A model generated the notes under the pieces. It was not told the DNA's origin, did no database searches, and saw nothing but the letters and a program-made list of their open reading frames with translations. Shown piece after piece: positions 1 through 64,000 of a DNA stretch of 64,000 nt. Source of the DNA: Gammaproteobacteria bacterium (GTDB lineage Bacteria; Pseudomonadota; Gammaproteobacteria; Steroidobacterales; GCA-2729495). How positions within the stretch are numbered: the first letter of the stretch is position 1; every line of letters begins with the position of its first letter. The position numbers and the translations under genes were made by a program. The stretch covers positions 744,001 to 808,000 of the forward strand of contig CP054183.1 in assembly GCA_015709695.1 (NCBI GenBank), read 5' to 3'.

Positions 1-261
1 GATCCCACCACCGGCGGCGTGTCGGCCAGCCTCGGCATGCTGGGCGACATCAACATTGCCGAGCCCAGGGCGCTGATCGGCTTTGCCGGCCCGCGCGTCA
101 TCCAGCAGACCGTGCGTGAGACGCTTCCCGAGGGATTCCAGCGCAGCGAGTTCCTGCTGGAGCACGGCGCCATCGACATGATCGTCGACCGCCGGCGGAT
201 GCGCGAGGAGATCGCCGCGCTGCTGGCCAAGCTGATGAAGCGCCCGCCCCCCGAGGGCTGA
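1..261 (+). CDS. accD: Acetyl-CoA carboxylase carboxyltransferase beta subunit, C-terminal part
   Basis: The window opens inside this gene, with frame 1 open from base 1 to the TGA at 259-261. The visible 86 residues carry the carboxyltransferase core (TTGGVSAS, the GDI-IAEP stretch, [11 protein letters not shown]) and the C-terminal [10 protein letters not shown] segment typical of AccD. AccD pairs with AccA to transfer the carboxyl group from carboxybiotin to acetyl-CoA, giving malonyl-CoA for fatty acid synthesis in the cytoplasm. folC starts 4 bases downstream, as in the accD-folC-dedD-cvpA-purF order of many gammaproteobacteria. The 5' end lies outside the window. Confidence 0.95.
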
Positions 262-265
262 GCGC

Positions 266-1537
266 GTGCCTCCCGGACGGCGTTCCCTGCAGGAGTGGCT
301 CCACTGGCAGGAGTCGCTGCATCCACGCTGGATGGATCTCGACCTCGGCCGGGTGCGCGAGGTCCACGGCAGGCTCGCGGTGCCGCGTCCGGCCGGGCCG
401 GTGTTCACCGTGGCCGGCACCAATGGCAAGGGGTCGACGGTGGCGCTGCTGGAGGCCTTCCTGCGCTCGGCCGGCCGGCGCACCGGCGTCTACACCTCGC
501 CGCACCTCATCACCTACAACGAGCGCATCCGGGTGGATGGCGCCGACGTGGCCGACGACAGCCTGCTGGCCGCGTTCGGGCGCATCGAGGCGGTTCGGGA
601 CGAGGTGCCGCTCACGTTCTTCGAGTTCGGCACCCTGGCGGCGCTGCTGGTGTTTGCGGACGCCGCCTGCGACTGCTGGGTCCTCGAAGTGGGCATGGGC
701 GGGCGGCTCGACGCCGTGAACATCGTCGAGCCCGACTATGCACTGATCACCACCGTGGGTCTCGACCACCAGGAGTTCCTCGGCGATACGGTGGAGGAGA
801 TCGCGGCCGAGAAGGCCGGCATCCTGCGGCGGGGCTGTGTCGCGCTGTACGGCGACGAGCCGGTCCCGGCAGCGGTCCGGGAAGCGGCCTTGCGGCTCGG
901 CCTCCGGCTGCGCAGCCCCGGCGCCGGTTTCAGCCTGGCGGCCACCAGGCCCCTTTGGTCCTGGAGAGGCGAACGCCAGCTGCTGGAAGGACTGCAATAC
1001 CCGCCGGGGGGCACGATCGCGCAGTTGCGCAACATCAGCCTGGTGCTGGCCGCCCTCGAGCAGCATGACGCCAGGCTCATTGCCGGGGCAGCGGCCGTCA
1101 ACGCCATCATCGCCACCGCCCGCCCGCCGGGACGGTTCCAGCTGCTGCGGCGCGAGCACGAGTGGGTGCTGGACGTGGCGCACAACCCGCAGGCGGTGGC
1201 GACGCTGCGCGAGCAGCTGGCGACGTTGCCGCAGGCGGCGCATACCACCGTGGTGATCGGCCTGCTCGGCGACAAGAGCCTGGAAGCCTTCGTCGCCTCG
1301 CTTGGGGACCTGGCCAGCCGTTGGGTGACCTGCAGCGTCGACGATCCGCGCGCCCGCGATGGCGCCAGCATCGCTGCAAGGTTGCGCGACCTCGCTGTCG
1401 TCGACGTCGTCGCCGCAGGCACCGTCATCGATGCACTGGAGCAGGCGCGTGCCCTGGCACCTGCCGGTGGCCGCATTGTCGTCTGTGGTTCCTTCCGCGT
1501 GGTCGGCCCCGCGCTCCGGTGGCTTGGCATATACTGA
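266..1537 (+). CDS. folC: Bifunctional folylpolyglutamate synthase / dihydrofolate synthase
   Basis: This 423-residue protein adds glutamate to dihydropteroate and to reduced folates using ATP. The P-loop GTNGKGST lies at residues 51-58, followed by the YTSPHL and NERIRV motifs of the Mur-ligase-like family. A C-terminal glutamate-ligase domain includes LDVAHNPQA. The length is normal for FolC. The start is GTG at 266, 4 bases after the accD stop, with a GAGGG about 10 bases upstream lying inside accD, so the two are probably co-translated. Confidence 0.95.
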   Translation: MPPGRRSLQEWLHWQESLHPRWMDLDLGRVREVHGRLAVPRPAGPVFTVAGTNGKGSTVALLEAFLRSAGRRTGVYTSPHLITYNERIRVDGADVADDSLLAAFGRIEAVRDEVPLTFFEFGTLAALLVFADAACDCWVLEVGMGGRLDAVNIVEPDYALITTVGLDHQEFLGDTVEEIAAEKAGILRRGCVALYGDEPVPAAVREAALRLGLRLRSPGAGFSLAATRPLWSWRGERQLLEGLQYPPGGTIAQLRNISLVLAALEQHDARLIAGAAAVNAIIATARPPGRFQLLRREHEWVLDVAHNPQAVATLREQLATLPQAAHTTVVIGLLGDKSLEAFVASLGDLASRWVTCSVDDPRARDGASIAARLRDLAVVDVVAAGTVIDALEQARALAPAGGRIVVCGSFRVVGPALRWLGIY

Positions 1538-1562
1538 CGGCCGGCCTGGGGGGCGCGTTTTC

Positions 1563-2210
1563 ATGGAGCGAAAACTGCAGGAGCGGATGATCGGTGCAAC
1601 CGTCCTGGTGATTGCCCTCGTCATTATCGGCCCGCTGGTGCTCGATGGCGGACCGCAGCGCGAACTGGACACGGACGCCATTCCCGGCCAGCGCAGCGAC
1701 GAGCTTCACACCCACACGTTCGACTTGCGCGCACCGGATGCCACTGCGGCAGCGGCCGTGACGGCCACGCCCGCGCCGGCCCTTGCACCCGCCGCGGGCC
1801 CGGCCCCGGCAGCCGCGCCGCCCGTGCAAGCCGGCCCTGCCGAGCCCGCCGGGACGCCGACGGAAGCGCCGGTCGTGGAGCCGCCGCCCCCGGTCGTGAA
1901 GCCGCCGCCCACGAAGGTCGCGGCTGCGGAGCCCCCGGTAGCCGCTGCCGCGGCTCCATCGGCCCCGCGCCCGGAGGCCGGCGGCACCTGGCTGGTCCAG
2001 GTCGGCACGTTCAGCCAGAAGCGCAACGCGGACAAGCTGGTGGCAACGCTCAAGGCCCGGGGCTTTGCCGCATCACTCAGCACCTCGGCCAGCGGCGGCC
2101 GCACGCTCCACCGGGTCCGCGTGGGGCCTGCAGGCAGCCGTGAGTCAGCCACTGCCCTGGCGGGACGTCTTGCCGCGGCAGGCCACCCCGGGCAGCCCGT
2201 GGCGCAATGA
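1563..2210 (+). CDS. dedD: SPOR-domain protein, DedD type
   Basis: This 215-residue protein has a short cytoplasmic N-terminus and one membrane segment (about residues 9-27, rich in V, I, A and L). A long Ala/Pro-rich periplasmic linker follows, then a C-terminal SPOR domain beginning near GGTWLVQVGTFSQ. SPOR domains bind denuded peptidoglycan glycans at the division septum, and DedD is a septal cell-division protein in Escherichia coli. I chose ATG 1563 because the longer open frame upstream overlaps folC and lacks protein-like character. The position between folC and cvpA matches the conserved gene order. Confidence 0.88.
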   Translation: MERKLQERMIGATVLVIALVIIGPLVLDGGPQRELDTDAIPGQRSDELHTHTFDLRAPDATAAAAVTATPAPALAPAAGPAPAAAPPVQAGPAEPAGTPTEAPVVEPPPPVVKPPPTKVAAAEPPVAAAAAPSAPRPEAGGTWLVQVGTFSQKRNADKLVATLKARGFAASLSTSASGGRTLHRVRVGPAGSRESATALAGRLAAAGHPGQPVAQ

Positions 2211-2223
2211 GGAATACGGGAAG

Positions 2224-2757
2224 ATGACGACCCTGGACTACGCCTTGATCCTCATCGTCGCCGGATCGGCGGCGGTAGGGCTCTTCCGCGGCCTGTTCCG
2301 CGAAGCGATGTCGCTGGCGACCTGGATCGCGGCCGTGTGGGCGGCGGGACGGTATTCGGACTGGCTGGTGCCCTACATGGCCCGCTGGATCGAGAGCCCG
2401 GTGCTGGATCTCTGGGCCGCACGACTGGTGGTGCTCATTGGCGTGCTGCTGCTGGGGGGCATCCTCACCTGGCTGGTATCCATGGCGCTGCACGCCGGCC
2501 GGCTTGGCGGCCCCGACCGCGCGGCCGGCATGGCCTTTGGCGTCGCGCGCGGCGTGCTGCTGGCGGGAGTGGTGCTGGTGGTGCTGCGCGTGGCCGGACT
2601 GGACCGCGAACCTTGGTGGCAGGGGTCGAAACTGGTACCGTATGCGGCGCCCGTGGCCGACGCCCTGCGAGAGGTGGCGGAACACGGCCTCGACAGGCCG
2701 GGATCGCTGTCGACCCCGCAGCCGGGGGACCGGCTACCCGGCCGGATCGGTACCTAG
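2224..2757 (+). CDS. cvpA: CvpA family inner-membrane protein
   Basis: This 177-residue protein begins TTLDYALILIVAGSA and has four hydrophobic segments, with the FRG(L)FREAMSL-type motif near residue 25 that marks the CvpA (colicin V production) family. Its molecular role is not settled, though it is linked to envelope integrity and biofilm formation in several Proteobacteria. The start at ATG 2224 gives the family-typical N-terminus and lies 13 bases after the dedD stop. purF follows 12 bases after its own stop, the same pairing as in E. coli. Confidence 0.9.
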   Translation: MTTLDYALILIVAGSAAVGLFRGLFREAMSLATWIAAVWAAGRYSDWLVPYMARWIESPVLDLWAARLVVLIGVLLLGGILTWLVSMALHAGRLGGPDRAAGMAFGVARGVLLAGVVLVVLRVAGLDREPWWQGSKLVPYAAPVADALREVAEHGLDRPGSLSTPQPGDRLPGRIGT

Positions 2758-2769
2758 GAGCGCTTCAGC

Positions 2770-4320
2770 GTGTGTGGCATCGTCGGCATCGTGGCGCAGC
2801 GGCCGGTCAACCAGGCGCTGTATGACGCGCTGACGGTGCTCCAGCACCGCGGCCAGGATGCCGCCGGCATCAGTACCGAACACGAAGGCACGCTCTACAG
2901 CCGCAAGGCGCTCGGCCTCGTGCGCGACGTGTTCCAGGAACGCCACATGCTGCGCCTCAAGGGCAACATGGGCATCGGCCATACGCGCTACCCGACTGCC
3001 GGCTGCTCGAGTTCCTCGGAAGCCCAGCCGTTCTACGTGAATTCGCCCTACGGCATCTGCCTCGCCCACAACGGCAACCTCACCAACGCAACCGAGCTCA
3101 AGGAACTGCTGGTGAACAACGACCGGCGTCACCTGAACACCGGCTCGGACACCGAGGCACTCCTCAACGTCTTCGCCGACGAGCTGCAGCGGCAGAACGG
3201 CGCGACGCTCACGCCGCAGGCGGTGTTCGCCGCGGTGGCCGGCGTGCACCGGCGCTGCCGCGGCGGCTATGCCGTGGTGGCCATGATCCTCGGCCACGGC
3301 ATCGTCGCCTTCCGCGACCCGAACGGCATCCGTCCAGTGTGCCTCGGCCAGAGGAACGGCGAGGAGGGCATCGAGTACATGGTGGCCTCCGAGAGCGTGG
3401 CCATGGACGCGCTGGACTTCCGCCTCGTGGGTGACATTACCCCGGGCGAGGCGGTGTACATCGAGGCCGACGGACGGCTGCACCGCCACCAGTGCGGCGG
3501 CCCGCGCAGCTACACCCCCTGCATCTTCGAGTTCGTCTACTTTGCTCGTCCCGATTCCATCATCGACCGCATCTCCGTCTACAAGTCCCGGTTGCGCATG
3601 GGCGAGCGCCTGGCGGAGAAGATCCTGCGCGAGCGGCCGCAGCACGATATCGACGTGGTCATTCCCATCCCGGACTCCAGCCGTACCAGTGCGCTCGAGG
3701 TGGCCCACCGCCTCGGCGTGAAGTACCGGGAGGGATTCATCAAGAACCGCTACATCGGCCGCACCTTCATCATGCCCGGCCAGGCGCTGCGCCGGCAGTC
3801 GGTGCGCCGCAAGCTCAACGCCATCGACCTCGAGTTCCGCGACAAGAACGTGCTGCTGGTCGACGATTCCATCGTGCGCGGCACGACCTCGCGGCAGATC
3901 ATCGAGATGGCGCGGGAAGCCGGTGCGCGCCGCGTGTACTTCGCCTCGGCATCGCCCCCGGTGCGTTATCCCAACGTCTACGGCATCGACATGCCGGTGA
4001 CCCGCGAGCTGGTGGCCGCCGGTCGTTCGGAGGAGGAGGTGGCGCGCTTCATCGGCGCCGACTGGCTGATCTACCAGGACCTCGATGACCTGGTGCGTGC
4101 GGTGCGTTACGACAACGGCGACATCGCCGAATTCGATACCTCCTGCTTCTCGGGGCGCTACGTGACCGGTGACGTCAGCCCGGCCTACCTGGCGCGGCTC
4201 GAGGCCGAGCGCTGTGACGATGCCCGGACCTCGCGCGAGCAGGCCATCGACGACGGCCATGACGACGATGCCGCCGGAGTCGACGAGTTCCCGTCACGTC
4301 CGCGCGCCGGTGTGGCCTGA
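2770..4320 (+). CDS. purF: Amidophosphoribosyltransferase
   Basis: This 516-residue enzyme makes 5-phosphoribosylamine from PRPP and glutamine, the first committed step of purine synthesis. The GTG start is followed directly by TGT, so removal of Met exposes the catalytic Cys nucleophile of the class II glutaminase domain (CGIVGIVAQ). The PRPP-binding motif [14 protein letters not shown] lies near residues 361-374 and the amidotransferase signature HNGNLTN is present. The last 30 or so residues are an acidic, probably disordered tail ([14 protein letters not shown]) not needed for catalysis. Conserved neighbour of cvpA. Confidence 0.96.
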
Positions 4321-4366
4321 AACCGCCTGATGCGCAGCCTCGCCTGCGGTAGCCGCTGAGCCAGCC

Positions 4367-5611
4367 ATGGCTGCGCCGCGCATCTTCATCATCGATGACC
4401 ATGCCGATTTCCGGCGGCTGCTGGGGCATCACATTTCAGCGCGCTGGCCGGCTGCGGAGCTGCAGTACTACGACCCGGTGATCTCCGGCCGGCTGCCGCT
4501 GGCGTTCTCCGGCGCCGGCAGTGATGTCGTGCTGCTCGGCCATCCGGCGGCTCACGGCGATGCCCTGGACTGGCTGCGCCAGCTGCGTCGTGTGCCGCGT
4601 TTTCCACCGGTGATCTTTCTCGGCAACGGCGATGAGCGGCAGATCGTCGCCGCCATCAAGGCCGGCGCCGAGGACTACATCGCCAAGGCGACGCTGAGCC
4701 ACTCGCGGCTGGTGGAGGCGCTGGAGGGAGTACTGCCGGGCGGCAAGGGCCACGAGGCGGGCAGGACGCGCCTGCCGGCAGCGGCGCCGGGGACGGTGCC
4801 GGGCTTGCCCGGCTACGAGCTGGTCCGCAGCCTGAGCGAGGGCGACATCTCCTCGGTCTATCTCGGGAGGGAACGCGCCGGAGGCCGCACTGCCGTGCTC
4901 AAGGTGTTGCGCCAGGTGCCGGACGCCGGTACCGACAAGCACTTCGACCGCTTCCTGCAGGAGTACGAGCTCATCGCGCGCATCGACCATCCCAACGTCG
5001 TGCGCATCTTCGACCTCGGGGTGGCCGACGACCATGCCTACATCGCCATGGAGTACTGCAGCCGCGGCAGCCTCAAGCGGCGCATCACCGCGGGCATGAG
5101 CAGCGAGCAGGCCTTCGCCTGGATGCGGGTCATCGCCGGCGCGCTCGCGGCGCTGCACGCCGTGGGCATCTACCACCGGGACCTGAAGCCCACGAACGTC
5201 ATGTTCCGCGAGGATGACAGTCTGGTGCTGATCGACTTCGGGCTCGCCAAGCAGGCCCAGTTCAAGGCGGGCATCACCGGCACCGGTGCGATTTTCGGCA
5301 CGCCGTACTACATGAGTCCCGAACAGGGCAATGGCAGCATCGTCGACCAGCGCAGCGACATCTACAGCCTTGGCGTGGTGTTCTACGAGATGCTGACCGG
5401 AACCAAGCCGTTCGACGGGGAGGTGGCGATGGCGGTCATCATCCAGCACCGCGAGGCGCCGGTGCCCCGCCTGCCAGGTACCCTGGCCCGCTTCCAGCCC
5501 GCCATCGACCGCATGCTGGCCAAGCAGCCCGATGACCGCTTCCAGTCCGCCGAGGAGATCCTTGCCTGGCGTCCCGCCAACCTGGCCGTGGCTTCAGCCG
5601 AAGGCGCGTGA
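4367..5611 (+). CDS. Receiver-like domain fused to Ser/Thr protein kinase
   Basis: This 414-residue protein has two parts. Residues 1-125 have a CheY-like receiver fold: the acidic pair D10-D11 and the conserved Lys K107 are present, but the phospho-acceptor Asp is replaced by Gly58 (VVLLGHP). Residues 150-400 form a Hanks-type kinase with VAIK-like Lys179, HRD (H270-R271-D272), N277, DFG (D290) and the GTPYYMSPEQ activation-loop end, so it should be catalytically competent. The glycine loop is loose (SLSEGDISSVYLG). There is no membrane segment, so it is a soluble cytoplasmic kinase. Its 3' end overlaps lpxH on the other strand by 18 bases. The substrate is unknown. Because the receiver cannot be phosphorylated in the usual way, it may act as a binding module. 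Confidence 0.88.
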   Translation: MAAPRIFIIDDHADFRRLLGHHISARWPAAELQYYDPVISGRLPLAFSGAGSDVVLLGHPAAHGDALDWLRQLRRVPRFPPVIFLGNGDERQIVAAIKAGAEDYIAKATLSHSRLVEALEGVLPGGKGHEAGRTRLPAAAPGTVPGLPGYELVRSLSEGDISSVYLGRERAGGRTAVLKVLRQVPDAGTDKHFDRFLQEYELIARIDHPNVVRIFDLGVADDHAYIAMEYCSRGSLKRRITAGMSSEQAFAWMRVIAGALAALHAVGIYHRDLKPTNVMFREDDSLVLIDFGLAKQAQFKAGITGTGAIFGTPYYMSPEQGNGSIVDQRSDIYSLGVVFYEMLTGTKPFDGEVAMAVIIQHREAPVPRLPGTLARFQPAIDRMLAKQPDDRFQSAEEILAWRPANLAVASAEGA

Positions 5612-6322
5612 GTGCAGCTCGGGGCCTGTCGCCGACCAGGCGAGCACGCTGCCCTGTTCGTACCAGTCCCCCAGCACCGCCCTGGTCGCCGGCTTGCCAT
5701 CGATCTCCAACCGGTGGATGGCAGGCCGGTGCGTGTGGCCGTGCACCAGGGTGCGGACTCCAGCCTGGCGCATGGCATCGGCAACGGTCGCTGCATTGAC
5801 ATCCATGAACGCTGCCGGCCGGCCGATGGCATGACGCCGGCTGCGCCGCCGGCCCTCGGCCCCGGCGGCGCGTCGCCATGACCGCGGCAGGGAAAGGAAC
5901 AGCCGCTGCAGCCAGGGATTGCTGATGCGCTTGCGGTAGCGCTGGTACGAGTGGTCATCGGTGCACAGCAGGTCGCCGTGCATCAGCAGCACAGGCTCGC
6001 CGCCGACCTCTTGCACGCAGGGATCAGGCAGCAGGCGCGCCCCGGTCATGGCGGCGAAACGCGGCCCGAGGAGGAAGTCGCGGTTGCCGCGCATCACGCT
6101 GCAGGCGTTGCCGGCACGCGTGTAGGCAGCGAGCGCGCCGGTCACCTCGCGCGCCAGCGGCCGGTCGTCGTCGTCGCCGATCCAGAATTCGAAGAGGTCG
6201 CCGAGGATGTAGAGGTGACTGGCGTCACGGGCATCGCCTGCGAGGAAGTCGCGGAAGGCGGCCGTGGCACGCGGCCTCCCGGCGTCGAGGTGAAGGTCCG
6301 AGACGAACAGGGCGCCGGTCAC
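5594..6322 (-). CDS. lpxH: UDP-2,3-diacylglucosamine diphosphatase
   Basis: This 242-residue metallophosphoesterase cleaves UDP-2,3-diacylglucosamine to lipid X and UMP in lipid A synthesis at the inner membrane. The metal-binding motifs are clear: SDLHLD near the N-terminus, GDLFEFWIGDD, RGNRDFLLG, MHGDLLCTDD and HGHTHRPA. The length matches LpxH (about 240). Its ATG overlaps the stop of ppiA (6319-6322), indicating translational coupling in a folD-ppiA-lpxH operon. The 3' end runs 18 bases into the convergent kinase gene. Confidence 0.95.
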   Translation of the reverse strand: MTGALFVSDLHLDAGRPRATAAFRDFLAGDARDASHLYILGDLFEFWIGDDDDRPLAREVTGALAAYTRAGNACSVMRGNRDFLLGPRFAAMTGARLLPDPCVQEVGGEPVLLMHGDLLCTDDHSYQRYRKRISNPWLQRLFLSLPRSWRRAAGAEGRRRSRRHAIGRPAAFMDVNAATVADAMRQAGVRTLVHGHTHRPAIHRLEIDGKPATRAVLGDWYEQGSVLAWSATGPELHSRAFG

Positions 6323-6900
6323 GGCTCCGGGTCCGGGAGTACCACCACCTTGCGGATGACGACCGGCTTTACGGGTACATCGGCCAGGTCGTTGCGCACG
6401 CTGGTGGCGCGGTGGCCGATGTCATCGACCACCTCCATGCCCTCGGTCACCTCGCCGAAGACCGCATAGCCCCAGCGGGTGGGCTTGGGGTCCAGTGTCA
6501 CGTTGTCCGCCAGGTTGAAGTAGAACTGGGCATCGGCGGAGTGGGGGTCGGCACTGCGTGCCATGGCGATCGTGCCGCGGTGGTTCGACAGCCCGTTGCC
6601 GGATTCATTGGCGATGGACGGGCGTGCCGGCTTCAGCGTCAGGTCCTCCTGGTAGCCGCCGCCCTGGATGATGAAGCCGGTGACGACGCGGTGGAAGATC
6701 GTGCCGGTGTAGAAGCCGTCGGTGGCGTACTGCAGGAAGTTCTTCACGGAGAGTGGCGCGCGTTCGGGCTCGAGCTGCACGACGATGTTGCCGGCGCTGG
6801 TCTCGATGCGCACCCGCGGCGGCGCGGCCAGCACGGTGCCACCGAGCATTGCCAGGGCCAGGGCCAACCAGGCGCGCGGGCGGCAACGGCAGGGGCGCAT
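6319..6900 (-). CDS. ppiA: Periplasmic cyclophilin-type peptidyl-prolyl isomerase
   Basis: This 193-residue protein starts with a basic N-terminus and hydrophobic signal peptide ending near LGGTVLAAPP, so export to the periplasm is predicted. The cyclophilin domain shows FHRVVTGFIIQGGGY, GTIAMAR, AQFYFNL and VFGEVTEGM, covering the usual catalytic Arg and Phe/Gln positions. It catalyses cis-trans isomerisation of prolyl bonds. Its ATG shares a base with the folD stop (TGATG) and its stop overlaps the lpxH start. The signal peptide argues for PpiA rather than cytoplasmic PpiB. Confidence 0.92.
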   Translation of the reverse strand: MRPCRCRPRAWLALALAMLGGTVLAAPPRVRIETSAGNIVVQLEPERAPLSVKNFLQYATDGFYTGTIFHRVVTGFIIQGGGYQEDLTLKPARPSIANESGNGLSNHRGTIAMARSADPHSADAQFYFNLADNVTLDPKPTRWGYAVFGEVTEGMEVVDDIGHRATSVRNDLADVPVKPVVIRKVVVLPDPEP

Positions 6901-7793
6901 CAGGCTACTCCGGCGCGGCTGCCCGGGGCCACGTCGAGCAGGCTGGTGCCGGCGATGGCGGCGCTCAGCGTGTTCTGCAGCAGGGTTGCCACGGTCATTG
7001 GTCCGACGCCCCCCGGCACCGGCGTGATCCAGGAGGCGCGTTCGCTGGCGGAAGCGAAATCAACGTCACCGGCGAGCTTGCCATCGGGCAGGCGCGTGAT
7101 GCCGATGTCCAGCACCACCGCGCCGGGCCTGATCCACTCCCCGGGAATCAGCCGTGGCTTGCCGACGGCCACGGCCAGGATGTCGGCGCTCCCCACGCAG
7201 GCAGGCAGGTCGCGCGTGAAGCGGTGGGCAACGGTGGTGGTGGCTCCGGCCAGCAGGAACTCCAGCGCCAACGGGCGACCGACATGGTTTGAGGCGCCGA
7301 CGACCACGGCATGCTGACCCTTCGGCTCCACGCCGATCCGCCGCAGCAGGGTCATGACGCCGAATGGCGTGCACGGGCGCAGCATCGGGATGCGCTGGGC
7401 GAGCCGGCCGACGGTATACGGGTGGAAGCCATCGACATCCTTGACCGGATCGATGTGCTCGATGACCGCCGGCTCGTTGATGTGGGCGGGCAGAGGAAAC
7501 TGTACCAGGATGCCGTCGATGGCCGGGTCGTCGTTCAGCCTGGCGATGAGGGCGAGGAGCTCCGCCTCGCTGGTACTGGCCGGCAGATCGTAGTCCCGGG
7601 CGGCGATGCCGACTTCCTCGCAGGCGGTGCGCTTGTTGCGCACGTAGATGTGCGAGGCCGGATCGTTGCCCACCAGGATCACCGCCAGGCCGGGAGCCCT
7701 GTGGCCCGCGGCGCAGCGTGCCTCGATGCGCGCGCGGATCTCCGTACGGATCTCCCGGGAAATCGCGCGTCCATCGATGAGTCGGGCGGGCAT
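6900..7793 (-). CDS. folD: Methylenetetrahydrofolate dehydrogenase / cyclohydrolase
   Basis: This 297-residue bifunctional enzyme interconverts 5,10-methylene- and 10-formyl-tetrahydrofolate with NADP. Family signatures are the [14 protein letters not shown] segment with the catalytic Lys, [10 protein letters not shown], and [15 protein letters not shown] in the Rossmann domain. I used the ATG at 7793 ([12 protein letters not shown]) because it gives the standard FolD N-terminus. The longer frame upstream reaches into the divergent tRNA promoter region. First gene of the folD-ppiA-lpxH operon. Confidence 0.95.
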
Positions 7794-7894
7794 GGCGCGG
7801 GCCTGGGCTTCCTGCTGCCGGAAGGTTGGATTGGGCGCACACCATACCAGACGCGGCCGGCGCCACAAGGCGATGCCGGGAAAGCGCCGTGGAT

Positions 7895-7923
7895 TTGACG
7901 GAGCCGGGATGCCTCCTTATGAT
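7895..7923 (+). promoter_or_regulatory. Sigma70-type promoter upstream of the tRNA operon
   Basis: TTGACG (7895-7900) and TATGAT (7918-7923) are separated by 17 bases, a near-consensus sigma70 arrangement. It faces the tRNA cluster and lies in the divergent gap with folD. Confidence 0.6.
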
Positions 7924-7948
7924 CCTGCCCGCCCGAGGGCGGGGCCGC

Positions 7949-7954
7949 TATAAT
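7949..7954 (+). promoter_or_regulatory. Second -10 element (TATAAT) proximal to tRNA-Pro
   Basis: A perfect TATAAT sits 33 bases before tRNA-Pro, preceded by a GC-rich inverted repeat (about 7929-7945). No good -35 box is present at 17 bases, so it would be a weaker or activator-dependent second start for the tRNA operon. A tRNA promoter is the obvious reading. Confidence 0.4.
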
Positions 7955-7986
7955 GGGCCGGCACGAGGTCCGGTGAGCCGGCGAAT

Positions 7987-8063
7987 CGGGGCATGGCGCA
8001 GTCTGGTAGCGCATCTGCTTTGGGAGCAGAGGGTCGGCGGTTCGAATCCGTCTGCCCCGACCA
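7987..8063 (+). tRNA. tRNA-Pro (anticodon TGG)
   Basis: The acceptor arm CGGGGCA pairs with TGCCCCG, followed by A73 and an encoded CCA. The anticodon loop between CTGCT and AGCAG reads TTGGGAG-like with TGG at the anticodon. T-arm GGTTCGAATCC is normal. First of four tRNAs in one cluster. Confidence 0.95.
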
Positions 8064-8120
8064 CTTTCCCGGCTGGCAGCGCCCGCGGCGGGCGCATTCC
8101 CGGGACGCGGCTGGAGCAGG

Positions 8121-8196
8121 GCGCCTGTAGCTCAACGGATAGAGCACCGGCCTTCTAAGCCGGGGGTTGCAGGTTCGATTCCTGCCAGGCGCGCCA
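8121..8196 (+). tRNA. tRNA-Arg (anticodon TCT)
   Basis: The acceptor arm GCGCCTG pairs with CAGGCGC, then G73 and encoded CCA. The anticodon arm CGGCC-TTCTAA-GCCG contains TCT, which reads AGA codons, rare in a high-GC genome such as this one. Confidence 0.94.
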
Positions 8197-8227
8197 TTTG
8201 CAGCGCGCGGGCGGGAATGTTGGCGAT

Positions 8228-8304
8228 GGTGGACGTAGCTCAGTTGGTAGAGCCCCGGATTGTGATTCCGGCCGTCGTGGGTTCGAGTCCCATCGTCCAC
8301 CCCA
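8228..8304 (+). tRNA. tRNA-His (anticodon GTG)
   Basis: GTGGACG pairs with CGTCCAC. The base before it (G at 8228) can be the G-1 that pairs with C73 (8301), as histidyl-tRNA requires, followed by encoded CCA. The anticodon loop ATTGTGATT contains GTG. Confidence 0.95.
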
Positions 8305-8353
8305 GTTCGGCGAGAATGGCCGCTGCAATGGCGGCATCGACACAGGCAAGCGT

Positions 8354-8430
<77 letters not shown>

Positions 8431-8497
8431 TTTCGCGTGGAGACATGCTGCCCAGAGGGTGGCACCATGCCTCCCTGCCCTTCAACGGTCCGCTGAC

Positions 8498-8722
8498 ATG
8501 GCAAAGCGCTTCAGGGTCGGCGATCACGTGTCCTGGAACTCCGAGGCCGGGCGTGTGCGTGGCCGGATCATCAAGGTCCACGTTCGCGACGTGGTCTTCA
8601 AGGGCTATACGCACCACGCCAGCACGGACGAGCCGCAGTACGAGATCCGGAGCGACCAGACCGACCACGTCGCCATGCACAAGGGGCGGGTCCTGCGGAA
8701 ATTGCGCAGCCGAGTCGACTAG
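8498..8722 (+). CDS. DUF2945 (hypervirulence-associated TUDOR-like) protein
   Basis: This 74-residue basic protein has the DUF2945 pattern: a first strand FRVGDHVSWNSEAGRVRG, then KGYTHHAS-DEPQYEIRSDQT, and an ending with AMHKGRVLRKL. The family folds as a small Tudor-like beta barrel of unproven function. I chose ATG 8498 because the longer open frame upstream reads through tRNA-His and tRNA-Lys. Its stop TAG shares bases with the stop of the convergent uracil-DNA glycosylase gene (CTAG at 8719-8722). Confidence 0.82.
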   Translation: MAKRFRVGDHVSWNSEAGRVRGRIIKVHVRDVVFKGYTHHASTDEPQYEIRSDQTDHVAMHKGRVLRKLRSRVD

Positions 8723-9306
8723 AGTTCCATGGCCTGCACCAGGCGGCGCAGTTCCACCACCAGTGACTTCTCGAACCACGGGTTCTGCGCCAGCCATGGC
8801 TGGTTGCGCGGGGACGGATGCGCCAGCGGCAGGTAACCCAGCGGCAGATATTCTTTCCAGGCCCGGACCGTCCTGCCCAGCGTGGCCTTGCGCCGTGGCC
8901 CGAGGTAATACGCCTGCGCGTACTGCCCGATCAGCAGGGTCAGGGCGATGTCGGGCAAGTGGGCATCCAGCCTGCCATGCCAGCGCGGGGCGCATTCCGG
9001 CCTCGGCGGACTGTCGCCGGATGCGGCCTTGCCCGGATAGCAGAAGCCCATCGGCACGATGGCGATCTTGCGCGGGTCGTAGAACTGCTCGCGTGTCAGC
9101 CCGAGCCAGTCGCGCAGCCGGTCACCGGAGGCGTCGTTCCACGGAATGCCGGTCTCGTGCACCTTGCGGCCGGGTGCCTGGCCGACAATGCGCAGGCGCG
9201 CATGGCGATGCGCCTGCAGCACGGGGCGCGGGCCGTGGGGCAGGGCTGACGCGCAATGCGTGCATCGGCGGATGCGGGCCAGCAGCTGTGGCAGCGTCTC
9301 CGGCAT
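8719..9306 (-). CDS. Uracil-DNA glycosylase family protein
   Basis: This 195-residue protein belongs to the UDG superfamily. Motif 1 is VGQAPGRKVHETGIPW, and motif 2 near the C-terminus is LAHPSPRN. An N-terminal CTHC pair plus two more cysteines (GFCYPGK, PECAP) recall the Fe-S ligands of family 4/5 UDGs, so an iron-sulfur cluster is possible. The predicted role is excision of uracil or another damaged base from DNA. It sits 6 bases after the DUF488 gene, probably in one transcript. The exact base specificity cannot be read from the sequence. Confidence 0.85.
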   Translation of the reverse strand: MPETLPQLLARIRRCTHCASALPHGPRPVLQAHRHARLRIVGQAPGRKVHETGIPWNDASGDRLRDWLGLTREQFYDPRKIAIVPMGFCYPGKAASGDSPPRPECAPRWHGRLDAHLPDIALTLLIGQYAQAYYLGPRRKATLGRTVRAWKEYLPLGYLPLAHPSPRNQPWLAQNPWFEKSLVVELRRLVQAMEL

Positions 9307-9312
9307 CGCCGC

Positions 9313-9885
9313 TTACAGCAGGCTGGCTTGCTGCGGCGGGTAGGAGATCGCCGTGCCGTCGACGCGTGCAAAAGGCGTCAGCCGGTGTTCACGGCAGCTG
9401 CCGGCCGGGAGTATCTCGATGACCGGGATGCCATGCACGCAGAGCGCATCGGCCACCAGCGAGCGATGGCAGCGCCAGGGAACGGCTTCCGCGCACATGA
9501 TCGCCACCCGGCGCTCGCGGCTTGCATCGATCAGCGAGCCCAGTGCCTGCTGGAACGATGCCGTCTGCATGTAGTCGGCGTAGCCACGGAAGCTCTTGTT
9601 CCGCCAGCCGGTATTGGCCGAGTCCCTGCGGGCGTGCCGGAGCCCGCCCAGGGCCGGCATCGGCAGGTAGTCGATGGCCTCCGCCCGCAGGCTCGCCGCA
9701 AGGGCATCGCTGTTGAACTGCGGGTTGTGCCGCGAGCGCGGCACCGTGCGGATATCGGCCAGGCATGCGATGCCATAGGACCGCAGCAGGTCGATGAACT
9801 GCCCGATCGGCAGCGTCGAGTGCCCGACCGTGAATATGGTGCCTGCGCGCCACGGCCCGTGCTGCGGTGCAGGCTGCCTGCTCAT
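9313..9885 (-). CDS. DUF488 domain protein
   Basis: This 190-residue protein shows the DUF488 signatures: TVGHSTLP near the start, LADIRTVPRSRHNPQF, Y-P-LGGLR, and MCAEAVPWRCHRSLVAD with its conserved Cys and His. The biochemical function of the family is not established. I chose ATG 9885 (MSRQPAPQHGP), as residues upstream in the longer frame lack similarity to the family. It shares a transcript with the UDG-like gene downstream, so a role in DNA repair or nucleic-acid metabolism is an inference from context. Confidence 0.82.
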   Translation of the reverse strand: MSRQPAPQHGPWRAGTIFTVGHSTLPIGQFIDLLRSYGIACLADIRTVPRSRHNPQFNSDALAASLRAEAIDYLPMPALGGLRHARRDSANTGWRNKSFRGYADYMQTASFQQALGSLIDASRERRVAIMCAEAVPWRCHRSLVADALCVHGIPVIEILPAGSCREHRLTPFARVDGTAISYPPQQASLL

Positions 9886-10032
9886 CGTCCTGGCCGCGGT
9901 GGATGATGGTTTCGCATCGATAGCATCATACCTGATCGGGGTGTGCCGGGCTCCGCAGGCCTGGTACTGCGCTGGTGGTCTGCAGCACGCTGCAGTTGCG
10001 TCGCCGCTGGACGTGGTGTGCTTCTCGACGCG

Positions 10033-10041
10033 TGGTATGTT
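10033..10041 (+). promoter_or_regulatory. Possible extended -10 promoter for the small ORF
   Basis: TGG followed by TATGTT forms an extended -10 element 34 bases before the ATG at 10075. No clear -35 is visible. It would give a short leader carrying the strong AGGGAGGA ribosome site. Confidence 0.3.
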
Positions 10042-10074
10042 GCCAGGGATACTGGCCACCAGGGAGGATGCGCC

Positions 10075-10287
10075 ATGAACAAGGGATCAGCGGCCGGACC
10101 TGGAGACAGGCTGCTGCCGGGTGCCTTGTCGCGATGGGAATGGGAGGGAGGCAGCCTGGCTCCGGAACCGGAGCGCTACACCCGGCCGACGTCCGCGGAT
10201 CTCGCCGGGGCCGGTGCCCGGCAGGACGGAGTTGAGAACGTCAGCAACCGCCCCGGCGCCGCCGGGCGCCGGGGCAGGACGGGTTGA
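10075..10287 (+). CDS. Small hypothetical protein with WEWEGG motif
   Basis: I do not recognise this 70-residue protein. The ATG at 10075 is preceded by an excellent Shine-Dalgarno (AGGGAGGA, 10060-10069 region), which argues that it is translated. The protein is polar and Gly/Arg-rich with LSRWEWEGGSLAPEPERY at about residues 18-35, and no membrane segment or signal peptide. The end of the frame overlaps an 11-bp perfect hairpin (10250-10275). It lies alone between a divergent DUF488 gene and a convergent SnoaL-like gene. Confidence 0.5.
   Translation: MNKGSAAGPGDRLLPGALSRWEWEGGSLAPEPERYTRPTSADLAGAGARQDGVENVSNRPGAAGRRGRTG
10250..10275 (+). repeat. 11-bp perfect inverted repeat, GC-rich hairpin
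   Basis: Left arm 10250-10260 and right arm 10265-10275 are exact reverse complements with a 4-base loop. It overlaps the last codons of the small ORF. No T-run follows on either strand, so it is not a standard intrinsic terminator, but it could block RNA decay or pause transcription between two convergent units. Confidence 0.5.
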
Positions 10288-10318
10288 GCGTGGGGCTGGG
10301 TATCAGCGCACCGGCAGG

Positions 10319-10843
10319 CTAGGGCTTGCCGATGCCGACGTCGTTGGGCCGGCGGTTATCGACGATGGCGCCGATCATCCAGCGATCATCCTTGCGCACC
10401 ATCAGGTACACCTCGACGAACGCATCGGTCTTCTTCTCTGCCTTGTCGGCCCGCTCGGTCACGGTGGTGACTTTCGTCCAGACGGTGGCGATGTCGCCTT
10501 CGGCCCGGGTATCGAGGATTTCGGCCTTCCGGCTGTAGACCTTGGTGGCGGAGATCAGCACCGAGCCGACCATCATCCAGTGGGTGCGAAGTTCGGTGGT
10601 CAGGCTCTCGGATTGCTCGCCGCCGGTTCCGGGATGGGCGGGCCGCAGGCTGAACTGAACACTGCCAGGGGCGAAATACGCTGTCGCCTTCTCGAGGTCG
10701 CGCCCGGTCACGGCGGCATTGAATGCGGTGACGACTGCGGCCGCATCCGCGGCATCCTTGCCGCCGGTGGCGGACCATGCGGCAGGCGAGAACAGTACGG
10801 TGGCGAGGGCGGCCGTGGTGGCCAGACGGATCCATGGGAACAT
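10319..10843 (-). CDS. Exported SnoaL-like (NTF2-fold) protein
   Basis: This 174-residue protein starts with a signal peptide (FPWIRLATTAALATVLFSPAAWSA) and continues with an NTF2/SnoaL-like domain: DAAAVVTAFNAAVTGRD at the start, YFAPGSVQFSL in the first strand, and a C-terminal LMVRKDDRWMIGAIVDN strand that is typical of nuclear-transport-factor-2-fold proteins. The start at 10843 has GGAGAG upstream and removes a poorly conserved extension. It follows the flavin-reductase-like gene by 28 bases on the same strand. No catalytic assignment is possible. Confidence 0.72.
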   Translation of the reverse strand: MFPWIRLATTAALATVLFSPAAWSATGGKDAADAAAVVTAFNAAVTGRDLEKATAYFAPGSVQFSLRPAHPGTGGEQSESLTTELRTHWMMVGSVLISATKVYSRKAEILDTRAEGDIATVWTKVTTVTERADKAEKKTDAFVEVYLMVRKDDRWMIGAIVDNRRPNDVGIGKP

Positions 10844-10871
10844 CAGGTCTCTCCGTTGTGGGTTGTGCGCT

Positions 10872-11756
10872 TCAGGTCCCGGCTCTTTGCCGGCGGACGG
10901 TATCGATGAATGCCTCATCCACGAGGACTACCCCGTGCTGGTGAGCTGCGGCGATGATCCGCTCCAGCACTGTCTGCAGGAAAGGGCGGGGGACATCGGT
11001 GAGACGGCGGCACGCGGCATCGCTGAATCGTACCGTCTCGTCGAGCCGGTTGGCGAGGTAAATTACCGCCCGCAGTTCGTTGCCCGGCACCGCGGGGGCG
11101 GCGATGCGAAACGGCTTGCCGTGCTCGGCAAACCAGAATTCCCCTCGCGCACGAAAGCCGTAGAAGATCGGCAGGTTGGGGAAATTCCGGCCCTCTTCGA
11201 CGCCGGCGCGGAATTCCGGCTTGAGCAGTATGTTGTCGATCCGCAGCACGAACTTGCCCGTTCCGGGATCGCCAGGCGCCGGCGGCCCCATCTCGACCTG
11301 CATCGTGTCGTCCCAGGTGCACTCGAACACCTGCACGGCCTCGGCAATGATCTGCGGGAACTCCCGATCGTCCTGGCCCGCGGCCTGCGGCGACGGTCTC
11401 AGCCTGAACGGGTTGGCCTTGCGCTTCGCCTCGGGCGACTGGCCTGGGTAGCCGAGCTGCGTGACACTGCGCAACAGGCCTGCGTCGAACTCGATGTAGT
11501 TCAATGCACAGCGCCTGCTGCGACGGATGTTGGCGGCGGTGGCACTGCCCGGGCGGCTGATCAGCAGCATGGCGTAGGGTTCGGTGACGTTGAACGGGAA
11601 GCAGAGGGCGTGGGGGCCTATGCCGGTCTCACCGCCTTCATCCACGGATGTGACCAGCGCAAAGGACATCGGCAGGAAGGCGCAGCTCTGGTAGAAATTG
11701 TCGCGGGCTCCGAGGCGCACGAAGTCCGCGGGCTGCTCGTTGTCGTCGCTGTTCAT
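10872..11756 (-). CDS. Flavin-reductase-like FMN-binding split-barrel protein
   Basis: This 294-residue protein has the flavin reductase / DIM6-NTAB pattern: SFALVTSVDEGGETGIGPHALCFPFNVTEPYAMLLISRPGS, followed by an SATAANIRRSRRCALNYI segment, as in proteins that bind FMN in a six-stranded split barrel. The C-terminal third (from about residue 200) is less typical. The ATG at 11756 has an AGGAGG Shine-Dalgarno. It is cotranscribed with the SnoaL-like gene. It could reduce flavin for a partner oxygenase or bind FMN itself, but no partner is nearby. Confidence 0.68.
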   Translation of the reverse strand: MNSDDNEQPADFVRLGARDNFYQSCAFLPMSFALVTSVDEGGETGIGPHALCFPFNVTEPYAMLLISRPGSATAANIRRSRRCALNYIEFDAGLLRSVTQLGYPGQSPEAKRKANPFRLRPSPQAAGQDDREFPQIIAEAVQVFECTWDDTMQVEMGPPAPGDPGTGKFVLRIDNILLKPEFRAGVEEGRNFPNLPIFYGFRARGEFWFAEHGKPFRIAAPAVPGNELRAVIYLANRLDETVRFSDAACRRLTDVPRPFLQTVLERIIAAAHQHGVVLVDEAFIDTVRRQRAGT

Positions 11757-11788
11757 GCGGCCTCCTGCTGCAGAGCGCGTTCAATAGC

Positions 11789-11802
11789 ACACCGGCCGGT
11801 GT
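11789..11802. promoter_or_regulatory. 14-bp perfect palindrome upstream of the flavin-reductase-like gene
   Basis: ACACCGGCCGGTGT reads the same on both strands and lies 33 bases before the ATG at 11756, next to a possible minus-strand -10 (TATTGA, 11781-11786). The position suits an operator for a dimeric repressor. No regulator gene is adjacent. Confidence 0.35.
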
Positions 11803-12029
11803 CGGCGACTGATCTGGGTCAGGCGGACAGGAAGGGCGCAACGCACTGGCAGGTCACATCTAGAAAAGCATCTTAAGTGATTGTCAGGTAATGAGTTAAT
11901 ATCTGCCGTATCGAGGACATGGGCGATCAGCGCCCGGCCGGGTCAGCCGCGGAGCGGGCGAGTCCCTGTGCGGCATCCGAAGTGGGCGCGGGAACTGCAC
12001 CGCATCCCGGAGGCGCCAGGGCTCTTCGC

Positions 12030-12035
12030 TATAAT
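12030..12035 (+). promoter_or_regulatory. -10 element for tRNA-Leu
   Basis: A perfect TATAAT lies 31 bases before tRNA-Leu. The -35 region at the usual spacing is poor. The element likely drives tRNA-Leu and perhaps tig. Confidence 0.45.
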
Positions 12036-12066
12036 GGCAGCTGCCGCCGGATGGCGCGGCCGACGC

Positions 12067-12151
12067 GCGAAAGTGGCGGAACTGGTAGACGCGCAGGATT
12101 TAGGTTCCTGTGGGGCAACCCGTGAGAGTTCGAGTCTCTCCTTTCGCACCA
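12067..12151 (+). tRNA. tRNA-Leu (anticodon TAG)
   Basis: GCGAAAG pairs with CTTTCGC, then A73 and encoded CCA. The 85-base length and long variable arm (TGTGGGGCAACCCGTG) mark a class II tRNA, and the anticodon loop TTTAGGT contains TAG. It lies 57 bases before tig, a common gammaproteobacterial arrangement. Confidence 0.95.
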
Positions 12152-12208
12152 CGCGAGCAGTCGGCCCCGTTTCCCGCGTGACGCAAACTAGCTGAAGAGG
12201 AACGAACT

Positions 12209-13498
12209 TTGACGGACGTGCAGGTTTCATTGGAGACGGGAGCGGGACTGGAACGGCGACTGCGGATCCGGGTGCCGGCATCCCGCGTGGAGCAGGAACT
12301 GGACGCGCGGTTCAGGTCAGCCGCCCGGACCGTGCGGCTCAAGGGCTTCCGCCCCGGCAAGGTTCCGGACGGCGTGGTGCGGCAGCGCTTCGGGCCGCAG
12401 ATCCGCCAGGAAGTCATCCAGGACATGGTCCAGTCCAGCTATTCCGAGGCCATCGCCCGCGAGAAGCTGCGGCCAGCGGGCAGCCCGCGCATCGAGAGCG
12501 AGCCCGAGGTACCCGGTGAGGGCATCGCCTACACCGCCATCTTCGAGGTCTACCCGGAGTTCAGCGTCGCCGGAGTCGACAGCATGGTTGTCGAGAGGGC
12601 CGAGGTCACCGTCACCGAGGCCGACATCGATCAGACCATCGAGCGGCTGCGGCGGCAGCGGGGCCAGTGGCAGCCGGCAGGCCGGGCAGCCGCAGCCGGG
12701 GATCGCGTAGTCGTGGATTTCTCCGGCACGCTCAGGGGTGAACCGGTGGAGGGTGGCAAGGCCGAACGCTTCGCCGTCGTGATCGGTGAAGGCCGCATGC
12801 TGGCCGGGTTCGAATCCGGTCTCATCGGCACCACCGAGGGGACCGACAAGACCTTCGACGTGGCATTCCCCGACGACTACTACGAGGAAAAGCTGCGGGG
12901 CCAGACGGTGACCTTCCAGGTGCACGTCCACGAGGTGACGGCGCTGGAGTTGCCGGCGGTGGATGCGGATTTCTTCCGCCAGTTCGATGTTGCCAGCGGC
13001 GACCTGGCCGAATTCCGCAGGCTGGTTCGCGAGAACCTGGAGCGGGAAGCGCTGGCCAAGGTACAGGCGGAGATGCGCCGCCAGCTCATCGAGCAGCTGT
13101 TGGCGGCCAATCCGGTGGATGTGCCTGCGGTCATGGTGTCCCGCGAAGCGGCCAGCCTGCAGTCCGAGGCTGCGCGCAGCGTTGGCGCGGCTCAGGGCCA
13201 GGCGGGCGGTGCCTACGACGAGGTGGCACGACGGCGGGTTCGCGTCGGCCTGATCCTCAGTGAGCTGGTCAGGGAGCAGTCCATCGTCGCCGACCCGGTG
13301 CGGATCGAGCAGAAACTGGACGATCTATGCCGCAGCTACGACCAGCCCGCCGAGGTGCGCAGGCTCTACCAGCAGAATCCCGACCTGATGGCCCAGGTCG
13401 AGAATTCGGTGATCGAGGAGCAGGTCATGGCCTGGCTCATGGACAAGGCCAGGATCACCACCCGGAGCGTCGCTTTCGGGCAGCTGATGGGCGTATAG
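12209..13498 (+). CDS. tig: Trigger factor
   Basis: This 429-residue ribosome-associated chaperone binds nascent chains and has prolyl isomerase activity. The ribosome-docking loop GFRPGKVP is near residue 50. The FKBP-type PPIase domain ([12 protein letters not shown] to [13 protein letters not shown]) spans about residues 165-250, and an alpha-helical C-terminal chaperone domain follows. The start is TTG at 12209 with AGAGG 8 bases upstream. No ATG or GTG gives a complete N-terminus. It heads the tig-clpP-clpX-lon set. Confidence 0.95.
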
Positions 13499-13508
13499 AA
13501 AGGAACAC

Positions 13509-14147
13509 ATGAACCGCATGGATACCCAGGCACTCAACCTCGTACCGATCGTGGTCGAACAGACCGCGCGCGGCGAGCGCTCCTACGACATCTACTCCCG
13601 CCTCCTGAAGGAGCGCGTGGTGTTCATGGTCGGGCCGGTGGAGGACTACACCGCCAACGTGGTGGTTGCGCAGCTGCTGTACCTCGAGTCCGAGAATCCC
13701 GACAAGGACATCCACCTCTACATCAATTCGCCGGGCGGCTCGGTGAGCGCCGGCCTTTCCATCTATGACACCATGCAGTTCATCAAGCCCGACGTCGGCA
13801 CCATCTGCGTGGGCCAGGCCGCCAGCATGGGGGCTGTGCTGCTGGCCGGCGGTGCCAAGGGCAAGCGTCACTGCCTGCCGCACTCGCGGGTGATGATCCA
13901 CCAGCCCCTCGGCGGCTTCCAGGGCCAGGCGGAGGACTTCGACCGCTATGCCAAGGAGATCCTGCAGACCCGCTCGCGCCTCAACGACATCCTGGCTTCG
14001 CATACCGGGCAGCCGCTGGAACGCATCGAGAAGGATACCGACAGGGACTACTTCATGAGCGGCGAGGAAGCCGCGGCGTACGGCATCATCGACACGGTGC
14101 TGGCGCGGCGTGCCACGGTCGACGTGCCAGGCAGCGGCCCGGCCTGA
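13509..14147 (+). CDS. clpP: ATP-dependent Clp protease proteolytic subunit
   Basis: This 212-residue serine protease forms a tetradecameric chamber and degrades proteins unfolded by ClpX or ClpA. The catalytic triad is visible: Ser106 in GQAASMGA, His131 in SRVMIHQP, and an Asp near residue 180 (DTDRDYFMS). The first 20 residues probably form a propeptide that is cleaved. It starts 10 bases after tig and precedes clpX as usual. Confidence 0.97.
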
Positions 14148-14178
14148 GGCCATTATCCGGAAACGCGACTTGCGTGCT

Positions 14179-14208
14179 TTGCGCCGGTTGCTCGGTGCGT
14201 GATATATA
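14179..14208 (+). promoter_or_regulatory. Possible promoter for clpX
   Basis: TTGCGC (14179-14184) and TATATA (14203-14208) are 18 bases apart in the clpP-clpX gap, an AT-rich stretch in a GC-rich context. clpX having its own promoter in addition to read-through is plausible. Confidence 0.35.
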
Positions 14209-14231
14209 CCGGCAGGAAGCCGGGACGTTGG

Positions 14232-14255
14232 CGCCGGCCAGCTGATTGGCCGGCG
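14232..14255 (+). repeat. 9-bp inverted repeat in the clpX leader
   Basis: Arms 14232-14240 and 14247-14255 are perfect complements with a 6-base loop, ending 20 bases before the clpX ATG. There is no following T-run. It could act as an RNA stem between clpP and clpX that stabilises or separates the messages. Confidence 0.5.
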
Positions 14256-14275
14256 ACACTGGAACCGAGGGTGAT

Positions 14276-15598
14276 ATGTCGAACGAGACGCGCGGACGAA
14301 ACGACGACGGCAAGCTGCTCTATTGCTCGTTCTGCGGCAAGAGCCAGCACGAGGTCCGCAAGCTCATTGCGGGCCCGTCGGTGTTCATCTGCGACGAATG
14401 CGTGGAGCTCTGCAACGACATCATCCGCGAGGAGCTCGAGGACCGCACGGAGCAGCGAGGCACGAAGCTGCCGAAGCCGCACGAGATCAAGGGTGTTCTT
14501 GATGAGTACGTCATCGGCCAGGAACGCGCCAAGAAGGTGCTCTCGGTCGCCGTCTACAACCACTACAAGCGCCTGGAGAGCCGCTCGGGCGAGGGTGGCA
14601 AGAAGGACGTCGAGATATCCAAGAGCAACATCCTGCTGATCGGTCCGACCGGTTGCGGCAAGACGCTGCTGGCGGAAACGCTGGCGCGGCTGTTGAACGT
14701 GCCGTTCACCATCGCCGATGCGACCACGCTCACCGAGGCAGGCTATGTCGGCGAGGATGTCGAGAACATCATCCAGAAGCTGCTGCAGAAGTGCGACTAC
14801 GATGTCGAGAAGGCCCAGACGGGCATCGTCTATATCGACGAGATCGACAAGATCTCGCGCAAGTCGGACAACCCGTCGATCACCCGGGACGTTTCCGGCG
14901 AAGGTGTGCAGCAGGCACTGCTCAAGCTGATCGAGGGAACCGTTGCCTCCGTGCCGCCGCAGGGCGGCCGCAAGCACCCGCAGCAGGAGTTCCTGCAGGT
15001 CGACACCACCAACATTCTCTTCATCGTCGGTGGCGCGTTTGCCGGCCTGGAGAAGATCATCCGCAAGCGGTCCCAGACTGGCGGCATCGGTTTCGTGGCG
15101 GAGATCAGGAGCAGCGCCGATGAACCCAGCATCGGCCAGCTGCTGACTGATGTCGAGCCTGAGGACCTGATCAAATACGGGCTCATCCCGGAGTTCGTGG
15201 GCCGGCTGCCCGTGGTCGCGACCCTGGACGAACTGGACGAGAAGGCGCTGGTCAGCATCCTCGTGGATCCACGCAATGCGCTGACCAAGCAGTACCACAA
15301 GCTCTTCGAGATGGAGGGCTGCGAGCTGGAATTCCGTGATGACGCGCTGCGCGCCGTGGCGCAGAAGGCCATGCAGCGCAAGACCGGTGCCCGCGGCCTG
15401 CGCACCATCCTCGAAAGCGTGCTGCTCGATACCATGTACGAGCTGCCATCCATGACCAGCGCGCGCAAGGTGGTGGTCGACGAGGCGGTCATCCTCGGCG
15501 AGACCCGGCCCTACGTGATCCACGAGTCCGACGAGACCGCCGCGCCCAGGCAGGCCGTCGAGGACGAGCGCCTGCGCGCCGGCTCCGGCCGGTCCTGA
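14276..15598 (+). CDS. clpX: ATP-dependent Clp protease ATP-binding subunit
   Basis: This 440-residue AAA+ unfoldase feeds substrates to ClpP. An N-terminal zinc-binding domain has Cys17, Cys20, Cys39 and Cys42. The Walker A motif is GPTGCGKT, Walker B is VYIDEIDKI, and the [15 protein letters not shown] and ClpP-docking region are typical. I used ATG 14276 ([10 protein letters not shown]), which gives the family-standard start with a GAGG upstream, rather than the in-frame ATG 30 bases earlier that lies in the leader hairpin. Confidence 0.97.
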
Positions 15599-15610
15599 TC
15601 TACCGGGCAG

Positions 15611-15631
15611 GCTCCGCCACGATGGCGGGGC
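15611..15631 (+). repeat. Hairpin between clpX and lon
   Basis: Nine-base arms (15611-15619 and 15623-15631, with one G-T pair) surround a 3-base loop. No T-run follows, so it is not a strong terminator. It may attenuate or process the clpX-lon message. Confidence 0.4.
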
Positions 15632-15662
15632 AGCATTGATTCCAGGGATGATGGAGAGGCAG

Positions 15663-18074
15663 ATGTCCGAAGACCAGCCGCAGTTCCGCAAGAGCGTGCC
15701 GATCCTCCCGCTGCGCGACGTCGTGGTCTATCCCCACATGGTGATCCCGCTGTTCGTGGGCCGCCAGAAGTCGATCGTCGCGCTGGACATCGCCATGAAT
15801 GCCGGCAAGCAGATCCTGCTGGTGGCGCAGAAGCAGGCAGATGTCGATGACCCTGGCCTGGGCGATATCTACGCGGTTGGCACCCTGGCGACAATCCTGC
15901 AGCTGCTGAAGCTGCCCGATGGCACCGTCAAGGTGCTGGTGGAGGGCGGCTCGCGGGCACGGCTACTGGAGTGCTACGCCGGCGAGCACTTCGCCGCCGA
16001 CATCGAACTGGTCGCCGATGACGGCAGCGTCGAGGCCCGGGAACTCGACGTGCTCCGGCGCTCGATCGTCTCCCAGTTCGAGAACTACGTGAAGCTGAAC
16101 AAGAAGGTGCCGCCGGAGATCCTGACGTCACTCGCCGGTATCGACCAGCCGGGCCGCCTCGCCGACACCGTGGTGGCCCATATGTCGCTGAAGCTCGAGG
16201 CCAAGCAGAAGGTGCTGGAGATCAACGGTGTGCGCGAGCGGCTCGAGCACGTGCTCGGCCTCGTGGACACCGAGATCGACATGCTGCAGATCGAGAAGCG
16301 CATCCGCGGCCGTGTCAAGCAGCAGATGGAGAAGAGCCAGCGGGAGTATTACCTCAACGAGCAGATGAAGGCGATCCAGAAGGAACTCGGCGACATGGAA
16401 GATGCGCCGAACGAGATCGCGGAGCTGGAACAGAAGATCGCCAGGGCCGGCATGTCGCAGGAGGCGCGCGACAAGGCCACCTCGGAGCTCAACAAGCTGA
16501 AGATGATGTCGCCCATGTCGGCCGAAGCCACCGTGGTGCGCAATTACATCGACTGGCTGGTCAAGTCGCCCTGGCGCAGCCGGACGAAGATCAACCGCGA
16601 CCTGCGCCATGCGGAAGCCGTGCTGGAAACCGATCACTACGGCCTGGAGAAGGTGAAGGAACGCATCCTCGAGTACCTTGCCGTCCAGCAGCGCGTGCGC
16701 AAGACCAAGGGGCCAATCCTCTGCCTGGTGGGCCCGCCGGGTGTCGGCAAGACCTCGCTCGGCCAGAGCATTGCCCGCGCAACGAACCGCAAGTTCATCC
16801 GCATGTCGCTGGGCGGCGTGCGCGACGAGGCGGAGATCCGCGGGCACCGCCGCACCTATATCGGCTCGATGCCTGGCAAGATCATCCAGAACCTGGCGAA
16901 GACCGGGGTACGCAACCCGCTTTTCCTGCTGGACGAGGTCGACAAGATGTCGACGGATTTCCGCGGCGATCCGTCCTCCGCCCTGCTGGAGGTCCTCGAT
17001 CCGGAGCAGAACGCCACCTTCAACGATCATTACCTCGAGGTTGACTTCGATCTCTCCGACGTGATGTTCGTGTGCACCGCCAATACGCTCAATATCCCGG
17101 CGCCATTGCTCGACCGCATGGAAGTCATCCGTATCCCCGGATACACGGAGGACGAGAAGCTCAACATTGCGCGCAACTACCTGATACCCAAGCAGATGAA
17201 GGCCAACGGGCTGAAGGAGCGCGAACTGGTCATCGGTGACGCTGCCATCCGCGATGTGATCCGCTACTACACCCGCGAATCCGGCGTCCGCAACCTCGAG
17301 AGGGAGGTTGCCAAGATCTGCCGCAAGGTCGTCAAGAGCCTGTTGCTCAAGCCCCGTGAAGGCCAGATCCAGATCGGCCCGCGTGGCCTGGACAAGCACC
17401 TTGGCGTGCGCCGATTCCGCTATGGTCGTGCCGAGGAAACCAGCCAGGTCGGTCAGGTGACCGGCCTTGCCTGGACTGAGGTTGGTGGTGAGTTGCTGAC
17501 CATCGAGGCCGCGGTGGTGCCCGGCAAGGGCAAGCTCATCCATACCGGTCAGCTTGGCGACGTCATGCAGGAATCCATCCAGGCGGCCACCACCGTGGTG
17601 CGCAGCCGCGCCAGGGTTCTCGGCATCGATGAGGATTTCCACCAGCGTTTCGATCTTCACGTGCACGTGCCGGAAGGAGCGACCCCGAAGGATGGGCCCA
17701 GCGCAGGCGTCGGCATGTGCACGGCGCTGGTCTCGGCGCTGACGGGCATCCCGGTGCGCGCGGATGTTGCCATGACTGGCGAAATCACGCTGCGCGGTGA
17801 AGTGCTGCCGATCGGTGGCCTCAAGGAGAAGTTGCTGGCTGCACACCGTGGCGGCATCACCACCGCGCTCATCCCCAAGGACAACGAGAAGGACCTCGCT
17901 GAAATCCCGAAAAACATCAAGGACAAGCTGCGGATAATTCCGGTGCGATGGATGGACGAGGTGCTGCAGTTGTCACTGCAGCGGCTGCCGATGCCAAAGT
18001 CGGCGGATCCCGCGCCTTCCGGGGAAGCACCGGCGAAGAGCGAGGCCGGCTCCGGCGAGGTGCGCGCGCATTAG
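15663..18074 (+). CDS. lon: ATP-dependent Lon protease
   Basis: This 803-residue protein contains the N-terminal substrate-binding LON domain ([24 protein letters not shown]), an AAA+ module with Walker [10 protein letters not shown] at about 357-365, and a C-terminal serine protease domain with the Ser680-Lys723 dyad ([11 protein letters not shown] and GGLKEK). It degrades misfolded and regulatory proteins in the cytoplasm. I chose ATG 15663 because it has GGAGAGG upstream and gives the normal N-terminus. It follows clpX by 64 bases. Confidence 0.97.
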
Positions 18075-18094
18075 CGGCGGGCCGGTCGCTTTGG

Positions 18095-18124
18095 TTGACA
18101 GCGGTTTTTCGGCCTTGGTATAAG
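18095..18124 (+). promoter_or_regulatory. Sigma70 promoter for hupB
   Basis: Consensus TTGACA (18095-18100) and TATAAG (18119-18124) are 18 bases apart. The transcript would start near 18131 and carry a leader of about 170 bases before the HU start codon. Confidence 0.75.
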
Positions 18125-18299
18125 ATTGCGGACCTCACCGGTCGCGGCGCTGCCTGTCTGCAGCGTGTTTCCTGCCAAGAACCCGCGTTGCCTGGACATG
18201 CGCGAAGGAATCGGCATCGGCCGGTGGGTGTGTTCGGGGGACGTCGCCGTGATCGGTGGCGTGCGGTTCCAGGGCAATCGTCGCGTTAAGGAATTTTCC

Positions 18300-18572
18300 A
18301 TGAACAAGGGTGATCTGATCGATGCCGTTTCCGGCGAAGCCGGCCTGTCCAAGGCCGATGCATCGAGGGCGGTCGAGTCCGTGATTTCGGCCATTACCAG
18401 GGCGTTGAAGGACGGCAATCAGGTCTCCCTGGTCGGGTTCGGTACCTTCACCGTGAAGACGCGTGCTGCCCGTACCGGCCGCAATCCCCGCACCGGGGAC
18501 GCCATCGAGATCCGGGCCAGCAGGATTCCCGGGTTTCGCGCTGGCAAGGCCCTGAAGGATGCCGTAAACTAG
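18300..18572 (+). CDS. hupB: HU DNA-binding protein
   Basis: This 90-residue histone-like protein bends and compacts DNA as a dimer. It shows the full HU pattern: [11 protein letters not shown] at the start, [21 protein letters not shown] in the DNA-binding arm, and [14 protein letters not shown] at the end. ATG 18300 has AAGGA upstream; the longer open frame before it is the untranslated leader. A strong sigma70 promoter precedes it, and the lon-hupB-ppiD order is conserved in gammaproteobacteria. Confidence 0.96.
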
Positions 18573-18703
18573 CGCGCCTTTTTCGGGTAATGCCAGGATT
18601 GCTGATCGCCTGGCAGACTCCGGAGCGGGTGTGTGACCGCGCCAGCGCTGGGACGGCGTTCTGCTGCAGCGGCAAGCCGACCGGGCGTCTGCGCGCCACG
18701 GGC

Positions 18704-18779
18704 GGGTGCTTAGCTCAGCTGGAAGAGCGTCGCCCTTACAAGGCGAAGGTCGGGGGTTCGAGACCCTCAGCACCCACCA
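18704..18779 (+). tRNA. tRNA-Val (anticodon TAC)
   Basis: GGGTGCT pairs with AGCACCC, then A73 and encoded CCA. The anticodon arm CGCCC-TTACAA-GGCG contains TAC. It is paired with tRNA-Asp 7 bases downstream. Confidence 0.95.
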
Positions 18780-18786
18780 GTTTCGC

Positions 18787-18863
18787 GGAGTGGTAGTTCA
18801 GCTGGTTAGAATACCGGCCTGTCACGCCGGGGGTCGCGGGTTCGAGTCCCGTCCACTCCGCCA
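18787..18863 (+). tRNA. tRNA-Asp (anticodon GTC)
   Basis: GGAGTGG pairs with CCACTCC, then G73 and encoded CCA. The anticodon loop CTGTCAC contains GTC. The body matches the E. coli tRNA-Asp pattern closely, including the GTTAGAATACC D-arm region. Confidence 0.95.
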
Positions 18864-18875
18864 GCCCAAGAAGAG

Positions 18876-18907
18876 ACGGGCGCCACCCGTGGCGCCCGTT
18901 CTTTTTT
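18876..18907 (+). terminator. Intrinsic terminator after tRNA-Asp
   Basis: A 9-bp perfect stem (18876-18884 with 18891-18899) and a short loop are followed by TCTTTTTT. This is a textbook rho-independent terminator ending the tRNA-Val/tRNA-Asp transcript. Confidence 0.9.
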
Positions 18908-18994
18908 CCAACTGTAGAATGCACATTCCGGCCGAAAGGCCCGCCCAGGGCGCCGCGATTGCCGCGGGCGCAGCTTGCCCATACTGGAGTCACC

Positions 18995-20947
18995 ATGCTG
19001 CAGAACATTCGTGACCGCTTCACTGGTGTCATGGCGCTGATCATCATCGGCGGCATCGGCGTGGCGATGGTCATCGGCCTCGTCAATACCGAGACCGGCA
19101 TGCAGGGGCGCGAATCCGCGGCCTCGGTGAACGGCGAGGAGATCGCCCTCACCGACTACCGCGAGGTGGTGCAGCAGCAGGTTTTGCAGCAGGAGCAGCA
19201 GACGAGGTCGGACATCCCGCCGGCCGAGCGGGCGCAGATCGACCGCAACGTGCTGGAGGGCATGGTCCGCAACCGCGTCGTTGCCCAGTACGTGAAGGCC
19301 CAGGGATTCCGGGTCGGCGATGCGCGGGTCGCCGAGCAGATCCGCACGCTGCCGGTATTCCAGGTGGGTGGCAAGTTCTCGCCGGATGGCTACCAGGCTG
19401 CACTGGCCAGCCAGGGCGTTTCGCCGGCGGTTTTCGAGGAAGAGCGGCGCGTTGCCATGGAGATCGAGCAACTGCAGGACGGTTTGCTGGACAGCGCGTT
19501 TTATACGCCGGCGGAGTTTCGCCGTTTCGTCGTCCTCGAGGGAGAACGTCGCCAGGCCGCTTACGCGATCATCGATGCCAAGGCCCTCGCCGCTGGGGTA
19601 ACCGTCACCGACGCCGACATCAAGGCTTACTACGACGCGCATCCCGACCGCTTCGAGTCCCGGGAGAGCGTGTCCCTCGACTATGTCGAGGCCAAGCCGG
19701 CGGAGATCCCGCCGGCGGCCGAGCCCACCGAGGCAGAGCTGCACGCCAGCTACGATGCCAACCCGGACCGCTTCCAGACCGCCGAGCAACGGCGCGCACG
19801 CCACATCCTGATCGCCGTGGCCAAGGGCGTCGACGATGCGGCTGCTGCCAGCAAGGCGGCCGATATTCGCGCACGCCTGGAAAAAGGCGAGGACTTCGCT
19901 GCGCTCGCCCGCCAGTATTCGGATGACTCCGGATCGGCTGCCAACGGTGGTGAACTTGGCTGGGCAGGCAAGGGAACCTATGTCGGGCCATTCGAGGAGG
20001 CGCTGTTTGCGGCCCGGCCTGGCGAGATCACGCAGCCCGTCAAGACCGAGTTCGGTTACCACATCATCCAGCTCGAGGAAGTGCGCCCGGGGGTCCGCCG
20101 GTCCTTCGATGAGGTCCGCTCCGAGCTGGCCGAGGAGGCTCGACACAAGGGCTCCCAGGACCGGTTCTTCGAGTTGACCGAGAAGATGGATGACGCGGCC
20201 CTGCAGAATCCGGGCAGCCTGGAAGCAGTGGCGAAGGCCAGTGGCCTGCCGATCAGGCATGTGGCCGAATTTACCCGCAGCGCCGGCGGCGAGCCGTTTG
20301 GCGCGAACCGGGCGGTCATCGATGCTGCATTCAGCGGGCGGGTGCTGGAGGCTGGCGAGAACAGCGCGCTGGTGGAGGTCGGCGACGGCAGTGCGGTGAT
20401 CCTGCGGGTCACCGAACATCGACCGGCGAAGCTGCGGCCGCTCGAGGAAGTGCGTGCGCAGGCAGAGGCCGGGGCACGTGCCGAGCAGGCGGCTTCGCTC
20501 GCCGCCGAACGTGGACGGAAGCTCGTACAGGAGGCTCGGGCAGGCGGCGACTTCCGCACGCTGGTAGCAGCGGCAGGTACCACGCTGGTGGCGCCGTCAG
20601 AGCCCATGCAGCGCAACAGCCCGGCCGTGCCGGCGGAAGTTCTAGCGGCTATTTTCCGCGTGCCGCAGCCTGCGATGGAGCCGGCCGCAGCAGGCAAGAC
20701 CAGCGCTGCCGCAAGCGGCAGCTACGACGGCCTGGAACTGCAGGATGGCAGCTATGCCGTGCTGCGCGTCGACGCCGTCATGCCCGGTCGGCCCGACGAA
20801 ATCCCCCGTGAGCAGCGTGATGCCCGCAAGGCGGCCCTCGCACGGCAGACCGGGATAGGCGAGGTGACCGGCGTGGCAGTGGACCTGCGCAAGGCCGCCA
20901 AGGTGGTGGTGGCACCGGGCCTGTTCGACCAGCAGGACAATCCCTGA
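18995..20947 (+). CDS. ppiD: Peptidyl-prolyl isomerase D, periplasmic folding factor
   Basis: This 650-residue protein has a short cytoplasmic N-terminus and a membrane anchor (about residues 11-33, [19 protein letters not shown]). A SurA-N-like region follows, then a parvulin domain with [35 protein letters not shown] and [10 protein letters not shown] at about residues 265-360, and a long C-terminal chaperone region. It is attached to the inner membrane and helps fold exported proteins near the Sec translocon. I chose ATG 18995 with GGAG upstream. The position after hupB is conserved. Confidence 0.93.
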
Positions 20948-20975
20948 CCCCCGGCTGCGGCCAGCCGGGGCACTC

Positions 20976-22265
20976 ATGGCGCGTCCGGGACTGCACTGGC
21001 GCATCGCCCTGGCCGTGGGCCTCGGCGTGCTGCTCGGCGCCTGGCTGAAGCAGGGCGGTGGACCGGCTGCCCTGCCTCTCGCCGGTCTGGTGGCATTCGT
21101 CGCTGCCCTGTTCGTCAGTGCGCTGAAGATGGTCATGCTGCCGCTGGTGATCTCGGCCCTGATCGTCGGCGTCGCCAGCACCGGCTCGGGTCACCGGCTC
21201 GGCCGCCTCGGCCTGCGTACCATCACCTTCTTCCTGTTGACTACCATTGCCGCGATCGTCATGGGCCTGGCGCTGGTAAAGCTGCTCAGGCCGGGAATCG
21301 TCGATGGTCGCCCGGCCAGCGGCGTGCTCGCCCTGGAGGAATCCAGCGCCGACATGCCGGAAGAGCTCACCGACAAGGGTTTCGGCGATGTCTTCAATGT
21401 GTTCCTGGGAATCGTGCCTGCCAACGTGTTCAGCGCTGCAGCCACCGACGACATGATTGGCGTGATCGTCTTCTCGATGCTGTTCGGTGTATTCATGACG
21501 CGGGTCGAGCGCGACCTGGCAGAAACGCTGTTCCGCTTCTGGAGCGGCGTCCACCAGGTGATGCTGGGCATTACCGGCTGGCTCACGCAGTTCGCGCCCC
21601 TGGGCGTCCTGTGCCTCGTGGCACAGGCCAGCGCCAAGCTCGGGTTGGCCGCCGCCACACCGCTGCTGGCGTTTTCCGCTGTGGTGCTGATTGCCTTGGC
21701 TGGCCACGTGCTGCTGACCCTGCCGTTGCTGTTGCGGCTGTTCACGGGAGTCCGGCCGCTGGCGTTCTATCGCGCCATGATGCCGGCGCTGCTGACCGGA
21801 TTGGCCAGCGCCTCGGCGCCGGTGACATTGCCCGTGACCATGCAATGCGCGGTGGAGCGTGCCGCCATACCCAACCGGGTCGCCAGCCTGGTCCTGCCGC
21901 TGGGTGCGGCCGTCAACCTCAATGGTACCGCCCTGTACCAGGCTGTGGCCGCGATGTTCCTGGCGCAGGCCTACGGCCTCGACCCCGGCTTTCCGGTGCA
22001 GTTTGTCATTCTGGCGATCGCGGCAGCGGCGTCGGTCGCTGCCCCCGGCATCCCCTACGGATCACTGGTGGCGATCTCGGTGATCCTGTCGACGATCGGT
22101 CTGCCAGCGGAGGCCATCGGCGTGCTGCTGGTGGTGGACCGGTTCCTCGAGATGGCGCGCACCGGCGTCGATGTGCTCGGTGGCGCAGTCTGTGCCGCCA
22201 TCATCGCCCGGCTCGATGGCGGTCTCGCCGCCGAATCCTCGCCCGCGGAGGCGCTGCCCGGCTGA
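20976..22265 (+). CDS. Dicarboxylate/amino acid:cation symporter (DAACS) family protein
   Basis: This 429-residue membrane protein is a GltP/DctA-type secondary transporter. TM7 carries NLNGTALYQ at 314-322, and TM8 carries EMARTGVDVLGG at 392-403. Arg395 matches the substrate-carboxylate Arg of GltPh. Several residues that bind Na+ in GltPh are changed: D312 becomes Asn316, N401 becomes Asp399, and D405 becomes Gly403. HP1 reads LASASAPVTLPV rather than the Ser-rich SSSGTLPV. The ion coupling may therefore differ from the Na+ type. It lies 28 bases after ppiD and ends 9 bases from convergent fabI. The substrate is unknown. Confidence 0.87.
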   Translation: MARPGLHWRIALAVGLGVLLGAWLKQGGGPAALPLAGLVAFVAALFVSALKMVMLPLVISALIVGVASTGSGHRLGRLGLRTITFFLLTTIAAIVMGLALVKLLRPGIVDGRPASGVLALEESSADMPEELTDKGFGDVFNVFLGIVPANVFSAAATDDMIGVIVFSMLFGVFMTRVERDLAETLFRFWSGVHQVMLGITGWLTQFAPLGVLCLVAQASAKLGLAAATPLLAFSAVVLIALAGHVLLTLPLLLRLFTGVRPLAFYRAMMPALLTGLASASAPVTLPVTMQCAVERAAIPNRVASLVLPLGAAVNLNGTALYQAVAAMFLAQAYGLDPGFPVQFVILAIAAAASVAAPGIPYGSLVAISVILSTIGLPAEAIGVLLVVDRFLEMARTGVDVLGGAVCAAIIARLDGGLAAESSPAEALPG

Positions 22266-22274
22266 CCTGCGGCG

Positions 22275-23054
22275 CTACTCGGGGCTCATGCCGATGACGT
22301 GGTAGCCGCCATCGACGTACAGCGTCTGGCCGGTGATGCCGGCTGCCAGGTCGGAGCAAAGGAAGGCGCCGGCATTGCCCACTTCCTCGATGGTGACGCA
22401 GCGTCGCAGGGGCGCGGTCTTGCCCATGTAATTGAGCATGATGCGCATGCCGCCGATGCCGGCGGCGGCCAGGGTCTTGATCGGCCCGGCCGAGATGCAG
22501 TTGACGCGGATGCCCGAAGGGCCGAGGTCCGAGGCCATGAAGCGCACATTCGCTTCAAGGCTCGCCTTCGCGGGGCCCATGACGTTGTAGTTGGGAATGG
22601 TGCGCACGGCCGCCAGGTAGCTCATGGTCAGCAATGCGCCGCCCGTCCTCAGCATCGGCCGGCCGGCCTTGGCCAGCGCGACGAAGCTGTAGCTGCTGAT
22701 GTCCTGGGCAAGGCGGAATCCGTCGCGGGTCACCGTGTCCACGTAGCTGCCGGAAAGCTGCTCGCGCGGAGCAAACGCCACCGAGTGCACGATGATGTCG
22801 AACTGCTGCCACTCGCGCCGCAGGGTACTGAAGGCGGCATCGATCTGCGCATCCTCGGACACGTCCAGTGGCAGCACCAGGCGCGAGCCGGTCGCGTTGG
22901 CCAGCTCCTCGACCCGCTCCCGGAGCTTGTCATTCTGGTAGGTATAGGCCAGCTCCGCCCCTTCCCTTGCCATGGCCTCGGCGATACCCCAGGCGATGGA
23001 ACGGTCGCTGGCGACGCCGACGATGAGCGCGCGTTTTCCCGTCAAGAAACCCAT
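22275..23054 (-). CDS. fabI: Enoyl-[acyl-carrier-protein] reductase (NADH)
   Basis: This 259-residue short-chain-dehydrogenase-family enzyme reduces enoyl-ACP in the last step of fatty acid elongation. The catalytic residues match E. coli numbering exactly: Tyr146 (TMSYLAA), Tyr156 (PNYNVMG) and Lys163 (PAKASLE). The start [15 protein letters not shown] is typical, so I used ATG 23054 instead of the longer frame. It is the target site of triclosan-type inhibitors. It is transcribed alone, away from yafS. Confidence 0.97.
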
Positions 23055-23086
23055 AGACCTGCTCTTGCACCCTGCAACCGGCGCTG

Positions 23087-23116
23087 ATTGTAAGCCGGAG
23101 TCCGGCGATTCGTCAC
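23087..23116 (-). promoter_or_regulatory. Probable sigma70 promoter of fabI
   Basis: On the minus strand GTGACG (23116-23111) and TACAAT (23092-23087) are 18 bases apart, ending 32 bases before the fabI ATG. Confidence 0.45.
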
Positions 23117-23214
23117 AGGAGGCTGGCTCCCCCGCGTCCGGTATCATAGGCTGTGAAGCGGGTTTCCGCATGACCGGGTGCCGCCCGGGTTGCGGGCCAC
23201 CGGTCTCGAGGCGC

Positions 23215-23994
23215 ATGACACAGATTCCCGCGTGGTTGAACACGCTCACCGGCCGCAATCTCCTGCGTGAGGAGGTGCGGCAGGTCCGGCGTGCACTGGA
23301 GAACGTTTTCGGCGACCAGCTGGTGCAGCTGGGCACCTGGGGCGAGCCCGGGATGTTCCGCCGCCTGGCGCGCACGCGCCGGGCCGCGGTGTTCAGTGCG
23401 CAGCCTTCCCCGGGCGTGGATGCCGTCTGCGCGGCGCACGCCCTGGCCATCACCAGCGCCTCGGTGGATGCCGTGTTCCTGCCGCATACCCTGGAACTGG
23501 AGGACGATCCGCATGCGGTACTGCGCGAGGTCGATCGCATCCTGCGTCCAGACGGGCAGCTGGTGGTACTCGGGTTCAATCCCTGGGGCTGGTGGGGGCT
23601 GCGCCATGCGCTCTCCCGCCAGGGGTTCCCACCCGGTTCCCAACGCATGATCTCCGACGGCCGCCTGTGCGACTGGTTGCACCTGCTCGATTTCAGGGTG
23701 CAGCACTCCGCCTTCTATTACTTCGTGCCGCCGGTGCTGCGCGGTGTGGTCCCCCGCCAGGGGCGACAGCTGCGCATGGAGGAGGGCGGCGTGCAGCCCG
23801 ACTCCCCGGTGCGTCCGGCAGGACGCCGGCAGCGGCAGCAGTCGCTGCTCCGGCGCATCCCGGCATTGGCGGGTTGCTATGTTCTGGTGGCGCGCAAGCA
23901 GACGTTCATGGTCACGCCGATCCGCCTGGCCTGGCGGCGCCGGCCGGCACTGGTCGGCGGGCTGGTCAATCCGACCACGAGAAACGTCGCATGA
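23215..23994 (+). CDS. yafS: YafS-like class I methyltransferase family protein
   Basis: This 259-residue protein resembles SAM-dependent methyltransferases of the YafS type, and the yafS-rnhA-dnaQ order supports that. The post-II strand and helix are clear: [38 protein letters not shown]. The usual glycine-rich motif I is degraded ([10 protein letters not shown]), so SAM binding is uncertain. I chose ATG 23215, though an in-frame ATG at 23170 is possible. Its stop overlaps the rnhA start (ATGA). The substrate is unknown. Confidence 0.75.
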
Positions 23995-24494
23995 CCGAGG
24001 TGGAGATCCACACCGATGGCGCCTGCCGTGGCAATCCCGGCCCGGGCGGCTGGGGAGCTGTCCTGCGCTGGGGGGGGCATGAGAAGGAACTCTGGGGCGG
24101 CGAGCCCGCCACGACCAACAACCGCATGGAACTCACCGCCGCGATCCGTGCGCTCGAGGCGCTGCGCATGCCCTGCAGGGTGCAGGCCTACACCGACTCG
24201 GAATACCTGCGCCGGGGCATCACCGAGTGGCTGGAGCAGTGGAAGCGTCGCGGCTGGAAGACGGCGGACCGCAAGCCGGTGAAGAACGAGGACCTGTGGC
24301 AGCGCCTGGATGAGCTGGCCACCCGGCATGCCGTGAGCTGGCACTGGGTGCGGGGCCATGCGGGGCATCCCGACAACGAGCGTGCAGATGCGCTGGCAAA
24401 TCGCGGCGTCGACGAGCTGCTCGGACTGGCAGCGGCGGGTGCCGCCGGCGATACCCGTGGTGATGCGGCTGGCCTGCGGGGGCGGTCGTCGTGA
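23991..24494 (+). CDS. rnhA: Ribonuclease HI
   Basis: This 167-residue enzyme cuts the RNA strand of RNA-DNA hybrids. The four acidic active-site residues are present in [31 protein letters not shown] and NERADALAN, and the basic substrate-binding helix [11 protein letters not shown] is intact. The last 20 residues form a Gly/Ala-rich tail beyond the usual end. The gene overlaps yafS by 4 bases and dnaQ by 4 bases, so translation of all three is coupled. Confidence 0.96.
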
Positions 24495-25201
24495 GGCAGG
24501 TTGTCCTCGATACCGAGACCACGGGGCTCGAGGTGGAGCAGGGTCATCGCGTCATCGAAATCGGCTGCGTCGAGATGATCAACCGGCGACGGACCGGCAA
24601 CACGTTCCACCGGTACCTGCGGCCGGATCGCGACATCGACAGCGGTGCCGAGCAGGTCCACGGTATCAGCAGCGAGGAGCTGAGAGGCAAGCCGCGCTTC
24701 GCCGAGGTCGCCGGGGAGCTTCTCGAGTTCATCGAGGGTGCCGAGTTGATCATCCACAACGCCGAATTCGACATCGGCTTCCTCGACAACGAGTTGCGTC
24801 TGGCCGGCCGTACCGGCGACAGCATGCGCGCACATTGCCAGGTCCTCGATACGCTGCTGCTGGCGCGACGCCTGCACCCTGGCCAGCGAAATGGCCTGGA
24901 TGCCCTGTGCAGGCGCTACGCCATCGACAATTCCGCCCGTGAGTACCACGGCGCATTGCTCGATGCGCAGCTGCTGGCCGATGTCTACCTCGCCATGACC
25001 GGGGGACAGGCAGCGCTGTCGCTGGATGCCGTACCGGCTGCCGCCAGCGCCGGGGCAGCGCCCTTGCGCTTCGACCGCAGCGGGCTGTCGCTGGTGGTGC
25101 GGCGGGCCGGCGCCGCGGAGCTCGATGCCCATGAACGCCTGCTCGACCTCCTGCAGAAGAGCTGCCCGCAGGGGGCCGCCTGGCGCGAACGCGGCGGATA
25201 G
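24491..25201 (+). CDS. dnaQ: DNA polymerase III epsilon subunit (3'-5' proofreading exonuclease)
   Basis: This 236-residue exonuclease removes misincorporated bases within the replicative polymerase. The DEDDh motifs are complete: DTETTG (Asp7, Glu9), [13 protein letters not shown], and [14 protein letters not shown] with the His and last Asp. The C-terminal tail, rich in Ala, binds the alpha subunit in other species. The GTG start at 24491 overlaps the rnhA stop (GTGA). Confidence 0.95.
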
Positions 25202-25277
25202 GGAATCCCCTTAACATATGCCAAGGCAGCGAACCGGGCCAGCCAGCGTGGGCTTCGTCGAGGACTGTGAAGGCTGT

Positions 25278-25292
25278 GCTGGCCAGGCCAGC
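25278..25292. repeat. Palindrome ahead of the exopolysaccharide locus
   Basis: Seven-base arms (25278-25284 and 25286-25292) flank a single central A. It lies about 110 bases before the first polysaccharide gene. It could be an operator or a chance palindrome. I found no convincing sigma70 or sigma54 promoter in the 25202-25399 gap. Confidence 0.3.
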
Positions 25293-25399
25293 GGCACGCA
25301 GCCAGAATAGCCTCCTCCGGGCAGGCGTCCCGGGCCGCCCGCGAACAACGAGAACCACGTGGGCAGGCACCTTGGCCTCATCAAAGTGAACGAGAACAC

Positions 25400-26689
25400 A
25401 TGCTGGACCTGGACAAGCTTGATCAGACCCGTGTCGCCATCATCGGCCTGGGCTATGTAGGCCTGCCACTGGCCATCGAGTTCGGCCGCCACTACGACAC
25501 CGTCGGTTTCGACATCAATGCGGCGCGGGTAGCCGAGCTGCAGGCGGGCCGGGATTCCACCCTGGAAGCGAGCCCCGAGGAACTGGCGGCAGCCCACCGG
25601 CTGCGCTACACCACGGACCTCGAGAAGCTGCGCGACCGTGATGTCTTCATCGTCACCGTGCCGACGCCCATCGACGATGCCAAGCGGCCAGACCTCGGTG
25701 CGCTGATGAGTGCCAGCCGCACGGTCGGCAAGGTGCTGAAGAAGGGCGCCATCGTCGTCTTCGAGTCCACGGTGTATCCCGGGGCAACCGAGGAAGACTG
25801 TGCACCGATCATCGAGCAGGTGTCGGGCCTGAAGGCGAACCGCGATTTCTTCCTCGGCTACAGCCCGGAGCGCATCAATCCCGGCGACAAGGAACACCGG
25901 CTGACGACGATCCGCAAGATCACCGCCGGCTCGACACCGGAGGCAGCCGCCTTCATCGACAGGCTGTATGCCAGCATCATCAAGGCCGGCACCTACCGGG
26001 CCTCCAGCATCAAGGTGGCGGAAGCGGCCAAGGTGATCGAGAACACGCAGCGGGATGTCAACATCGCGCTCATCAACGAGCTGGCGCTGATCTTCAACCG
26101 CATGGGTCTCGATACCATCGAGGTGCTGGAGGCAGCCGGCACCAAGTGGAATTTCCTGCCTTTCCGCCCCGGCCTGGTGGGCGGGCACTGCATCGGCGTC
26201 GATCCCTACTACCTGACGCACAAGTCGCAGCAGATCGGCTACCATCCGGAAATGATCCTGGCCGGCCGGCGCATCAACGACAACATGGGCCTGTATGTCG
26301 CCTCGGAGGTGGTCAAGCTCATGGTGAGGCGCGGCAAGAGCCTGCCGAGCTCGCGCATTCTGGTGCTGGGCTTCACCTTCAAGGAGAACTGCCCCGACGT
26401 GCGCAATACCCGCGTCGTCGACGTGGTCCGCGAACTGCGCAGCTACGGCGCCACCGTGGACATCCATGACCCCTGGGCCGACGGTGCGGCGGTGCACGAG
26501 GAATACGGCATAGACCTGCTGCAGGCGGCGCCGCAGCCAGGCCGCTACGATGCCATGGTGCTGGCGGTTGCCCACAGGCAGTTCCGCGAGCTGGGGGTCG
26601 CCGCCATCCGCGCCCTGGGCGTGGCCGATGCCGTGCTGTACGACATCAAGAGCATGCTGCCGGCGGACCAGGTGGACGCACGCCTGTGA
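25400..26689 (+). CDS. tviB: Nucleotide sugar dehydrogenase (TviB/WbpO type)
   Basis: This 429-residue enzyme is a UDP-sugar 6-dehydrogenase of the TviB/WbpO/WbpA group, which usually oxidise UDP-GalNAc or UDP-GlcNAc to the uronic acid. The NAD-binding [10 protein letters not shown] (residues 13-22), catalytic Cys264 in [12 protein letters not shown], and [14 protein letters not shown] are clear. It differs clearly from the Ugd-type enzyme further down, so two different acidic sugars are likely. First gene of the exopolysaccharide locus, 198 bases after dnaQ. Confidence 0.88.
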
Positions 26690-26714
26690 CGGCCTGCCGA
26701 CGGATCAACCCATC

Positions 26715-27734
26715 ATGAAGATACTGGTCACCGGCGCCGCCGGCTTCATCGGCATGTTCGTCTCCCGCATCCTGCTGGAGCGGGGTGACGAGGTCGTCGG
26801 GCTCGACAACCTCAACGAATACTACGACGTCAACCTCAAGCGTCATCGCCTCGAGCTGCTCGGCAAGCTGCCCGGCTTCAGCTTCGTGAAGCTCGATCTG
26901 GCCGATCGGGCCGGCATGGAGACGCTGTTCCGCGAACAGCGTTTCCAGCGCGTGGTGCACCTGGCGGCACAGGCCGGAGTGCGCTACTCCCTCATCAACC
27001 CCCATGCCTACATCGACAGCAACCTGGTGGGCAGCTTCCACGTCATGGAGGGCTGCCGGGCCAACGGCGTGGAACATCTCGTGTATGCCTCCACCAGTTC
27101 GGTGTACGGCGCCAACACGCACATGCCGTTCTCCACGCATCGCGCCGCCGACCACCCGATCTCGCTGTACGCCGCCACCAAGAAGGCCAGCGAGATGATG
27201 GCGCACAGCTACTCGATGCTGCATCGCCTGCCGACTACGGGGCTGCGGTTCTTCACGGTGTACGGCCCCTACGGCCGTCCCGACATGGCGCTGTTCCAGT
27301 TCACGCGCAACATCCTCGATGGCAAGCCGATCGATGTATTCAACTTCGGCCGTCATCGACGTGACTTCACCTACGTCGATGACATCGCCCAGGGCGTGGT
27401 TCGTGCCATGGATCGCGTGGCGACCGCGGATCCGGCATGGAACGCCGATGAACCGGATCCGGCCCGCAGTTCGGCGCCCTACCGCCTGTACAACATCGGC
27501 AACAGCCAGCCCGTGGAGCTGATGCGCTACATCGAGGTGCTCGAGGAGTACCTCGGCCGCAAGGCCGAGAAGAACCTGGTGCCCATGCAGGCGGGCGACG
27601 TGCCCGACACCTTTGCCGACGTGGAGGACCTCATCACAGAGGTCGGCTACCGGCCGGCTACCCCCGTGGAGGTGGGTGTGGCACGCTTCGTCGAGTGGTA
27701 CCTCGCGTACTACGGGATCCGCCGCGACGGTTGA
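26715..27734 (+). CDS. NAD-dependent epimerase (UDP-glucuronate 4-epimerase type)
   Basis: This 339-residue extended short-chain dehydrogenase has the Rossmann motif VTGAAGFIG (residues 5-13), the active-site TSSVYG (127-132) and Tyr152-Lys156 in [10 protein letters not shown]. It matches capsular polysaccharide epimerases that interconvert UDP-glucuronate and UDP-galacturonate; the [17 protein letters not shown] stretch is typical of them. The start ATG 26715 (MKILVTGA) is standard. It sits between two UDP-sugar dehydrogenase genes, whose products are its likely substrates. Confidence 0.88.
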
Positions 27735-27818
27735 CGGCGGGCGGGGCGGCCTTGCCGGCGGCTGCGGCTGGCGGCCAGGCATCATCGGTGCATAGCGGCT
27801 GGAGAGAAGCGGGACATC

Positions 27819-29153
27819 ATGCGTGTAACAGTTCATGGCACGGGCTATGTCGGCCTGGTCACGGGCGCCTGCCTGGCAGAGGTGGGCAACCATGTCACCT
27901 GCGTGGACATCGACGAGTCCAAGGTGGCGGCCCTGCGCCGCGGCCAGGTGCCGATCTACGAGCCGGGGCTGGAAGACATCGTGCGCCGCAACTTCCAGGC
28001 CGGACGCCTCGCCTTCACCACGGATGTCGCCGTCGGCGTGCGCCACGGGCCCTTCCAGTTCATCGCCGTGGGCACCCCCAAGGACGAGGATGGCTCGGCC
28101 GACCTGAGTCACGTGCTGACGGTGGCGCGCGCCATCGCCGCCGGCATGGACGACTACAAGGTGATCGTCACCAAGTCGACGGTACCGGTGGGCACAGCCG
28201 ACAAGGTGCGCCAGGCGGTGGGCGAGGTGCTGGGACGGCGCCAGGCGCCGCCGCCGTTCGATGTGGTGTCGAATCCGGAATTTCTCAAGGAGGGCGCCGC
28301 GGTCGGCGACTTCATGAAGCCCGACCGCATCATCATCGGCTCGGCGAGTGCCCGGGCCACGGAACTGCTGCGCGCCCTGTACGAGCCATTCAGCCGCAAC
28401 CACGACAAGCTCATCGTCATGGATGTGCGCTCAGCGGAGCTCACCAAGTACGCGGCCAATGCCATGCTGGCCACCAAGATCAGCTTCATGAACGAGCTGG
28501 CAAACATGGCCGAGATCTGCGGTGCCGATATCGAGCAGGTGCGCGTCGGCATCGGTTCGGATCCACGAATCGGCTTCGAGTTCATCTATCCGGGATGCGG
28601 CTACGGCGGCTCGTGTTTTCCCAAGGACGTCAGCGCCCTGATCCGTTCGGCCGAGGAGCACCGCTTCGAGATGCAGCTCGTCAAGGCGGTCGAGGACGTC
28701 AACGACCGGCAAAAGCGCGTGTTGTTCACGAAGATCTCGGAGTTCTTCGGCGGCAAGCTGCAGGGACGCACCGTGGCCCTCTGGGGCCTGGCCTTCAAGC
28801 CCAACACGGATGACATGCGCGAGGCCTCCAGCAGCGTGCTCATGGAGCAGTTGTGGGCAGCGGGCGCACGGGTCCGCGCCTATGACCCCAAGGCACAGCA
28901 GGAGGCACGCCGCATTCATGGGGAACGCCCCGACCTGGTCTACTGCGGATCGGCCTACGAGGCGGTGGAGGGGGCCGACGTGCTGGCAATCGTCACCGAG
29001 TGGCAGGAGTTCCGCAGCCCCGATTTCGAGCTGCTGCGCCACAAGCTGGCGGCCGGCGCCATCTTCGATGGCCGCAACATCTACGATCCGGAAATGGTCC
29101 GGCGCATGGGACTGCGCTACTTCGGCATCGGCCGCAGCGCGCCAGCCACCTGA
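27819..29153 (+). CDS. ugd: UDP-glucose 6-dehydrogenase
   Basis: This 444-residue enzyme oxidises UDP-glucose to UDP-glucuronate with two NAD. Motifs are the N-terminal [12 protein letters not shown] (residues 7-18), [11 protein letters not shown], catalytic Cys266 in [10 protein letters not shown], and [20 protein letters not shown] lies upstream of ATG 27819. It follows the epimerase by 84 bases and supplies precursor for glucuronate- or galacturonate-containing exopolysaccharide. Confidence 0.94.
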
Positions 29154-29176
29154 GCACGGGGCCGCACGCCTGCCGC

Positions 29177-30601
29177 ATGCAGATCGTCCCCGTCATCCTC
29201 TGCGGCGGATCCGGCACCCGGCTCTGGCCCCTGTCGCGATCGCTGCTGCCCAAGCAATTGCTGGCGCTGCACGGCACGGGCACGCTCCTGCAGGATACCT
29301 GGCAGCGGGTGCAGGACCTCGGGCCCGGCTGCGAGGCACCGCTGGTGCTCTGCAACGAGGCCCACCGTTTCATGGTGGACGCGCAGCTGCGCAAGGCGGG
29401 TGCCAGCCCCCGTCTGATCCTCGAGCCGGTCGGGCGCAATACGGCCCCGGCCGTGGCGGCCGCGGCGTTGCGGGCCGCGGCGGAGCAGGATGGCGAGCCG
29501 CTGCTGCTGGTGCTGCCATCCGATCACCTGGTCGCTGATCCGGCTGCGTTCCAGGCGGCGGTGCGCAGCGCGCTGCCGGCGGCGATGGCCGGCGAACTGG
29601 TGACCTTCGGCGTCGTGCCGGAGCGTGCAGAGACCGGCTATGGCTACATCCGCGGAGCAACCGGCGGCCCCGGCCCGCGTCGCATCGAGGAGTTCGTCGA
29701 GAAGCCGGATCTGGCCACGGCCCGGGGCTTCGTCGCCAGCGGACGGCACTTCTGGAACAGCGGCATGTTCCTCTTCGGTGCTGGTGCCTATCTGCGCGAG
29801 CTGCGGGCATTCGCCCCCGACATCCTGGCCGCCTGCGAGGCGGCCGTGGCGGCCGGGCGCAGCGAAGCGACGACCCTGTGGCTGGACGACACGGCATTCC
29901 GCGCCTGTCGCACACAATCCATCGACTACGCGGTGATGGAGGCAACCACCCGCGGCAGCGTCGTGCCGCTCAGTGCCGGCTGGAGTGACGTGGGCTCATG
30001 GGCGGCCCTGCACCAGGCATCGGGGCAGGATGCGGCGGGCAACGTCACCGTCGGCGACGTGGTCGCCATCGATTGCCGGGATTCCTACCTGCGTGCCGAG
30101 AGCCGCCTGGTCGGCGTCGTGGGCCTCGAGGACTGCGTGGTCGTCGAGACCCGGGATGCGGTGATGGTGGCGCCGAGGTCGCGCAGCCAGGACGTGAAGC
30201 TGCTGGTGGAGGCGCTGGCCGGGGCAAGCCGCCCGGAAGTCGTGCTGGGGCGCGAGGTGTTCCGCCCCTGGGGCAGCTACGACAGCCTGGAGTCGCGGCC
30301 CGGTTTCCAGGTGAAGCGCCTCGCGGTGCTGCCCGGGGCGGTGCTGTCCCTGCAACTGCACCGGCAGCGTGCGGAGCACTGGGTGGTGGTATCGGGCATT
30401 GCCCGCATCACCCGCGACGACGAGGTCTTCGAGTTGCACCGCAACGAGCACACGTTCATTCCGCTCGGGGCGCGCCACCGCATCGAGAATCCCGGTACCG
30501 AACTGCTGGAGATCATCGAAGTGCAGGTGGGCGATTACCTCGGCGAGGACGATATCGTGCGCCTGGAAGACCGTTACGGTCGCCAGGGTCGCAGCGACTG
30601 A
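29177..30601 (+). CDS. manC: Mannose-1-phosphate guanylyltransferase / mannose-6-phosphate isomerase
   Basis: This 474-residue bifunctional enzyme makes GDP-mannose. The N-terminal nucleotidyltransferase has [14 protein letters not shown] and [11 protein letters not shown]; the C-terminal cupin (from about residue 350) carries the isomerase part with [23 protein letters not shown] and [14 protein letters not shown]. This is the AlgA/ManC/CpsB layout. The ATG at 29177 gives the usual N-terminus, 23 bases after ugd. Works with the phosphomannomutase directly downstream. Confidence 0.94.
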
Positions 30602-30644
30602 GTGCGTGGCGCCCGCCCTCGCCACGGTTTCCGGAACAGCGTCG

Positions 30645-32009
30645 ATGACCGAGTCACTGAGCTGCTTCAAGGCCTACGACATCCGCGGGCGCATGCCCGA
30701 CGAGATCAACGAGGACATCGCCCGCCGCATTGGCAGGGCGTTCGGCGAGTTCCTCGCCGCCCGCGAGGTGGTGGTGGGACACGACATCCGGCTTTCCGGG
30801 CCGGCACTCTCGGCGGCGGTATCGCGCGGACTCAATGAGGCGGGTACCGACGTCATCGACATCGGCCTCTGCGGCACCGAGGAGGTCTATTTCGCCACCT
30901 CGCACCTGGCTGCCGACGGCGGCATCATGGTCACGGCCAGTCACAATCCTGCCGACTACAACGGCATGAAGCTGGTTCGTGCGCAGTCGCGCCCGGTCAG
31001 TGGCGACACCGGCCTCGACGAGATCCGGCGAAGGGCGGCGCAGCTGGCGGGCGGCGAATCCGGCGCTGCGGCACATCGGGGCGGTGTGCGCCAGGCTGAT
31101 CCCCGGCCCGCATACATCCGCCACCTGCTGGGCTACGTGGACCGGTCGAGCCTCAGGCCCCTGCGTCTGGTGATGAACGCGGGCAATGGCAGCGCAGGGC
31201 CGGTGGTGGATGCGCTGGAACGCGAGCTGCCGTTCCGGCTGACGAAGATCCAGCACCAGCCCGATGGACACTTTCCCAACGGGGTGCCCAATCCGCTGCT
31301 GCCGGAGAACAGGGACGCAACCAGCGCCGCCATCCGCAGCGCGGGCGCCGATTTCGGCGTCGCATGGGATGGCGACTTCGATCGCTGCTTCCTGTTCGAT
31401 GAGCGTGGCTGCTTCATCGAAGGCTATTACGTGGTTGGCCTGCTGGCGGAGGCCATGCTTGCGGCGCACCCTGGCAGCCGCATCGTCCACGATCCACGGC
31501 TGGTCTGGAATACCGAGGATATCGTGCGGGCGGGCGGCGGCATTCCGGTGCAGAGCAAGACCGGCCATGCGTTCATCAAGGAGCGCATGCGCCGCGAGGA
31601 TGCCGTCTACGGCGGCGAGATGAGCGCCCATCATTACTTCCGCGATTTCACCTACTGCGACAGCGGCATGATCCCGTGGCTGCTGGTGGCGGGCCTGGTG
31701 AGCAGCAGCGGGCAGCCGTTGTCGGCGCTCGTGGCGGAGCGCATCCGCCGCTACCCGGTCAGCGGCGAGATCAACCGGAAGCTGGCGAACCCCGCGGCGG
31801 CCATGGCCCGGGTCCGCGGGCGCTATGCGCCCGGAGCCGAGGCCATCGACGAGACCGATGGCCTCGGCATCGCCATGCGCGACTGGCGCTTCAACTTGCG
31901 GGCCTCCAATACCGAGCCGGTGGTCCGGCTCAACGTCGAGAGCCGGGGCGACGTGGCATTGATGGAAGAGAAGACCGCCGAGATCCTCGCGCTGCTCGAC
32001 CAGCACTGA
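30645..32009 (+). CDS. manB: Phosphomannomutase / phosphoglucomutase
   Basis: This 454-residue enzyme interconverts mannose-6- and mannose-1-phosphate (and possibly the glucose forms). The phosphoserine is Ser99 in [13 protein letters not shown], metal ligands are in [12 protein letters not shown], the sugar-binding loop is [12 protein letters not shown], and the phosphate-binding loop is [12 protein letters not shown]. It resembles AlgC/CpsG. Start ATG 30645, 43 bases after manC. Together with ManC it supplies GDP-mannose to the polysaccharide made by this locus. Confidence 0.93.
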
Positions 32010-32135
32010 TGCGTCGCGTCAGGCCGGCAGGTGACCCGGTGTGACGGTGTTCGGTGCGGGATCGGCGCCAGGTACCTACAATCACGGCGGGTACGACGGC
32101 CTGTGCCCGTAGCGGAGTCCAGTTTCTTGACAGCG

Positions 32136-34745
32136 ATGAGTGCCAGCGGGTTGAGGCGAGCCGGCGGATGCCTGCTGGCGGGCGTGGGCCTGGCCTGGCT
32201 GCTGTCGGGTTGTCAGCCGACGCCGGAGCAGCTTCGCCAGCGTGCCGATGCGGCCATCGCCGATGGCGAGCCGCGCACCGCCGCGATTCACCTGAAGAGC
32301 CTGCTGCAGCTGCAGCCGGACGACGGCGCGGCGCGAGCGACTCTCGGCCGGGTCGAGTTCGTGCTGGGCGATGCCGAAGGCGCCGCAAAGGAACTGCGCC
32401 GTGCCATCGAACTCGGGGTCAAGGCGCCGGAGATCCGCCTGGTGCTGGTGGAGGCGCTGCTGGCCCAGCGTGACTATGCGCAGGCACTGCAGACGCTGGG
32501 AGACCTGCCCGACGCCGCAGGTGTCGATTTCCGCGTGCTGATGCTGGCGGGGCGCGCCGAGGAGGGCGCGGGCGCCAACGCCGCGGCCGAGGCGCGCTAT
32601 CGGGCGGCCATGGCTGCCGCGCCGGGGCAGGCCGCCCCGGTGGTGGCCACGGCCGCGCTGATGTTCAAATCGGGGCGCATGGATGAAGGTGACACGCTGC
32701 TGGCAGCGGCACTGAAACTCGATGCGAATGACATCCCGGCCCGCATCCTGCGGGGTCGACGCATCGCCGCGCTCCAGGGTGCGGCGGCTGCGGCCAGCGA
32801 CCTGCGCGCGACACTCGCCCTGGCCAGCAGGCCGGCCGACCAGGCCGATGTGCTGGCGCCGCTCGCCGAGGCGGAGTTCGCTGCCGGAGATCGTGCCGCG
32901 GCGGCGCAGTCTGTCGGGCAACTGCGCAAGATCGCCCCCAGTGCCCCGCTGACGCGCTACCTCGGCGCGCGCCTTCAGGCGGAGTCGGCCGACTATGCGG
33001 CAGCCATCCTCAGCCTGCAGCGCCTGCTCCGGGACGTGCCCGATTTCGCCGTCGCCGAGCGGCTGCTGGGGACGGTGCACTATCTCGATGGCAACTTCGA
33101 GCAGGCGGCCATGCACCTGTCGCGGGTCATGGCTGGCAGCGGCGCGGACCCGTTCCTGGTGCGTCTGCTGGCCGAGCTGCGCATCCGGCAGAACCGGCCA
33201 CAGGAGGCATTGCAGGCACTGTTGCCGATCATCCGACAGGGGCCGGGTGCGGTCTTCGACCAGCGACTTCTGGGGCTGGCCGGCGAGGCGAGCCTGCGCC
33301 TGGGCGACAGCGATGCGGCCATCCGCTACTTCCGGCAAGGCAGCGCCGCGAATCCAGGCGACGCGCGCCTGCGTCTCGGCGAGATCAGCGCCCGGCTGGC
33401 GAGTGGCGATGTCACCGCCGCCAGGGCCATGCTGGCGGAAATGCCCGCTGCGCCGGAGACGCGCCTCGCGGTGGATTACCTGTCCGTCATGGCGGCGCTG
33501 CTCGAGGGGCGTGGCGGCGAGGCACAGGGCATTGCCGACCGCCTGGTCGCCGAGCACAGTGGTGCCGCCTGGGCGCAGATGCTCGCGGCGACGGTGCATC
33601 TCTGGCAGGGCGAGGACGCACCGGCCCGCAGCGGCTTCGAGGCGGCACTGCGACTGGAGCCGGGCAATCGCGAGGCCCTGCTGAACCTTGCGCGCCTGGA
33701 CCTGCGGGAAGGGGCGGAGGATCTCGCCAGGGAGCGCCTGCGCAAGGTCATCGCCGCCGAGCCCGGTGACTTCAGGCCACGGATCATGCTCGCCGAGGCC
33801 GAGCTCTCCGCCGGGCATGCCGATGCCGCACTGGCCGAGGGACGCGCCGCGGTGCAGGTGGCGGCGGACTCGCCCGAGGCATTGAACCTCCTGGGTCGCA
33901 TGGCCGCGGCCGCGGGTCGGCTGGACGAGGCACGCAACGCGTTCCTGCGCGTGACCGCCATCGACCCACGCAATGCCCGTGCCTGGCTCAACCTCGGTCG
34001 GGTCACGGCCACCTCGGGTGATGACGGGACCACGCAACAGGCCATCGACACCGCGCTGCGGCTTGCGCCGGGAGATGCCGCGGTGCTGCTGGCGGCTGGC
34101 GACATCCTTCTTTCATCAGGCAAGGCGTCTGCCGCCCTGCCGCTGTTCGAGCGCTCATTCGTGCTGGAACCCGGTGCTGCCGCGGCCATGCGCAGCTGTC
34201 GCGCGCGGATTGCCCTGAACCGGCAGCCGCCGTGCGAGCTGCTGGCCGGCTGGGTGGCACGTCATCCGACGGATGTCGCTGCCCGGTTGTTCAAGGCCAG
34301 CATACATCGCCAGCTCGGCGATACCCATGCCGCGGTGGCCGAGTACGAGGGCCTGCTCGCGGCCGTGACCGATCAGCCGGTTGCCCTCAACAACCTCGCC
34401 TGGCTCTATTTCGAAGCGGGTGACGCGCGGGCCGAGACGCTGGCCCGGAGGGCCCTGGAGGTGCAGCCGCGCTCCGCCGAGGCCATGGACACGCTGGGCT
34501 GGATACGGCTGCAGCAGGGAGATCGCAAGGGCGGCCATGAGCTTATTGCCGCTGCGGCACGCGGCAGCCCAGGCGATCCGGAGATCCAGTATCACCTCGC
34601 CTGGGCCCTGAACGCGACCGGGGATGCCGCCGCCGCGCGCCGCACGCTGGCGGCGCTGCTGGCGTCCGCGCCCAGCTTTCCCAGCCGCGGCGCCGCCGAA
34701 GCCTTGCAGCAGCGCCTCGGCACGGCAGCGGGCGGAGCCGGCTGA
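32136..34745 (+). CDS. prsT: XrtA/PEP-CTERM system TPR-repeat lipoprotein
   Basis: This 869-residue lipoprotein has a signal peptide with lipobox LLSGC (Cys26) and about 20 tetratricopeptide-like repeats to the end (many A-x-x-x-L-L-P and G-R motifs). It matches the PrsT family of exosortase A loci, probably an outer-membrane or periplasmic scaffold for polysaccharide or PEP-CTERM protein export. ATG 32136 is my choice, but an in-frame TTG at 32127 has a better-placed GGAG (32114-32117). A TACAAT at 32077-32082 could be a promoter -10. Its stop overlaps the FemAB-like start (TGATG). Confidence 0.88.
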   Translation: MSASGLRRAGGCLLAGVGLAWLLSGCQPTPEQLRQRADAAIADGEPRTAAIHLKSLLQLQPDDGAARATLGRVEFVLGDAEGAAKELRRAIELGVKAPEIRLVLVEALLAQRDYAQALQTLGDLPDAAGVDFRVLMLAGRAEEGAGANAAAEARYRAAMAAAPGQAAPVVATAALMFKSGRMDEGDTLLAAALKLDANDIPARILRGRRIAALQGAAAAASDLRATLALASRPADQADVLAPLAEAEFAAGDRAAAAQSVGQLRKIAPSAPLTRYLGARLQAESADYAAAILSLQRLLRDVPDFAVAERLLGTVHYLDGNFEQAAMHLSRVMAGSGADPFLVRLLAELRIRQNRPQEALQALLPIIRQGPGAVFDQRLLGLAGEASLRLGDSDAAIRYFRQGSAANPGDARLRLGEISARLASGDVTAARAMLAEMPAAPETRLAVDYLSVMAALLEGRGGEAQGIADRLVAEHSGAAWAQMLAATVHLWQGEDAPARSGFEAALRLEPGNREALLNLARLDLREGAEDLARERLRKVIAAEPGDFRPRIMLAEAELSAGHADAALAEGRAAVQVAADSPEALNLLGRMAAAAGRLDEARNAFLRVTAIDPRNARAWLNLGRVTATSGDDGTTQQAIDTALRLAPGDAAVLLAAGDILLSSGKASAALPLFERSFVLEPGAAAAMRSCRARIALNRQPPCELLAGWVARHPTDVAARLFKASIHRQLGDTHAAVAEYEGLLAAVTDQPVALNNLAWLYFEAGDARAETLARRALEVQPRSAEAMDTLGWIRLQQGDRKGGHELIAAAARGSPGDPEIQYHLAWALNATGDAAAARRTLAALLASAPSFPSRGAAEALQQRLGTAAGGAG

Positions 34746-35773
34746 TGCAGGTTCGGCAGCTGCAGGACCGCGCGGTGTATCCGCACTGGGATGCCTTCGT
34801 CGAGGATTGTGGCGATGCCAGCTTCTTCCATCTCGCGGGCTGGCGCGATGTGATTGCCGAGTCTTTCGGCCACCCGGTCCACTATCTCTACGCCGAGCAG
34901 GATGGCGCCGTGGCCGGTGTCCTGCCGCTGGTGCAGGTACGCAGCCGGCTCTTCGGCCACAAGCTGGTGTCGCTGCCCTTCTGTGTCTACGGCGGGCCGG
35001 CTGCCGCCGACGCTGCCAGCCGCGAAGCGCTGGTGGCGCAGGCAGGCGTGCTGGGCAGGCAGCTCGGGGTCGATTTCCTGGAGTTGCGCAACATCCGTCC
35101 TGCCGGTGACCTGCCGGTTTCCAACCGCTACGTCACCTTCCGTCGGGCGCTCGATGCCGATCCCGAGAAGAACATGGCGGCCATTCCGCGCAAGCAGCGC
35201 GCCATGATCCGCAAGGGTGCCGCCAAGGGACTGGTGCCGCGCTTCGATGCGCCACTTGGCGACTTCTTCCAGGTCTACGCGGAGAGCCTGCGCAACCTGG
35301 GTACGCCGGTGCTGCCCCGGCATTACTTCGAGCGCCTGCAGCGGGTCTTCGGCCCGCGTTGCCAGGTGATGACCGTCGGACCGGGTGCCCAGGCGCCGGC
35401 CGTCGCCGCGGTCATGAGCTTCTACTTCCGCGACGAGGTGCTGCCCTACTACGGTGGTGGCACCGATGCCGCACGCGAGTACCACGCCTACGACTTCATG
35501 TACTGGGAGCTGCTGGTGCACGCCCTCGGCCGCGGCGTGCGTGTCTTCGATTTCGGGCGCAGCCGGCAAGGCACCGGGTCCTACCGGTTCAAGACCCACT
35601 GGGGCTTCGAGCCGGCGCCCCTCGGTTACCAGTACGACCTGATCCGCGCCAGCGCCATTCCCAATGTCACGCCTGACAATCCCCGGTACCACACCCTGAT
35701 CGGCCTCTGGCGCAGGATGCCGCTGCCGGTGACCAACATCATCGGCCCCTGGCTCGCCAAGGACCTCGGATGA
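34745..35773 (+). CDS. FemAB-like protein, XrtA/PEP-CTERM system associated
   Basis: This 342-residue protein has the double-GNAT fold of FemAB-type acyltransferases (DUF482-like), with WDAFVEDCGDASFFHLAGWRDV at the start and a C-terminal GGGTDAAREYHAYDFMYWELL plus FDFGRSRQGTGSYRFKTHWG. FemAB enzymes use aminoacyl-tRNA to add amino acids to peptidoglycan; the XrtA-linked family is of unproven substrate. It overlaps both neighbours (TGATG with PrsT, ATGA with xrtA), so it is part of the core operon. Confidence 0.85.
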   Translation: MQVRQLQDRAVYPHWDAFVEDCGDASFFHLAGWRDVIAESFGHPVHYLYAEQDGAVAGVLPLVQVRSRLFGHKLVSLPFCVYGGPAAADAASREALVAQAGVLGRQLGVDFLELRNIRPAGDLPVSNRYVTFRRALDADPEKNMAAIPRKQRAMIRKGAAKGLVPRFDAPLGDFFQVYAESLRNLGTPVLPRHYFERLQRVFGPRCQVMTVGPGAQAPAVAAVMSFYFRDEVLPYYGGGTDAAREYHAYDFMYWELLVHALGRGVRVFDFGRSRQGTGSYRFKTHWGFEPAPLGYQYDLIRASAIPNVTPDNPRYHTLIGLWRRMPLPVTNIIGPWLAKDLG

Positions 35774-37317
35774 CGCTGCAGCAGCCGGTCCCGGGGCTGG
35801 GGCGGCTGCCGCCGCCGCTGCTGGTGGGACTGCTGGCTGGCGCGGTATTGCTGGCCTTCCTGCCAACCCTGGCGTCGATGGCGCGGGTATGGGCACGGTC
35901 GGACACCTTTGCCCATGGAGTCCTGATCCTGCCTGTCTGCGCCTGGCTGCTCTACCGGCAGCGTGCCGTGCTGGCCGCCACGGAGGCCCGGCCCTGCTGG
36001 TGGGGTCTGCCGGCGCTGCTGGCCTGCCTGGCCGGCTGGCTGATCGGCAGCCTGGTGCAGGCGGACGTGGTGCGACAGTTCGCCATGATGCTGATGATCC
36101 CGGCGCTGGTGCTGCTGGTCCTCGGCCCGGCGGTCCTGCGGGTGGCGAGCTTCCCCCTCGTGTTCGCGCTGCTGGCCGTACCCGCGGGTGAATTCCTCAT
36201 CCCGCCGATGATGAACCTGACCGCCGATGGCAGCGCATGGATGCTGAAGGCTTCCGGCGTCCCGGTGTTCCAGGACGGCTGGCTGATCAGCATTCCGTCC
36301 GGCGACTTCCAGGTGGCCGATGCCTGCAGCGGCGTGCGCTACCTGATCGCTGCGGCAACGGCGGGGTTGCTGTTCGCGTATTTCTTCTATCGCGGCTGGA
36401 GAAAGCGTCTCCTTTTCATGGCGTTCGTCGTGCTATTCACAGTGATGGCGAATGTCCTGCGTGCCTATATAATCGTGCTGCTTGCGCACTGGAGCGACAT
36501 GAGGCTCGCGGCGGGCGTGGATCACTTCATATATGGGTGGTTCCTGTTCTCGATCCTGCTGGTCGTGCTGTTCGGCGTGGGTTTGCGGTTTGCCGACACC
36601 GGGGCGATGCCGGTGATTGCCCCGTCGGCGCGCTTCGCAGGCACGCTCAGCCGGCGTCCGGCTGCCTTCCTGGCCAGTGCCGGTGCCGGTGGCCTGGTGC
36701 TGGCGCTGGGCCTGCTCGTTTCCACCCGCCTGGGCGCAGGTCCGGGTGGCGATGGGCAGCCCGCGGCCGCGGCGCTCCCGGCGAGTCTGGCCGGGGCGAC
36801 GCTGACGGGAAGCGCCGATTCGCCGGTTTGGCTGGCGGCAGGGACGGGGTGGGCGGCCGAGCACCTGGCCTACACCGGGGCACCGGGCTTCGAGGTACAC
36901 GTCTTCCAGGCCGGGAGCGGGCCAGGCGGGCGGGACCTCAGCTTGCTGCGTGAACGTCTGGCCGGCGACCTGGTGGTGCTGGTCGACGAACGGGAAGCCG
37001 CCGTGCCGTCGGCCGCCGGTCCGGTGCCGGTGCGCCAGATGCGGCTGCACGAGGGTAGCCGGGACCTCATGGTGGCCTACTGGTTCGACGTTGGCGGGGC
37101 ACGAATTGCGAACCCGGTCACTGCAAAAATCGCGGAAGTCCGGACAATGATGCAGGGCGAGCATAAGAAACCGGCGCTGATAGCTGTGGCGCTCGATATC
37201 ACAGGTCTCGACCGGCCAGAGGATTCCCTGCATGCGATCATCGCCGACCTGGCAGCCGCGCTGGCCGATTGCAGGCCTGCAGCGCAGCAGCCCGGCGTGG
37301 CGTGCGACCACGATTAG
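35770..37317 (+). CDS. xrtA: Exosortase A fused to EpsI domain
   Basis: This 515-residue protein has an N-terminal exosortase of about 8 membrane segments (residues 20-280) and a C-terminal EpsI domain (about 320-515). The catalytic triad of the exosortase/archaeosortase family is intact: Cys186 in DACSGVR, Arg231 in NVLRAY and His252 in DHFIYGW. Exosortase A recognises the C-terminal PEP-CTERM signal of exported proteins, cleaves it and is thought to transfer the protein to the cell envelope. No PEP-CTERM substrate is encoded in the window. The start overlaps the FemAB-like stop by 4 bases. Confidence 0.93.
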   Translation: MTLQQPVPGLGRLPPPLLVGLLAGAVLLAFLPTLASMARVWARSDTFAHGVLILPVCAWLLYRQRAVLAATEARPCWWGLPALLACLAGWLIGSLVQADVVRQFAMMLMIPALVLLVLGPAVLRVASFPLVFALLAVPAGEFLIPPMMNLTADGSAWMLKASGVPVFQDGWLISIPSGDFQVADACSGVRYLIAAATAGLLFAYFFYRGWRKRLLFMAFVVLFTVMANVLRAYIIVLLAHWSDMRLAAGVDHFIYGWFLFSILLVVLFGVGLRFADTGAMPVIAPSARFAGTLSRRPAAFLASAGAGGLVLALGLLVSTRLGAGPGGDGQPAAAALPASLAGATLTGSADSPVWLAAGTGWAAEHLAYTGAPGFEVHVFQAGSGPGGRDLSLLRERLAGDLVVLVDEREAAVPSAAGPVPVRQMRLHEGSRDLMVAYWFDVGGARIANPVTAKIAEVRTMMQGEHKKPALIAVALDITGLDRPEDSLHAIIADLAAALADCRPAAQQPGVACDHD

Positions 37318-37373
37318 CCCGCCGCGGGCCGGGCGGCCTGTGGCATGAACAGGGGATGAGAGGGAGAAATGCG

Positions 37374-37988
37374 ATGACCTGGCGAGTGATGACCGCAACC
37401 GTGCTGTTGATGGCGACCAACCTGTTCATCGGTGGCTGCGCCACCTCCAAGCCGCCACCGACGACGGTGGCACCGAACATCCCGGCGACCTACCTCATCG
37501 GCCCGGGCGACGAGCTGGAGATCTTCGTCTGGAACAACCCCGACCTGTCGGTCACCATCCCGGTGCGGCCCGATGGCAGGATCTCCACTCCGCTGGTGGA
37601 GGACATGCAGGCCGTGGGCAAGACGCCGACGCAGCTGGCGCGCGACCTCGAGGGCGCGCTGGGAAGCTTCGTCAAGACCCCGCAGGTCAACGTGGTCGTG
37701 CGCTCGTTCGTCGGTACCTTCGCGGAGCAGGTGCGCGTGGTCGGCAAGGCGGCGCAGCCCAAGGCACTGCCTTATCGTCGTGGCATGACCGTGCTCGACG
37801 TGATGATCGAGGTCGGAGGACTCGCCCCGGGAGCGGCCGGCAACCGCGCCAAGGTGGTGCGCAGTGCCGGTGGCCAGCACAGCGAGATCCGCCTGCGTCT
37901 CGATGACCTGATGAACGACGGCGACCTCTCGCAGAACCTCGAGATCCTGCCGGGCGACGTGCTCATCATTCCGGAGTCCCGCCTGTAA
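37374..37988 (+). CDS. Polysaccharide export outer-membrane lipoprotein (Wza-like), XrtA type
   Basis: This 204-residue lipoprotein has a signal peptide with lipobox FIGGC (Cys22), a polysaccharide export domain (YLIGPGDELEIFVWNNPDLS to QVNVVVRSF) and a following SLBB-like beta-grasp domain (EQVRVVGKAAQPKALPYRRGMTVLDVM). It is much shorter than E. coli Wza (about 380), as is normal in exosortase A loci. It should form part of the outer-membrane exit channel. ATG 37374 has GGGAG upstream. Confidence 0.9.
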   Translation: MTWRVMTATVLLMATNLFIGGCATSKPPPTTVAPNIPATYLIGPGDELEIFVWNNPDLSVTIPVRPDGRISTPLVEDMQAVGKTPTQLARDLEGALGSFVKTPQVNVVVRSFVGTFAEQVRVVGKAAQPKALPYRRGMTVLDVMIEVGGLAPGAAGNRAKVVRSAGGQHSEIRLRLDDLMNDGDLSQNLEILPGDVLIIPESRL

Positions 37989-38010
37989 GGCGCCAGCCAG
38001 GTAACGTCTG

Positions 38011-39618
38011 ATGGCCGAATCGAAAGCACCGCAGGCAATAGACCTCTCCGAGTTGGTGGACTTCCTCAAGGGAGTCCTGTGGGGCTGCTGGCGCTTCCGC
38101 TGGCCGGCGGTGGCCGTGGCCTGGGGGCTTAGCCTCGCCGGCTGGCTGCTGGTTTCACTGCTGCCGGACGTGCACCAGGCGTCCACGCGTGTCTACGTCG
38201 AGACGCAAAGCGCACTGCGGCCGTTGCTGCAGGGCCTGGCGGTCAATACCGACATGATGTCCGACGTGGCCATGATGGAGAGGGCCATCATGAGCCGGCC
38301 CAACCTCGAGCGGCTGGCGCGGGAGACGGATCTCGACATCCAGGCCAAGGACAAGGCGGCGTTCGACCAGCTCATCGGCCAGCTCCAGGCGAGCATCAAG
38401 CTCGAGCGCGATGGCAACAACATCGTGCGCATCTCCTACCAGAACAACGATCCACGCAAGGCACTGACCGTCGTCACCGCGCTGCTCAACAACTTCATCG
38501 AGGGTTCGCTCGGCAAGAACCGCTCCGACAGCAGCTCGGCGGAGAAATTCCTGGTCGACAAGCTCAAGGACTACGAGCGGCGCCTGAACGAAGCGGAGCA
38601 GCAGCTGGCGGACTTCAAGCGCAAGAACGTCGGCCTGTTGCCCGGTGAGGGCTCCGATTACTACGGGCGCATGCAGGGCGAGGTTTCCAAGCTGCAGGCC
38701 ATCGAGGGGCGGCTGCGGGTCGCCCGCAACCGCAAGGCCGAGCTGCAGCGCCAGCTCGAAGGCGAGGAGCCGGTATTCGGGCTGGTGCCCGCCGACGAGA
38801 AGTCGAACCTGCTCAATGCACCGCAGGACCGGCAGATCGCGCAGTTCGAGCAGCAGCTGGCCGAGCTGCGCCTGAAGTACACGGAGACCCACCCGGACAT
38901 CGTGCGCATCAAGCAGATGCTGGCGGAACTGCGCGCCGAGAAGGAAGCGGCCGCGAAGAACAGCGGGACCGCGCGCCGTGCCTATTCGCCGCTGGACCTC
39001 AATCCGGTCTACCAGCAGATGAAGCTGCAGCTGTCGCAGGTGGAGGTCGAGCTGGCGCAGATCCAGGCGGAATACGCCGACCAGTCCGCGGTGGTGGGCA
39101 GCCTGCGCCAGCGGATCGACACCATGCCGGCGGTGGAGGCGGAGCTCAAGCGCATGATGCGCGACTACGACATCACCAAGGCCCAGTACAGCGAGCTGCT
39201 GCGGCGGGTCGAATCCGCACGGTTGTCGGAGGATGCGGAGCAGAGCAAGAGCGATGTCACCTTCCGCATCATCGATCCGCCCTCGGTGCCGGCAGTGCCC
39301 ATCGGACCGAAGCGGGGCCTGTTGATGACCGGGGTGCTGCTGCTGGCCCTGGTGGCCGGAATGGGGCTGGCGCTGGGCCTGAACTTCACGCAGCCGGTGT
39401 TCTACACCGGCAAGGACCTGGAGCGGCGATTCGGTGTCCAGGTGCTGGGCACCATCCGCATGGCGCGCACCGAGTTCGAAACCGCGGTGGCACGCCGTGG
39501 CTCGACCCTGGTACTCGCCAGCGTGGCGGCACTGGTGGTCTGCTATGTGTTGCTGCTGGTATTCGCCGCGGCCCCCGGCCACGTGGACCAGGAGCTCATC
39601 AAGGGAGCCATCGGATAA
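38011..39618 (+). CDS. XrtA system polysaccharide chain-length determinant
   Basis: This 535-residue protein belongs to the Wzz/GumC-type copolymerase family. Two membrane segments (about residues 28-52 and 430-455) flank a large periplasmic coiled-coil region rich in Glu, Lys and Gln (residues 150-400) with the GNVR-like DPRKALTVV and SLRQRIDTMPAVEAELKRM segments, and a third hydrophobic segment (about 495-520) follows. It should set polymer length and dock the downstream ATPase. Its stop overlaps the next start (TAATG). Confidence 0.88.
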   Translation: MAESKAPQAIDLSELVDFLKGVLWGCWRFRWPAVAVAWGLSLAGWLLVSLLPDVHQASTRVYVETQSALRPLLQGLAVNTDMMSDVAMMERAIMSRPNLERLARETDLDIQAKDKAAFDQLIGQLQASIKLERDGNNIVRISYQNNDPRKALTVVTALLNNFIEGSLGKNRSDSSSAEKFLVDKLKDYERRLNEAEQQLADFKRKNVGLLPGEGSDYYGRMQGEVSKLQAIEGRLRVARNRKAELQRQLEGEEPVFGLVPADEKSNLLNAPQDRQIAQFEQQLAELRLKYTETHPDIVRIKQMLAELRAEKEAAAKNSGTARRAYSPLDLNPVYQQMKLQLSQVEVELAQIQAEYADQSAVVGSLRQRIDTMPAVEAELKRMMRDYDITKAQYSELLRRVESARLSEDAEQSKSDVTFRIIDPPSVPAVPIGPKRGLLMTGVLLLALVAGMGLALGLNFTQPVFYTGKDLERRFGVQVLGTIRMARTEFETAVARRGSTLVLASVAALVVCYVLLLVFAAAPGHVDQELIKGAIG

Positions 39619-40436
39619 TGAGCATCGTCGAGAAGGCCATCCAGAGGTCCCAGGCCGAGCGCGCGAAGGCTCCTGCGCCATCACCAGTGGTGGCCGAGGC
39701 GCCGCGCGGTGAACTGCCGCTGCCGACGGCGGCACAGGCGGTACCGCTGGCCGTGCGTGCCAGCCTGGCACTCGAGGCGTTCCCGGCGCTGGCCCGGGAT
39801 TTCCGCTTCCTCAAGCGTCCGGTGCTGGCCCGTGTGTTTGGCCAGTCCCGCTCGGGCGCACGCCAGGGCAACGTGGTGATGATCACCAGTGACCTGCCCC
39901 AGGCGGGCAAGTCCTTCATCTCGCTGAACCTCGCCGCCAGCATGGCCACCGAGCGCATGATGAGGGTGCTGCTGGTGGACGCCGACCCGGTACGCCGTTC
40001 GCTCAGCACCCGTTTCGGCGTTGCCGATCGCCCGGGCATGCTGGAGCTGCTGGCGGGGGATGCGACGCGGCCCGCCGAGGTCATGCTGGCCACCGACGTC
40101 GAATCCCTCTACTTCCTGCCCGCCGGCCTGCCCCGTCCGGATGCGACCGAACTGCTGGCCAGCCCGCGCATGGCCCAGGTGCTGAAGGCCCTCGAGGACC
40201 CGAACCTCATCGTGCTGCTGGATTCCCCGCCGCTGCTGCTCTCCAGCGAGGGTCGCGTGCTGGCCGATCACGCACACCATGCGCTGGTGGTGGTGGAGGC
40301 GGGTCGCTCGACGGCCAGCGAGGTCAGCAACGTGCTGGCGGTGCTCAAGGGATCGGCAGCGGCGGTCAGCCTGGTGCTGAACAAATCGCCGGCACCGCCC
40401 GCGGCGCGACATGAAGAGTACTACTACAGTTACTGA
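39618..40436 (+). CDS. XrtA system tyrosine-kinase-like ATPase (BY-kinase)
   Basis: This 272-residue cytoplasmic P-loop protein has Walker A SDLPQAGKSF (Lys98), Walker A' LLVDADPVRRS (Asp121, Asp123) and Walker B LIVLLDSPPLL, the three BY-kinase motifs. The C-terminal tail EEYYYSY is a tyrosine cluster like those autophosphorylated in Wzc. Separate chain-length and kinase polypeptides are the rule in exosortase A loci. It overlaps the preceding gene by one base. Confidence 0.9.
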   Translation: MSIVEKAIQRSQAERAKAPAPSPVVAEAPRGELPLPTAAQAVPLAVRASLALEAFPALARDFRFLKRPVLARVFGQSRSGARQGNVVMITSDLPQAGKSFISLNLAASMATERMMRVLLVDADPVRRSLSTRFGVADRPGMLELLAGDATRPAEVMLATDVESLYFLPAGLPRPDATELLASPRMAQVLKALEDPNLIVLLDSPPLLLSSEGRVLADHAHHALVVVEAGRSTASEVSNVLAVLKGSAAAVSLVLNKSPAPPAARHEEYYYSY

Positions 40437-40442
40437 GGAACG

Positions 40443-41954
40443 ATGGCAGGCATGAGCATTTACCGCTGCGCGGGTCCGCGTTCCCTGGTGCTTCTGGCCG
40501 GCCTGCTGCCGCTGCCGCTGCTGGCGGCCAGCGCCATCCAGCCGTCGGTGACGGTCGCCGAGATCTACACCAACAACGTGGACCTGGCGCCCAGCGGGCA
40601 GGAAGAGGACGAGTGGGTGACACGGCTGGCGCCGCGGATCGAACTGATCTATGAGGGCGTGGGCTTGCAGGCCACCGCGGACTACACGCTGGAAGCCCTG
40701 TTCTATGCCAACGATTCCGACCGCAATGAAGTCTACAACCAGCTCAACAGCGCGGCGCTGCTCGACCTGATCGGCAAGGACCTGCAGCTGCGTGGCGCGG
40801 CGGTCATCAACCAGGTCAACCTGGCACCGGAACAACCGGTCAGCAACAGCAACATCAACACCACCGGCAACCGCAGCGACGCCACCACCTGGAACCTGGG
40901 GCCGCAGTGGCACCGTGATGTCCTCGGCAATTCCGAGATCGAGGGCTACGCGACCATCGGCCAGGTCAACTACGACGCCAGGGACTCGCAGGACGTCGAC
41001 ACCGTCAGCGGGCGATTCGCCCTGCAGAGCAGCCGCAAGCGGCGGCCAACGGTCGGCTACGAGCTGGCCTATGAATATGACAAGGTCGAGTACGAGCTGA
41101 GCGGTGACACGGTGGTGCAGACCGCCTACCTGCAACTCGGCTACCAGGTGAACACCGACCTGGAGCTGTTCGTCCTCGGCGGCCTCGACAACGACATCGA
41201 GGATCCCACCGACGACTCGCTGAGCGAGGGGCGCTGGGAAGCAGGCTTCAGCACCAATATCGGTGCCAGCCACATGCGCGCCGCGGTGGGCCATCGCTAC
41301 TTCGGCCCGACCTACAGCTTCCTCTGGGAGCTGGAGGACTTCGATTCCACCTACCGCATCAGCTACAGCGAGGCGCCGACCACCTCCGACCTCACCGCAG
41401 TCAGCGAGATCCCCACGACACCCGCGACGGGCGGCGGCACGACGCCGACGCCACCGCCGGATTCGGACCTCGCCCGGCCCGGCAATCCCACGCGCTTCAT
41501 CCTGCGCCGCGGTGATGCCCTCGGCAGCTGGCAGCTCCACCGCACCGAGCTGTCGGTGGGTCTGTTCTGGGAAGAGCGGCAGGACCAGGTGTTCGCCAGC
41601 GACCAGCTGGCCACCACGGCGGACCTGAGCAACGAGGAGTCCTACGGCTTCGATGCCGGCCTGAGCTGGGAGATCGGCGCGAAGAGCGTGGCTTCCCTCA
41701 CGGCGGACTGGCGCCACCGCGAGTACAACGACCTGGAGGGTGCCGGCTGCGACCCGCTGGATCCGGCGCCCTGCACGCCGCTGGCAGCCGACGACGAGCT
41801 GACGCGGCTGATCGGGGCGATCGACTACACGCTCGGCCTGAAGACCGGGCTCGGTTTCCGCCTGGGATGGCAGCGTCGCGGTGGTGCCGCGGACGGCAGC
41901 AGCGATTACGACGAGCTGTGGGGCAGCGTCCAGCTGCTGCGCAAGTTCTACTAG
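40443..41954 (+). CDS. XrtA/PEP-CTERM system outer-membrane beta-barrel protein
   Basis: This 503-residue protein has a signal peptide (LLAGLLPLPLLAAS) and many alternating hydrophobic strands with aromatic girdle residues, ending in the C-terminal aromatic of outer-membrane proteins (LLRKFY). It fits the TIGR03016-type PEP-CTERM-associated barrel. A low-complexity insert of Thr, Pro and Gly lies around residue 330-345. Its likely role is export or anchoring of the exopolysaccharide. It starts 6 bases after the kinase gene. Confidence 0.8.
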   Translation: MAGMSIYRCAGPRSLVLLAGLLPLPLLAASAIQPSVTVAEIYTNNVDLAPSGQEEDEWVTRLAPRIELIYEGVGLQATADYTLEALFYANDSDRNEVYNQLNSAALLDLIGKDLQLRGAAVINQVNLAPEQPVSNSNINTTGNRSDATTWNLGPQWHRDVLGNSEIEGYATIGQVNYDARDSQDVDTVSGRFALQSSRKRRPTVGYELAYEYDKVEYELSGDTVVQTAYLQLGYQVNTDLELFVLGGLDNDIEDPTDDSLSEGRWEAGFSTNIGASHMRAAVGHRYFGPTYSFLWELEDFDSTYRISYSEAPTTSDLTAVSEIPTTPATGGGTTPTPPPDSDLARPGNPTRFILRRGDALGSWQLHRTELSVGLFWEERQDQVFASDQLATTADLSNEESYGFDAGLSWEIGAKSVASLTADWRHREYNDLEGAGCDPLDPAPCTPLAADDELTRLIGAIDYTLGLKTGLGFRLGWQRRGGAADGSSDYDELWGSVQLLRKFY

Positions 41955-42025
41955 CACAGGGGCGCGATCGCCCGGGAAGGTCGCGGCCGAGGCGCCGCCG
42001 GCCGTGCCTGGCGCAGGCGTGAGCG

Positions 42026-42877
42026 ATGGACAGCACCAATTCAGCGCCGAATGCCATGTCTGTCGACGTGGAAGACTATTTCCAGGTGTCGGCATTTGCG
42101 CCCTACATCCGCCGTGATGCCTGGGACCGGCAACCGCAGCGGCTCGAGCACAACCTGCACCAGGTGCTGGAGATATTCGCCGAGCATCGAGTCGCGGCGA
42201 CCTTCTTCTGGCTGGGCTGGGCGGCCGAGCGCTTCCCGGCACTGGTGCAGGCGGTGGCCGCGGCAGGCCATGAGGTCGCCAGCCATGGCTGGAGCCATGT
42301 GCGGGTGCACGAGCAGACACCGGCGGAGTTCCGCGCCGATGTCAGCCGCACCAAGGCGGTGCTCGAGGACCTGGCCGGTACGCCGGTGCTGGGCTACCGC
42401 GCCGCCAGTTTCTCCATCGACGGGCGCAACCTCTGGGCGCTGGACGAGCTGCGCGATGCCGGCTACACCTACAGTTCGAGCATCAACCCGATCAGCCACG
42501 ACCACTACGGCATGCGCGAGGCACCGCGTTTTCCGTTCCGGCCCGGCAGCGGGCGGCTGGCGGAGATTCCCATCACCACGGTGGAGGTCTCCGGCCTGCG
42601 CCTGCCCTGTGGTGGCGGCGGGTACTTCCGCCTGATGCCCTATGCCTGGAGCCGCTGGGCCATCCGCCAGGTCAGCGAGCGGGAAGGGCAGCGTGCCGTC
42701 TTCTACTTCCATCCATGGGAGATCGATCCCGCGCAACCGCGGGTTCCCGGCATCGGCCTGAAGCCGCGCTTCCGGCACTACGTCAACCTCGATGTCTTCG
42801 AGGCCAAGCTGCGCCGCCTGCTCGGGGATTTCCGCTGGACGACCATGCGCCAGGCGTTCGCGCCGGAAATCGGCTGA
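42026..42877 (+). CDS. XrtA system polysaccharide deacetylase (DUF3473)
   Basis: This 283-residue protein is a NodB-type carbohydrate esterase with a C-terminal DUF3473 region. The metal site is in SVDVEDYFQV (first Asp) and ASHGWSHVRVH (the two His). GYRAASFSIDG and the PWEIDPAQPR stretch are also typical. It removes acetyl groups from N-acetylated sugars. The ExeA-like ATPase gene often found between the barrel gene and this one is absent here. Confidence 0.88.
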   Translation: MDSTNSAPNAMSVDVEDYFQVSAFAPYIRRDAWDRQPQRLEHNLHQVLEIFAEHRVAATFFWLGWAAERFPALVQAVAAAGHEVASHGWSHVRVHEQTPAEFRADVSRTKAVLEDLAGTPVLGYRAASFSIDGRNLWALDELRDAGYTYSSSINPISHDHYGMREAPRFPFRPGSGRLAEIPITTVEVSGLRLPCGGGGYFRLMPYAWSRWAIRQVSEREGQRAVFYFHPWEIDPAQPRVPGIGLKPRFRHYVNLDVFEAKLRRLLGDFRWTTMRQAFAPEIG

Positions 42878-42890
42878 GCGGAACGGCCAC

Positions 42891-44048
42891 ATGACGGACG
42901 GGCAGCACAGCGCGGCGGCGGGCGTCGCCAGGCCGCTCAGGATCGCGCACCTGGTCTATCGCTTCGACTGCGGTGGCCTGCAGAATGGCATGGTGAACAT
43001 AATCCGCGGTCTCCCTGCCCATCTGTTTGAACACACGGTGATTTCGCTGACCGACTCGACGGAATTCCGCCGCCGCCTCCCGGACAATGTGCCGGTCGTG
43101 GAACTGCACAAGCCGCCGGGCAACAACCCGGCCTACCTGTACCGGATCTGGAAGATGCTGCGCACCGGGCACTTCGATGTCTTTCACACCCGCAACCTGC
43201 CCTGCCTCGAAGGCCAGCTGGCCGGTTTCCTGGCGGGCGTGCCCGCGCGCGTGCACGGCGAACACGGCTGGGACGTGTCCGACCTGCACGGCACGGCACG
43301 TCGCTACCGCCTGCTGCGCAAGGCCTTCCGGCCGCTGGTGGGCCGCTATGTCGTGGTCTCGCGCCAGCTGCAGGACTATCTGGACCGCGAGATCGGCATC
43401 GATCCGGCCCGCGTGAGCCGCATCTGCAACGGCGTGGATGCCACGCGGTTCCGGCCGCGGCAGGGCGGGCTGCCGCTGGAGCCTTTCGTGGTCGGATCCG
43501 TGGGTCGCCTCGAGGAGGTCAAGGACTACGAGACGCTGGCACGCGCCTTTGCGCTGCTGGCCGCCGAATCGCCGGTGGCGCCGCGGCTGCACCTGGTCGG
43601 CGACGGGTCCCGGCGCGAGGCGATCAGCGCTTACCTGCGGGGCCGTGGCCTGCTGCCCCTGGTCGAGCTGGCGGGCGAGCGCGCCGACGTGCCGGAGCAG
43701 ATGCAGCGATTCAGCGTCTTCGTCCTGCCCTCGCGCGCCGAAGGCATTTCCAACACCATCCTCGAGGCCATGGCCAGCGGCTTGCCGGTGATCGCCACGG
43801 CCGTGGGCGGCAATGCCGAACTGGTGGCCGACGGCAGGACCGGGTTCCTGGTCCCGCCCGGCGATGCCGCCGCCATCTGCGAGCGCCTGGCCCATTACCG
43901 GGCGAACCCGCAGTTGCTCGCACGCCACGGCCAGGCTGCGCGGGAGCGCGTGCTCGGCGAGTTCAGCCTCGAGGGCATGGTGGCGCGGTACCGGGAACTC
44001 TACGAGCGGATGGCGGGCCAGCGCGGCGCGGCACCGCTGGCAGCCTGA
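42891..44048 (+). CDS. Glycosyltransferase, PEP-CTERM/XrtA associated (TIGR03088-like)
   Basis: This 385-residue GT4-family (GT-B fold) sugar transferase has an N-terminal acceptor domain RIAHLVYRFDCGGLQNGMVN and a C-terminal donor domain with VGSVGRLEEVKDYETL and the EX7E-type PSRAEGISNTILEAMASGLPVIAT. The start ATG 42891 gives MTDGQH. It is 13 bases after the deacetylase and 2 bases before the amidotransferase gene. Donor sugar is unknown. Confidence 0.86.
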   Translation: MTDGQHSAAAGVARPLRIAHLVYRFDCGGLQNGMVNIIRGLPAHLFEHTVISLTDSTEFRRRLPDNVPVVELHKPPGNNPAYLYRIWKMLRTGHFDVFHTRNLPCLEGQLAGFLAGVPARVHGEHGWDVSDLHGTARRYRLLRKAFRPLVGRYVVVSRQLQDYLDREIGIDPARVSRICNGVDATRFRPRQGGLPLEPFVVGSVGRLEEVKDYETLARAFALLAAESPVAPRLHLVGDGSRREAISAYLRGRGLLPLVELAGERADVPEQMQRFSVFVLPSRAEGISNTILEAMASGLPVIATAVGGNAELVADGRTGFLVPPGDAAAICERLAHYRANPQLLARHGQAARERVLGEFSLEGMVARYRELYERMAGQRGAAPLAA

Positions 44049-44050
44049 TC

Positions 44051-45946
44051 ATGTGCGGCATCACCGGCATCTTCTCCTCGCGCGACGCGGCCCCGATCGA
44101 CATGGACGCGCTGCGGGTCATGAACGACAGCCAGCGGCACCGCGGTCCCGACGACGAGGGCTTCCACGTCGAGCCCGGCGTCGGCCTCGGCCATCGCCGC
44201 CTGTCGATCATCGATCTCTCGACCGGCAAGCAGCCCTTGTACAACGAGGACGAGTCGGTCGTCGTGGTGTTCAACGGCGAGATCTACAACTTCATGGACC
44301 TGCGCCGCGAGCTGGAAGGCCACGGTCACCGTTTCCGCACCCGTACCGACACCGAGGTCATCGTGCATGCCTGGGAGCAGTGGGGGCGGGAATGCGTGCG
44401 GCGATTCCGCGGCATGTTCGCGCTGGCGGTCTGGGACCGCAACCGCAGCGAGCTGTTCCTGGCCCGCGATCGCCTGGGCAAGAAGCCGCTGTACTACAGC
44501 GTCCTCGCCGACGGCCGGGTGGTGTTCGCCTCCGAGCTGAAGGCGCTGATGCGCCATGGCGGCATCCGCCGCGAGGTCGATCCCTGCGCGGTGGAGGAGT
44601 ACTTCGCGCTGGGCTACGTCGCCGATCCCCGCTGCATCCTCGCCGGCGTCAGCAAGCTGCCGGCCGCCTCGACCCTGGTCATTGCACGCGGCCGCCCGGT
44701 GCCGGCGCCGGTGGCCTACTGGGACGTGCGCTTCGCCAGCACCACCCAGGCCGGGACGGAGCAGGTGGTGGACAGCCTGGCCGAGCGGCTGCAGGAAGCC
44801 GTGCGCATCCGCATGATCGCCGACGTGCCCGTGGGCGCCTTCCTCTCCGGGGGCGTGGATTCCAGTGGCGTGGTGGCGATGATGGCGCGAGCCTCGGCCC
44901 AGCCGGTCAATACCTGCTCCATCTCCTTCGGCGACCCGGCATTCAACGAGTCGACCCACGCGCAGAAAGTCGCGGAGGCACTTGGCACCCGGCACTTCGT
45001 CGAGCAGGTGGACCCGGACGATTTCAGCCTCGTCGACCGCCTCGCCAGCATCTACGACGAACCGTTTGCCGACAGCTCGGCACTGCCCACCTACCGGGTC
45101 TGCGAGCTGGCGCGCAAGCACGTCAAGGTGGCCCTGTCGGGCGATGGTGGCGACGAGGTCTTCGGCGGCTATCGCCGCTACCGCTGGCACCTGCGGGAAG
45201 AGGCATTGCGCAACCTCCTGCCCTACAGCCTGCGCCGCCCGCTGTTCGGCCTGCTCGGCGCCCTGTACCCGAAGGCAGACTGGGCGCCGCGCGTGCTGCG
45301 CGCCAAGGCGACCCTGCAGGCGCTGGCGCGATCCAGCGTCGAGGCGTACTTCGACAGCCTGGCGATATCGCGCAATGACCTGCGCAGCAGCCTGTTCTCC
45401 CCGCGCCAGCGCTCGGCACTGCAGGGCTACGGCGCCCTGGACATCTTCCGTCGCTACGAGCGCGAGGCCGCCGGCCTGCCACGCCTGTCGCAGATCCAGT
45501 ACATCGACATCAAGACCTACCTGGTGGGAGACATCCTCACCAAGGTCGACCGTGCCAGCATGGCCCACAGCCTGGAAGTGCGCGTGCCGATCCTCGACCA
45601 CGAACTGGTGGAGTGGGCGGCCAGCCTGCCGCCGGACCTGAAGCTGCACCGCGGGGAGGGCAAGTACGTGCTCAAGCAGGCGGTGGCCCGCATGGTGCCG
45701 CGCGATGTGGTGTACCGGCCGAAGATGGGCTTCGCCGTGCCGCTGGCGCGCTGGTTCCGTGCCGAGTTGCGCGAGCGCCTGCGCAGCCGTCTGCTGGACG
45801 GAACGCTGGCGGACACCGGCCTGTTCAGCATGGATGTGGTGGAGCGGCTGGTGTCGCAGCACCAGTCCGGGCTGCGCGACCACAGCGCCATCCTCTGGTC
45901 GCTGCTGATCTACGAGAGTTTCAACCGCGAGGTCCTGGCGGCATGA
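44051..45946 (+). CDS. asnB: XrtA/PEP-CTERM amidotransferase (asparagine-synthetase type)
   Basis: This 631-residue protein is a glutamine-dependent asparagine synthetase homologue. The N-terminal Cys2 nucleophile is intact (MCGITGIF), as are the PP-loop SGGVDSSG and ALSGDGGDEVFGGY of the C-terminal synthetase. Within exosortase A loci this family probably transfers ammonia to a sugar or other carboxylate rather than to aspartate. It lies in the glycosyltransferase run and is followed by a second, related amidotransferase. Confidence 0.88.
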   Translation: MCGITGIFSSRDAAPIDMDALRVMNDSQRHRGPDDEGFHVEPGVGLGHRRLSIIDLSTGKQPLYNEDESVVVVFNGEIYNFMDLRRELEGHGHRFRTRTDTEVIVHAWEQWGRECVRRFRGMFALAVWDRNRSELFLARDRLGKKPLYYSVLADGRVVFASELKALMRHGGIRREVDPCAVEEYFALGYVADPRCILAGVSKLPAASTLVIARGRPVPAPVAYWDVRFASTTQAGTEQVVDSLAERLQEAVRIRMIADVPVGAFLSGGVDSSGVVAMMARASAQPVNTCSISFGDPAFNESTHAQKVAEALGTRHFVEQVDPDDFSLVDRLASIYDEPFADSSALPTYRVCELARKHVKVALSGDGGDEVFGGYRRYRWHLREEALRNLLPYSLRRPLFGLLGALYPKADWAPRVLRAKATLQALARSSVEAYFDSLAISRNDLRSSLFSPRQRSALQGYGALDIFRRYEREAAGLPRLSQIQYIDIKTYLVGDILTKVDRASMAHSLEVRVPILDHELVEWAASLPPDLKLHRGEGKYVLKQAVARMVPRDVVYRPKMGFAVPLARWFRAELRERLRSRLLDGTLADTGLFSMDVVERLVSQHQSGLRDHSAILWSLLIYESFNREVLAA

Positions 45947-45980
45947 ACCGTACCGGGATCGACGCCGGGGGCTGAGCGCC

Positions 45981-47927
45981 ATGTGCGGCATTCACGGCGT
46001 CATGGCCCTGGACGGCGCACCGCTGGATCCGGCGGTGGCCGCCCGCATGGGCACGGTCAGCCGCCACCGCGGGCCTGATGACGCCGGGCTGTTCGTCACC
46101 GACGGCCTGCTGCTCGGCATGCGGCGCCTGTCGATCATCGATCTCGCCGGCGGGCACCAGCCGCTGCACGATGCGGACGGCTCCATCCAGCTGGTCTGCA
46201 ACGGCGAGATCTACAATTTCCGCGAGCTGCGCCGCGAACTCGAGGCGCGTGGCCGCCGCTTCGCCACCGGCAGCGACTGCGAGGTGCTGGTGCACCTGTA
46301 CGCCGAGCAGGGCGAGGCCATGGTCAGCCGACTCGATGGCATGTTCGGCTTCGCCCTCTGGGACCAGCGTCGCCGCCGCCTGGTCCTTGGCCGGGACCGG
46401 CTCGGCATCAAGCCGCTCTATTACTGGCTGGAGGGAAACCGGCTCGCCTTCGCCTCGGAAATCAAGTCGCTGCTCGAAGTCCCGGGCGTGAGCGCGGAGA
46501 TGGATTCCGCCAGCCTCGACCAGCTGCTCTACCTGGGCTACGTGGCCTCGCCGCGCACGCTGTTCCGCGGGGTCCGCAAGCTGCCGCCCGGCCACCTGCT
46601 GGTGGTGGAGGAGGGCCGGGTGGACATCCGGCCGTACTGGCGGCCGACTGCGGCGGCCGACCCTGCCCTGGGCGAGGCCGAGGCCCGCGAGGAACTGCGG
46701 GCGACGCTGCGCGATTCGGTGCGGGCGCAGATGGTGGCCGATGTGCCGCTGGGCGCCTTCCTCAGCGGCGGGCTGGATTCCAGTGCCGTGGTGGCGCTGA
46801 TGGCCGGGGCGGGCAGCGGGCCGACGAAGACCTACTCGATCGGCTTCGACCTCGGTGCGGCCGGGGCGTACTACAACGAGCTGCCCGATGCGCGGCGCGT
46901 GGCGGAGCACTTCGGTACCGATCACCACGAGATCATCGTCCGGCCGGACGTGGCCGAGCTGCTGCCGAAGCTCATCTGGCACATGGACGAGCCGCTGGCG
47001 GATTCCGCCATCATCACCACCTTCCTGGTGGCCGAATTCGCCCGCCGCAGCGTCACCGTCATCCTCTCCGGTGTTGGTGGCGACGAGCTGCTCGGCGGCT
47101 ATCGCCGCTACCTGGGACCCCACTACCTGCAGCGATTCAACCGCGTGCCCCGCTGGCTGCGGGAGGGCTGCATGGTGCCGCTGGCGCGATGGCTGCCCAG
47201 CGATCGCCACGGGCCCGTATCCAACCTGCTGCGCTATGCACGCGAGTTCATCAGCCATTCCTCCCTGCCGCCGCAGCAGCAGTACCAGGCCTACGTGCGG
47301 CTGTTCGATGCGCAGGCGCGCGCCGGCCTGCTCGCTGCGCCGCCGTCCAGCCCGGCACCGGATCCGCTGGCCGCCGCCTTCGCGCGCGTCGATGCCGCGG
47401 ACTTCGTCAACGGCCTGATGCAGGTGGATCTGGAGACGCAACTGCCCGACGACCTGCTGCTGCTCACCGACAAGATGACCATGGCCTGCTCGCTGGAGTG
47501 CCGCGTGCCCATCCTCGGCAATGCCATGGTCGATCTGGCGCTGCGCCTGCCCTCGTCGCTGAAGATCCGCAACGGCCGCCTCAAGCACCTGTTCAAGTCG
47601 GCGATGGCGGACCTGCTGCCGCCGGAGACGCTGGGCAAGGCGAAGCGTGGCTTCGGGGCGCCCATGGGGGCATGGCTGAAGAAGGAGCTGCGCCCGCTCA
47701 TGCAGCTGACACTGTCGCCCGAGGTGGTGGCGCGCCGCGGTCTGTTCCGGCCCGCGGCCGTGAGCGAGGCCATGGCGCTGCACGAGAGTTCGCGGCGTGA
47801 CTACTCCGATCACCTGCAGTGCCTGATGAACCTGGAGATCTGGTCGCGCATCTACCTCGATGGGCGCAGCCCCGCCGATGTCTCGCTGGAACTGGCCGAC
47901 GGCCTGAGGACGCGGGTGGCGGCATGA
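45981..47927 (+). CDS. asnB: Second asparagine-synthetase-type amidotransferase
   Basis: This 648-residue protein is a paralogue of the preceding one. It retains Cys2 (MCGIHGVM), the synthetase PP-loop SGGLDSSA, and ILSGVGGDELLGGY with Val at one variable position. Its own substrate is unknown but is probably a carboxylated sugar or nucleotide. It overlaps the next glycosyltransferase by 4 bases (ATGA). Two intact copies in tandem suggest amidation of two different positions. Confidence 0.86.
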   Translation: MCGIHGVMALDGAPLDPAVAARMGTVSRHRGPDDAGLFVTDGLLLGMRRLSIIDLAGGHQPLHDADGSIQLVCNGEIYNFRELRRELEARGRRFATGSDCEVLVHLYAEQGEAMVSRLDGMFGFALWDQRRRRLVLGRDRLGIKPLYYWLEGNRLAFASEIKSLLEVPGVSAEMDSASLDQLLYLGYVASPRTLFRGVRKLPPGHLLVVEEGRVDIRPYWRPTAAADPALGEAEAREELRATLRDSVRAQMVADVPLGAFLSGGLDSSAVVALMAGAGSGPTKTYSIGFDLGAAGAYYNELPDARRVAEHFGTDHHEIIVRPDVAELLPKLIWHMDEPLADSAIITTFLVAEFARRSVTVILSGVGGDELLGGYRRYLGPHYLQRFNRVPRWLREGCMVPLARWLPSDRHGPVSNLLRYAREFISHSSLPPQQQYQAYVRLFDAQARAGLLAAPPSSPAPDPLAAAFARVDAADFVNGLMQVDLETQLPDDLLLLTDKMTMACSLECRVPILGNAMVDLALRLPSSLKIRNGRLKHLFKSAMADLLPPETLGKAKRGFGAPMGAWLKKELRPLMQLTLSPEVVARRGLFRPAAVSEAMALHESSRRDYSDHLQCLMNLEIWSRIYLDGRSPADVSLELADGLRTRVAA

Positions 47928-49126
47928 AGGTGCTGTTCGTCTGCCACCGGTTTCCCTACCCGCCGATCCGCGGCGGCAAGATCCGCCCGTTCAACATCAT
48001 CCGCCACCTCGGTGCCCAGGCCGAGGTGACGGTGGCATCCCTGGTGCGCTCCGCAGCCGAGCGTGCGGCCGGGGAGGGGCTGGCGGCCCATTGCAAGCGG
48101 TTCATCGCCGAACCGGTGGGCAGCTTTGCTGCCGGCCTGCGCATGGTGGCGAGGTTGCCGACGCCGGCACCGTCCTCCTTTGGCTACTTCCATTCGCCGG
48201 GCCTCGCCGCCCGCATCCGCGCCGAGCTCGCCACGGGAAGCTACGATCTGGTGTTCGTGCACTGCTCCTCCGTGGCACCCTATGTCGCGGGCCATACCGG
48301 GGCCGTCAAGGTGCTGGACTACGGCGACATGGATTCGGAGAAGTGGGCCATGTACGCGCAGGAGCGGCCGTTCCCGCTGTCGGCGGGCTACTGGCTGGAG
48401 AGCGTCAAGCTGCGCCGCGTCGAGCGCGAGCTGGCACGGCGCTTCGATCTCTGCACCTGCACCACGCGCGCCGAACTCGACACCCTGGAGAGCCTCGGCA
48501 CGGCCAGGCGCAGCGGCTGGTTCCCCAACGGCGTGGACACCGGGTTCTTCCAGCCGTCCGTCACGGCATACGACCCGGATCTCGTGTGCTTCTCCGGGCG
48601 CATGGACTATTTTCCCAACCAGCAGGCGGTGGAGCGTTTCGTCGGCAACGTGCTGCCGCTGATCAGGGCACGGCGGCCGGCGACGCGCTTCGTGGTGGTG
48701 GGCGCGGAGCCGCCGCCATCGATTCGCCGCCTGGCCGGGCAACCCGGCATCACGGTCACCGGCACGGTGAAGGATGTCCGCCCGCATGTGCAGCAGGCGG
48801 CGGTGAGCATTGCGCCGCTGGACGTGGCACGGGGTACGCAGAACAAGATCCTGGAGTCGATGGCGATGGGCGTACCGGTGGTGTGCACCAGCCTGGCGGC
48901 CCGGGGCGTGGACGCGGAGCCGGGGCTTCACCTGCTCACGGCCGACGAGCCGGCCGACTTCGCCGCGGCGGTGCTGTCGCTGCTTGCCGACCCGGGAAAG
49001 CGGGCCGCGATGGCGCAGCGCGGGCGGGAGCGGGTGCTCAGCCACCATAGCTGGGCGGGATCGCTGCGCAAGCTGGACGGCCTGCTTGCCGAGGCGCTCG
49101 GCGCACGCCGGGCCGCGGTGGCCTGA
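47924..49126 (+). CDS. Glycosyltransferase, PEP-CTERM/XrtA associated (TIGR03087-like)
   Basis: This 400-residue GT4-like enzyme begins KVLFVCHRFPYPPIRGGKIRPFN, a signature of the TIGR03087 sugar transferase of exosortase loci. The donor half contains FSGRMDYFPNQQAV and KILESMAMGVPVVCTSLAARG. The start ATG 47924 sits within the preceding stop (ATGA), so translation is coupled. Confidence 0.87.
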   Translation: MKVLFVCHRFPYPPIRGGKIRPFNIIRHLGAQAEVTVASLVRSAAERAAGEGLAAHCKRFIAEPVGSFAAGLRMVARLPTPAPSSFGYFHSPGLAARIRAELATGSYDLVFVHCSSVAPYVAGHTGAVKVLDYGDMDSEKWAMYAQERPFPLSAGYWLESVKLRRVERELARRFDLCTCTTRAELDTLESLGTARRSGWFPNGVDTGFFQPSVTAYDPDLVCFSGRMDYFPNQQAVERFVGNVLPLIRARRPATRFVVVGAEPPPSIRRLAGQPGITVTGTVKDVRPHVQQAAVSIAPLDVARGTQNKILESMAMGVPVVCTSLAARGVDAEPGLHLLTADEPADFAAAVLSLLADPGKRAAMAQRGRERVLSHHSWAGSLRKLDGLLAEALGARRAAVA

Positions 49127-49136
49127 AGGCGGCACC

Positions 49137-50381
49137 ATGCGCATCCTGCACGTCCTCGACCACTCGCTGCCACTGCACAGCGGCTATGCGTTCCGCAGCG
49201 CCGCGATCCTGCGCGAGCAGCGCCGGCTGGGCTGGGAGACGGCGCAGCTGACCGGGCCGAAGCATGACCTCGAGGCCCCCGGCGATGGTGCGCCGGAGAC
49301 GATTGACGGCATTGGCTACCAGCGCACAGCGCACAGCGCGGCCTGGCTCGGACGCCTGCCGGTCGCCAACCAGCTCGACGTGGTGGCCGCATTGCGCCGC
49401 CGCCTGCGCGAGGTGGCCCGCGACTTCCGCCCGCAGATCATCCAGGCGCATTCGCCCTGCCTGAACGGCCTGGCGGCGCGGGCCGTGGCGCGGGAACTCG
49501 GCGTGCCGTTCGTCTACGAGCTGCGGGCCTCATGGGAGGACGCCGCGGTCAGCCATGGCACGACCACGGAGGGCAGCGTGCGCTACCGGCTGTCGCGGGC
49601 ACTGGAGACCCACGTGCTGCGCACGGCGGATGCGGTGACCACCATCTGCGAGGGCCTGAGCGCCGACGTGCAGGCGCGGGGCGTGGCACACGGCCGCATC
49701 ACGGTGATTCCCAATGCCGTGGACCTGCAGCATTTCAGTGCGACGCTGGCAGCCGACCCGGCGTTGCGCGCGCGATTCGGCGGCCCGCAGGCGCGCATCA
49801 TCGGCTTCATGGGCTCCTTCTACGCCTACGAGGGGCTCGATGTCCTGCTGCACGCCATGCCGGAGCTGCTGCGGCGGCTGCCGGAAACGCGGCTTCTGCT
49901 GGTGGGGGGCGGACCCGAGGAGGCACGCCTGCGGCAGCTGGCCACCGCGCTCGGCCTGGATGCGGTCGTCAGCTTCACCGGCCGGATCCCGCAGCGCGAG
50001 GTGCCATCCTACTACGCGATCACCGATCTCCTGGTGTACCCGCGCCATCGCAGCCGCCTGACCGAGATGGTGACGCCGCTCAAACCGCTGGAAGCGATGG
50101 CACAGCAGCGCCTGGTCGCTGCATCGGACGTCGGCGGTCATCGCGAACTGATCGCCGACCGCAGCACCGGATTCCTCTTCCCGCCCGAGGATCCGCAGGC
50201 ACTGGCGTCCGTGGTGGCGGGCGTGCTCGCGCGCCGCGACCTCGACGAAGTGCGCCAGCGTGCGCGGCGCTTCGTGGAGGACACGCGCACCTGGGCCCGG
50301 GTGGTGGCACGGTATGCGCCACTCTACGAGCAGCTGCGCGGGGCGGGCCGCATGGCTGCCGCAGCCGGAGCCGGAGCCTGA
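49137..50381 (+). CDS. Glycosyltransferase, exosortase A system associated (TIGR04063-like)
   Basis: This 414-residue GT4-family transferase starts RILHVLDHSLPLHSGYAFRS, diagnostic of the exosortase-A-associated group. The donor side has IGFMGSFYAYEGLDVL, VGGGPEEARLR and LTEMVTPLKPLEAMAQQRLVAAS. Start ATG 49137 lies 10 bases after the preceding stop. Sugar specificity is unknown. Confidence 0.87.
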   Translation: MRILHVLDHSLPLHSGYAFRSAAILREQRRLGWETAQLTGPKHDLEAPGDGAPETIDGIGYQRTAHSAAWLGRLPVANQLDVVAALRRRLREVARDFRPQIIQAHSPCLNGLAARAVARELGVPFVYELRASWEDAAVSHGTTTEGSVRYRLSRALETHVLRTADAVTTICEGLSADVQARGVAHGRITVIPNAVDLQHFSATLAADPALRARFGGPQARIIGFMGSFYAYEGLDVLLHAMPELLRRLPETRLLLVGGGPEEARLRQLATALGLDAVVSFTGRIPQREVPSYYAITDLLVYPRHRSRLTEMVTPLKPLEAMAQQRLVAASDVGGHRELIADRSTGFLFPPEDPQALASVVAGVLARRDLDEVRQRARRFVEDTRTWARVVARYAPLYEQLRGAGRMAAAAGAGA

Positions 50382-50382
50382 G

Positions 50383-51387
50383 ATGCTGCGCACCACGGCG
50401 ATCCGCTCGGTCGAGGCGCTGACCCGCCTGCAGCGGGGTGGCGGGCGCCTGCTGGTGCTGATCTACCATCGCGTGCTGCCGGCACCGGACCCGATGTACC
50501 CCTACGACCCGGATGCCGCGGTCTTCGCGGCGCAGATGACGGCGCTGGCGCGTGATTTTCGCGTCCTGCCGCTCGGCGCTGCCGTCAGGCAGCTGCGGGC
50601 CGGCACACTTCCGCCCGGTGCGGTATCGGTCAGTTTCGACGACGGCTTCGCCGACAACGCGACCTGTGCGCTGCCGGTGTTGCGCCGGCTGGGGTTGTCC
50701 GCCACCTTTTTCATCGCCACCGGCTACCTCGATGGCGGCTGCATGTTCAATGACTTGGTCATCGAGGCCTGCCGCCGCGCGCCGGAAGGACGCTGGCGCA
50801 CCGGGACGGCGGAGCTCGGTGACGTCGAGGTCGGCGCCGCCGCCAGCCGCTGTGCGCTGGCCTACCGGCTGATCGCGCAGCTCAAGTACCTGGAACCGGC
50901 GCTGCGCAGCGCCTGTGCGGCGCAGCTGCTGGAAAGCCTGCGGGTCCCGCCACCCGCCGCCATCATGATGACGCGCCAGCAGGTCAGGAGCCTCGGCGAG
51001 GCAGGCATGGAGGTCGGCGGCCACACCCGCAACCACCCGATCCTGGCCCGGCTCGATGAACGCTCGGCGGAGCGCGAGATCGCCGACGGCAAGGCCGAGC
51101 TCGAGGCCATCATGGGCCACGGCGTCAACCTGTTCGCCTATCCCAACGGCCGCCCGGACCAGGACTACACCGCCCGCGACGTGGAGCTGGTGCGCCGCGC
51201 AGGCTTCACCGCCGCCGTGTCGACAGAACCGGGCTATGCCGATGCCCGCTCGGACCCGCTGCAGCTGCCGCGGGTGGGCTCATGGGGAGACCGCCTGTGG
51301 CGCTACTCGGGGCGCCTGGCGCTGGCACGCCGCGGTACGCGTGGTGCCGGATGCAGCGGCAACGCCGGAGCCGGCAGCCATGCGTGA
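50383..51387 (+). CDS. Polysaccharide deacetylase
   Basis: This 334-residue NodB-type carbohydrate esterase has LIYHRVLP near the start, the metal-binding VSFDDGFADN, and GGHTRNHPIL for the two His. It differs from the DUF3473 enzyme upstream and has no signal peptide, so it probably acts inside the cell on lipid-linked intermediates. It starts one base after the preceding stop and overlaps the next gene by 8 bases. Confidence 0.85.
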   Translation: MLRTTAIRSVEALTRLQRGGGRLLVLIYHRVLPAPDPMYPYDPDAAVFAAQMTALARDFRVLPLGAAVRQLRAGTLPPGAVSVSFDDGFADNATCALPVLRRLGLSATFFIATGYLDGGCMFNDLVIEACRRAPEGRWRTGTAELGDVEVGAAASRCALAYRLIAQLKYLEPALRSACAAQLLESLRVPPPAAIMMTRQQVRSLGEAGMEVGGHTRNHPILARLDERSAEREIADGKAELEAIMGHGVNLFAYPNGRPDQDYTARDVELVRRAGFTAAVSTEPGYADARSDPLQLPRVGSWGDRLWRYSGRLALARRGTRGAGCSGNAGAGSHA

Positions 51388-52705
51388 CCTCGCCATCACG
51401 TTCATCGTCTTTGGCTCGCTGCCGTTCATCCTGGCGCGGCCCTGGATCGGCATCCTCATGTGGAGCTGGCTGGGCTACATGAATCCCCACCGCCTGGCCT
51501 TCGGTTTCGCCTATTCCTTCCCGTTCTCCGAGGTGGTGGCCGCCGCGACGTTCATCGGCCTGGTCTTCGCCCGTGACCGGCGCTGGCTGCCGATCAATGC
51601 GGTGACCGTGACCTGGCTGCTGTTCATCGCCTGGATGACCACCACCACCTTTTTCGCCATCGATCCGGTGGAAGGCTGGGCCGGCTGGGACAAGGCCATG
51701 AAGATCCAGCTGTTCGCGCTGCTCACCGTGATGCTCATCCGCACGCGCGAGCGGCTGGTCGCGCTGGTGTGGGTGATCGGCCTGTCGCTGGGCTTCTACG
51801 GCCTCAAGGGAGGCCTGTTCGTGCTGCGTGGCGGGGGTGAGTGGCGTGTGTGGGGGCCACCCGGCACCTTCATCACCGACAACAATGCCCTGGCCTTGGC
51901 GGTCATCATGGTGCTGCCGTTGCTCTGGTTCCTGTTCGGCGCCACCAGCCGGCGCTGGCTGCGCTGGCTCATCGCTGCCGCGATGATCCTCTCCTGTGCC
52001 TCGGTGCTCGGCTCGCATTCCCGTGGCGCCGCCCTTGCCGGCGGCCTGATGGTCTGCTTCCTCTGGCTGAAGGGATCACGCAAGGGACTCATCGGCATGG
52101 CCATCGCGCTGGTGCTGCCGGTACTGGTGCTGAGCATGCCGCAGAAGTGGTTCGACCGCATGGGCACGGTGTCGAGCTTCGAGCAGGACACTTCGGCGCT
52201 CGGCCGCCTGCATGCCTGGCAGTTCGCCATCGAGATGGCGGTGCAGCGGCCCATCGGCGGCGGTTTCGGCAGCTTCACCGAAGAGAACTACCGGCGCTTC
52301 GCACCGGACGTGGTGCGCGAGATCGAGGGTCTCGGCGACACCCGCTTTCAGGAGGCCCACAGCATCTACTTCAAGGTTCTGGGCGACCACGGGTTCCCGG
52401 GGCTGATCCTGTTCCTGGCGCTGGCGGTGGCGACCTACCGCTCGGCCGGCTCGGTCATCCGTCAGGCGCGCGACTCGCCGCAGCTGCAGTGGGCGGGCAA
52501 CCTTGCCGCCATGGCCCAGGTCAGCATGGTCGGCTTCGCCATCGGCGGCGCCTTCCTCGGGCTGTCGTACTTCGATCTCTACTACCACCTCGTCGCCATC
52601 ATCGTCGTGCTGCGTTCGGTGGTGGATGAAACGGTGATCGAGCCCGTGCCTGCCGTGGTCGAGGCGGCGCCCGCGGCGACCGACGCCCAGGTGGCGGGCA
52701 GCTGA
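51380..52705 (+). CDS. O-antigen-ligase-like membrane protein, exosortase A system associated
   Basis: This 441-residue protein has about 10-12 membrane segments and a large periplasmic loop (about residues 260-340 with FDRMGTVSSFEQDTSALGRLHAW), matching the DUF5935/Wzy-C-type putative O-glycosylation ligase of exosortase A loci. It could polymerise the glycan or transfer it onto protein. It overlaps the deacetylase by 8 bases and the following glycosyltransferase by one. Confidence 0.85.
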   Translation: MRDLAITFIVFGSLPFILARPWIGILMWSWLGYMNPHRLAFGFAYSFPFSEVVAAATFIGLVFARDRRWLPINAVTVTWLLFIAWMTTTTFFAIDPVEGWAGWDKAMKIQLFALLTVMLIRTRERLVALVWVIGLSLGFYGLKGGLFVLRGGGEWRVWGPPGTFITDNNALALAVIMVLPLLWFLFGATSRRWLRWLIAAAMILSCASVLGSHSRGAALAGGLMVCFLWLKGSRKGLIGMAIALVLPVLVLSMPQKWFDRMGTVSSFEQDTSALGRLHAWQFAIEMAVQRPIGGGFGSFTEENYRRFAPDVVREIEGLGDTRFQEAHSIYFKVLGDHGFPGLILFLALAVATYRSAGSVIRQARDSPQLQWAGNLAAMAQVSMVGFAIGGAFLGLSYFDLYYHLVAIIVVLRSVVDETVIEPVPAVVEAAPAATDAQVAGS

Positions 52706-53952
52706 TGCCAGGCCAGCCGGCAGCGGGCGCGACGGTGGCTGCCGCGACGGCACCGCGGATCGCGGTGCTGAGTTCGCTGTTTCCCAGCTCCGAGGAGCCG
52801 GTTGCCGGCATCTTCATCCGCGAGCGCATGGGGCGCGTCGCCGCGCAGCTTCCGGTCACCGTGGTGGCGCCGGTGGGCTGGTTTCCGATGCAGGGGCTGA
52901 TCCGCCGCTTCCGCCCGCATTTCCGCCTGACCCGGCCGGTGGATTCCCGTGACGGCCCGCTGCAGGTGCTGCGGCCGCGCTACTGCTCCATTCCCGGGCC
53001 CATCCTGCTCGACGGGGCTGCCATGGCGGCGGCCTGCACCCCGGTGCTGCGCCGGATCACCGCGGGCGGTGGCAACTGGGTCATCGATGCCCACTTCGCC
53101 TATCCGGACGGCTATGCCGCGAGCCTGGCCGCGGCCCGACTCGGCCTGCCGTACACCATCACGCTGCGCGGCACGGAGCAGCGCCACAGCCGGATGCCCG
53201 CCATCCGCCGCAGGATGGTGGCTGCGCTGGGCGGCGCGAGCCGGGTGTTCTGCGTATCGGAATCCCTGCGCCGGCTGGCGCTGGAGCTCGGCACGAGGGC
53301 CGATCGCGCCGTGGTGGTGCCCAACGGCGTGGATACCGCACGCTACTTCCCGGTGGAACGCGAGCTCGCACGGCGCCGCCTCGGGCTGCCCGTCGATGCC
53401 CGCGTGCTGGTGACGGTTGGTGGCCTGGTGCGTCGCAAGGGCTTTCACCTGGTCATCGGCCGGCTTGCGGAGTGGCGTCGCCGCTGGGGCAATGTCGTCT
53501 ATCTCGCCGTGGGTGGCGCCTCGCGCGAAGGCGACGAGGGAGCCGCGCTGCGCGCCCAGGCGCGGGAGGCCGGCGTGGCCGAGCATGTGCGCTTCCTCGG
53601 TGCCTTGCCGCCGGAGGAGGTGCGGGTGCCGCTCTCGGCGGCCGATGCCATGGTCCTCGCCAGCAGCAACGAGGGCTGGGCGAACGTGTTGCTGGAGTCG
53701 ATGGCCTGCGGCACGCCGGTGGTGGCCAGCGATGTCGGCGGCAACCGCGAGGTGGTGGCGAGCGCGGTGGTCGGCGAGGTGTTCGACCTGCAGGACGCCG
53801 GGGGCCTGGATCGCGCGGTGGGCGAGGCGCTGTCGAAGGCCTGGGACCGCGAGGCCATCGTCGAGTACGCGCGCTGCAACTCATGGAATGCCCGGGTGGA
53901 GCAGCTGGTGGCGGAGTTCCGCGGCATTGCGCAGGCCGCCAGCGTCGCATGA
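52705..53952 (+). CDS. Glycosyltransferase family 4 protein
   Basis: This 415-residue GT-B enzyme has an N-terminal LSSLFPSSEEPVAGIFIRERM and the donor motifs VTVGGLVRRKGFHLVI and ASSNEGWANVLLESMACGTPVVASDVGGN. The start overlaps the previous stop (TGATG) and the stop overlaps the next start (ATGA). Acceptor and donor are not predictable. Confidence 0.85.
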   Translation: MPGQPAAGATVAAATAPRIAVLSSLFPSSEEPVAGIFIRERMGRVAAQLPVTVVAPVGWFPMQGLIRRFRPHFRLTRPVDSRDGPLQVLRPRYCSIPGPILLDGAAMAAACTPVLRRITAGGGNWVIDAHFAYPDGYAASLAAARLGLPYTITLRGTEQRHSRMPAIRRRMVAALGGASRVFCVSESLRRLALELGTRADRAVVVPNGVDTARYFPVERELARRRLGLPVDARVLVTVGGLVRRKGFHLVIGRLAEWRRRWGNVVYLAVGGASREGDEGAALRAQAREAGVAEHVRFLGALPPEEVRVPLSAADAMVLASSNEGWANVLLESMACGTPVVASDVGGNREVVASAVVGEVFDLQDAGGLDRAVGEALSKAWDREAIVEYARCNSWNARVEQLVAEFRGIAQAASVA

Positions 53953-55301
53953 GCCTCTATACGCGATTCGCCTCCGGCCTGCTGTTCCCGCTGCACGAGC
54001 GGCTCAAGGGTCATGGCAGCGTCGCCCTGCGTCGCGAACTCGAGCGCAGCCAGTGGCTGGATGCCACCGCCCTGGAGCGCCTGCGCGAGGCCCGGCTCGG
54101 GCAATTCCTCATGCGCGCCTCGCGCAGTGTCCCGTACTACCGCGAGCTGTTTGCGGCGCAGGGCCTGCGACCCGCGCCATCCATGCCGCTGTCGGCGCTC
54201 GCCAGCCTGCCGATGCTGGACAAGCCCACCATCCGCGCGCAGGCACAGCGGCTCAAGGCCGCCGACGCGGGCCCGCTCAAGCCCTACAACACCGGCGGCT
54301 CCAGCGGCGAACCGCTGCGCTTCTGGATCGACCGCGAGCGCGTCAGCCACGATGTGGCAGCCAAGTGGCGCGCCACTCGCTGGTGGGGTGTGGACATCGG
54401 TGATCCCGAGATCGTCGTCTGGGGTTCGCCGATCGAGCTGGGTGCCCAGGACCGGCTGCGCCAGCTGCGCGACCGCCTGCTGCGCACGCAACTGCTCTCG
54501 GCCTTCCAGCTCGACGAGGCGACGCTCGACCACTACCTGCGAGTGCTGCAGCAGGTGCGCCCGCGCATGCTGTTCGGTTATCCCACGGCGCTGGCCGGCA
54601 TCGCCGCGCACGGCGCGGCGCGCGGCATGGCGCTGGACGCGCTCGGCATCCGCGTCGTGTTCGTCACTTCCGAGCAGCTGTTCCCCGACCAGCGCGAGCG
54701 CATCGCCAGGGCCTTCGGCTGCCCGGTGGCCAACGGCTACGGCGGCCGCGATTTCGGCTTTGTCGCGCACGAGTGCCCGTCAGGGCGCCTGCACCTGTCG
54801 GCAGAGGACATCATCGTCGAGATCGTCGACGCCGAAGGCAGGGTGCAGCCCGCCGGGACGGCCGGCGAGGTGGTGGTGACCCACCTGCGAACCCCGGGCT
54901 TCCCGTTCATCCGCTATCGCACCGGTGACATCGCCGTGCTGGACCCGGCGCCCTGCAGCTGCGGGCGGGGCCTGCCGGTGTTGCGGGAGGTGCAGGGGCG
55001 CACCACGGATTTCGTCGTGACCACCAGCGGGGCGAAGGTGCATGCGCTGGCGCTGATCTACGTGGTCCGCGACCTCGAGGGCATCCGCCAGTTCCGCATC
55101 GTCCAGCAGGCGCGCGACCGGCTCAGCCTGGAGCTGGTGCGCGACCCGGGATTCCGCGAGGCGCTGCTGCCGGAGATCGAGCGGCAGTTCCGCCTCCGGC
55201 TCGGTCAGGACCTGCAGGTGAGCTTCCGCTTCGTGGATGCGATCGCCCCGGCGAGCTCCGGCAAGCACCGCTACGTCGTCAACGAGGTTCCCCCCGGCTG
55301 A
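53949..55301 (+). CDS. Phenylacetate-CoA-ligase-like adenylate-forming protein (CapK-like)
   Basis: This 450-residue protein belongs to the PaaK/CapK branch of adenylating enzymes. Signature motifs are the ATP-binding YNTGGSSGEPLRF, NGYGGRDFGFVAHECP, the YRTGDIAVLDP hinge and GRTTDFVV, and C-terminal KHRYV has a candidate Lys. These enzymes activate a carboxylic acid and pass it to CoA or an acceptor. In polysaccharide loci they may add acyl or amino-acid groups to sugars. It ends the plus-strand operon and meets a convergent gene 18 bases on. Confidence 0.82.
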   Translation: MSLYTRFASGLLFPLHERLKGHGSVALRRELERSQWLDATALERLREARLGQFLMRASRSVPYYRELFAAQGLRPAPSMPLSALASLPMLDKPTIRAQAQRLKAADAGPLKPYNTGGSSGEPLRFWIDRERVSHDVAAKWRATRWWGVDIGDPEIVVWGSPIELGAQDRLRQLRDRLLRTQLLSAFQLDEATLDHYLRVLQQVRPRMLFGYPTALAGIAAHGAARGMALDALGIRVVFVTSEQLFPDQRERIARAFGCPVANGYGGRDFGFVAHECPSGRLHLSAEDIIVEIVDAEGRVQPAGTAGEVVVTHLRTPGFPFIRYRTGDIAVLDPAPCSCGRGLPVLREVQGRTTDFVVTTSGAKVHALALIYVVRDLEGIRQFRIVQQARDRLSLELVRDPGFREALLPEIERQFRLRLGQDLQVSFRFVDAIAPASSGKHRYVVNEVPPG

Positions 55302-55319
55302 GGACGTGCTGGCCGCGGT

Positions 55320-57116
55320 TCAGAGGTGCTGTGCGGCCAGCCATTCCTCCAGCATGAACAGCGTCCACATCAGGGCGCCGTAGTACACGGCGTGCTCGGT
55401 CTGCTGGAGCCGCAGCAGGTCGTCGATGAAGGCCGGCTGGATGATGCCGCGCCGGCCGAGTGCCTGCAGCCGCCCCTGCACGCGATCGCGCAACACCGGG
55501 TCGCCGTTGATCCACAGGCCGACCGGAACGCCGAAGCCGTGCTTTTCCTTGTTGATGACCTCCGCCGGCAGGAAGCCGGCGAAGGCTTCCTTGTAGAACT
55601 TGCGCAGCTCGCGCAGCGTGAGCTTGGCGCTGCTCGGGACGCGGGTGGAGACCGCGGCCACGCGCGGGTCCAGCATCGGGAAGTGCACCGAGACGCTAGC
55701 GAGGTCACAGGCCATGCGCACCTTGCGCAGGTCGTTGTCGGCGAGCGTCAGGGCCCAGTCGAGGTAGAGCATGCGGTCGAGCGCATCGCCCGTGGCGGGC
55801 TCGGCATAGACGGCGCGGGCATAGGCATGCGGTGCGTCCGGGTCGATCTGCCGCAGGAACTCCGGTGTCAGTACGCCGGCCGGATCGTTGCGCACCAGCA
55901 GGTTGTAGCTGAACAGCCGGTCGGGCAGCGGCACGCGCGCCTGGTCGACGTAGCTGGCCAGCTTGCGCAGCGGCCCGGGCGCGCGACGGCTCAGCGCCGC
56001 CAGCGGGTCGACCGCCACCGTGCGCAGCCAGGCCGGCAAGCCGCCGTAGAGGTTGAACACCGACTGCTTCTGGTAGCGCTCGTTGCCGGCGAACAGCTCG
56101 TCACCACCATCGCCGGCCAGCAGCCGGCTGATGCCGGCATCGCGCGCGAACTGCGCGCAGAGGTAGGCAGAGACGGCCGAGGCGTTGCCGAAGGGCTCGG
56201 GGAAGGCACCGATCACGCGATCGAGGCAGGCCGTGACATCGGCGGAGTGGATGCATTTCTCGTGCAGGTCCAGGCCGAAGTGGCGGGCCGAGATGCGGGC
56301 GTAGCGGCTTTCATCGTAGTCCGGTACGTCGAAGCCGATGGTGAAGGCGCGCACGCCGCTGCCGGCGTGCCGTGCCGCCAGGCCACACACGCTGGAGCTG
56401 TCGAGGCCGCCGCTGAGGAAGCAGCCCATCCCGGGCAGGTTGGCGACGCGACCGACGGCAGCCGAGATCGCCTCGAAGCTCTCCTGGCGCAGCCCGTCGA
56501 GTGCGGTGTCCGTGTGCCGGAACCCGGGCTGCCAGTAGCGTCGCAGGCTGCTGCGGCCGTCGCGCCAGCTGAGGGTGCTGGCCGACGGCAGCTTGTGCAC
56601 GCCCTTGAAGATGCTGCGGCTTCCGGGAACGACGTTGAAGAACAGGTAGTCGAACAGCGCCTGCGGGTCGATCGCCCCCGCGGCGCCGGCGCGCCGGGCA
56701 ACCCAGCCGAGGTCGGTGCCGAAGGCCAGGCCACCGGGCACGCTGGCGTAGTAGACCGGCACGGAGCCGAAGGCATCGCTGGCCAGCACCAGGGAGCGGC
56801 TGGCGCTGTCCATGGCGAGCAGCGCGAACTCCCCGCCGATGGTCGCCAGCGCCGGGCTGTCGCCGGCGGCGGCACGCGCCAAGGCGGGGGCCGGATCGTC
56901 GCCGCCGGCCTCCGTTCCGTAGGGTGCGCCGACGCAGGCGTAGAACGCGCCGGCTGCTTCATGCGACCGCAGGCGTCCCGTCGTGGCCGAGGCAAACCAC
57001 TGCAGGCCGTGGAGTGAACCGCTGGCGTGGCTGGCCTGTCCGGCCATGGCGTCTGGTCCGGGCTCCAGCGCCTGGCCAGGCGCCGGGTCGGTGATGCAGC
57101 CGATCAGGTAATCCAT
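55320..57116 (-). CDS. Asparagine-synthetase-like protein without glutaminase Cys
   Basis: This 598-residue protein has the two-domain layout of AsnB, but its N-terminus is MDYLIG, so the glutaminase nucleophile Cys2 is absent. The synthetase half is complete: FLSGGLDSSSVCG PP-loop and LLAGDGGDELFAGNERY. Such Cys-less AsnB relatives (for example beta-lactam synthetase and lasso-peptide cyclase) activate a carboxylate with ATP and join it to an amine. I chose ATG 57116, since the longer frame is unlike the family. It is the last gene of a minus-strand operon with two hydrolases and an acyl carrier protein. Confidence 0.85.
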   Translation of the reverse strand: MDYLIGCITDPAPGQALEPGPDAMAGQASHASGSLHGLQWFASATTGRLRSHEAAGAFYACVGAPYGTEAGGDDPAPALARAAAGDSPALATIGGEFALLAMDSASRSLVLASDAFGSVPVYYASVPGGLAFGTDLGWVARRAGAAGAIDPQALFDYLFFNVVPGSRSIFKGVHKLPSASTLSWRDGRSSLRRYWQPGFRHTDTALDGLRQESFEAISAAVGRVANLPGMGCFLSGGLDSSSVCGLAARHAGSGVRAFTIGFDVPDYDESRYARISARHFGLDLHEKCIHSADVTACLDRVIGAFPEPFGNASAVSAYLCAQFARDAGISRLLAGDGGDELFAGNERYQKQSVFNLYGGLPAWLRTVAVDPLAALSRRAPGPLRKLASYVDQARVPLPDRLFSYNLLVRNDPAGVLTPEFLRQIDPDAPHAYARAVYAEPATGDALDRMLYLDWALTLADNDLRKVRMACDLASVSVHFPMLDPRVAAVSTRVPSSAKLTLRELRKFYKEAFAGFLPAEVINKEKHGFGVPVGLWINGDPVLRDRVQGRLQALGRRGIIQPAFIDDLLRLQQTEHAVYYGALMWTLFMLEEWLAAQHL

Positions 57117-57135
57117 GGCGGCTCCGTGGTGCTGT

Positions 57136-57999
57136 TCAGCCAGCCTGCGTGCCGGCGGGAACCCGCAGGCCGGAGAGCCACTGAAGCGTGATGTCTGCGG
57201 CCTCGTTCCGCCATGCGGCGCTGGAAAAAGTGTGGGTTGCGCTGTCGATTGCGCGCCGGGTGACGCTCGGTCGCGCCAGCAGGTCCTGCCAGGCCGGGGT
57301 CTCCGCCAGGACGCGGAACTCCGCCGCCGTGATGTCCTGGCCACTGAGCAGCACCAGCACCGGCAGCGTGAAGGCGGCCAGGCTGCCGCGCATGCGCGCC
57401 ACGAAATCACCGTCATCGTCGCCCGGTGCACCGGCAGCGCCGCGGCGGACATTCCCGGCGAGATCGCCGAGCACCCTGCCGGTACGCAGCCGTCCCGACA
57501 GCAGCTTGCGCCAGAAGTCGCGGCTCAGCAGGCGGTCGAGGTAGTAGTGGCGCAGGTAGGCGCGTGCCAGGCCGGCCTCCGAGCGTACCCAGGGATTGAC
57601 CAGTGCCAGTCCGGCGATGCGGCTGTCACTGCCGGCGTAGAGCAGGGCCGCGGAGGCACCATCGCACAGGCCCCACAGCACCACGCGGCGCACCGCGGGG
57701 ATGTGCTCGCACAGCGTGTCGACCGCGGCGGCGATGTCCGCCGAAATGTGCTCGAAGCCCGGGAATTCGCCGCCGCTGTCGCCCATGCCGCGGCAGTCGA
57801 AGCGCAGGACCGCGAAGCCTTCCTGCAGCAGGTGCCGGGCCAGCAGCGTGAACTGGCGATGGCTCCCTGTCCGGTACTGCGGTCCGCCGACGACGATCAC
57901 CACGCCGAGTGCGCGCGGCGCAGCCGGCCTGCCGAGGATGCCGACCAGTTCCTCGCCCTGGCAGGCGAAGCGCACGGCCTGTTCGTCGCTCATGGGCAT
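57136..57999 (-). CDS. Exosortase A system-associated hydrolase 1 (alpha/beta fold)
   Basis: This 287-residue alpha/beta hydrolase has VVIVVGGPQYRTGSHRQF, FDCRGMGDSGG and the nucleophile elbow GLCDGAS, where Cys112 takes the place of the usual Ser. SGQDITAAEF (Asp) and SATHTFSS (His) complete a possible Cys-Asp-His triad. It matches the TIGR03100 family, of unknown function. A thioesterase or acyltransferase role fits the acyl carrier protein nearby. It overlaps hydrolase 2 by 10 bases; ATG 57993 is an alternative start. Confidence 0.84.
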   Translation of the reverse strand: MPMSDEQAVRFACQGEELVGILGRPAAPRALGVVIVVGGPQYRTGSHRQFTLLARHLLQEGFAVLRFDCRGMGDSGGEFPGFEHISADIAAAVDTLCEHIPAVRRVVLWGLCDGASAALLYAGSDSRIAGLALVNPWVRSEAGLARAYLRHYYLDRLLSRDFWRKLLSGRLRTGRVLGDLAGNVRRGAAGAPGDDDGDFVARMRGSLAAFTLPVLVLLSGQDITAAEFRVLAETPAWQDLLARPSVTRRAIDSATHTFSSAAWRNEAADITLQWLSGLRVPAGTQAG

Positions 58000-58838
58000 G
58001 CGGCCAGCAGCGGCAGGGTGCGTTGCACGATGCCGTGGCCCACCGTGATTTCCGCCGTGCTCCAGAACGGCGGGTCACGCTGCTGCAGCAGTTCGGCACG
58101 GCTGCCAGCGGTCTGCAGGGCGGCGACCAGGCTGACCGCTGCCGGGCGCATGGCGCCCGCCTCGTCGCCGGTCACCTCGATCCACGACAGCGGCGGCCAC
58201 CCGGGCGGCGTGGGCGGCGCGAGCGCCGTGGCATCCAGCGCGTTCACCAGATCCGGAGCCAGCATGTAGCCGACCGCTTCCACCGCCTGGCCGGCCGCGA
58301 GCTGCCCGCGCAGCTGTGCCACCGAATCGCGGGTCCCGGGCTGCAGGTTCGCGGCGATCCGCGTGCGCAGCAGGTCGGTCACCACGGCTTTGCCGGTGAG
58401 GACCGGCTGCCAGAGCACCAGGCGCTGCACCTGCCCGAGGCCGCCGCGCAGCAGGTCCCAGGCGAGCAGGGCGCCCGCGCGGATCCCGACCAGCACGAGA
58501 CTCGTGCAGTCCTGCTGTCGCAGCCAGTCGGCGGCGGCACGCAGGTCGTCGAGCCAGGCGTCCCAGCGGGCATCGGCGAAATCACCGGGGCTGTCGCCGG
58601 TACCGTGCAGGTCGGGGTAGATGGCGCAGGCGCCCTGGCTGGCTGCCGCGCCAGCCAGCAACCGCATGGTGCGGCGTGTGCGGTTCATCTCCTCGCCGAA
58701 GGCCGGGCAGACGAGCACACCCACGCGGGATGGCGTGGCGAAGGGCCTGGCCGCCAGCGCGAATATCCGCTGGCCGCGGGACGGCAGGAACAGGGGCAGG
58801 ATGTCGGCTCGGCCAGTGACCTGGTTCGGCCCGGGCAC
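57990..58838 (-). CDS. Exosortase A system-associated hydrolase 2 (alpha/beta fold)
   Basis: This 282-residue alpha/beta hydrolase-fold protein matches the TIGR03101 type. The elbow reads GIRAG, with Arg120 where Ser should be, so ordinary hydrolysis is unlikely; it may bind ligands or pair with hydrolase 1. Other fold motifs are VCPAFGEEMNRTRR and YPDLHGTGDSPG. The start is GTG at 58838, which overlaps the acyl-carrier stop (TAGTG). Four tightly packed genes follow one promoter. Confidence 0.82.
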   Translation of the reverse strand: MPGPNQVTGRADILPLFLPSRGQRIFALAARPFATPSRVGVLVCPAFGEEMNRTRRTMRLLAGAAASQGACAIYPDLHGTGDSPGDFADARWDAWLDDLRAAADWLRQQDCTSLVLVGIRAGALLAWDLLRGGLGQVQRLVLWQPVLTGKAVVTDLLRTRIAANLQPGTRDSVAQLRGQLAAGQAVEAVGYMLAPDLVNALDATALAPPTPPGWPPLSWIEVTGDEAGAMRPAAVSLVAALQTAGSRAELLQQRDPPFWSTAEITVGHGIVQRTLPLLAACP

Positions 58839-59116
58839 TACTGCGTCACTTTGCTCTGCACGAACTCGACCAGCGAGCCGAAGGTGGCGAAGGTCTCGGC
58901 CGAGATCTCGTCATCGTCCACCACGAACCCGAACTGGTCCTCCAGCGCCGTGATGACGGTGACGACGGCCATCGAGTCCAGCTCGGGGAGGGCACCGAGC
59001 AGCGCAGAACCCTCTTCCAGCCGGGCTGCCCGTTCGCCCAGCTGCAGGGTGTCCCTCAGGATCGCGCGAAGCTGCTGATCCAGCATGTCGTGAATTCTCC
59101 GGTTTTCCAGTGCCAC
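58838..59116 (-). CDS. Acyl carrier protein
   Basis: This 92-residue acidic four-helix protein has the phosphopantetheine site PELDSMAVV (Ser48), the DSL-like motif with Met for Leu. It is a dedicated carrier rather than the fatty-acid AcpP, since it is longer and sits with exosortase A genes. It should hold the acyl or aminoacyl group loaded by an adenylating enzyme in this locus. It heads the minus-strand operon. ATG 59086 (MLDQQLRAIL) is an alternative start. Confidence 0.9.
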   Translation of the reverse strand: MALENRRIHDMLDQQLRAILRDTLQLGERAARLEEGSALLGALPELDSMAVVTVITALEDQFGFVVDDDEISAETFATFGSLVEFVQSKVTQ

Positions 59117-59158
59117 GGGTCCTGGGAGTGCCTGGGCGGACCCCGCGGGCGCAGGAAT

Positions 59159-59186
59159 CTTATAGTAAAAACAGTGTTTCGCCCAA
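59159..59186 (-). promoter_or_regulatory. Likely promoter of the acyl-carrier operon
   Basis: On the minus strand TTGGGC (59186-59181) and TATAAG (59164-59159) are 16 bases apart. An overlapping sigma54-like GG-N10-GC pattern (minus strand, about 59195-59180) is present but a poor match to consensus. The divergent ligase gene may use an AT-rich TAAAAT at 59234-59239. Confidence 0.45.
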
Positions 59187-59334
59187 TGAACGCCAGTATG
59201 CTGTGGTTCGCAGCCCGCCGTCCGTGCGTTGTTTAAAATATCCTGAAAACAGACCCGGCTAACCGGAATGCGCGCAGGCGTGTTCCTCGGGGGGCGGGGA
59301 AGTCCGGAAACCAGACCCTCCAGGCCGCACGCCC

Positions 59335-60927
59335 ATGAGCGAACTCCTGCACCAGCTGATTATGTCGTCCGCCCTGCGCCACGGCACACGGCCCGCGCTG
59401 ACCGACGCGGCGCGCACGGTGACCTACGAGGCGCTGGCGCTCGGCATCGGCAGCCTCGCCGCCGGGCTCGCCGGTGCCGGCATGCGCCGCACGACGCGCG
59501 TGGCGGTCTACCTGCCGAAGAGCCTGGAGGCCGTCGAGGCCTTTTTTGCGACCGCCATGGGCGGCGGTATCTTCGTGCCGGTCAACCCGCTGCTCAAGCC
59601 GCGCCAGGTGGCCTACATCCTGCAGGACTCGGGTGCCGAGCTGCTGATCACCTCGACGGACCGACTCTCCGCCCTGGCGGGCGAGCTGCGCGACTGCCCT
59701 GACCTGCGGACCGTGGTCACGGTCGAGGCCACGGCGGTGGATGCACCCCCGTCGCTGCGGGTGCTGTCCATGGCCGCGTTGCGGGCCGAGGCGCCGGCGC
59801 TCGCGGCACCGTGCATCGTCGACGAGGACATCGTCTCCATCTTCTACACCTCCGGCAGCACCGGCCGCCCCAAGGGCGTGGTGCTCAGCCACCGCAACAT
59901 GGTCGCCGGCGCGCACAGCGTGGCGAGCTACCTGGAGAACCGGCCTGAGGACAGCATCCTCGCCGTGCTGCCGTTCAGCTTCGACTACGGGTTCAGCCAG
60001 CTGACCACCGCTTTCCACAGCGGGGCGCGGGCGGTGTTGCTGAACTACCTGCTGCCGAACGACGTGCTGCGCGCGGCGCAGCGCGAGCGCGTCACCGGAC
60101 TCGCCGGCGTGCCGCCGCTGTGGATCCAGCTGGCTGCGCTGGAGTGGCCCGAGACGGTGCGCGAGCACCTTCGCTACATCACCAATTCGGGCGGCAAGCT
60201 TCCCGTCGCCACGATCCAGAAGCTGCGTCAGCGGTTGCCGTCCACCCGGCTGTACCTGATGTATGGCCTGACCGAGGCGTTCCGTTCGACGTATCTGCCA
60301 CCCGAGCTGGCCGACCAGCGGCCGACCTCCATCGGCAAGGCGATTCCCAACGCGGAGATCCTCGTGGTGCGGCCCGATGGCACGGAATGCGGGCCGGATG
60401 AGCCGGGTGAACTGGTGCACCGCGGAGCGCTGGTAGCCAAGGGCTACTGGCGCGATCCGGATCGGACCCGCGAGCGCTTCCGGCCGGTGCCGGGCCAGCT
60501 GCCGGGCGTGCCGCTGACGGAGATGGCCGTCTGGTCCGGGGACACCGTGCAGCGCGATGCGGAGGGCTTCCTCTACTTCGTCGGCCGCCACGACGAGATG
60601 ATCAAGACCTCGGGCTATCGCGTCAGCCCCACGGAGGTCGAGGAGGCCCTGTACGCCACGCAGATGGTGGCCGGTGCCGTGGCTTTCGGCATCGAGCATG
60701 CCAGCCTCGGGCAGAGCATCGCCGTGGTGGTGGAGGCTGCCGACGGCCATGCGCCCGACACCGAGCGCCTGCTCGCCGGGTGCCGCCAGGCCCTGCCGCC
60801 GTTCATGGTGCCGGCGACCGTGGTGTGGGAGACCGACCTGCCCCGCAATCCCAACGGCAAGCTGGATCGCAGCGGCATCATCGGCCGCCTGCGGCCGCAG
60901 CTCGAGGCAGCCCGTGATGCGGGCTAG
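59335..60927 (+). CDS. Acyl-CoA ligase (AMP-forming), exosortase A system associated
   Basis: This 530-residue enzyme has the ANL-superfamily ATP motif YTSGSTGRPKG (171-181), the YGLTEAFRSTYLP and SGDTVQRDAEGFLYFVGRHDEMIKTSGY core motifs, and the C-terminal catalytic Lys509 (NPNGKLDR). It fits the TIGR03098 exosortase-associated family. It should form an acyl-AMP and load the neighbouring acyl carrier protein or CoA. It is transcribed divergently from the acyl-carrier operon and overlaps the PLP decarboxylase by 11 bases. Confidence 0.88.
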   Translation: MSELLHQLIMSSALRHGTRPALTDAARTVTYEALALGIGSLAAGLAGAGMRRTTRVAVYLPKSLEAVEAFFATAMGGGIFVPVNPLLKPRQVAYILQDSGAELLITSTDRLSALAGELRDCPDLRTVVTVEATAVDAPPSLRVLSMAALRAEAPALAAPCIVDEDIVSIFYTSGSTGRPKGVVLSHRNMVAGAHSVASYLENRPEDSILAVLPFSFDYGFSQLTTAFHSGARAVLLNYLLPNDVLRAAQRERVTGLAGVPPLWIQLAALEWPETVREHLRYITNSGGKLPVATIQKLRQRLPSTRLYLMYGLTEAFRSTYLPPELADQRPTSIGKAIPNAEILVVRPDGTECGPDEPGELVHRGALVAKGYWRDPDRTRERFRPVPGQLPGVPLTEMAVWSGDTVQRDAEGFLYFVGRHDEMIKTSGYRVSPTEVEEALYATQMVAGAVAFGIEHASLGQSIAVVVEAADGHAPDTERLLAGCRQALPPFMVPATVVWETDLPRNPNGKLDRSGIIGRLRPQLEAARDAG

Positions 60928-62152
60928 CGAAGCGGCGCGCCACACGGCGCTGGACCGGCTGCAGTCACGCGACGGCCAGCTGCTGATCGGCGGCGAGACC
61001 GTGGGTGCCATCCTTGCGCGTGTGGGCCGCACGCCGTTCTATGCCTATGACCGCCAGGCCATCACCACGCGCGTGGCGCAGCTGCGCGCGGCACTGCCGG
61101 CCGACATGCACCTGCACTATGCCATCAAGGCCAATCCCATGACGGAGCTGGTGGCCCACATGGCCGGTCTCGTGGATGGCTTCGACGTCGCTTCCGCAGG
61201 CGAACTCCGCGTGGCGCTGGCAGCCGGGATGGCGCCGGAGCGCATCAGCTTCGCCGGCCCGGGCAAGGCGGCGGCGGAACTGGAAGCGGCGGTGGCCGCC
61301 GGCATCACGGTGCACGTCGAGTCGGAGCGTGAGATCGCCATCCTGCACCAGATCGGCGGCCGAGGCACGCGGCCGCGGCTGGCGATCCGCGTCAATCCCG
61401 CTTTCCAGCTGAAGACCGCCGGCATGAAGATGGGCGGAGGCGCTTCGCAGTTCGGCATCGATGCCGAGCGCGTTCCCGCGATCCTGCGCAGCCTCGACAT
61501 CGGACGTGTGGAGTTCCGCGGCTTCCATATCTTCGCCGGATCGCAGAACCTCAGCGCGGCGGCCATCAGCGAGGCGCAGCTTCAGGCCGTGGCGCTGGCG
61601 GAGGAGCTGGCGGCGGATGCCCCGGCACCGGTCGCCGAACTCAACATCGGCGGCGGCCTGGGCATTCCCTACTTCCCCGGCGAGCAGCCGGTGGATCTCG
61701 CGGCCATCGGCAGCAGCCTCGCGCAGCTCGTGGTGCGGGCGCGCGGCAGCCTGCCGGGTACCCGGCTCATCATGGAACTCGGCCGCTACCTGGTGGGGGA
61801 GGCCGGCTACTATGTCTGCCGTGTCGTCGACCGCAAGGAATCGCGTGGCCGGATTTTCCTCGTGACCGATGGTGGACTGCATCACCACCTTTCCGCCAGC
61901 GGCAACTTCGGCCAGGTGATCCGCAAGAATTATCCCGTCGTCATCGCCAGCCGGATGGGTCAGCCCGCCGGGGAAACCGCCTCGGTGGTCGGGCCCCTGT
62001 GCACGCCGCTCGACCTGCTCGCCGATGGCATGCGGTTTCCGCCGGCCGGTCCCGGTGACCTCGTGGCCGTGCTCCAGTCCGGCGCCTATGGCTTCACGGC
62101 CAGTCCGCTTGGTTTTCTCAGCCATCCGGAGCCGCTGGAGATCCTGGTCTAG
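60917..62152 (+). CDS. PLP-dependent decarboxylase, exosortase A system associated
   Basis: This 411-residue fold-type III enzyme resembles diaminopimelate and ornithine decarboxylases. PLP binds Lys71 (HYAIKANP), with the phosphate-binding LNIGGGLGIPY and the catalytic Cys in VVGPLCTPLDLLADG. It matches TIGR03099. It probably decarboxylates an amino acid (or a carrier-bound one) to an amine. The start ATG 60917 overlaps the ligase gene by 11 bases; a GTG at 60914 is also possible. Confidence 0.87.
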   Translation: MRASEAARHTALDRLQSRDGQLLIGGETVGAILARVGRTPFYAYDRQAITTRVAQLRAALPADMHLHYAIKANPMTELVAHMAGLVDGFDVASAGELRVALAAGMAPERISFAGPGKAAAELEAAVAAGITVHVESEREIAILHQIGGRGTRPRLAIRVNPAFQLKTAGMKMGGGASQFGIDAERVPAILRSLDIGRVEFRGFHIFAGSQNLSAAAISEAQLQAVALAEELAADAPAPVAELNIGGGLGIPYFPGEQPVDLAAIGSSLAQLVVRARGSLPGTRLIMELGRYLVGEAGYYVCRVVDRKESRGRIFLVTDGGLHHHLSASGNFGQVIRKNYPVVIASRMGQPAGETASVVGPLCTPLDLLADGMRFPPAGPGDLVAVLQSGAYGFTASPLGFLSHPEPLEILV

Positions 62153-62215
62153 CCGCATGCCGGCTGGCCAGGCATTCCCCGGCGTCCGCCACGGATCCGC
62201 GGGCGGGGTGGGCGC

Positions 62216-63460
62216 ATGAAGGGCGCGCTGTTCATCGTCTTCCACTGGCCGCCGTTCAGCGGCAGCAGCGGCGTGCATCGCAGCCTGCGCTTCACCAAGT
62301 ACCTGCCCGAACAGGGCTGGACGCCGCTGGTGCTGAGCGCCAGCCCGCGCGCCTTTCCCACGCGCGGCGACGACCTGCTGGGGGAGATCACCCCGGGCAC
62401 GGTGGTGCGGCGCGCCTTTGCGCTGGATGCCGCGCGGCACCTCGCCGTTCGCGGCCGCTACCTGCGCGCCACGGCGCTGCCGGACCGCTGGGTGTCGTGG
62501 TGGCTGCCGGCGGTGGCAACCGGCCTGCAGATGATCCGCCGGCACCGGCCGGCGGTGATCTACGCTACCTATCCCATCGCCACCGCACACCTGATCGGCA
62601 TCACGCTCGCGCGACTCTCGGGCCTGCCACTGGTCGCCGATTACCGCGACGCCATGGTCACCGCGGACATGCCGGCGGATCCGGTGGTGCGCCGTGCCTA
62701 CCAGCGGATCGAGCAACGGGTCATGGCGGGCGCCGGGGCGGCCATCTTCACCACGCCGCGCAGCCTGGAGCTGTACCGGCAACGTTATCCCGCGCTGCCG
62801 CCCGGCAAGATGCACTGCATCCGCAACGGTTACGACGAAGGTGATTTCTCCGCCTTCCCGGCGGACAGCGCGCGCCCGCCCGGACGGCGCCTGCGCCTGC
62901 TCCACAGCGGCCTGTTGCGACTCGACGAGCGCGACCCGCGGCCCTTCCTCGCTGCCCTGGGGGATTGTCTCGGCGACGGGCGCCTGCGGCGCGACGAAGT
63001 CGAAGTGGTGTTCCGGGCGACGGGCGATGACGAGGGACACCGCCGCCTGGTGGCGGAGGCGGGCCTGGGCGACGTGGTGCGCATCGAGCCGCCCCTGCCT
63101 TACGCGGCCGCGTTGCGCGAGATGGCGGATGCCGACGTGCTGCTGGTATTCCAGGACCGGTTCTGCAACCACCTGGTGCCGGCGAAACTCTACGAGTACA
63201 TCCGCACCGGCCGGCCGGTGCTCGCGCTCACCGACCGGCTCGGCGAAACCGCCGAACTGGTCGAGGAATCCGCTGCCGGACGGGTCCTCGACCTGGCCTC
63301 GCGTGAAGAAATCGCCGCCGCCTTGCCGGGATTCCTCGCCGATGTCCGGCGCGGGACCGCACCCCACGCCACGCTCGCGCAGGCGGAGCGCTATTCGCGG
63401 CGGGCGCAGACGGCCGAGCTGGCAGCCGTGTTCGCGCGCCTGGCCGGGACCATGGGATGA
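62216..63460 (+). CDS. Glycosyltransferase family protein (GT4-like)
   Basis: This 414-residue protein begins GALFIVFHWPPFSGSSGVHRSLRFTKYLP, as in wcaI/exosortase-cluster glycosyltransferases, and has VADYRDAMVT, LLHSGLLRLDERDPR and VPAKLYEYIRTGRPVLALTD donor features. It starts 63 bases after the decarboxylase and overlaps the heparinase-like gene by 4 bases (ATGA). Confidence 0.82.
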   Translation: MKGALFIVFHWPPFSGSSGVHRSLRFTKYLPEQGWTPLVLSASPRAFPTRGDDLLGEITPGTVVRRAFALDAARHLAVRGRYLRATALPDRWVSWWLPAVATGLQMIRRHRPAVIYATYPIATAHLIGITLARLSGLPLVADYRDAMVTADMPADPVVRRAYQRIEQRVMAGAGAAIFTTPRSLELYRQRYPALPPGKMHCIRNGYDEGDFSAFPADSARPPGRRLRLLHSGLLRLDERDPRPFLAALGDCLGDGRLRRDEVEVVFRATGDDEGHRRLVAEAGLGDVVRIEPPLPYAAALREMADADVLLVFQDRFCNHLVPAKLYEYIRTGRPVLALTDRLGETAELVEESAAGRVLDLASREEIAAALPGFLADVRRGTAPHATLAQAERYSRRAQTAELAAVFARLAGTMG

Positions 63461-64000
63461 ACGCGGAGCACCCGTCTCGCGGGTACCGTGCAGCCAGGAC
63501 GGCCCTGCTGGTCGGTGCGCCGTTGCTGGTCCTGGCGGCAATCTGGGTCCCGGAGGTCCGCCATCATCATCTGGCGACTCCGGCGCCTGCCGCTGGCGTG
63601 AATGAGACCCTGCGTTCGCAGCCGGCGGATGCGGTGCTGGCGCGCCTCGACGAGCTGCGCTACGGCGCCGATGCGGCGGGGGCGGCCGAGCGCGTGGCGC
63701 GGGCCGGGGAGATCCTGCAGGGGCAGTACCGTGCCCTGAGCGGCGCGATCCTGCCGCTGGATCTCGAGCCGGATGATGCCGGACTGGAGCAGGGCAGCCC
63801 GGCCGCCCAGCTGGAGATCGCCTCGCTGGCGCCGGCCGATACCCTGCTGGCGGCCTATCGCCTGACTGGCGAGGAGCGCTATTACGCCGCCGCGCTGCGC
63901 TCCGTGCTCGCATGGGGCCGCTACGAGCGTGCGGCATGGTTGCCTCGCGGCTTCCTCTGGAACGACCACGCCGTTGCCGCGAGGATTCCGGTGCTGGCGT
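63457..64000 (+). CDS. Heparinase II/III-like lyase, membrane-anchored, 5' part
   Basis: Only the first 181 codons are in the window; the frame is open to the edge. A single hydrophobic segment (about residues 15-30, TALLVGAPLLVLAAIWV) anchors it to the inner membrane with the enzyme in the periplasm. The alpha-toroid start (RAGEILQGQYRALSG, ALRSVLAWGRYERAAWLPRGF, WNDHAVAARIPVL) matches heparinase/alginate lyase-like proteins of polysaccharide loci. It may trim or degrade the uronic-acid-containing exopolysaccharide. The start overlaps the preceding stop. Confidence 0.8.
   Translation, partial: MNAEHPSRGYRAARTALLVGAPLLVLAAIWVPEVRHHHLATPAPAAGVNETLRSQPADAVLARLDELRYGADAAGAAERVARAGEILQGQYRALSGAILPLDLEPDDAGLEQGSPAAQLEIASLAPADTLLAAYRLTGEERYYAAALRSVLAWGRYERAAWLPRGFLWNDHAVAARIPVLA

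Follow-up and report, generated by a model that had tools for sequence, protein, structure and literature searches.

The stretch of DNA analyzed here (64,000 nucleotides; hereafter, the window) encodes an acyl carrier protein (ACP), an AMP-forming ligase, a PLP decarboxylase, and two odd alpha/beta-hydrolases that look like the parts of one module, along with a sixth protein, an AsnB-like enzyme, that does not. We favor, with fair confidence, a scheme in which this module loads an amino acid onto the carrier through its side chain, decarboxylates it on the carrier, and transfers it by way of the hydrolases to exopolysaccharide linked to exosortase A (XrtA), with the AsnB-like enzyme acting separately. 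The ORF coordinates place all six genes, as named in an earlier sequence-only reading of this DNA, at 55320–62152 in two divergent sets, with the start of the decarboxylase gene (60917) overlapping the end of the ligase gene by 11 bases and XrtA encoded 18 kb upstream (Table 1). Family calls for the ligase, the decarboxylase, and both hydrolases were made with NCBIfam models at their curated cut-offs, and each of the four proteins is a member over the cut-off, in agreement with the earlier view that these proteins and the carrier constitute one largely exosortase-linked unit. NCBIfam labels the four families (TIGR03098–TIGR03101) as exosortase A system-associated, and defines them as hypothetical equivalogs with no stated reaction; a reaction is proposed here.

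Table 1. Genes and other features of the cassette and of the XrtA locus in the window (positions counted from the first letter of the window).
Feature	Position	Strand	Basis
XrtA	35770..37317		307 bits, cut-off 208
TIGR03108 member (XrtA amidotransferase)	44051..45946		1016 bits
Cys-less AsnB-like amide synthetase, 598 aa	55320..57116	-	Pfam Asn_synthase 226 bits
Hydrolase 1 (TIGR03100), alpha/beta-hydrolase, Cys112 nucleophile, Asp222, His256	57136..57999	-	347 bits, cut-off 168
Hydrolase 2 (TIGR03101), alpha/beta-hydrolase, Arg120 at nucleophile site	57990..58838	-	212 bits, cut-off 203
Acyl carrier protein (ACP), 92 aa, GTG start, Ser48 in LDSM	58838..59116	-	Pfam PP-binding; Ser48 53/53
Divergent intergenic region, 218 bases, between ACP and ligase transcripts	59117..59334	.	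ORF coordinates
VinN-like AMP-forming ligase (TIGR03098), Asp217, Ser285, Arg317, Lys509	59335..60927	+	753 bits, cut-off 592
BtrK-like PLP decarboxylase (TIGR03099), Lys71, GPLCTPLD motif	60917..62152	+	601 bits, cut-off 478

The window ligase is predicted to be a VinN-type amino-dicarboxylate ligase, its specificity region being closest to that of VinN. VinN is the best PDB match of this region (85 bits, followed by CmiS6 with 64, a salicylate ligase with 57, and IdnL1 with 54), and Asp217, Ser285, and Arg317 of the ligase align with Asp230, Ser299, and Arg331 of VinN, which are said to bind the amine and alpha-carboxyl of the substrate (PMC7756342, available excerpt). Among 21 ligases, Asp217 and Arg317 are both conserved in 21/21 and Ser285 in 19/21 (Thr in the other two), as is, without exception, Lys509, which had been noted from the sequence as intact; CmiS6 and IdnL1 have Ala at the Arg317 site. 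The VinN-type residues are not exclusive to the cassette: all three occur in a ligase (L023) with no decarboxylase in its 4.5-kb locus, and four further related ligases (L024–L027) retain the Arg of the triad. With no match in the genome to the glutamate mutase E subunit (PF06368), 3-methylaspartate formed via the vicenistatin route was rejected as the substrate, in favor of Asp or Glu.

Sequence relationships of the decarboxylase point to a BtrK/VinO-type enzyme with a carrier-bound amino acid as its substrate. BtrK, an L-glutamyl-ACP decarboxylase, is its best PDB relative (260 bits in a single-sequence search, the next scoring 165), and the profile of the family gives BtrK 364 bits versus 245 for the best diaminopimelate decarboxylase. 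The PLP lysine named in the sequence-only reading, Lys71 of the 411-aa protein and K70 of the 410-aa reference, is conserved without exception among 18 decarboxylases. The motif GPLCTP is found in 18/18 cassette decarboxylases, and the residue that follows the GPxC cysteine is Thr in all of these and in BtrK, in contrast to Glu in 22/22 readable LysA sequences (24 loci were fetched; L183 and L185 were left out). In a tree with 21 LysA sequences (20 of plain length and one from Aquifex), BtrK joins the decarboxylase family with support of 100/100, a grouping that carries a long-branch warning, as BtrK sits on a long branch. The kinship with BtrK, together with the loss of the acidic residue after GPxC, suggests a carrier-bound substrate, in which case the amine and the tethered acid would be one and the same molecule; the earlier suggestion that the decarboxylase is a source of free amine is not supported. 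The decarboxylase also resembles LysA. In favor of the BtrK-type role, another protein of the genome reaches the LysA cut-off.

The carrier is barely over the Pfam PP-binding cut-off (24.9 bits, cut-off 20.8), its NCBIfam matches are to carrier models only, all under their cut-offs, and a PDB relative is 2lki (85 bits). The phosphopantetheine-type Ser of PP-binding carriers is present as Ser48, the residue to which the earlier reading had drawn attention, and is kept by every homologue (Table 1; alignment A6 includes 13 of the 53).

The association of these genes is evident both within loci and across genomes. The ligase occurs within the flanks (up to 10 kb) of the decarboxylase in 78/80 fetched loci, the two exceptions (L061 and L083) having fewer than 725 bases before the decarboxylase, and it is directly adjacent on the same strand in 69/80; this linkage is not due to chance. 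The ACP is absent from the fetched flanks in 38/80 decarboxylase loci, many of these flanks being cut by contig ends. We also surveyed 185 genomes drawn evenly from one class, for which the rates given here hold, using the model cut-off for the ligase, XrtA, and hydrolase 1, an E-value for the decarboxylase, hydrolase 2, and the ACP, and a threshold of 600 bits for AsnB; the P values do not correct for kinship among the genomes. The ACP family was found in 19/185 genomes, of which 18 carry the decarboxylase (P = 6e-21), and 2/21 ligase genomes (G077, G120) are without the ACP and decarboxylase. XrtA is present in 14/21 genomes with the ligase versus 20/164 of the others (P = 2e-7), which is co-occurrence beyond chance, as the sequence-only reading had anticipated. 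The link with XrtA is not strict, given that 6/18 genomes with both the ACP and the decarboxylase have no XrtA over the cut-off.

The two hydrolases differ in their active sites. In hydrolase 1, the nucleophile, acid, and His are all present (Cys112 in 37/37, Asp222 in 36/37, and His256 in 36/37), while in hydrolase 2 the catalytic nucleophile is missing, with Arg120 at that site in 36/36, and none of the alignment columns with at least 85% conservation is His (the alignments used as models, A4 and A5, comprise 24 of the 37 hydrolase 1 and 23 of the 36 hydrolase 2 sequences). Hydrolase 1 is predicted to be an acyltransferase and hydrolase 2 a non-hydrolytic partner. A cysteine alpha/beta-hydrolase may also hydrolyze. 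The structure model of hydrolase 1 (pLDDT 89.6) has alpha/beta-hydrolases as its neighbors, and the Foldseek matches include esterases and lipases among the 50 matches listed, which does not separate transfer from hydrolysis. In the 185-genome survey, hydrolase 1 is confined to ligase genomes (15/15), with XrtA in 13/15 of these (P = 2e-9), and it occurs in only 13/34 XrtA genomes; hydrolase 2 has one weak match outside the ligase genomes (G014). In 52/80 decarboxylase loci, including the closest one (L055, 83% identity), no hydrolase 1 lies within the fetched flanks, many of which are cut by contig ends. A protein of a Burkholderia exopolysaccharide cluster, Bcam1334, has been assigned to TIGR03100, with no mention of an exosortase in the available excerpt (PMC3584217).

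The AsnB-like enzyme is a neighbor linked to XrtA and not a constant member of the module. Its family is found in 25/34 XrtA genomes versus 2/151 others; within the XrtA genomes, however, it is independent of the ligase (11/14 with the ligase and 14/20 without, P = 0.70), and its proposed role as the fixed joining step is not supported. The Cys-less family is thereby set apart as one that tracks exosortase A by itself. Direct placement of the AsnB-like gene behind the decarboxylase in 13/80 loci favors a link of which the genome survey gives no sign, and cooperation with the cassette is conceivable in some species. As the sequence-only reading had stated, Cys2 is missing (residue 2 is Asp); no MCG start occurs in the AsnB-like loci of 28 relatives, or in those 26 of the 27 survey matches that were in the correct frame (the N-terminus of L161, in the wrong frame, was left out), and exact starts are unsure for the proteins with decayed N-termini. 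The glutaminase half is degraded, and the ATP-binding synthetase half is intact. Alignment A3 has 27 rows, namely the window protein and 26/29 clustered members (L070, a partial MCG-type AsnB, and the broken genes L078 and L086 were left out). Membership in TIGR03108 was considered and rejected (242 bits versus a cut-off of 817), and the true member of this family lies elsewhere in the window (Table 1). The structure model (pLDDT 89.8) is nearest to TsnB9 and beta-lactam synthetase. These two enzymes and carbapenam synthetase work in natural-product pathways; they share the overall fold and the intact synthetase half with the AsnB-like protein, whose family, unlike them, is XrtA-linked and has a decayed glutaminase half.

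In the proposed mechanism, the ligase would adenylate an amino-dicarboxylic acid, most likely L-aspartate and otherwise L-glutamate, at its side-chain carboxyl and attach it to the ACP phosphopantetheine. Next, the PLP decarboxylase would strip the alpha-carboxyl from the tethered amino acid, and the product would be a beta- (or gamma-) aminoacyl-S-ACP whose amine is free, for example beta-alanyl-S-ACP. We infer that the XrtA-linked polysaccharide receives this aminoacyl group from the two hydrolases acting together: the cysteine of hydrolase 1, with the non-catalytic hydrolase 2 as partner, would conjecturally deliver it to a sugar amine or hydroxyl, and the exopolysaccharide would gain a positively charged group in amide or ester linkage. 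The AsnB-like enzyme would be a separate amide synthetase of the XrtA locus; the amine that it couples to an activated carboxylate (perhaps a uronic acid) would not be ammonia from glutamine. While gene content, linkage, co-occurrence, family relationships, and conserved residues were established by comparison, we infer the substrate, product, acyl transfer, acceptor, and AsnB substrate; amide or acyl chemistry on the exopolysaccharide is plausible. Carrier-bound decarboxylation, known from antibiotic synthesis, probably serves here to decorate a matrix polysaccharide. A fuller version is tentative: this antibiotic-style chemistry may have been recruited to the biofilm matrix, where the Cys/Arg hydrolase pair would add beta-alanyl (or gamma-aminobutyryl) groups that render the XrtA-linked exopolysaccharide zwitterionic. 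That the free amines so added are acceptors for the PEP-CTERM proteins transferred by exosortase A is highly improbable, and the occurrence of hydrolase 1 in a subset of XrtA genomes means that it could hold for a subset of species only. With this scheme, four exosortase A system-associated families gain a concrete proposed reaction, from aspartate or glutamate to beta- or gamma-aminoacyl-ACP. If true, a logic known from antibiotic synthesis would also apply to the matrix polysaccharide of proteobacteria common in the environment and in activated sludge, and the exopolysaccharide found alongside PEP-CTERM protein sorting could be approached chemically.

Other fates of the carrier-bound product have to be weighed against transfer to polysaccharide. 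Hydrolase 1 could be a thioesterase that frees the beta-amino acid, either as beta-alanine for CoA or as a small diffusible metabolite; its esterase and lipase neighbors suit such a role, as do the 4/18 genomes that have the ACP and decarboxylase without hydrolase 1 and without XrtA. We regard this as unlikely given the universal cysteine nucleophile and the confinement of hydrolase 1 to ligase genomes, most with XrtA, and an inactive paired hydrolase would have no obvious reason. Quite unlikely, too, is that the ACP-bound beta-amino acid starts or extends a polyketide synthase (PKS) or non-ribosomal peptide synthetase (NRPS) product that has merely hitched onto the XrtA locus, even though the known relatives (VinN/VinO, BtrK, and, in the available excerpt, BolO/BolN) serve antibiotics or lipopeptides. 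In one relative (L074), the ligase and decarboxylase genes do immediately precede a small peptide synthetase with condensation, adenylation, and carrier domains, a position that suits a source of aminoacyl units on a carrier, and in that locus the acceptor is more likely the peptide synthetase than a sugar. However, when its own condensation domains were used as the queries, L074 was the sole match in 103 loci, with none in the window; no PKS/NRPS model matched the 30 window ORFs or the 20/45 neighbor clusters scanned, the adenylation-model matches of the ligase excepted, and the cassette has glycosyltransferases, deacetylases, and sugar enzymes as neighbors.

The scheme of the sequence-only reading appears very unlikely. 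There, the AsnB-like enzyme would couple a free amine, supplied by the decarboxylase, to a different acid tethered by the ligase and ACP, and the role of the hydrolases would be to move the product or set it free. The scheme draws on the position of the AsnB-like gene, which neighbors hydrolase 1 in the window and directly follows the decarboxylase in some loci, and on an intact synthetase half with a fold near beta-lactam synthetase; yet the AsnB-like family is indifferent to the ligase in XrtA genomes, 15/28 hydrolase 1 loci (>60 bits) have no AsnB-like match >150 bits in the fetched flanks, and the VinN/BtrK signature shared by the ligase and decarboxylase argues for one tethered amino acid. 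An AsnB-type enzyme, moreover, activates its own acid, so the carrier would not be needed. It is barely credible that an ordinary acyl-CoA ligase and a spare diaminopimelate decarboxylase met by chance: the family names are general and TIGR01048 (diaminopimelate decarboxylase) gives the decarboxylase 248 bits, but this is under the cut-off of 298, GPLCTP stands in place of GPxCE, and the pair is adjacent in most loci and co-occurs with P about 1e-21.

Several antibiotic and lipopeptide systems resemble the preferred scheme of carrier-bound decarboxylation. Among solved structures, the cassette decarboxylase is closest to BtrK of butirosin synthesis (BtrI/BtrK), with GPLCTP common to both; in that pathway, unlike the cassette, the acceptor is an aminoglycoside, and the loading enzyme, BtrJ, is not known to be an ANL ligase. 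In vicenistatin synthesis, VinN, VinL, and VinO convert 3-methylaspartate to 3-aminoisobutyryl-ACP (PMC11284099, available excerpt). The cassette likewise has a stand-alone VinN-type ligase, with the VinN Asp, Ser, and Arg retained, a stand-alone ACP, and a PLP decarboxylase. It differs in that no counterpart was recognized of VinM (a second stand-alone aminoacyl ligase), of the dipeptidyl transferase VinK, or of the amidohydrolase; the genome is without the glutamate mutase E subunit, the context is one of exopolysaccharide, and Cys and Arg alpha/beta-hydrolases are found instead. For bolagladin, BolO, BolC, and BolN, the last BtrK-like, are proposed to convert aspartate to beta-alanyl-ACP (PMC7756342). 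As far as the available excerpt goes, this set shares with the cassette a VinN-like ligase, an ACP, and a BtrK-like decarboxylase in a proteobacterium, and with L074 a ligase-decarboxylase pair that precedes a peptide synthetase; in contrast to the cassette, it feeds an NRPS lipopeptide and has no XrtA-linked hydrolase pair. In the open-licence literature searched, we found no prior account joining the four families to BtrK, VinN, or VinO; the available excerpts of PMC4784049, PMC9850573, and PMC3584217 describe no cassette phenotype, and none of six cassette terms occurs in PMC1569441.

A sigma-54 response regulator and a histidine kinase (Pfam), presumably PrsR and PrsK, border the cassette in Nitrosospira-type loci, from which sigma-54 control was expected. 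This was dropped, as the window has 16 matches versus 20 expected, with none in the divergent region. This region likewise has no match to the sigma-70 consensus, and a terminator scan performed no better than shuffles.

Named loci of the cassette include those of Thauera, Zoogloea, Accumulibacter, and Nitrosomonas. Across 100 loci there are 45 recurrent neighbor clusters, and the 20 scanned include polysaccharide deacetylases, GNAT acetyltransferases, a DegT aminotransferase, flippases, and regulators, with no fixed acceptor gene among them. In four genomes without XrtA over the cut-off (L035, L041, L048, and one gene of L044), no common acceptor was found among 20 genes neighboring the ligase. 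L044 encodes a TPR protein of a type that XrtA loci also have; the L041 locus includes a member of a nucleotidyltransferase family that is found in other cassette loci too.

The cassette is real and coherent, and its core chemistry is probably a known natural-product logic in new use. All six genes were found on two divergent strands at 55320-62152, where the sequence-only reading had put them. When the window proteins were compared with NCBIfam, the ligase, decarboxylase, hydrolase 1, and hydrolase 2 exceeded the curated cut-offs of the exosortase A system-associated families TIGR03098, TIGR03099, TIGR03100, and TIGR03101, respectively; the AsnB-like protein did not reach the cut-off of TIGR03108. 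Upstream lies the exosortase A (XrtA) locus, comprised of PrsT, FemAB, XrtA, a chain-length protein, a deacetylase, glycosyltransferases, and two AsnB genes. The window thereby holds three AsnB-type proteins within one locus. A CapK/PaaK-like adenylate-forming protein (within ORF 53472-55301) is also present, and was matched in just 2 of 80 relatives' loci. Two more exosortase-like genes, both below the XrtA cut-off, occur in the source genome (contig C1:1655964-1656731 and C1:1688667-1689443).

Features of the cassette and the adjoining XrtA locus in the window
Feature	Position	Strand	Score
TIGR03108 AsnB of the XrtA locus	44051-45946		1016 bits
Second AsnB amidotransferase, MCG-type, beside the TIGR03108 member	45981-47927	+	529 bits (below TIGR03108 cut-off, 817)
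CapK/PaaK-like protein	53949-55301	+	
AsnB-like gene	55320-57116	-	
Hydrolase 1 gene	57136-57999	-	
Hydrolase 2 gene	57990-58838	-	
ACP gene	58838-59116	-	
Ligase gene	59335-60927	+	
Decarboxylase gene	60917-62152	+	

The best solved relative of the decarboxylase in a PDB sequence search is BtrK (260 bits), named there as L-glutamyl-[BtrI acyl-carrier protein] decarboxylase, followed by a diaminopimelate decarboxylase (165 bits); a profile from 18 family members scores 364 bits against BtrK versus 245 against the best diaminopimelate decarboxylase. All 18 family decarboxylases and BtrK have GPLCTP as the motif at the conserved cysteine, compared with GPxCE in all 22 readable diaminopimelate decarboxylases (LysA) of the same class. 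The acidic residue after the GPxC cysteine contacts the distal amine of diaminopimelate or, in its Asp version, of ornithine. BtrK and the cassette enzymes are separated from 21 LysA in a tree with support of 100/100, although this split carries a long-branch warning. Another protein in the source genome is at the LysA cut-off (297.9 bits; C1:1079603-1080664, open frame >850 codons), and may form a fusion with a further enzyme, for instance aspartate kinase.

For the full-length ligase, the best solved relatives are the multi-domain gramicidin synthetase and then VinN, while VinN leads in the specificity-determining stretch with 85 bits, against 64 for CmiS6, 57 for a salicylate ligase, and 54 for IdnL1. 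The PDB names themselves are generic, and we take 3wv4/3wvn to be VinN, 5jjp to be CmiS6, and 5jjq to be IdnL1. As described in an excerpt of the bolagladin paper (PMC7756342), VinN recognizes the amino group of 3-methylaspartate by Asp230 and the alpha-carboxyl by Ser299/Arg331. Allowing for a fixed difference of 16 between the numbering of the chain and the published one, they correspond to D217, S285, and R317 of the window ligase; among 21 family ligases, Asp and Arg are invariant, and Ser occurs in 19 (Thr in two). CmiS6 and IdnL1, whose substrates have an alkyl or methyl group replacing the carboxylate (excerpt of PMC11284099), have Ala at the Arg site. The VinN-type residues are not exclusive: all three are present in L023 and the Arg is kept in L024-L027, relatives' loci (4.5 kb each) in which no decarboxylase match was found. 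Ligase relatives among L024-L027 are perhaps ligases for non-amino dicarboxylic acids. Those of L025-L027 were observed to lack the amine-binding Asp and retain Arg.

The window ligase, ACP, and decarboxylase fit the logic of two described systems. VinN puts 3-methylaspartate onto VinL, on which VinO decarboxylates it (PMC11284099, in excerpt); the same route is proposed with aspartate for BolO/BolC/BolN, where BolN is BtrK-like and a bolN mutant was not rescued by fed beta-alanine (PMC7756342, in excerpt). Independent support for a carrier-bound amino acid comes from L074, a locus of a proteobacterial MAG (ligase 56% and decarboxylase 63% identical). There (L074:829-13679), the genes after the ligase-decarboxylase pair encode a glycosyltransferase, a condensation domain, two proteins of the adenylation-carrier and condensation-adenylation-carrier type, and an AsnB whose glutaminase domain is intact. 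Because it lies upstream of these domains, the pair probably feeds a small peptide synthetase, and L074 is probably an uncharacterized locus for a beta-amino-acid-containing peptide. Such condensation domains occur only in L074 among 103 loci checked, and none was found in the window. A search of the source genome found no glutamate mutase E subunit, which makes aspartate the most probable substrate and beta-alanyl-ACP the most probable product, with glutamate and GABA as alternatives. We regard this core reaction, taken alone, as likely; no paper proposing it was found among open-licence papers.

An identical sample of 185 genomes from one class was surveyed for each family. Matches above cut-off were found in 21 genomes for the ligase, 34 for XrtA, and 15 for hydrolase 1; the decarboxylase was present in 21 at 1e-90 (19 above cut-off), hydrolase 2 in 16 at 1e-30 (11 above cut-off), and the ACP in 19 at 1e-12. 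The decarboxylase is present in 18/19 ACP genomes, the exception (G045) having a weak ACP match (52 bits), and the three genomes that have the decarboxylase but no ACP match are 75, 81, and 87% complete. In 17 of these 18 genomes the ligase exceeds its cut-off (452 bits in the other, G158); neither ACP nor decarboxylase was found in two ligase genomes (G077, G120). The anticipated association of the ligase with XrtA was borne out beyond chance (14/21 ligase genomes, P = 2e-7). All 15 hydrolase 1 genomes are ligase genomes, and the hydrolase 2 genomes are the same 15 plus one weak match (G014, 123 bits). XrtA occurs in 13/15 hydrolase 1 genomes (P = 2e-9) but in 1/6 ligase genomes without hydrolase 1, and 6/18 genomes with ACP and decarboxylase have no XrtA above cut-off, including G044 (exosortase of 182 bits versus a cut-off of 208). 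Therefore, ACP, ligase, and decarboxylase form a generator, occurring also without XrtA over cut-off, to which the hydrolases are an XrtA-side addition.

The AsnB-like family (27/185 genomes at >=600 bits) also shows the predicted co-occurrence with XrtA, and strongly so: 25/34 XrtA-positive genomes versus 2/151 others (P = 3e-21). Within XrtA-positive genomes, it is present in 11/14 with the ligase and 14/20 without (P = 0.70). Given this strong, ligase-independent association, the AsnB-like protein is an enzyme linked to XrtA independently of the cassette's ligase. Counting against independence, however, its gene lies directly behind the decarboxylase in 13/80 decarboxylase loci; the window's arrangement, <3 kb from hydrolase 1 on the same strand, recurs in 2/80. 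In some species, the enzyme may couple a uronic acid with the amine that the cassette makes. G082 gave a 28th match, below the 600-bit threshold at 372 bits; this protein is an MCG-type AsnB. No MCG start was found in 28 relatives' loci; many relatives read MSG(L/I/V)CGW, and in others the glutaminase half is largely lost. SGGxDSS, GDGGDE, and the KxKxGFG region are retained in the synthetase half, and the model (pLDDT 89.8) is nearest to TsnB9 hydroxyamidotransferase, with beta-lactam synthetase and AsnB next. In L086:11339-13173 and L078:11342-13188, the gene is split into two open frames.

The 80 loci were taken from named genome records, titled as proteobacteria except one labelled Acidobacteriaceae. 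The ligase is within the flanks in 78 and adjacent to the decarboxylase in 69; in the remaining two (L061, L083), the sequence starts <725 bases before the decarboxylase. Because contig ends cut many flanks, the other counts are lower bounds: ACP in at least 42, hydrolase 1 in at least 28, hydrolase 2 in at least 27, and the AsnB-like gene in at least 25. The order ACP, hydrolase 2, hydrolase 1 is kept in 25. The closest record (L055, decarboxylase 83% identity) has ACP, ligase, and decarboxylase, and its 21 kb gave no match to either hydrolase or to the AsnB-like protein.

Hydrolase 1 has Cys112 in 37/37 sequences and Asp222 and His256 in 36/37; its model (pLDDT 89.6) is an alpha/beta-hydrolase, nearest to esterases and lipases among the matches listed. 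Hydrolase 2 has Arg120 at the nucleophile position in 36/36 sequences, and no His was found in its conserved columns. Cysteine alpha/beta-hydrolases, e.g., PHA synthase, are often acyltransferases. The pairing of an active and an inactive hydrolase beside the ACP suggests a putative acyl transfer off the carrier. The whole picture, including transfer to the exopolysaccharide, is somewhat favored. A close relative of the ACP, PDB 2lki (85 bits), was deposited as a putative uncharacterized protein, and could now be assigned a pathway.
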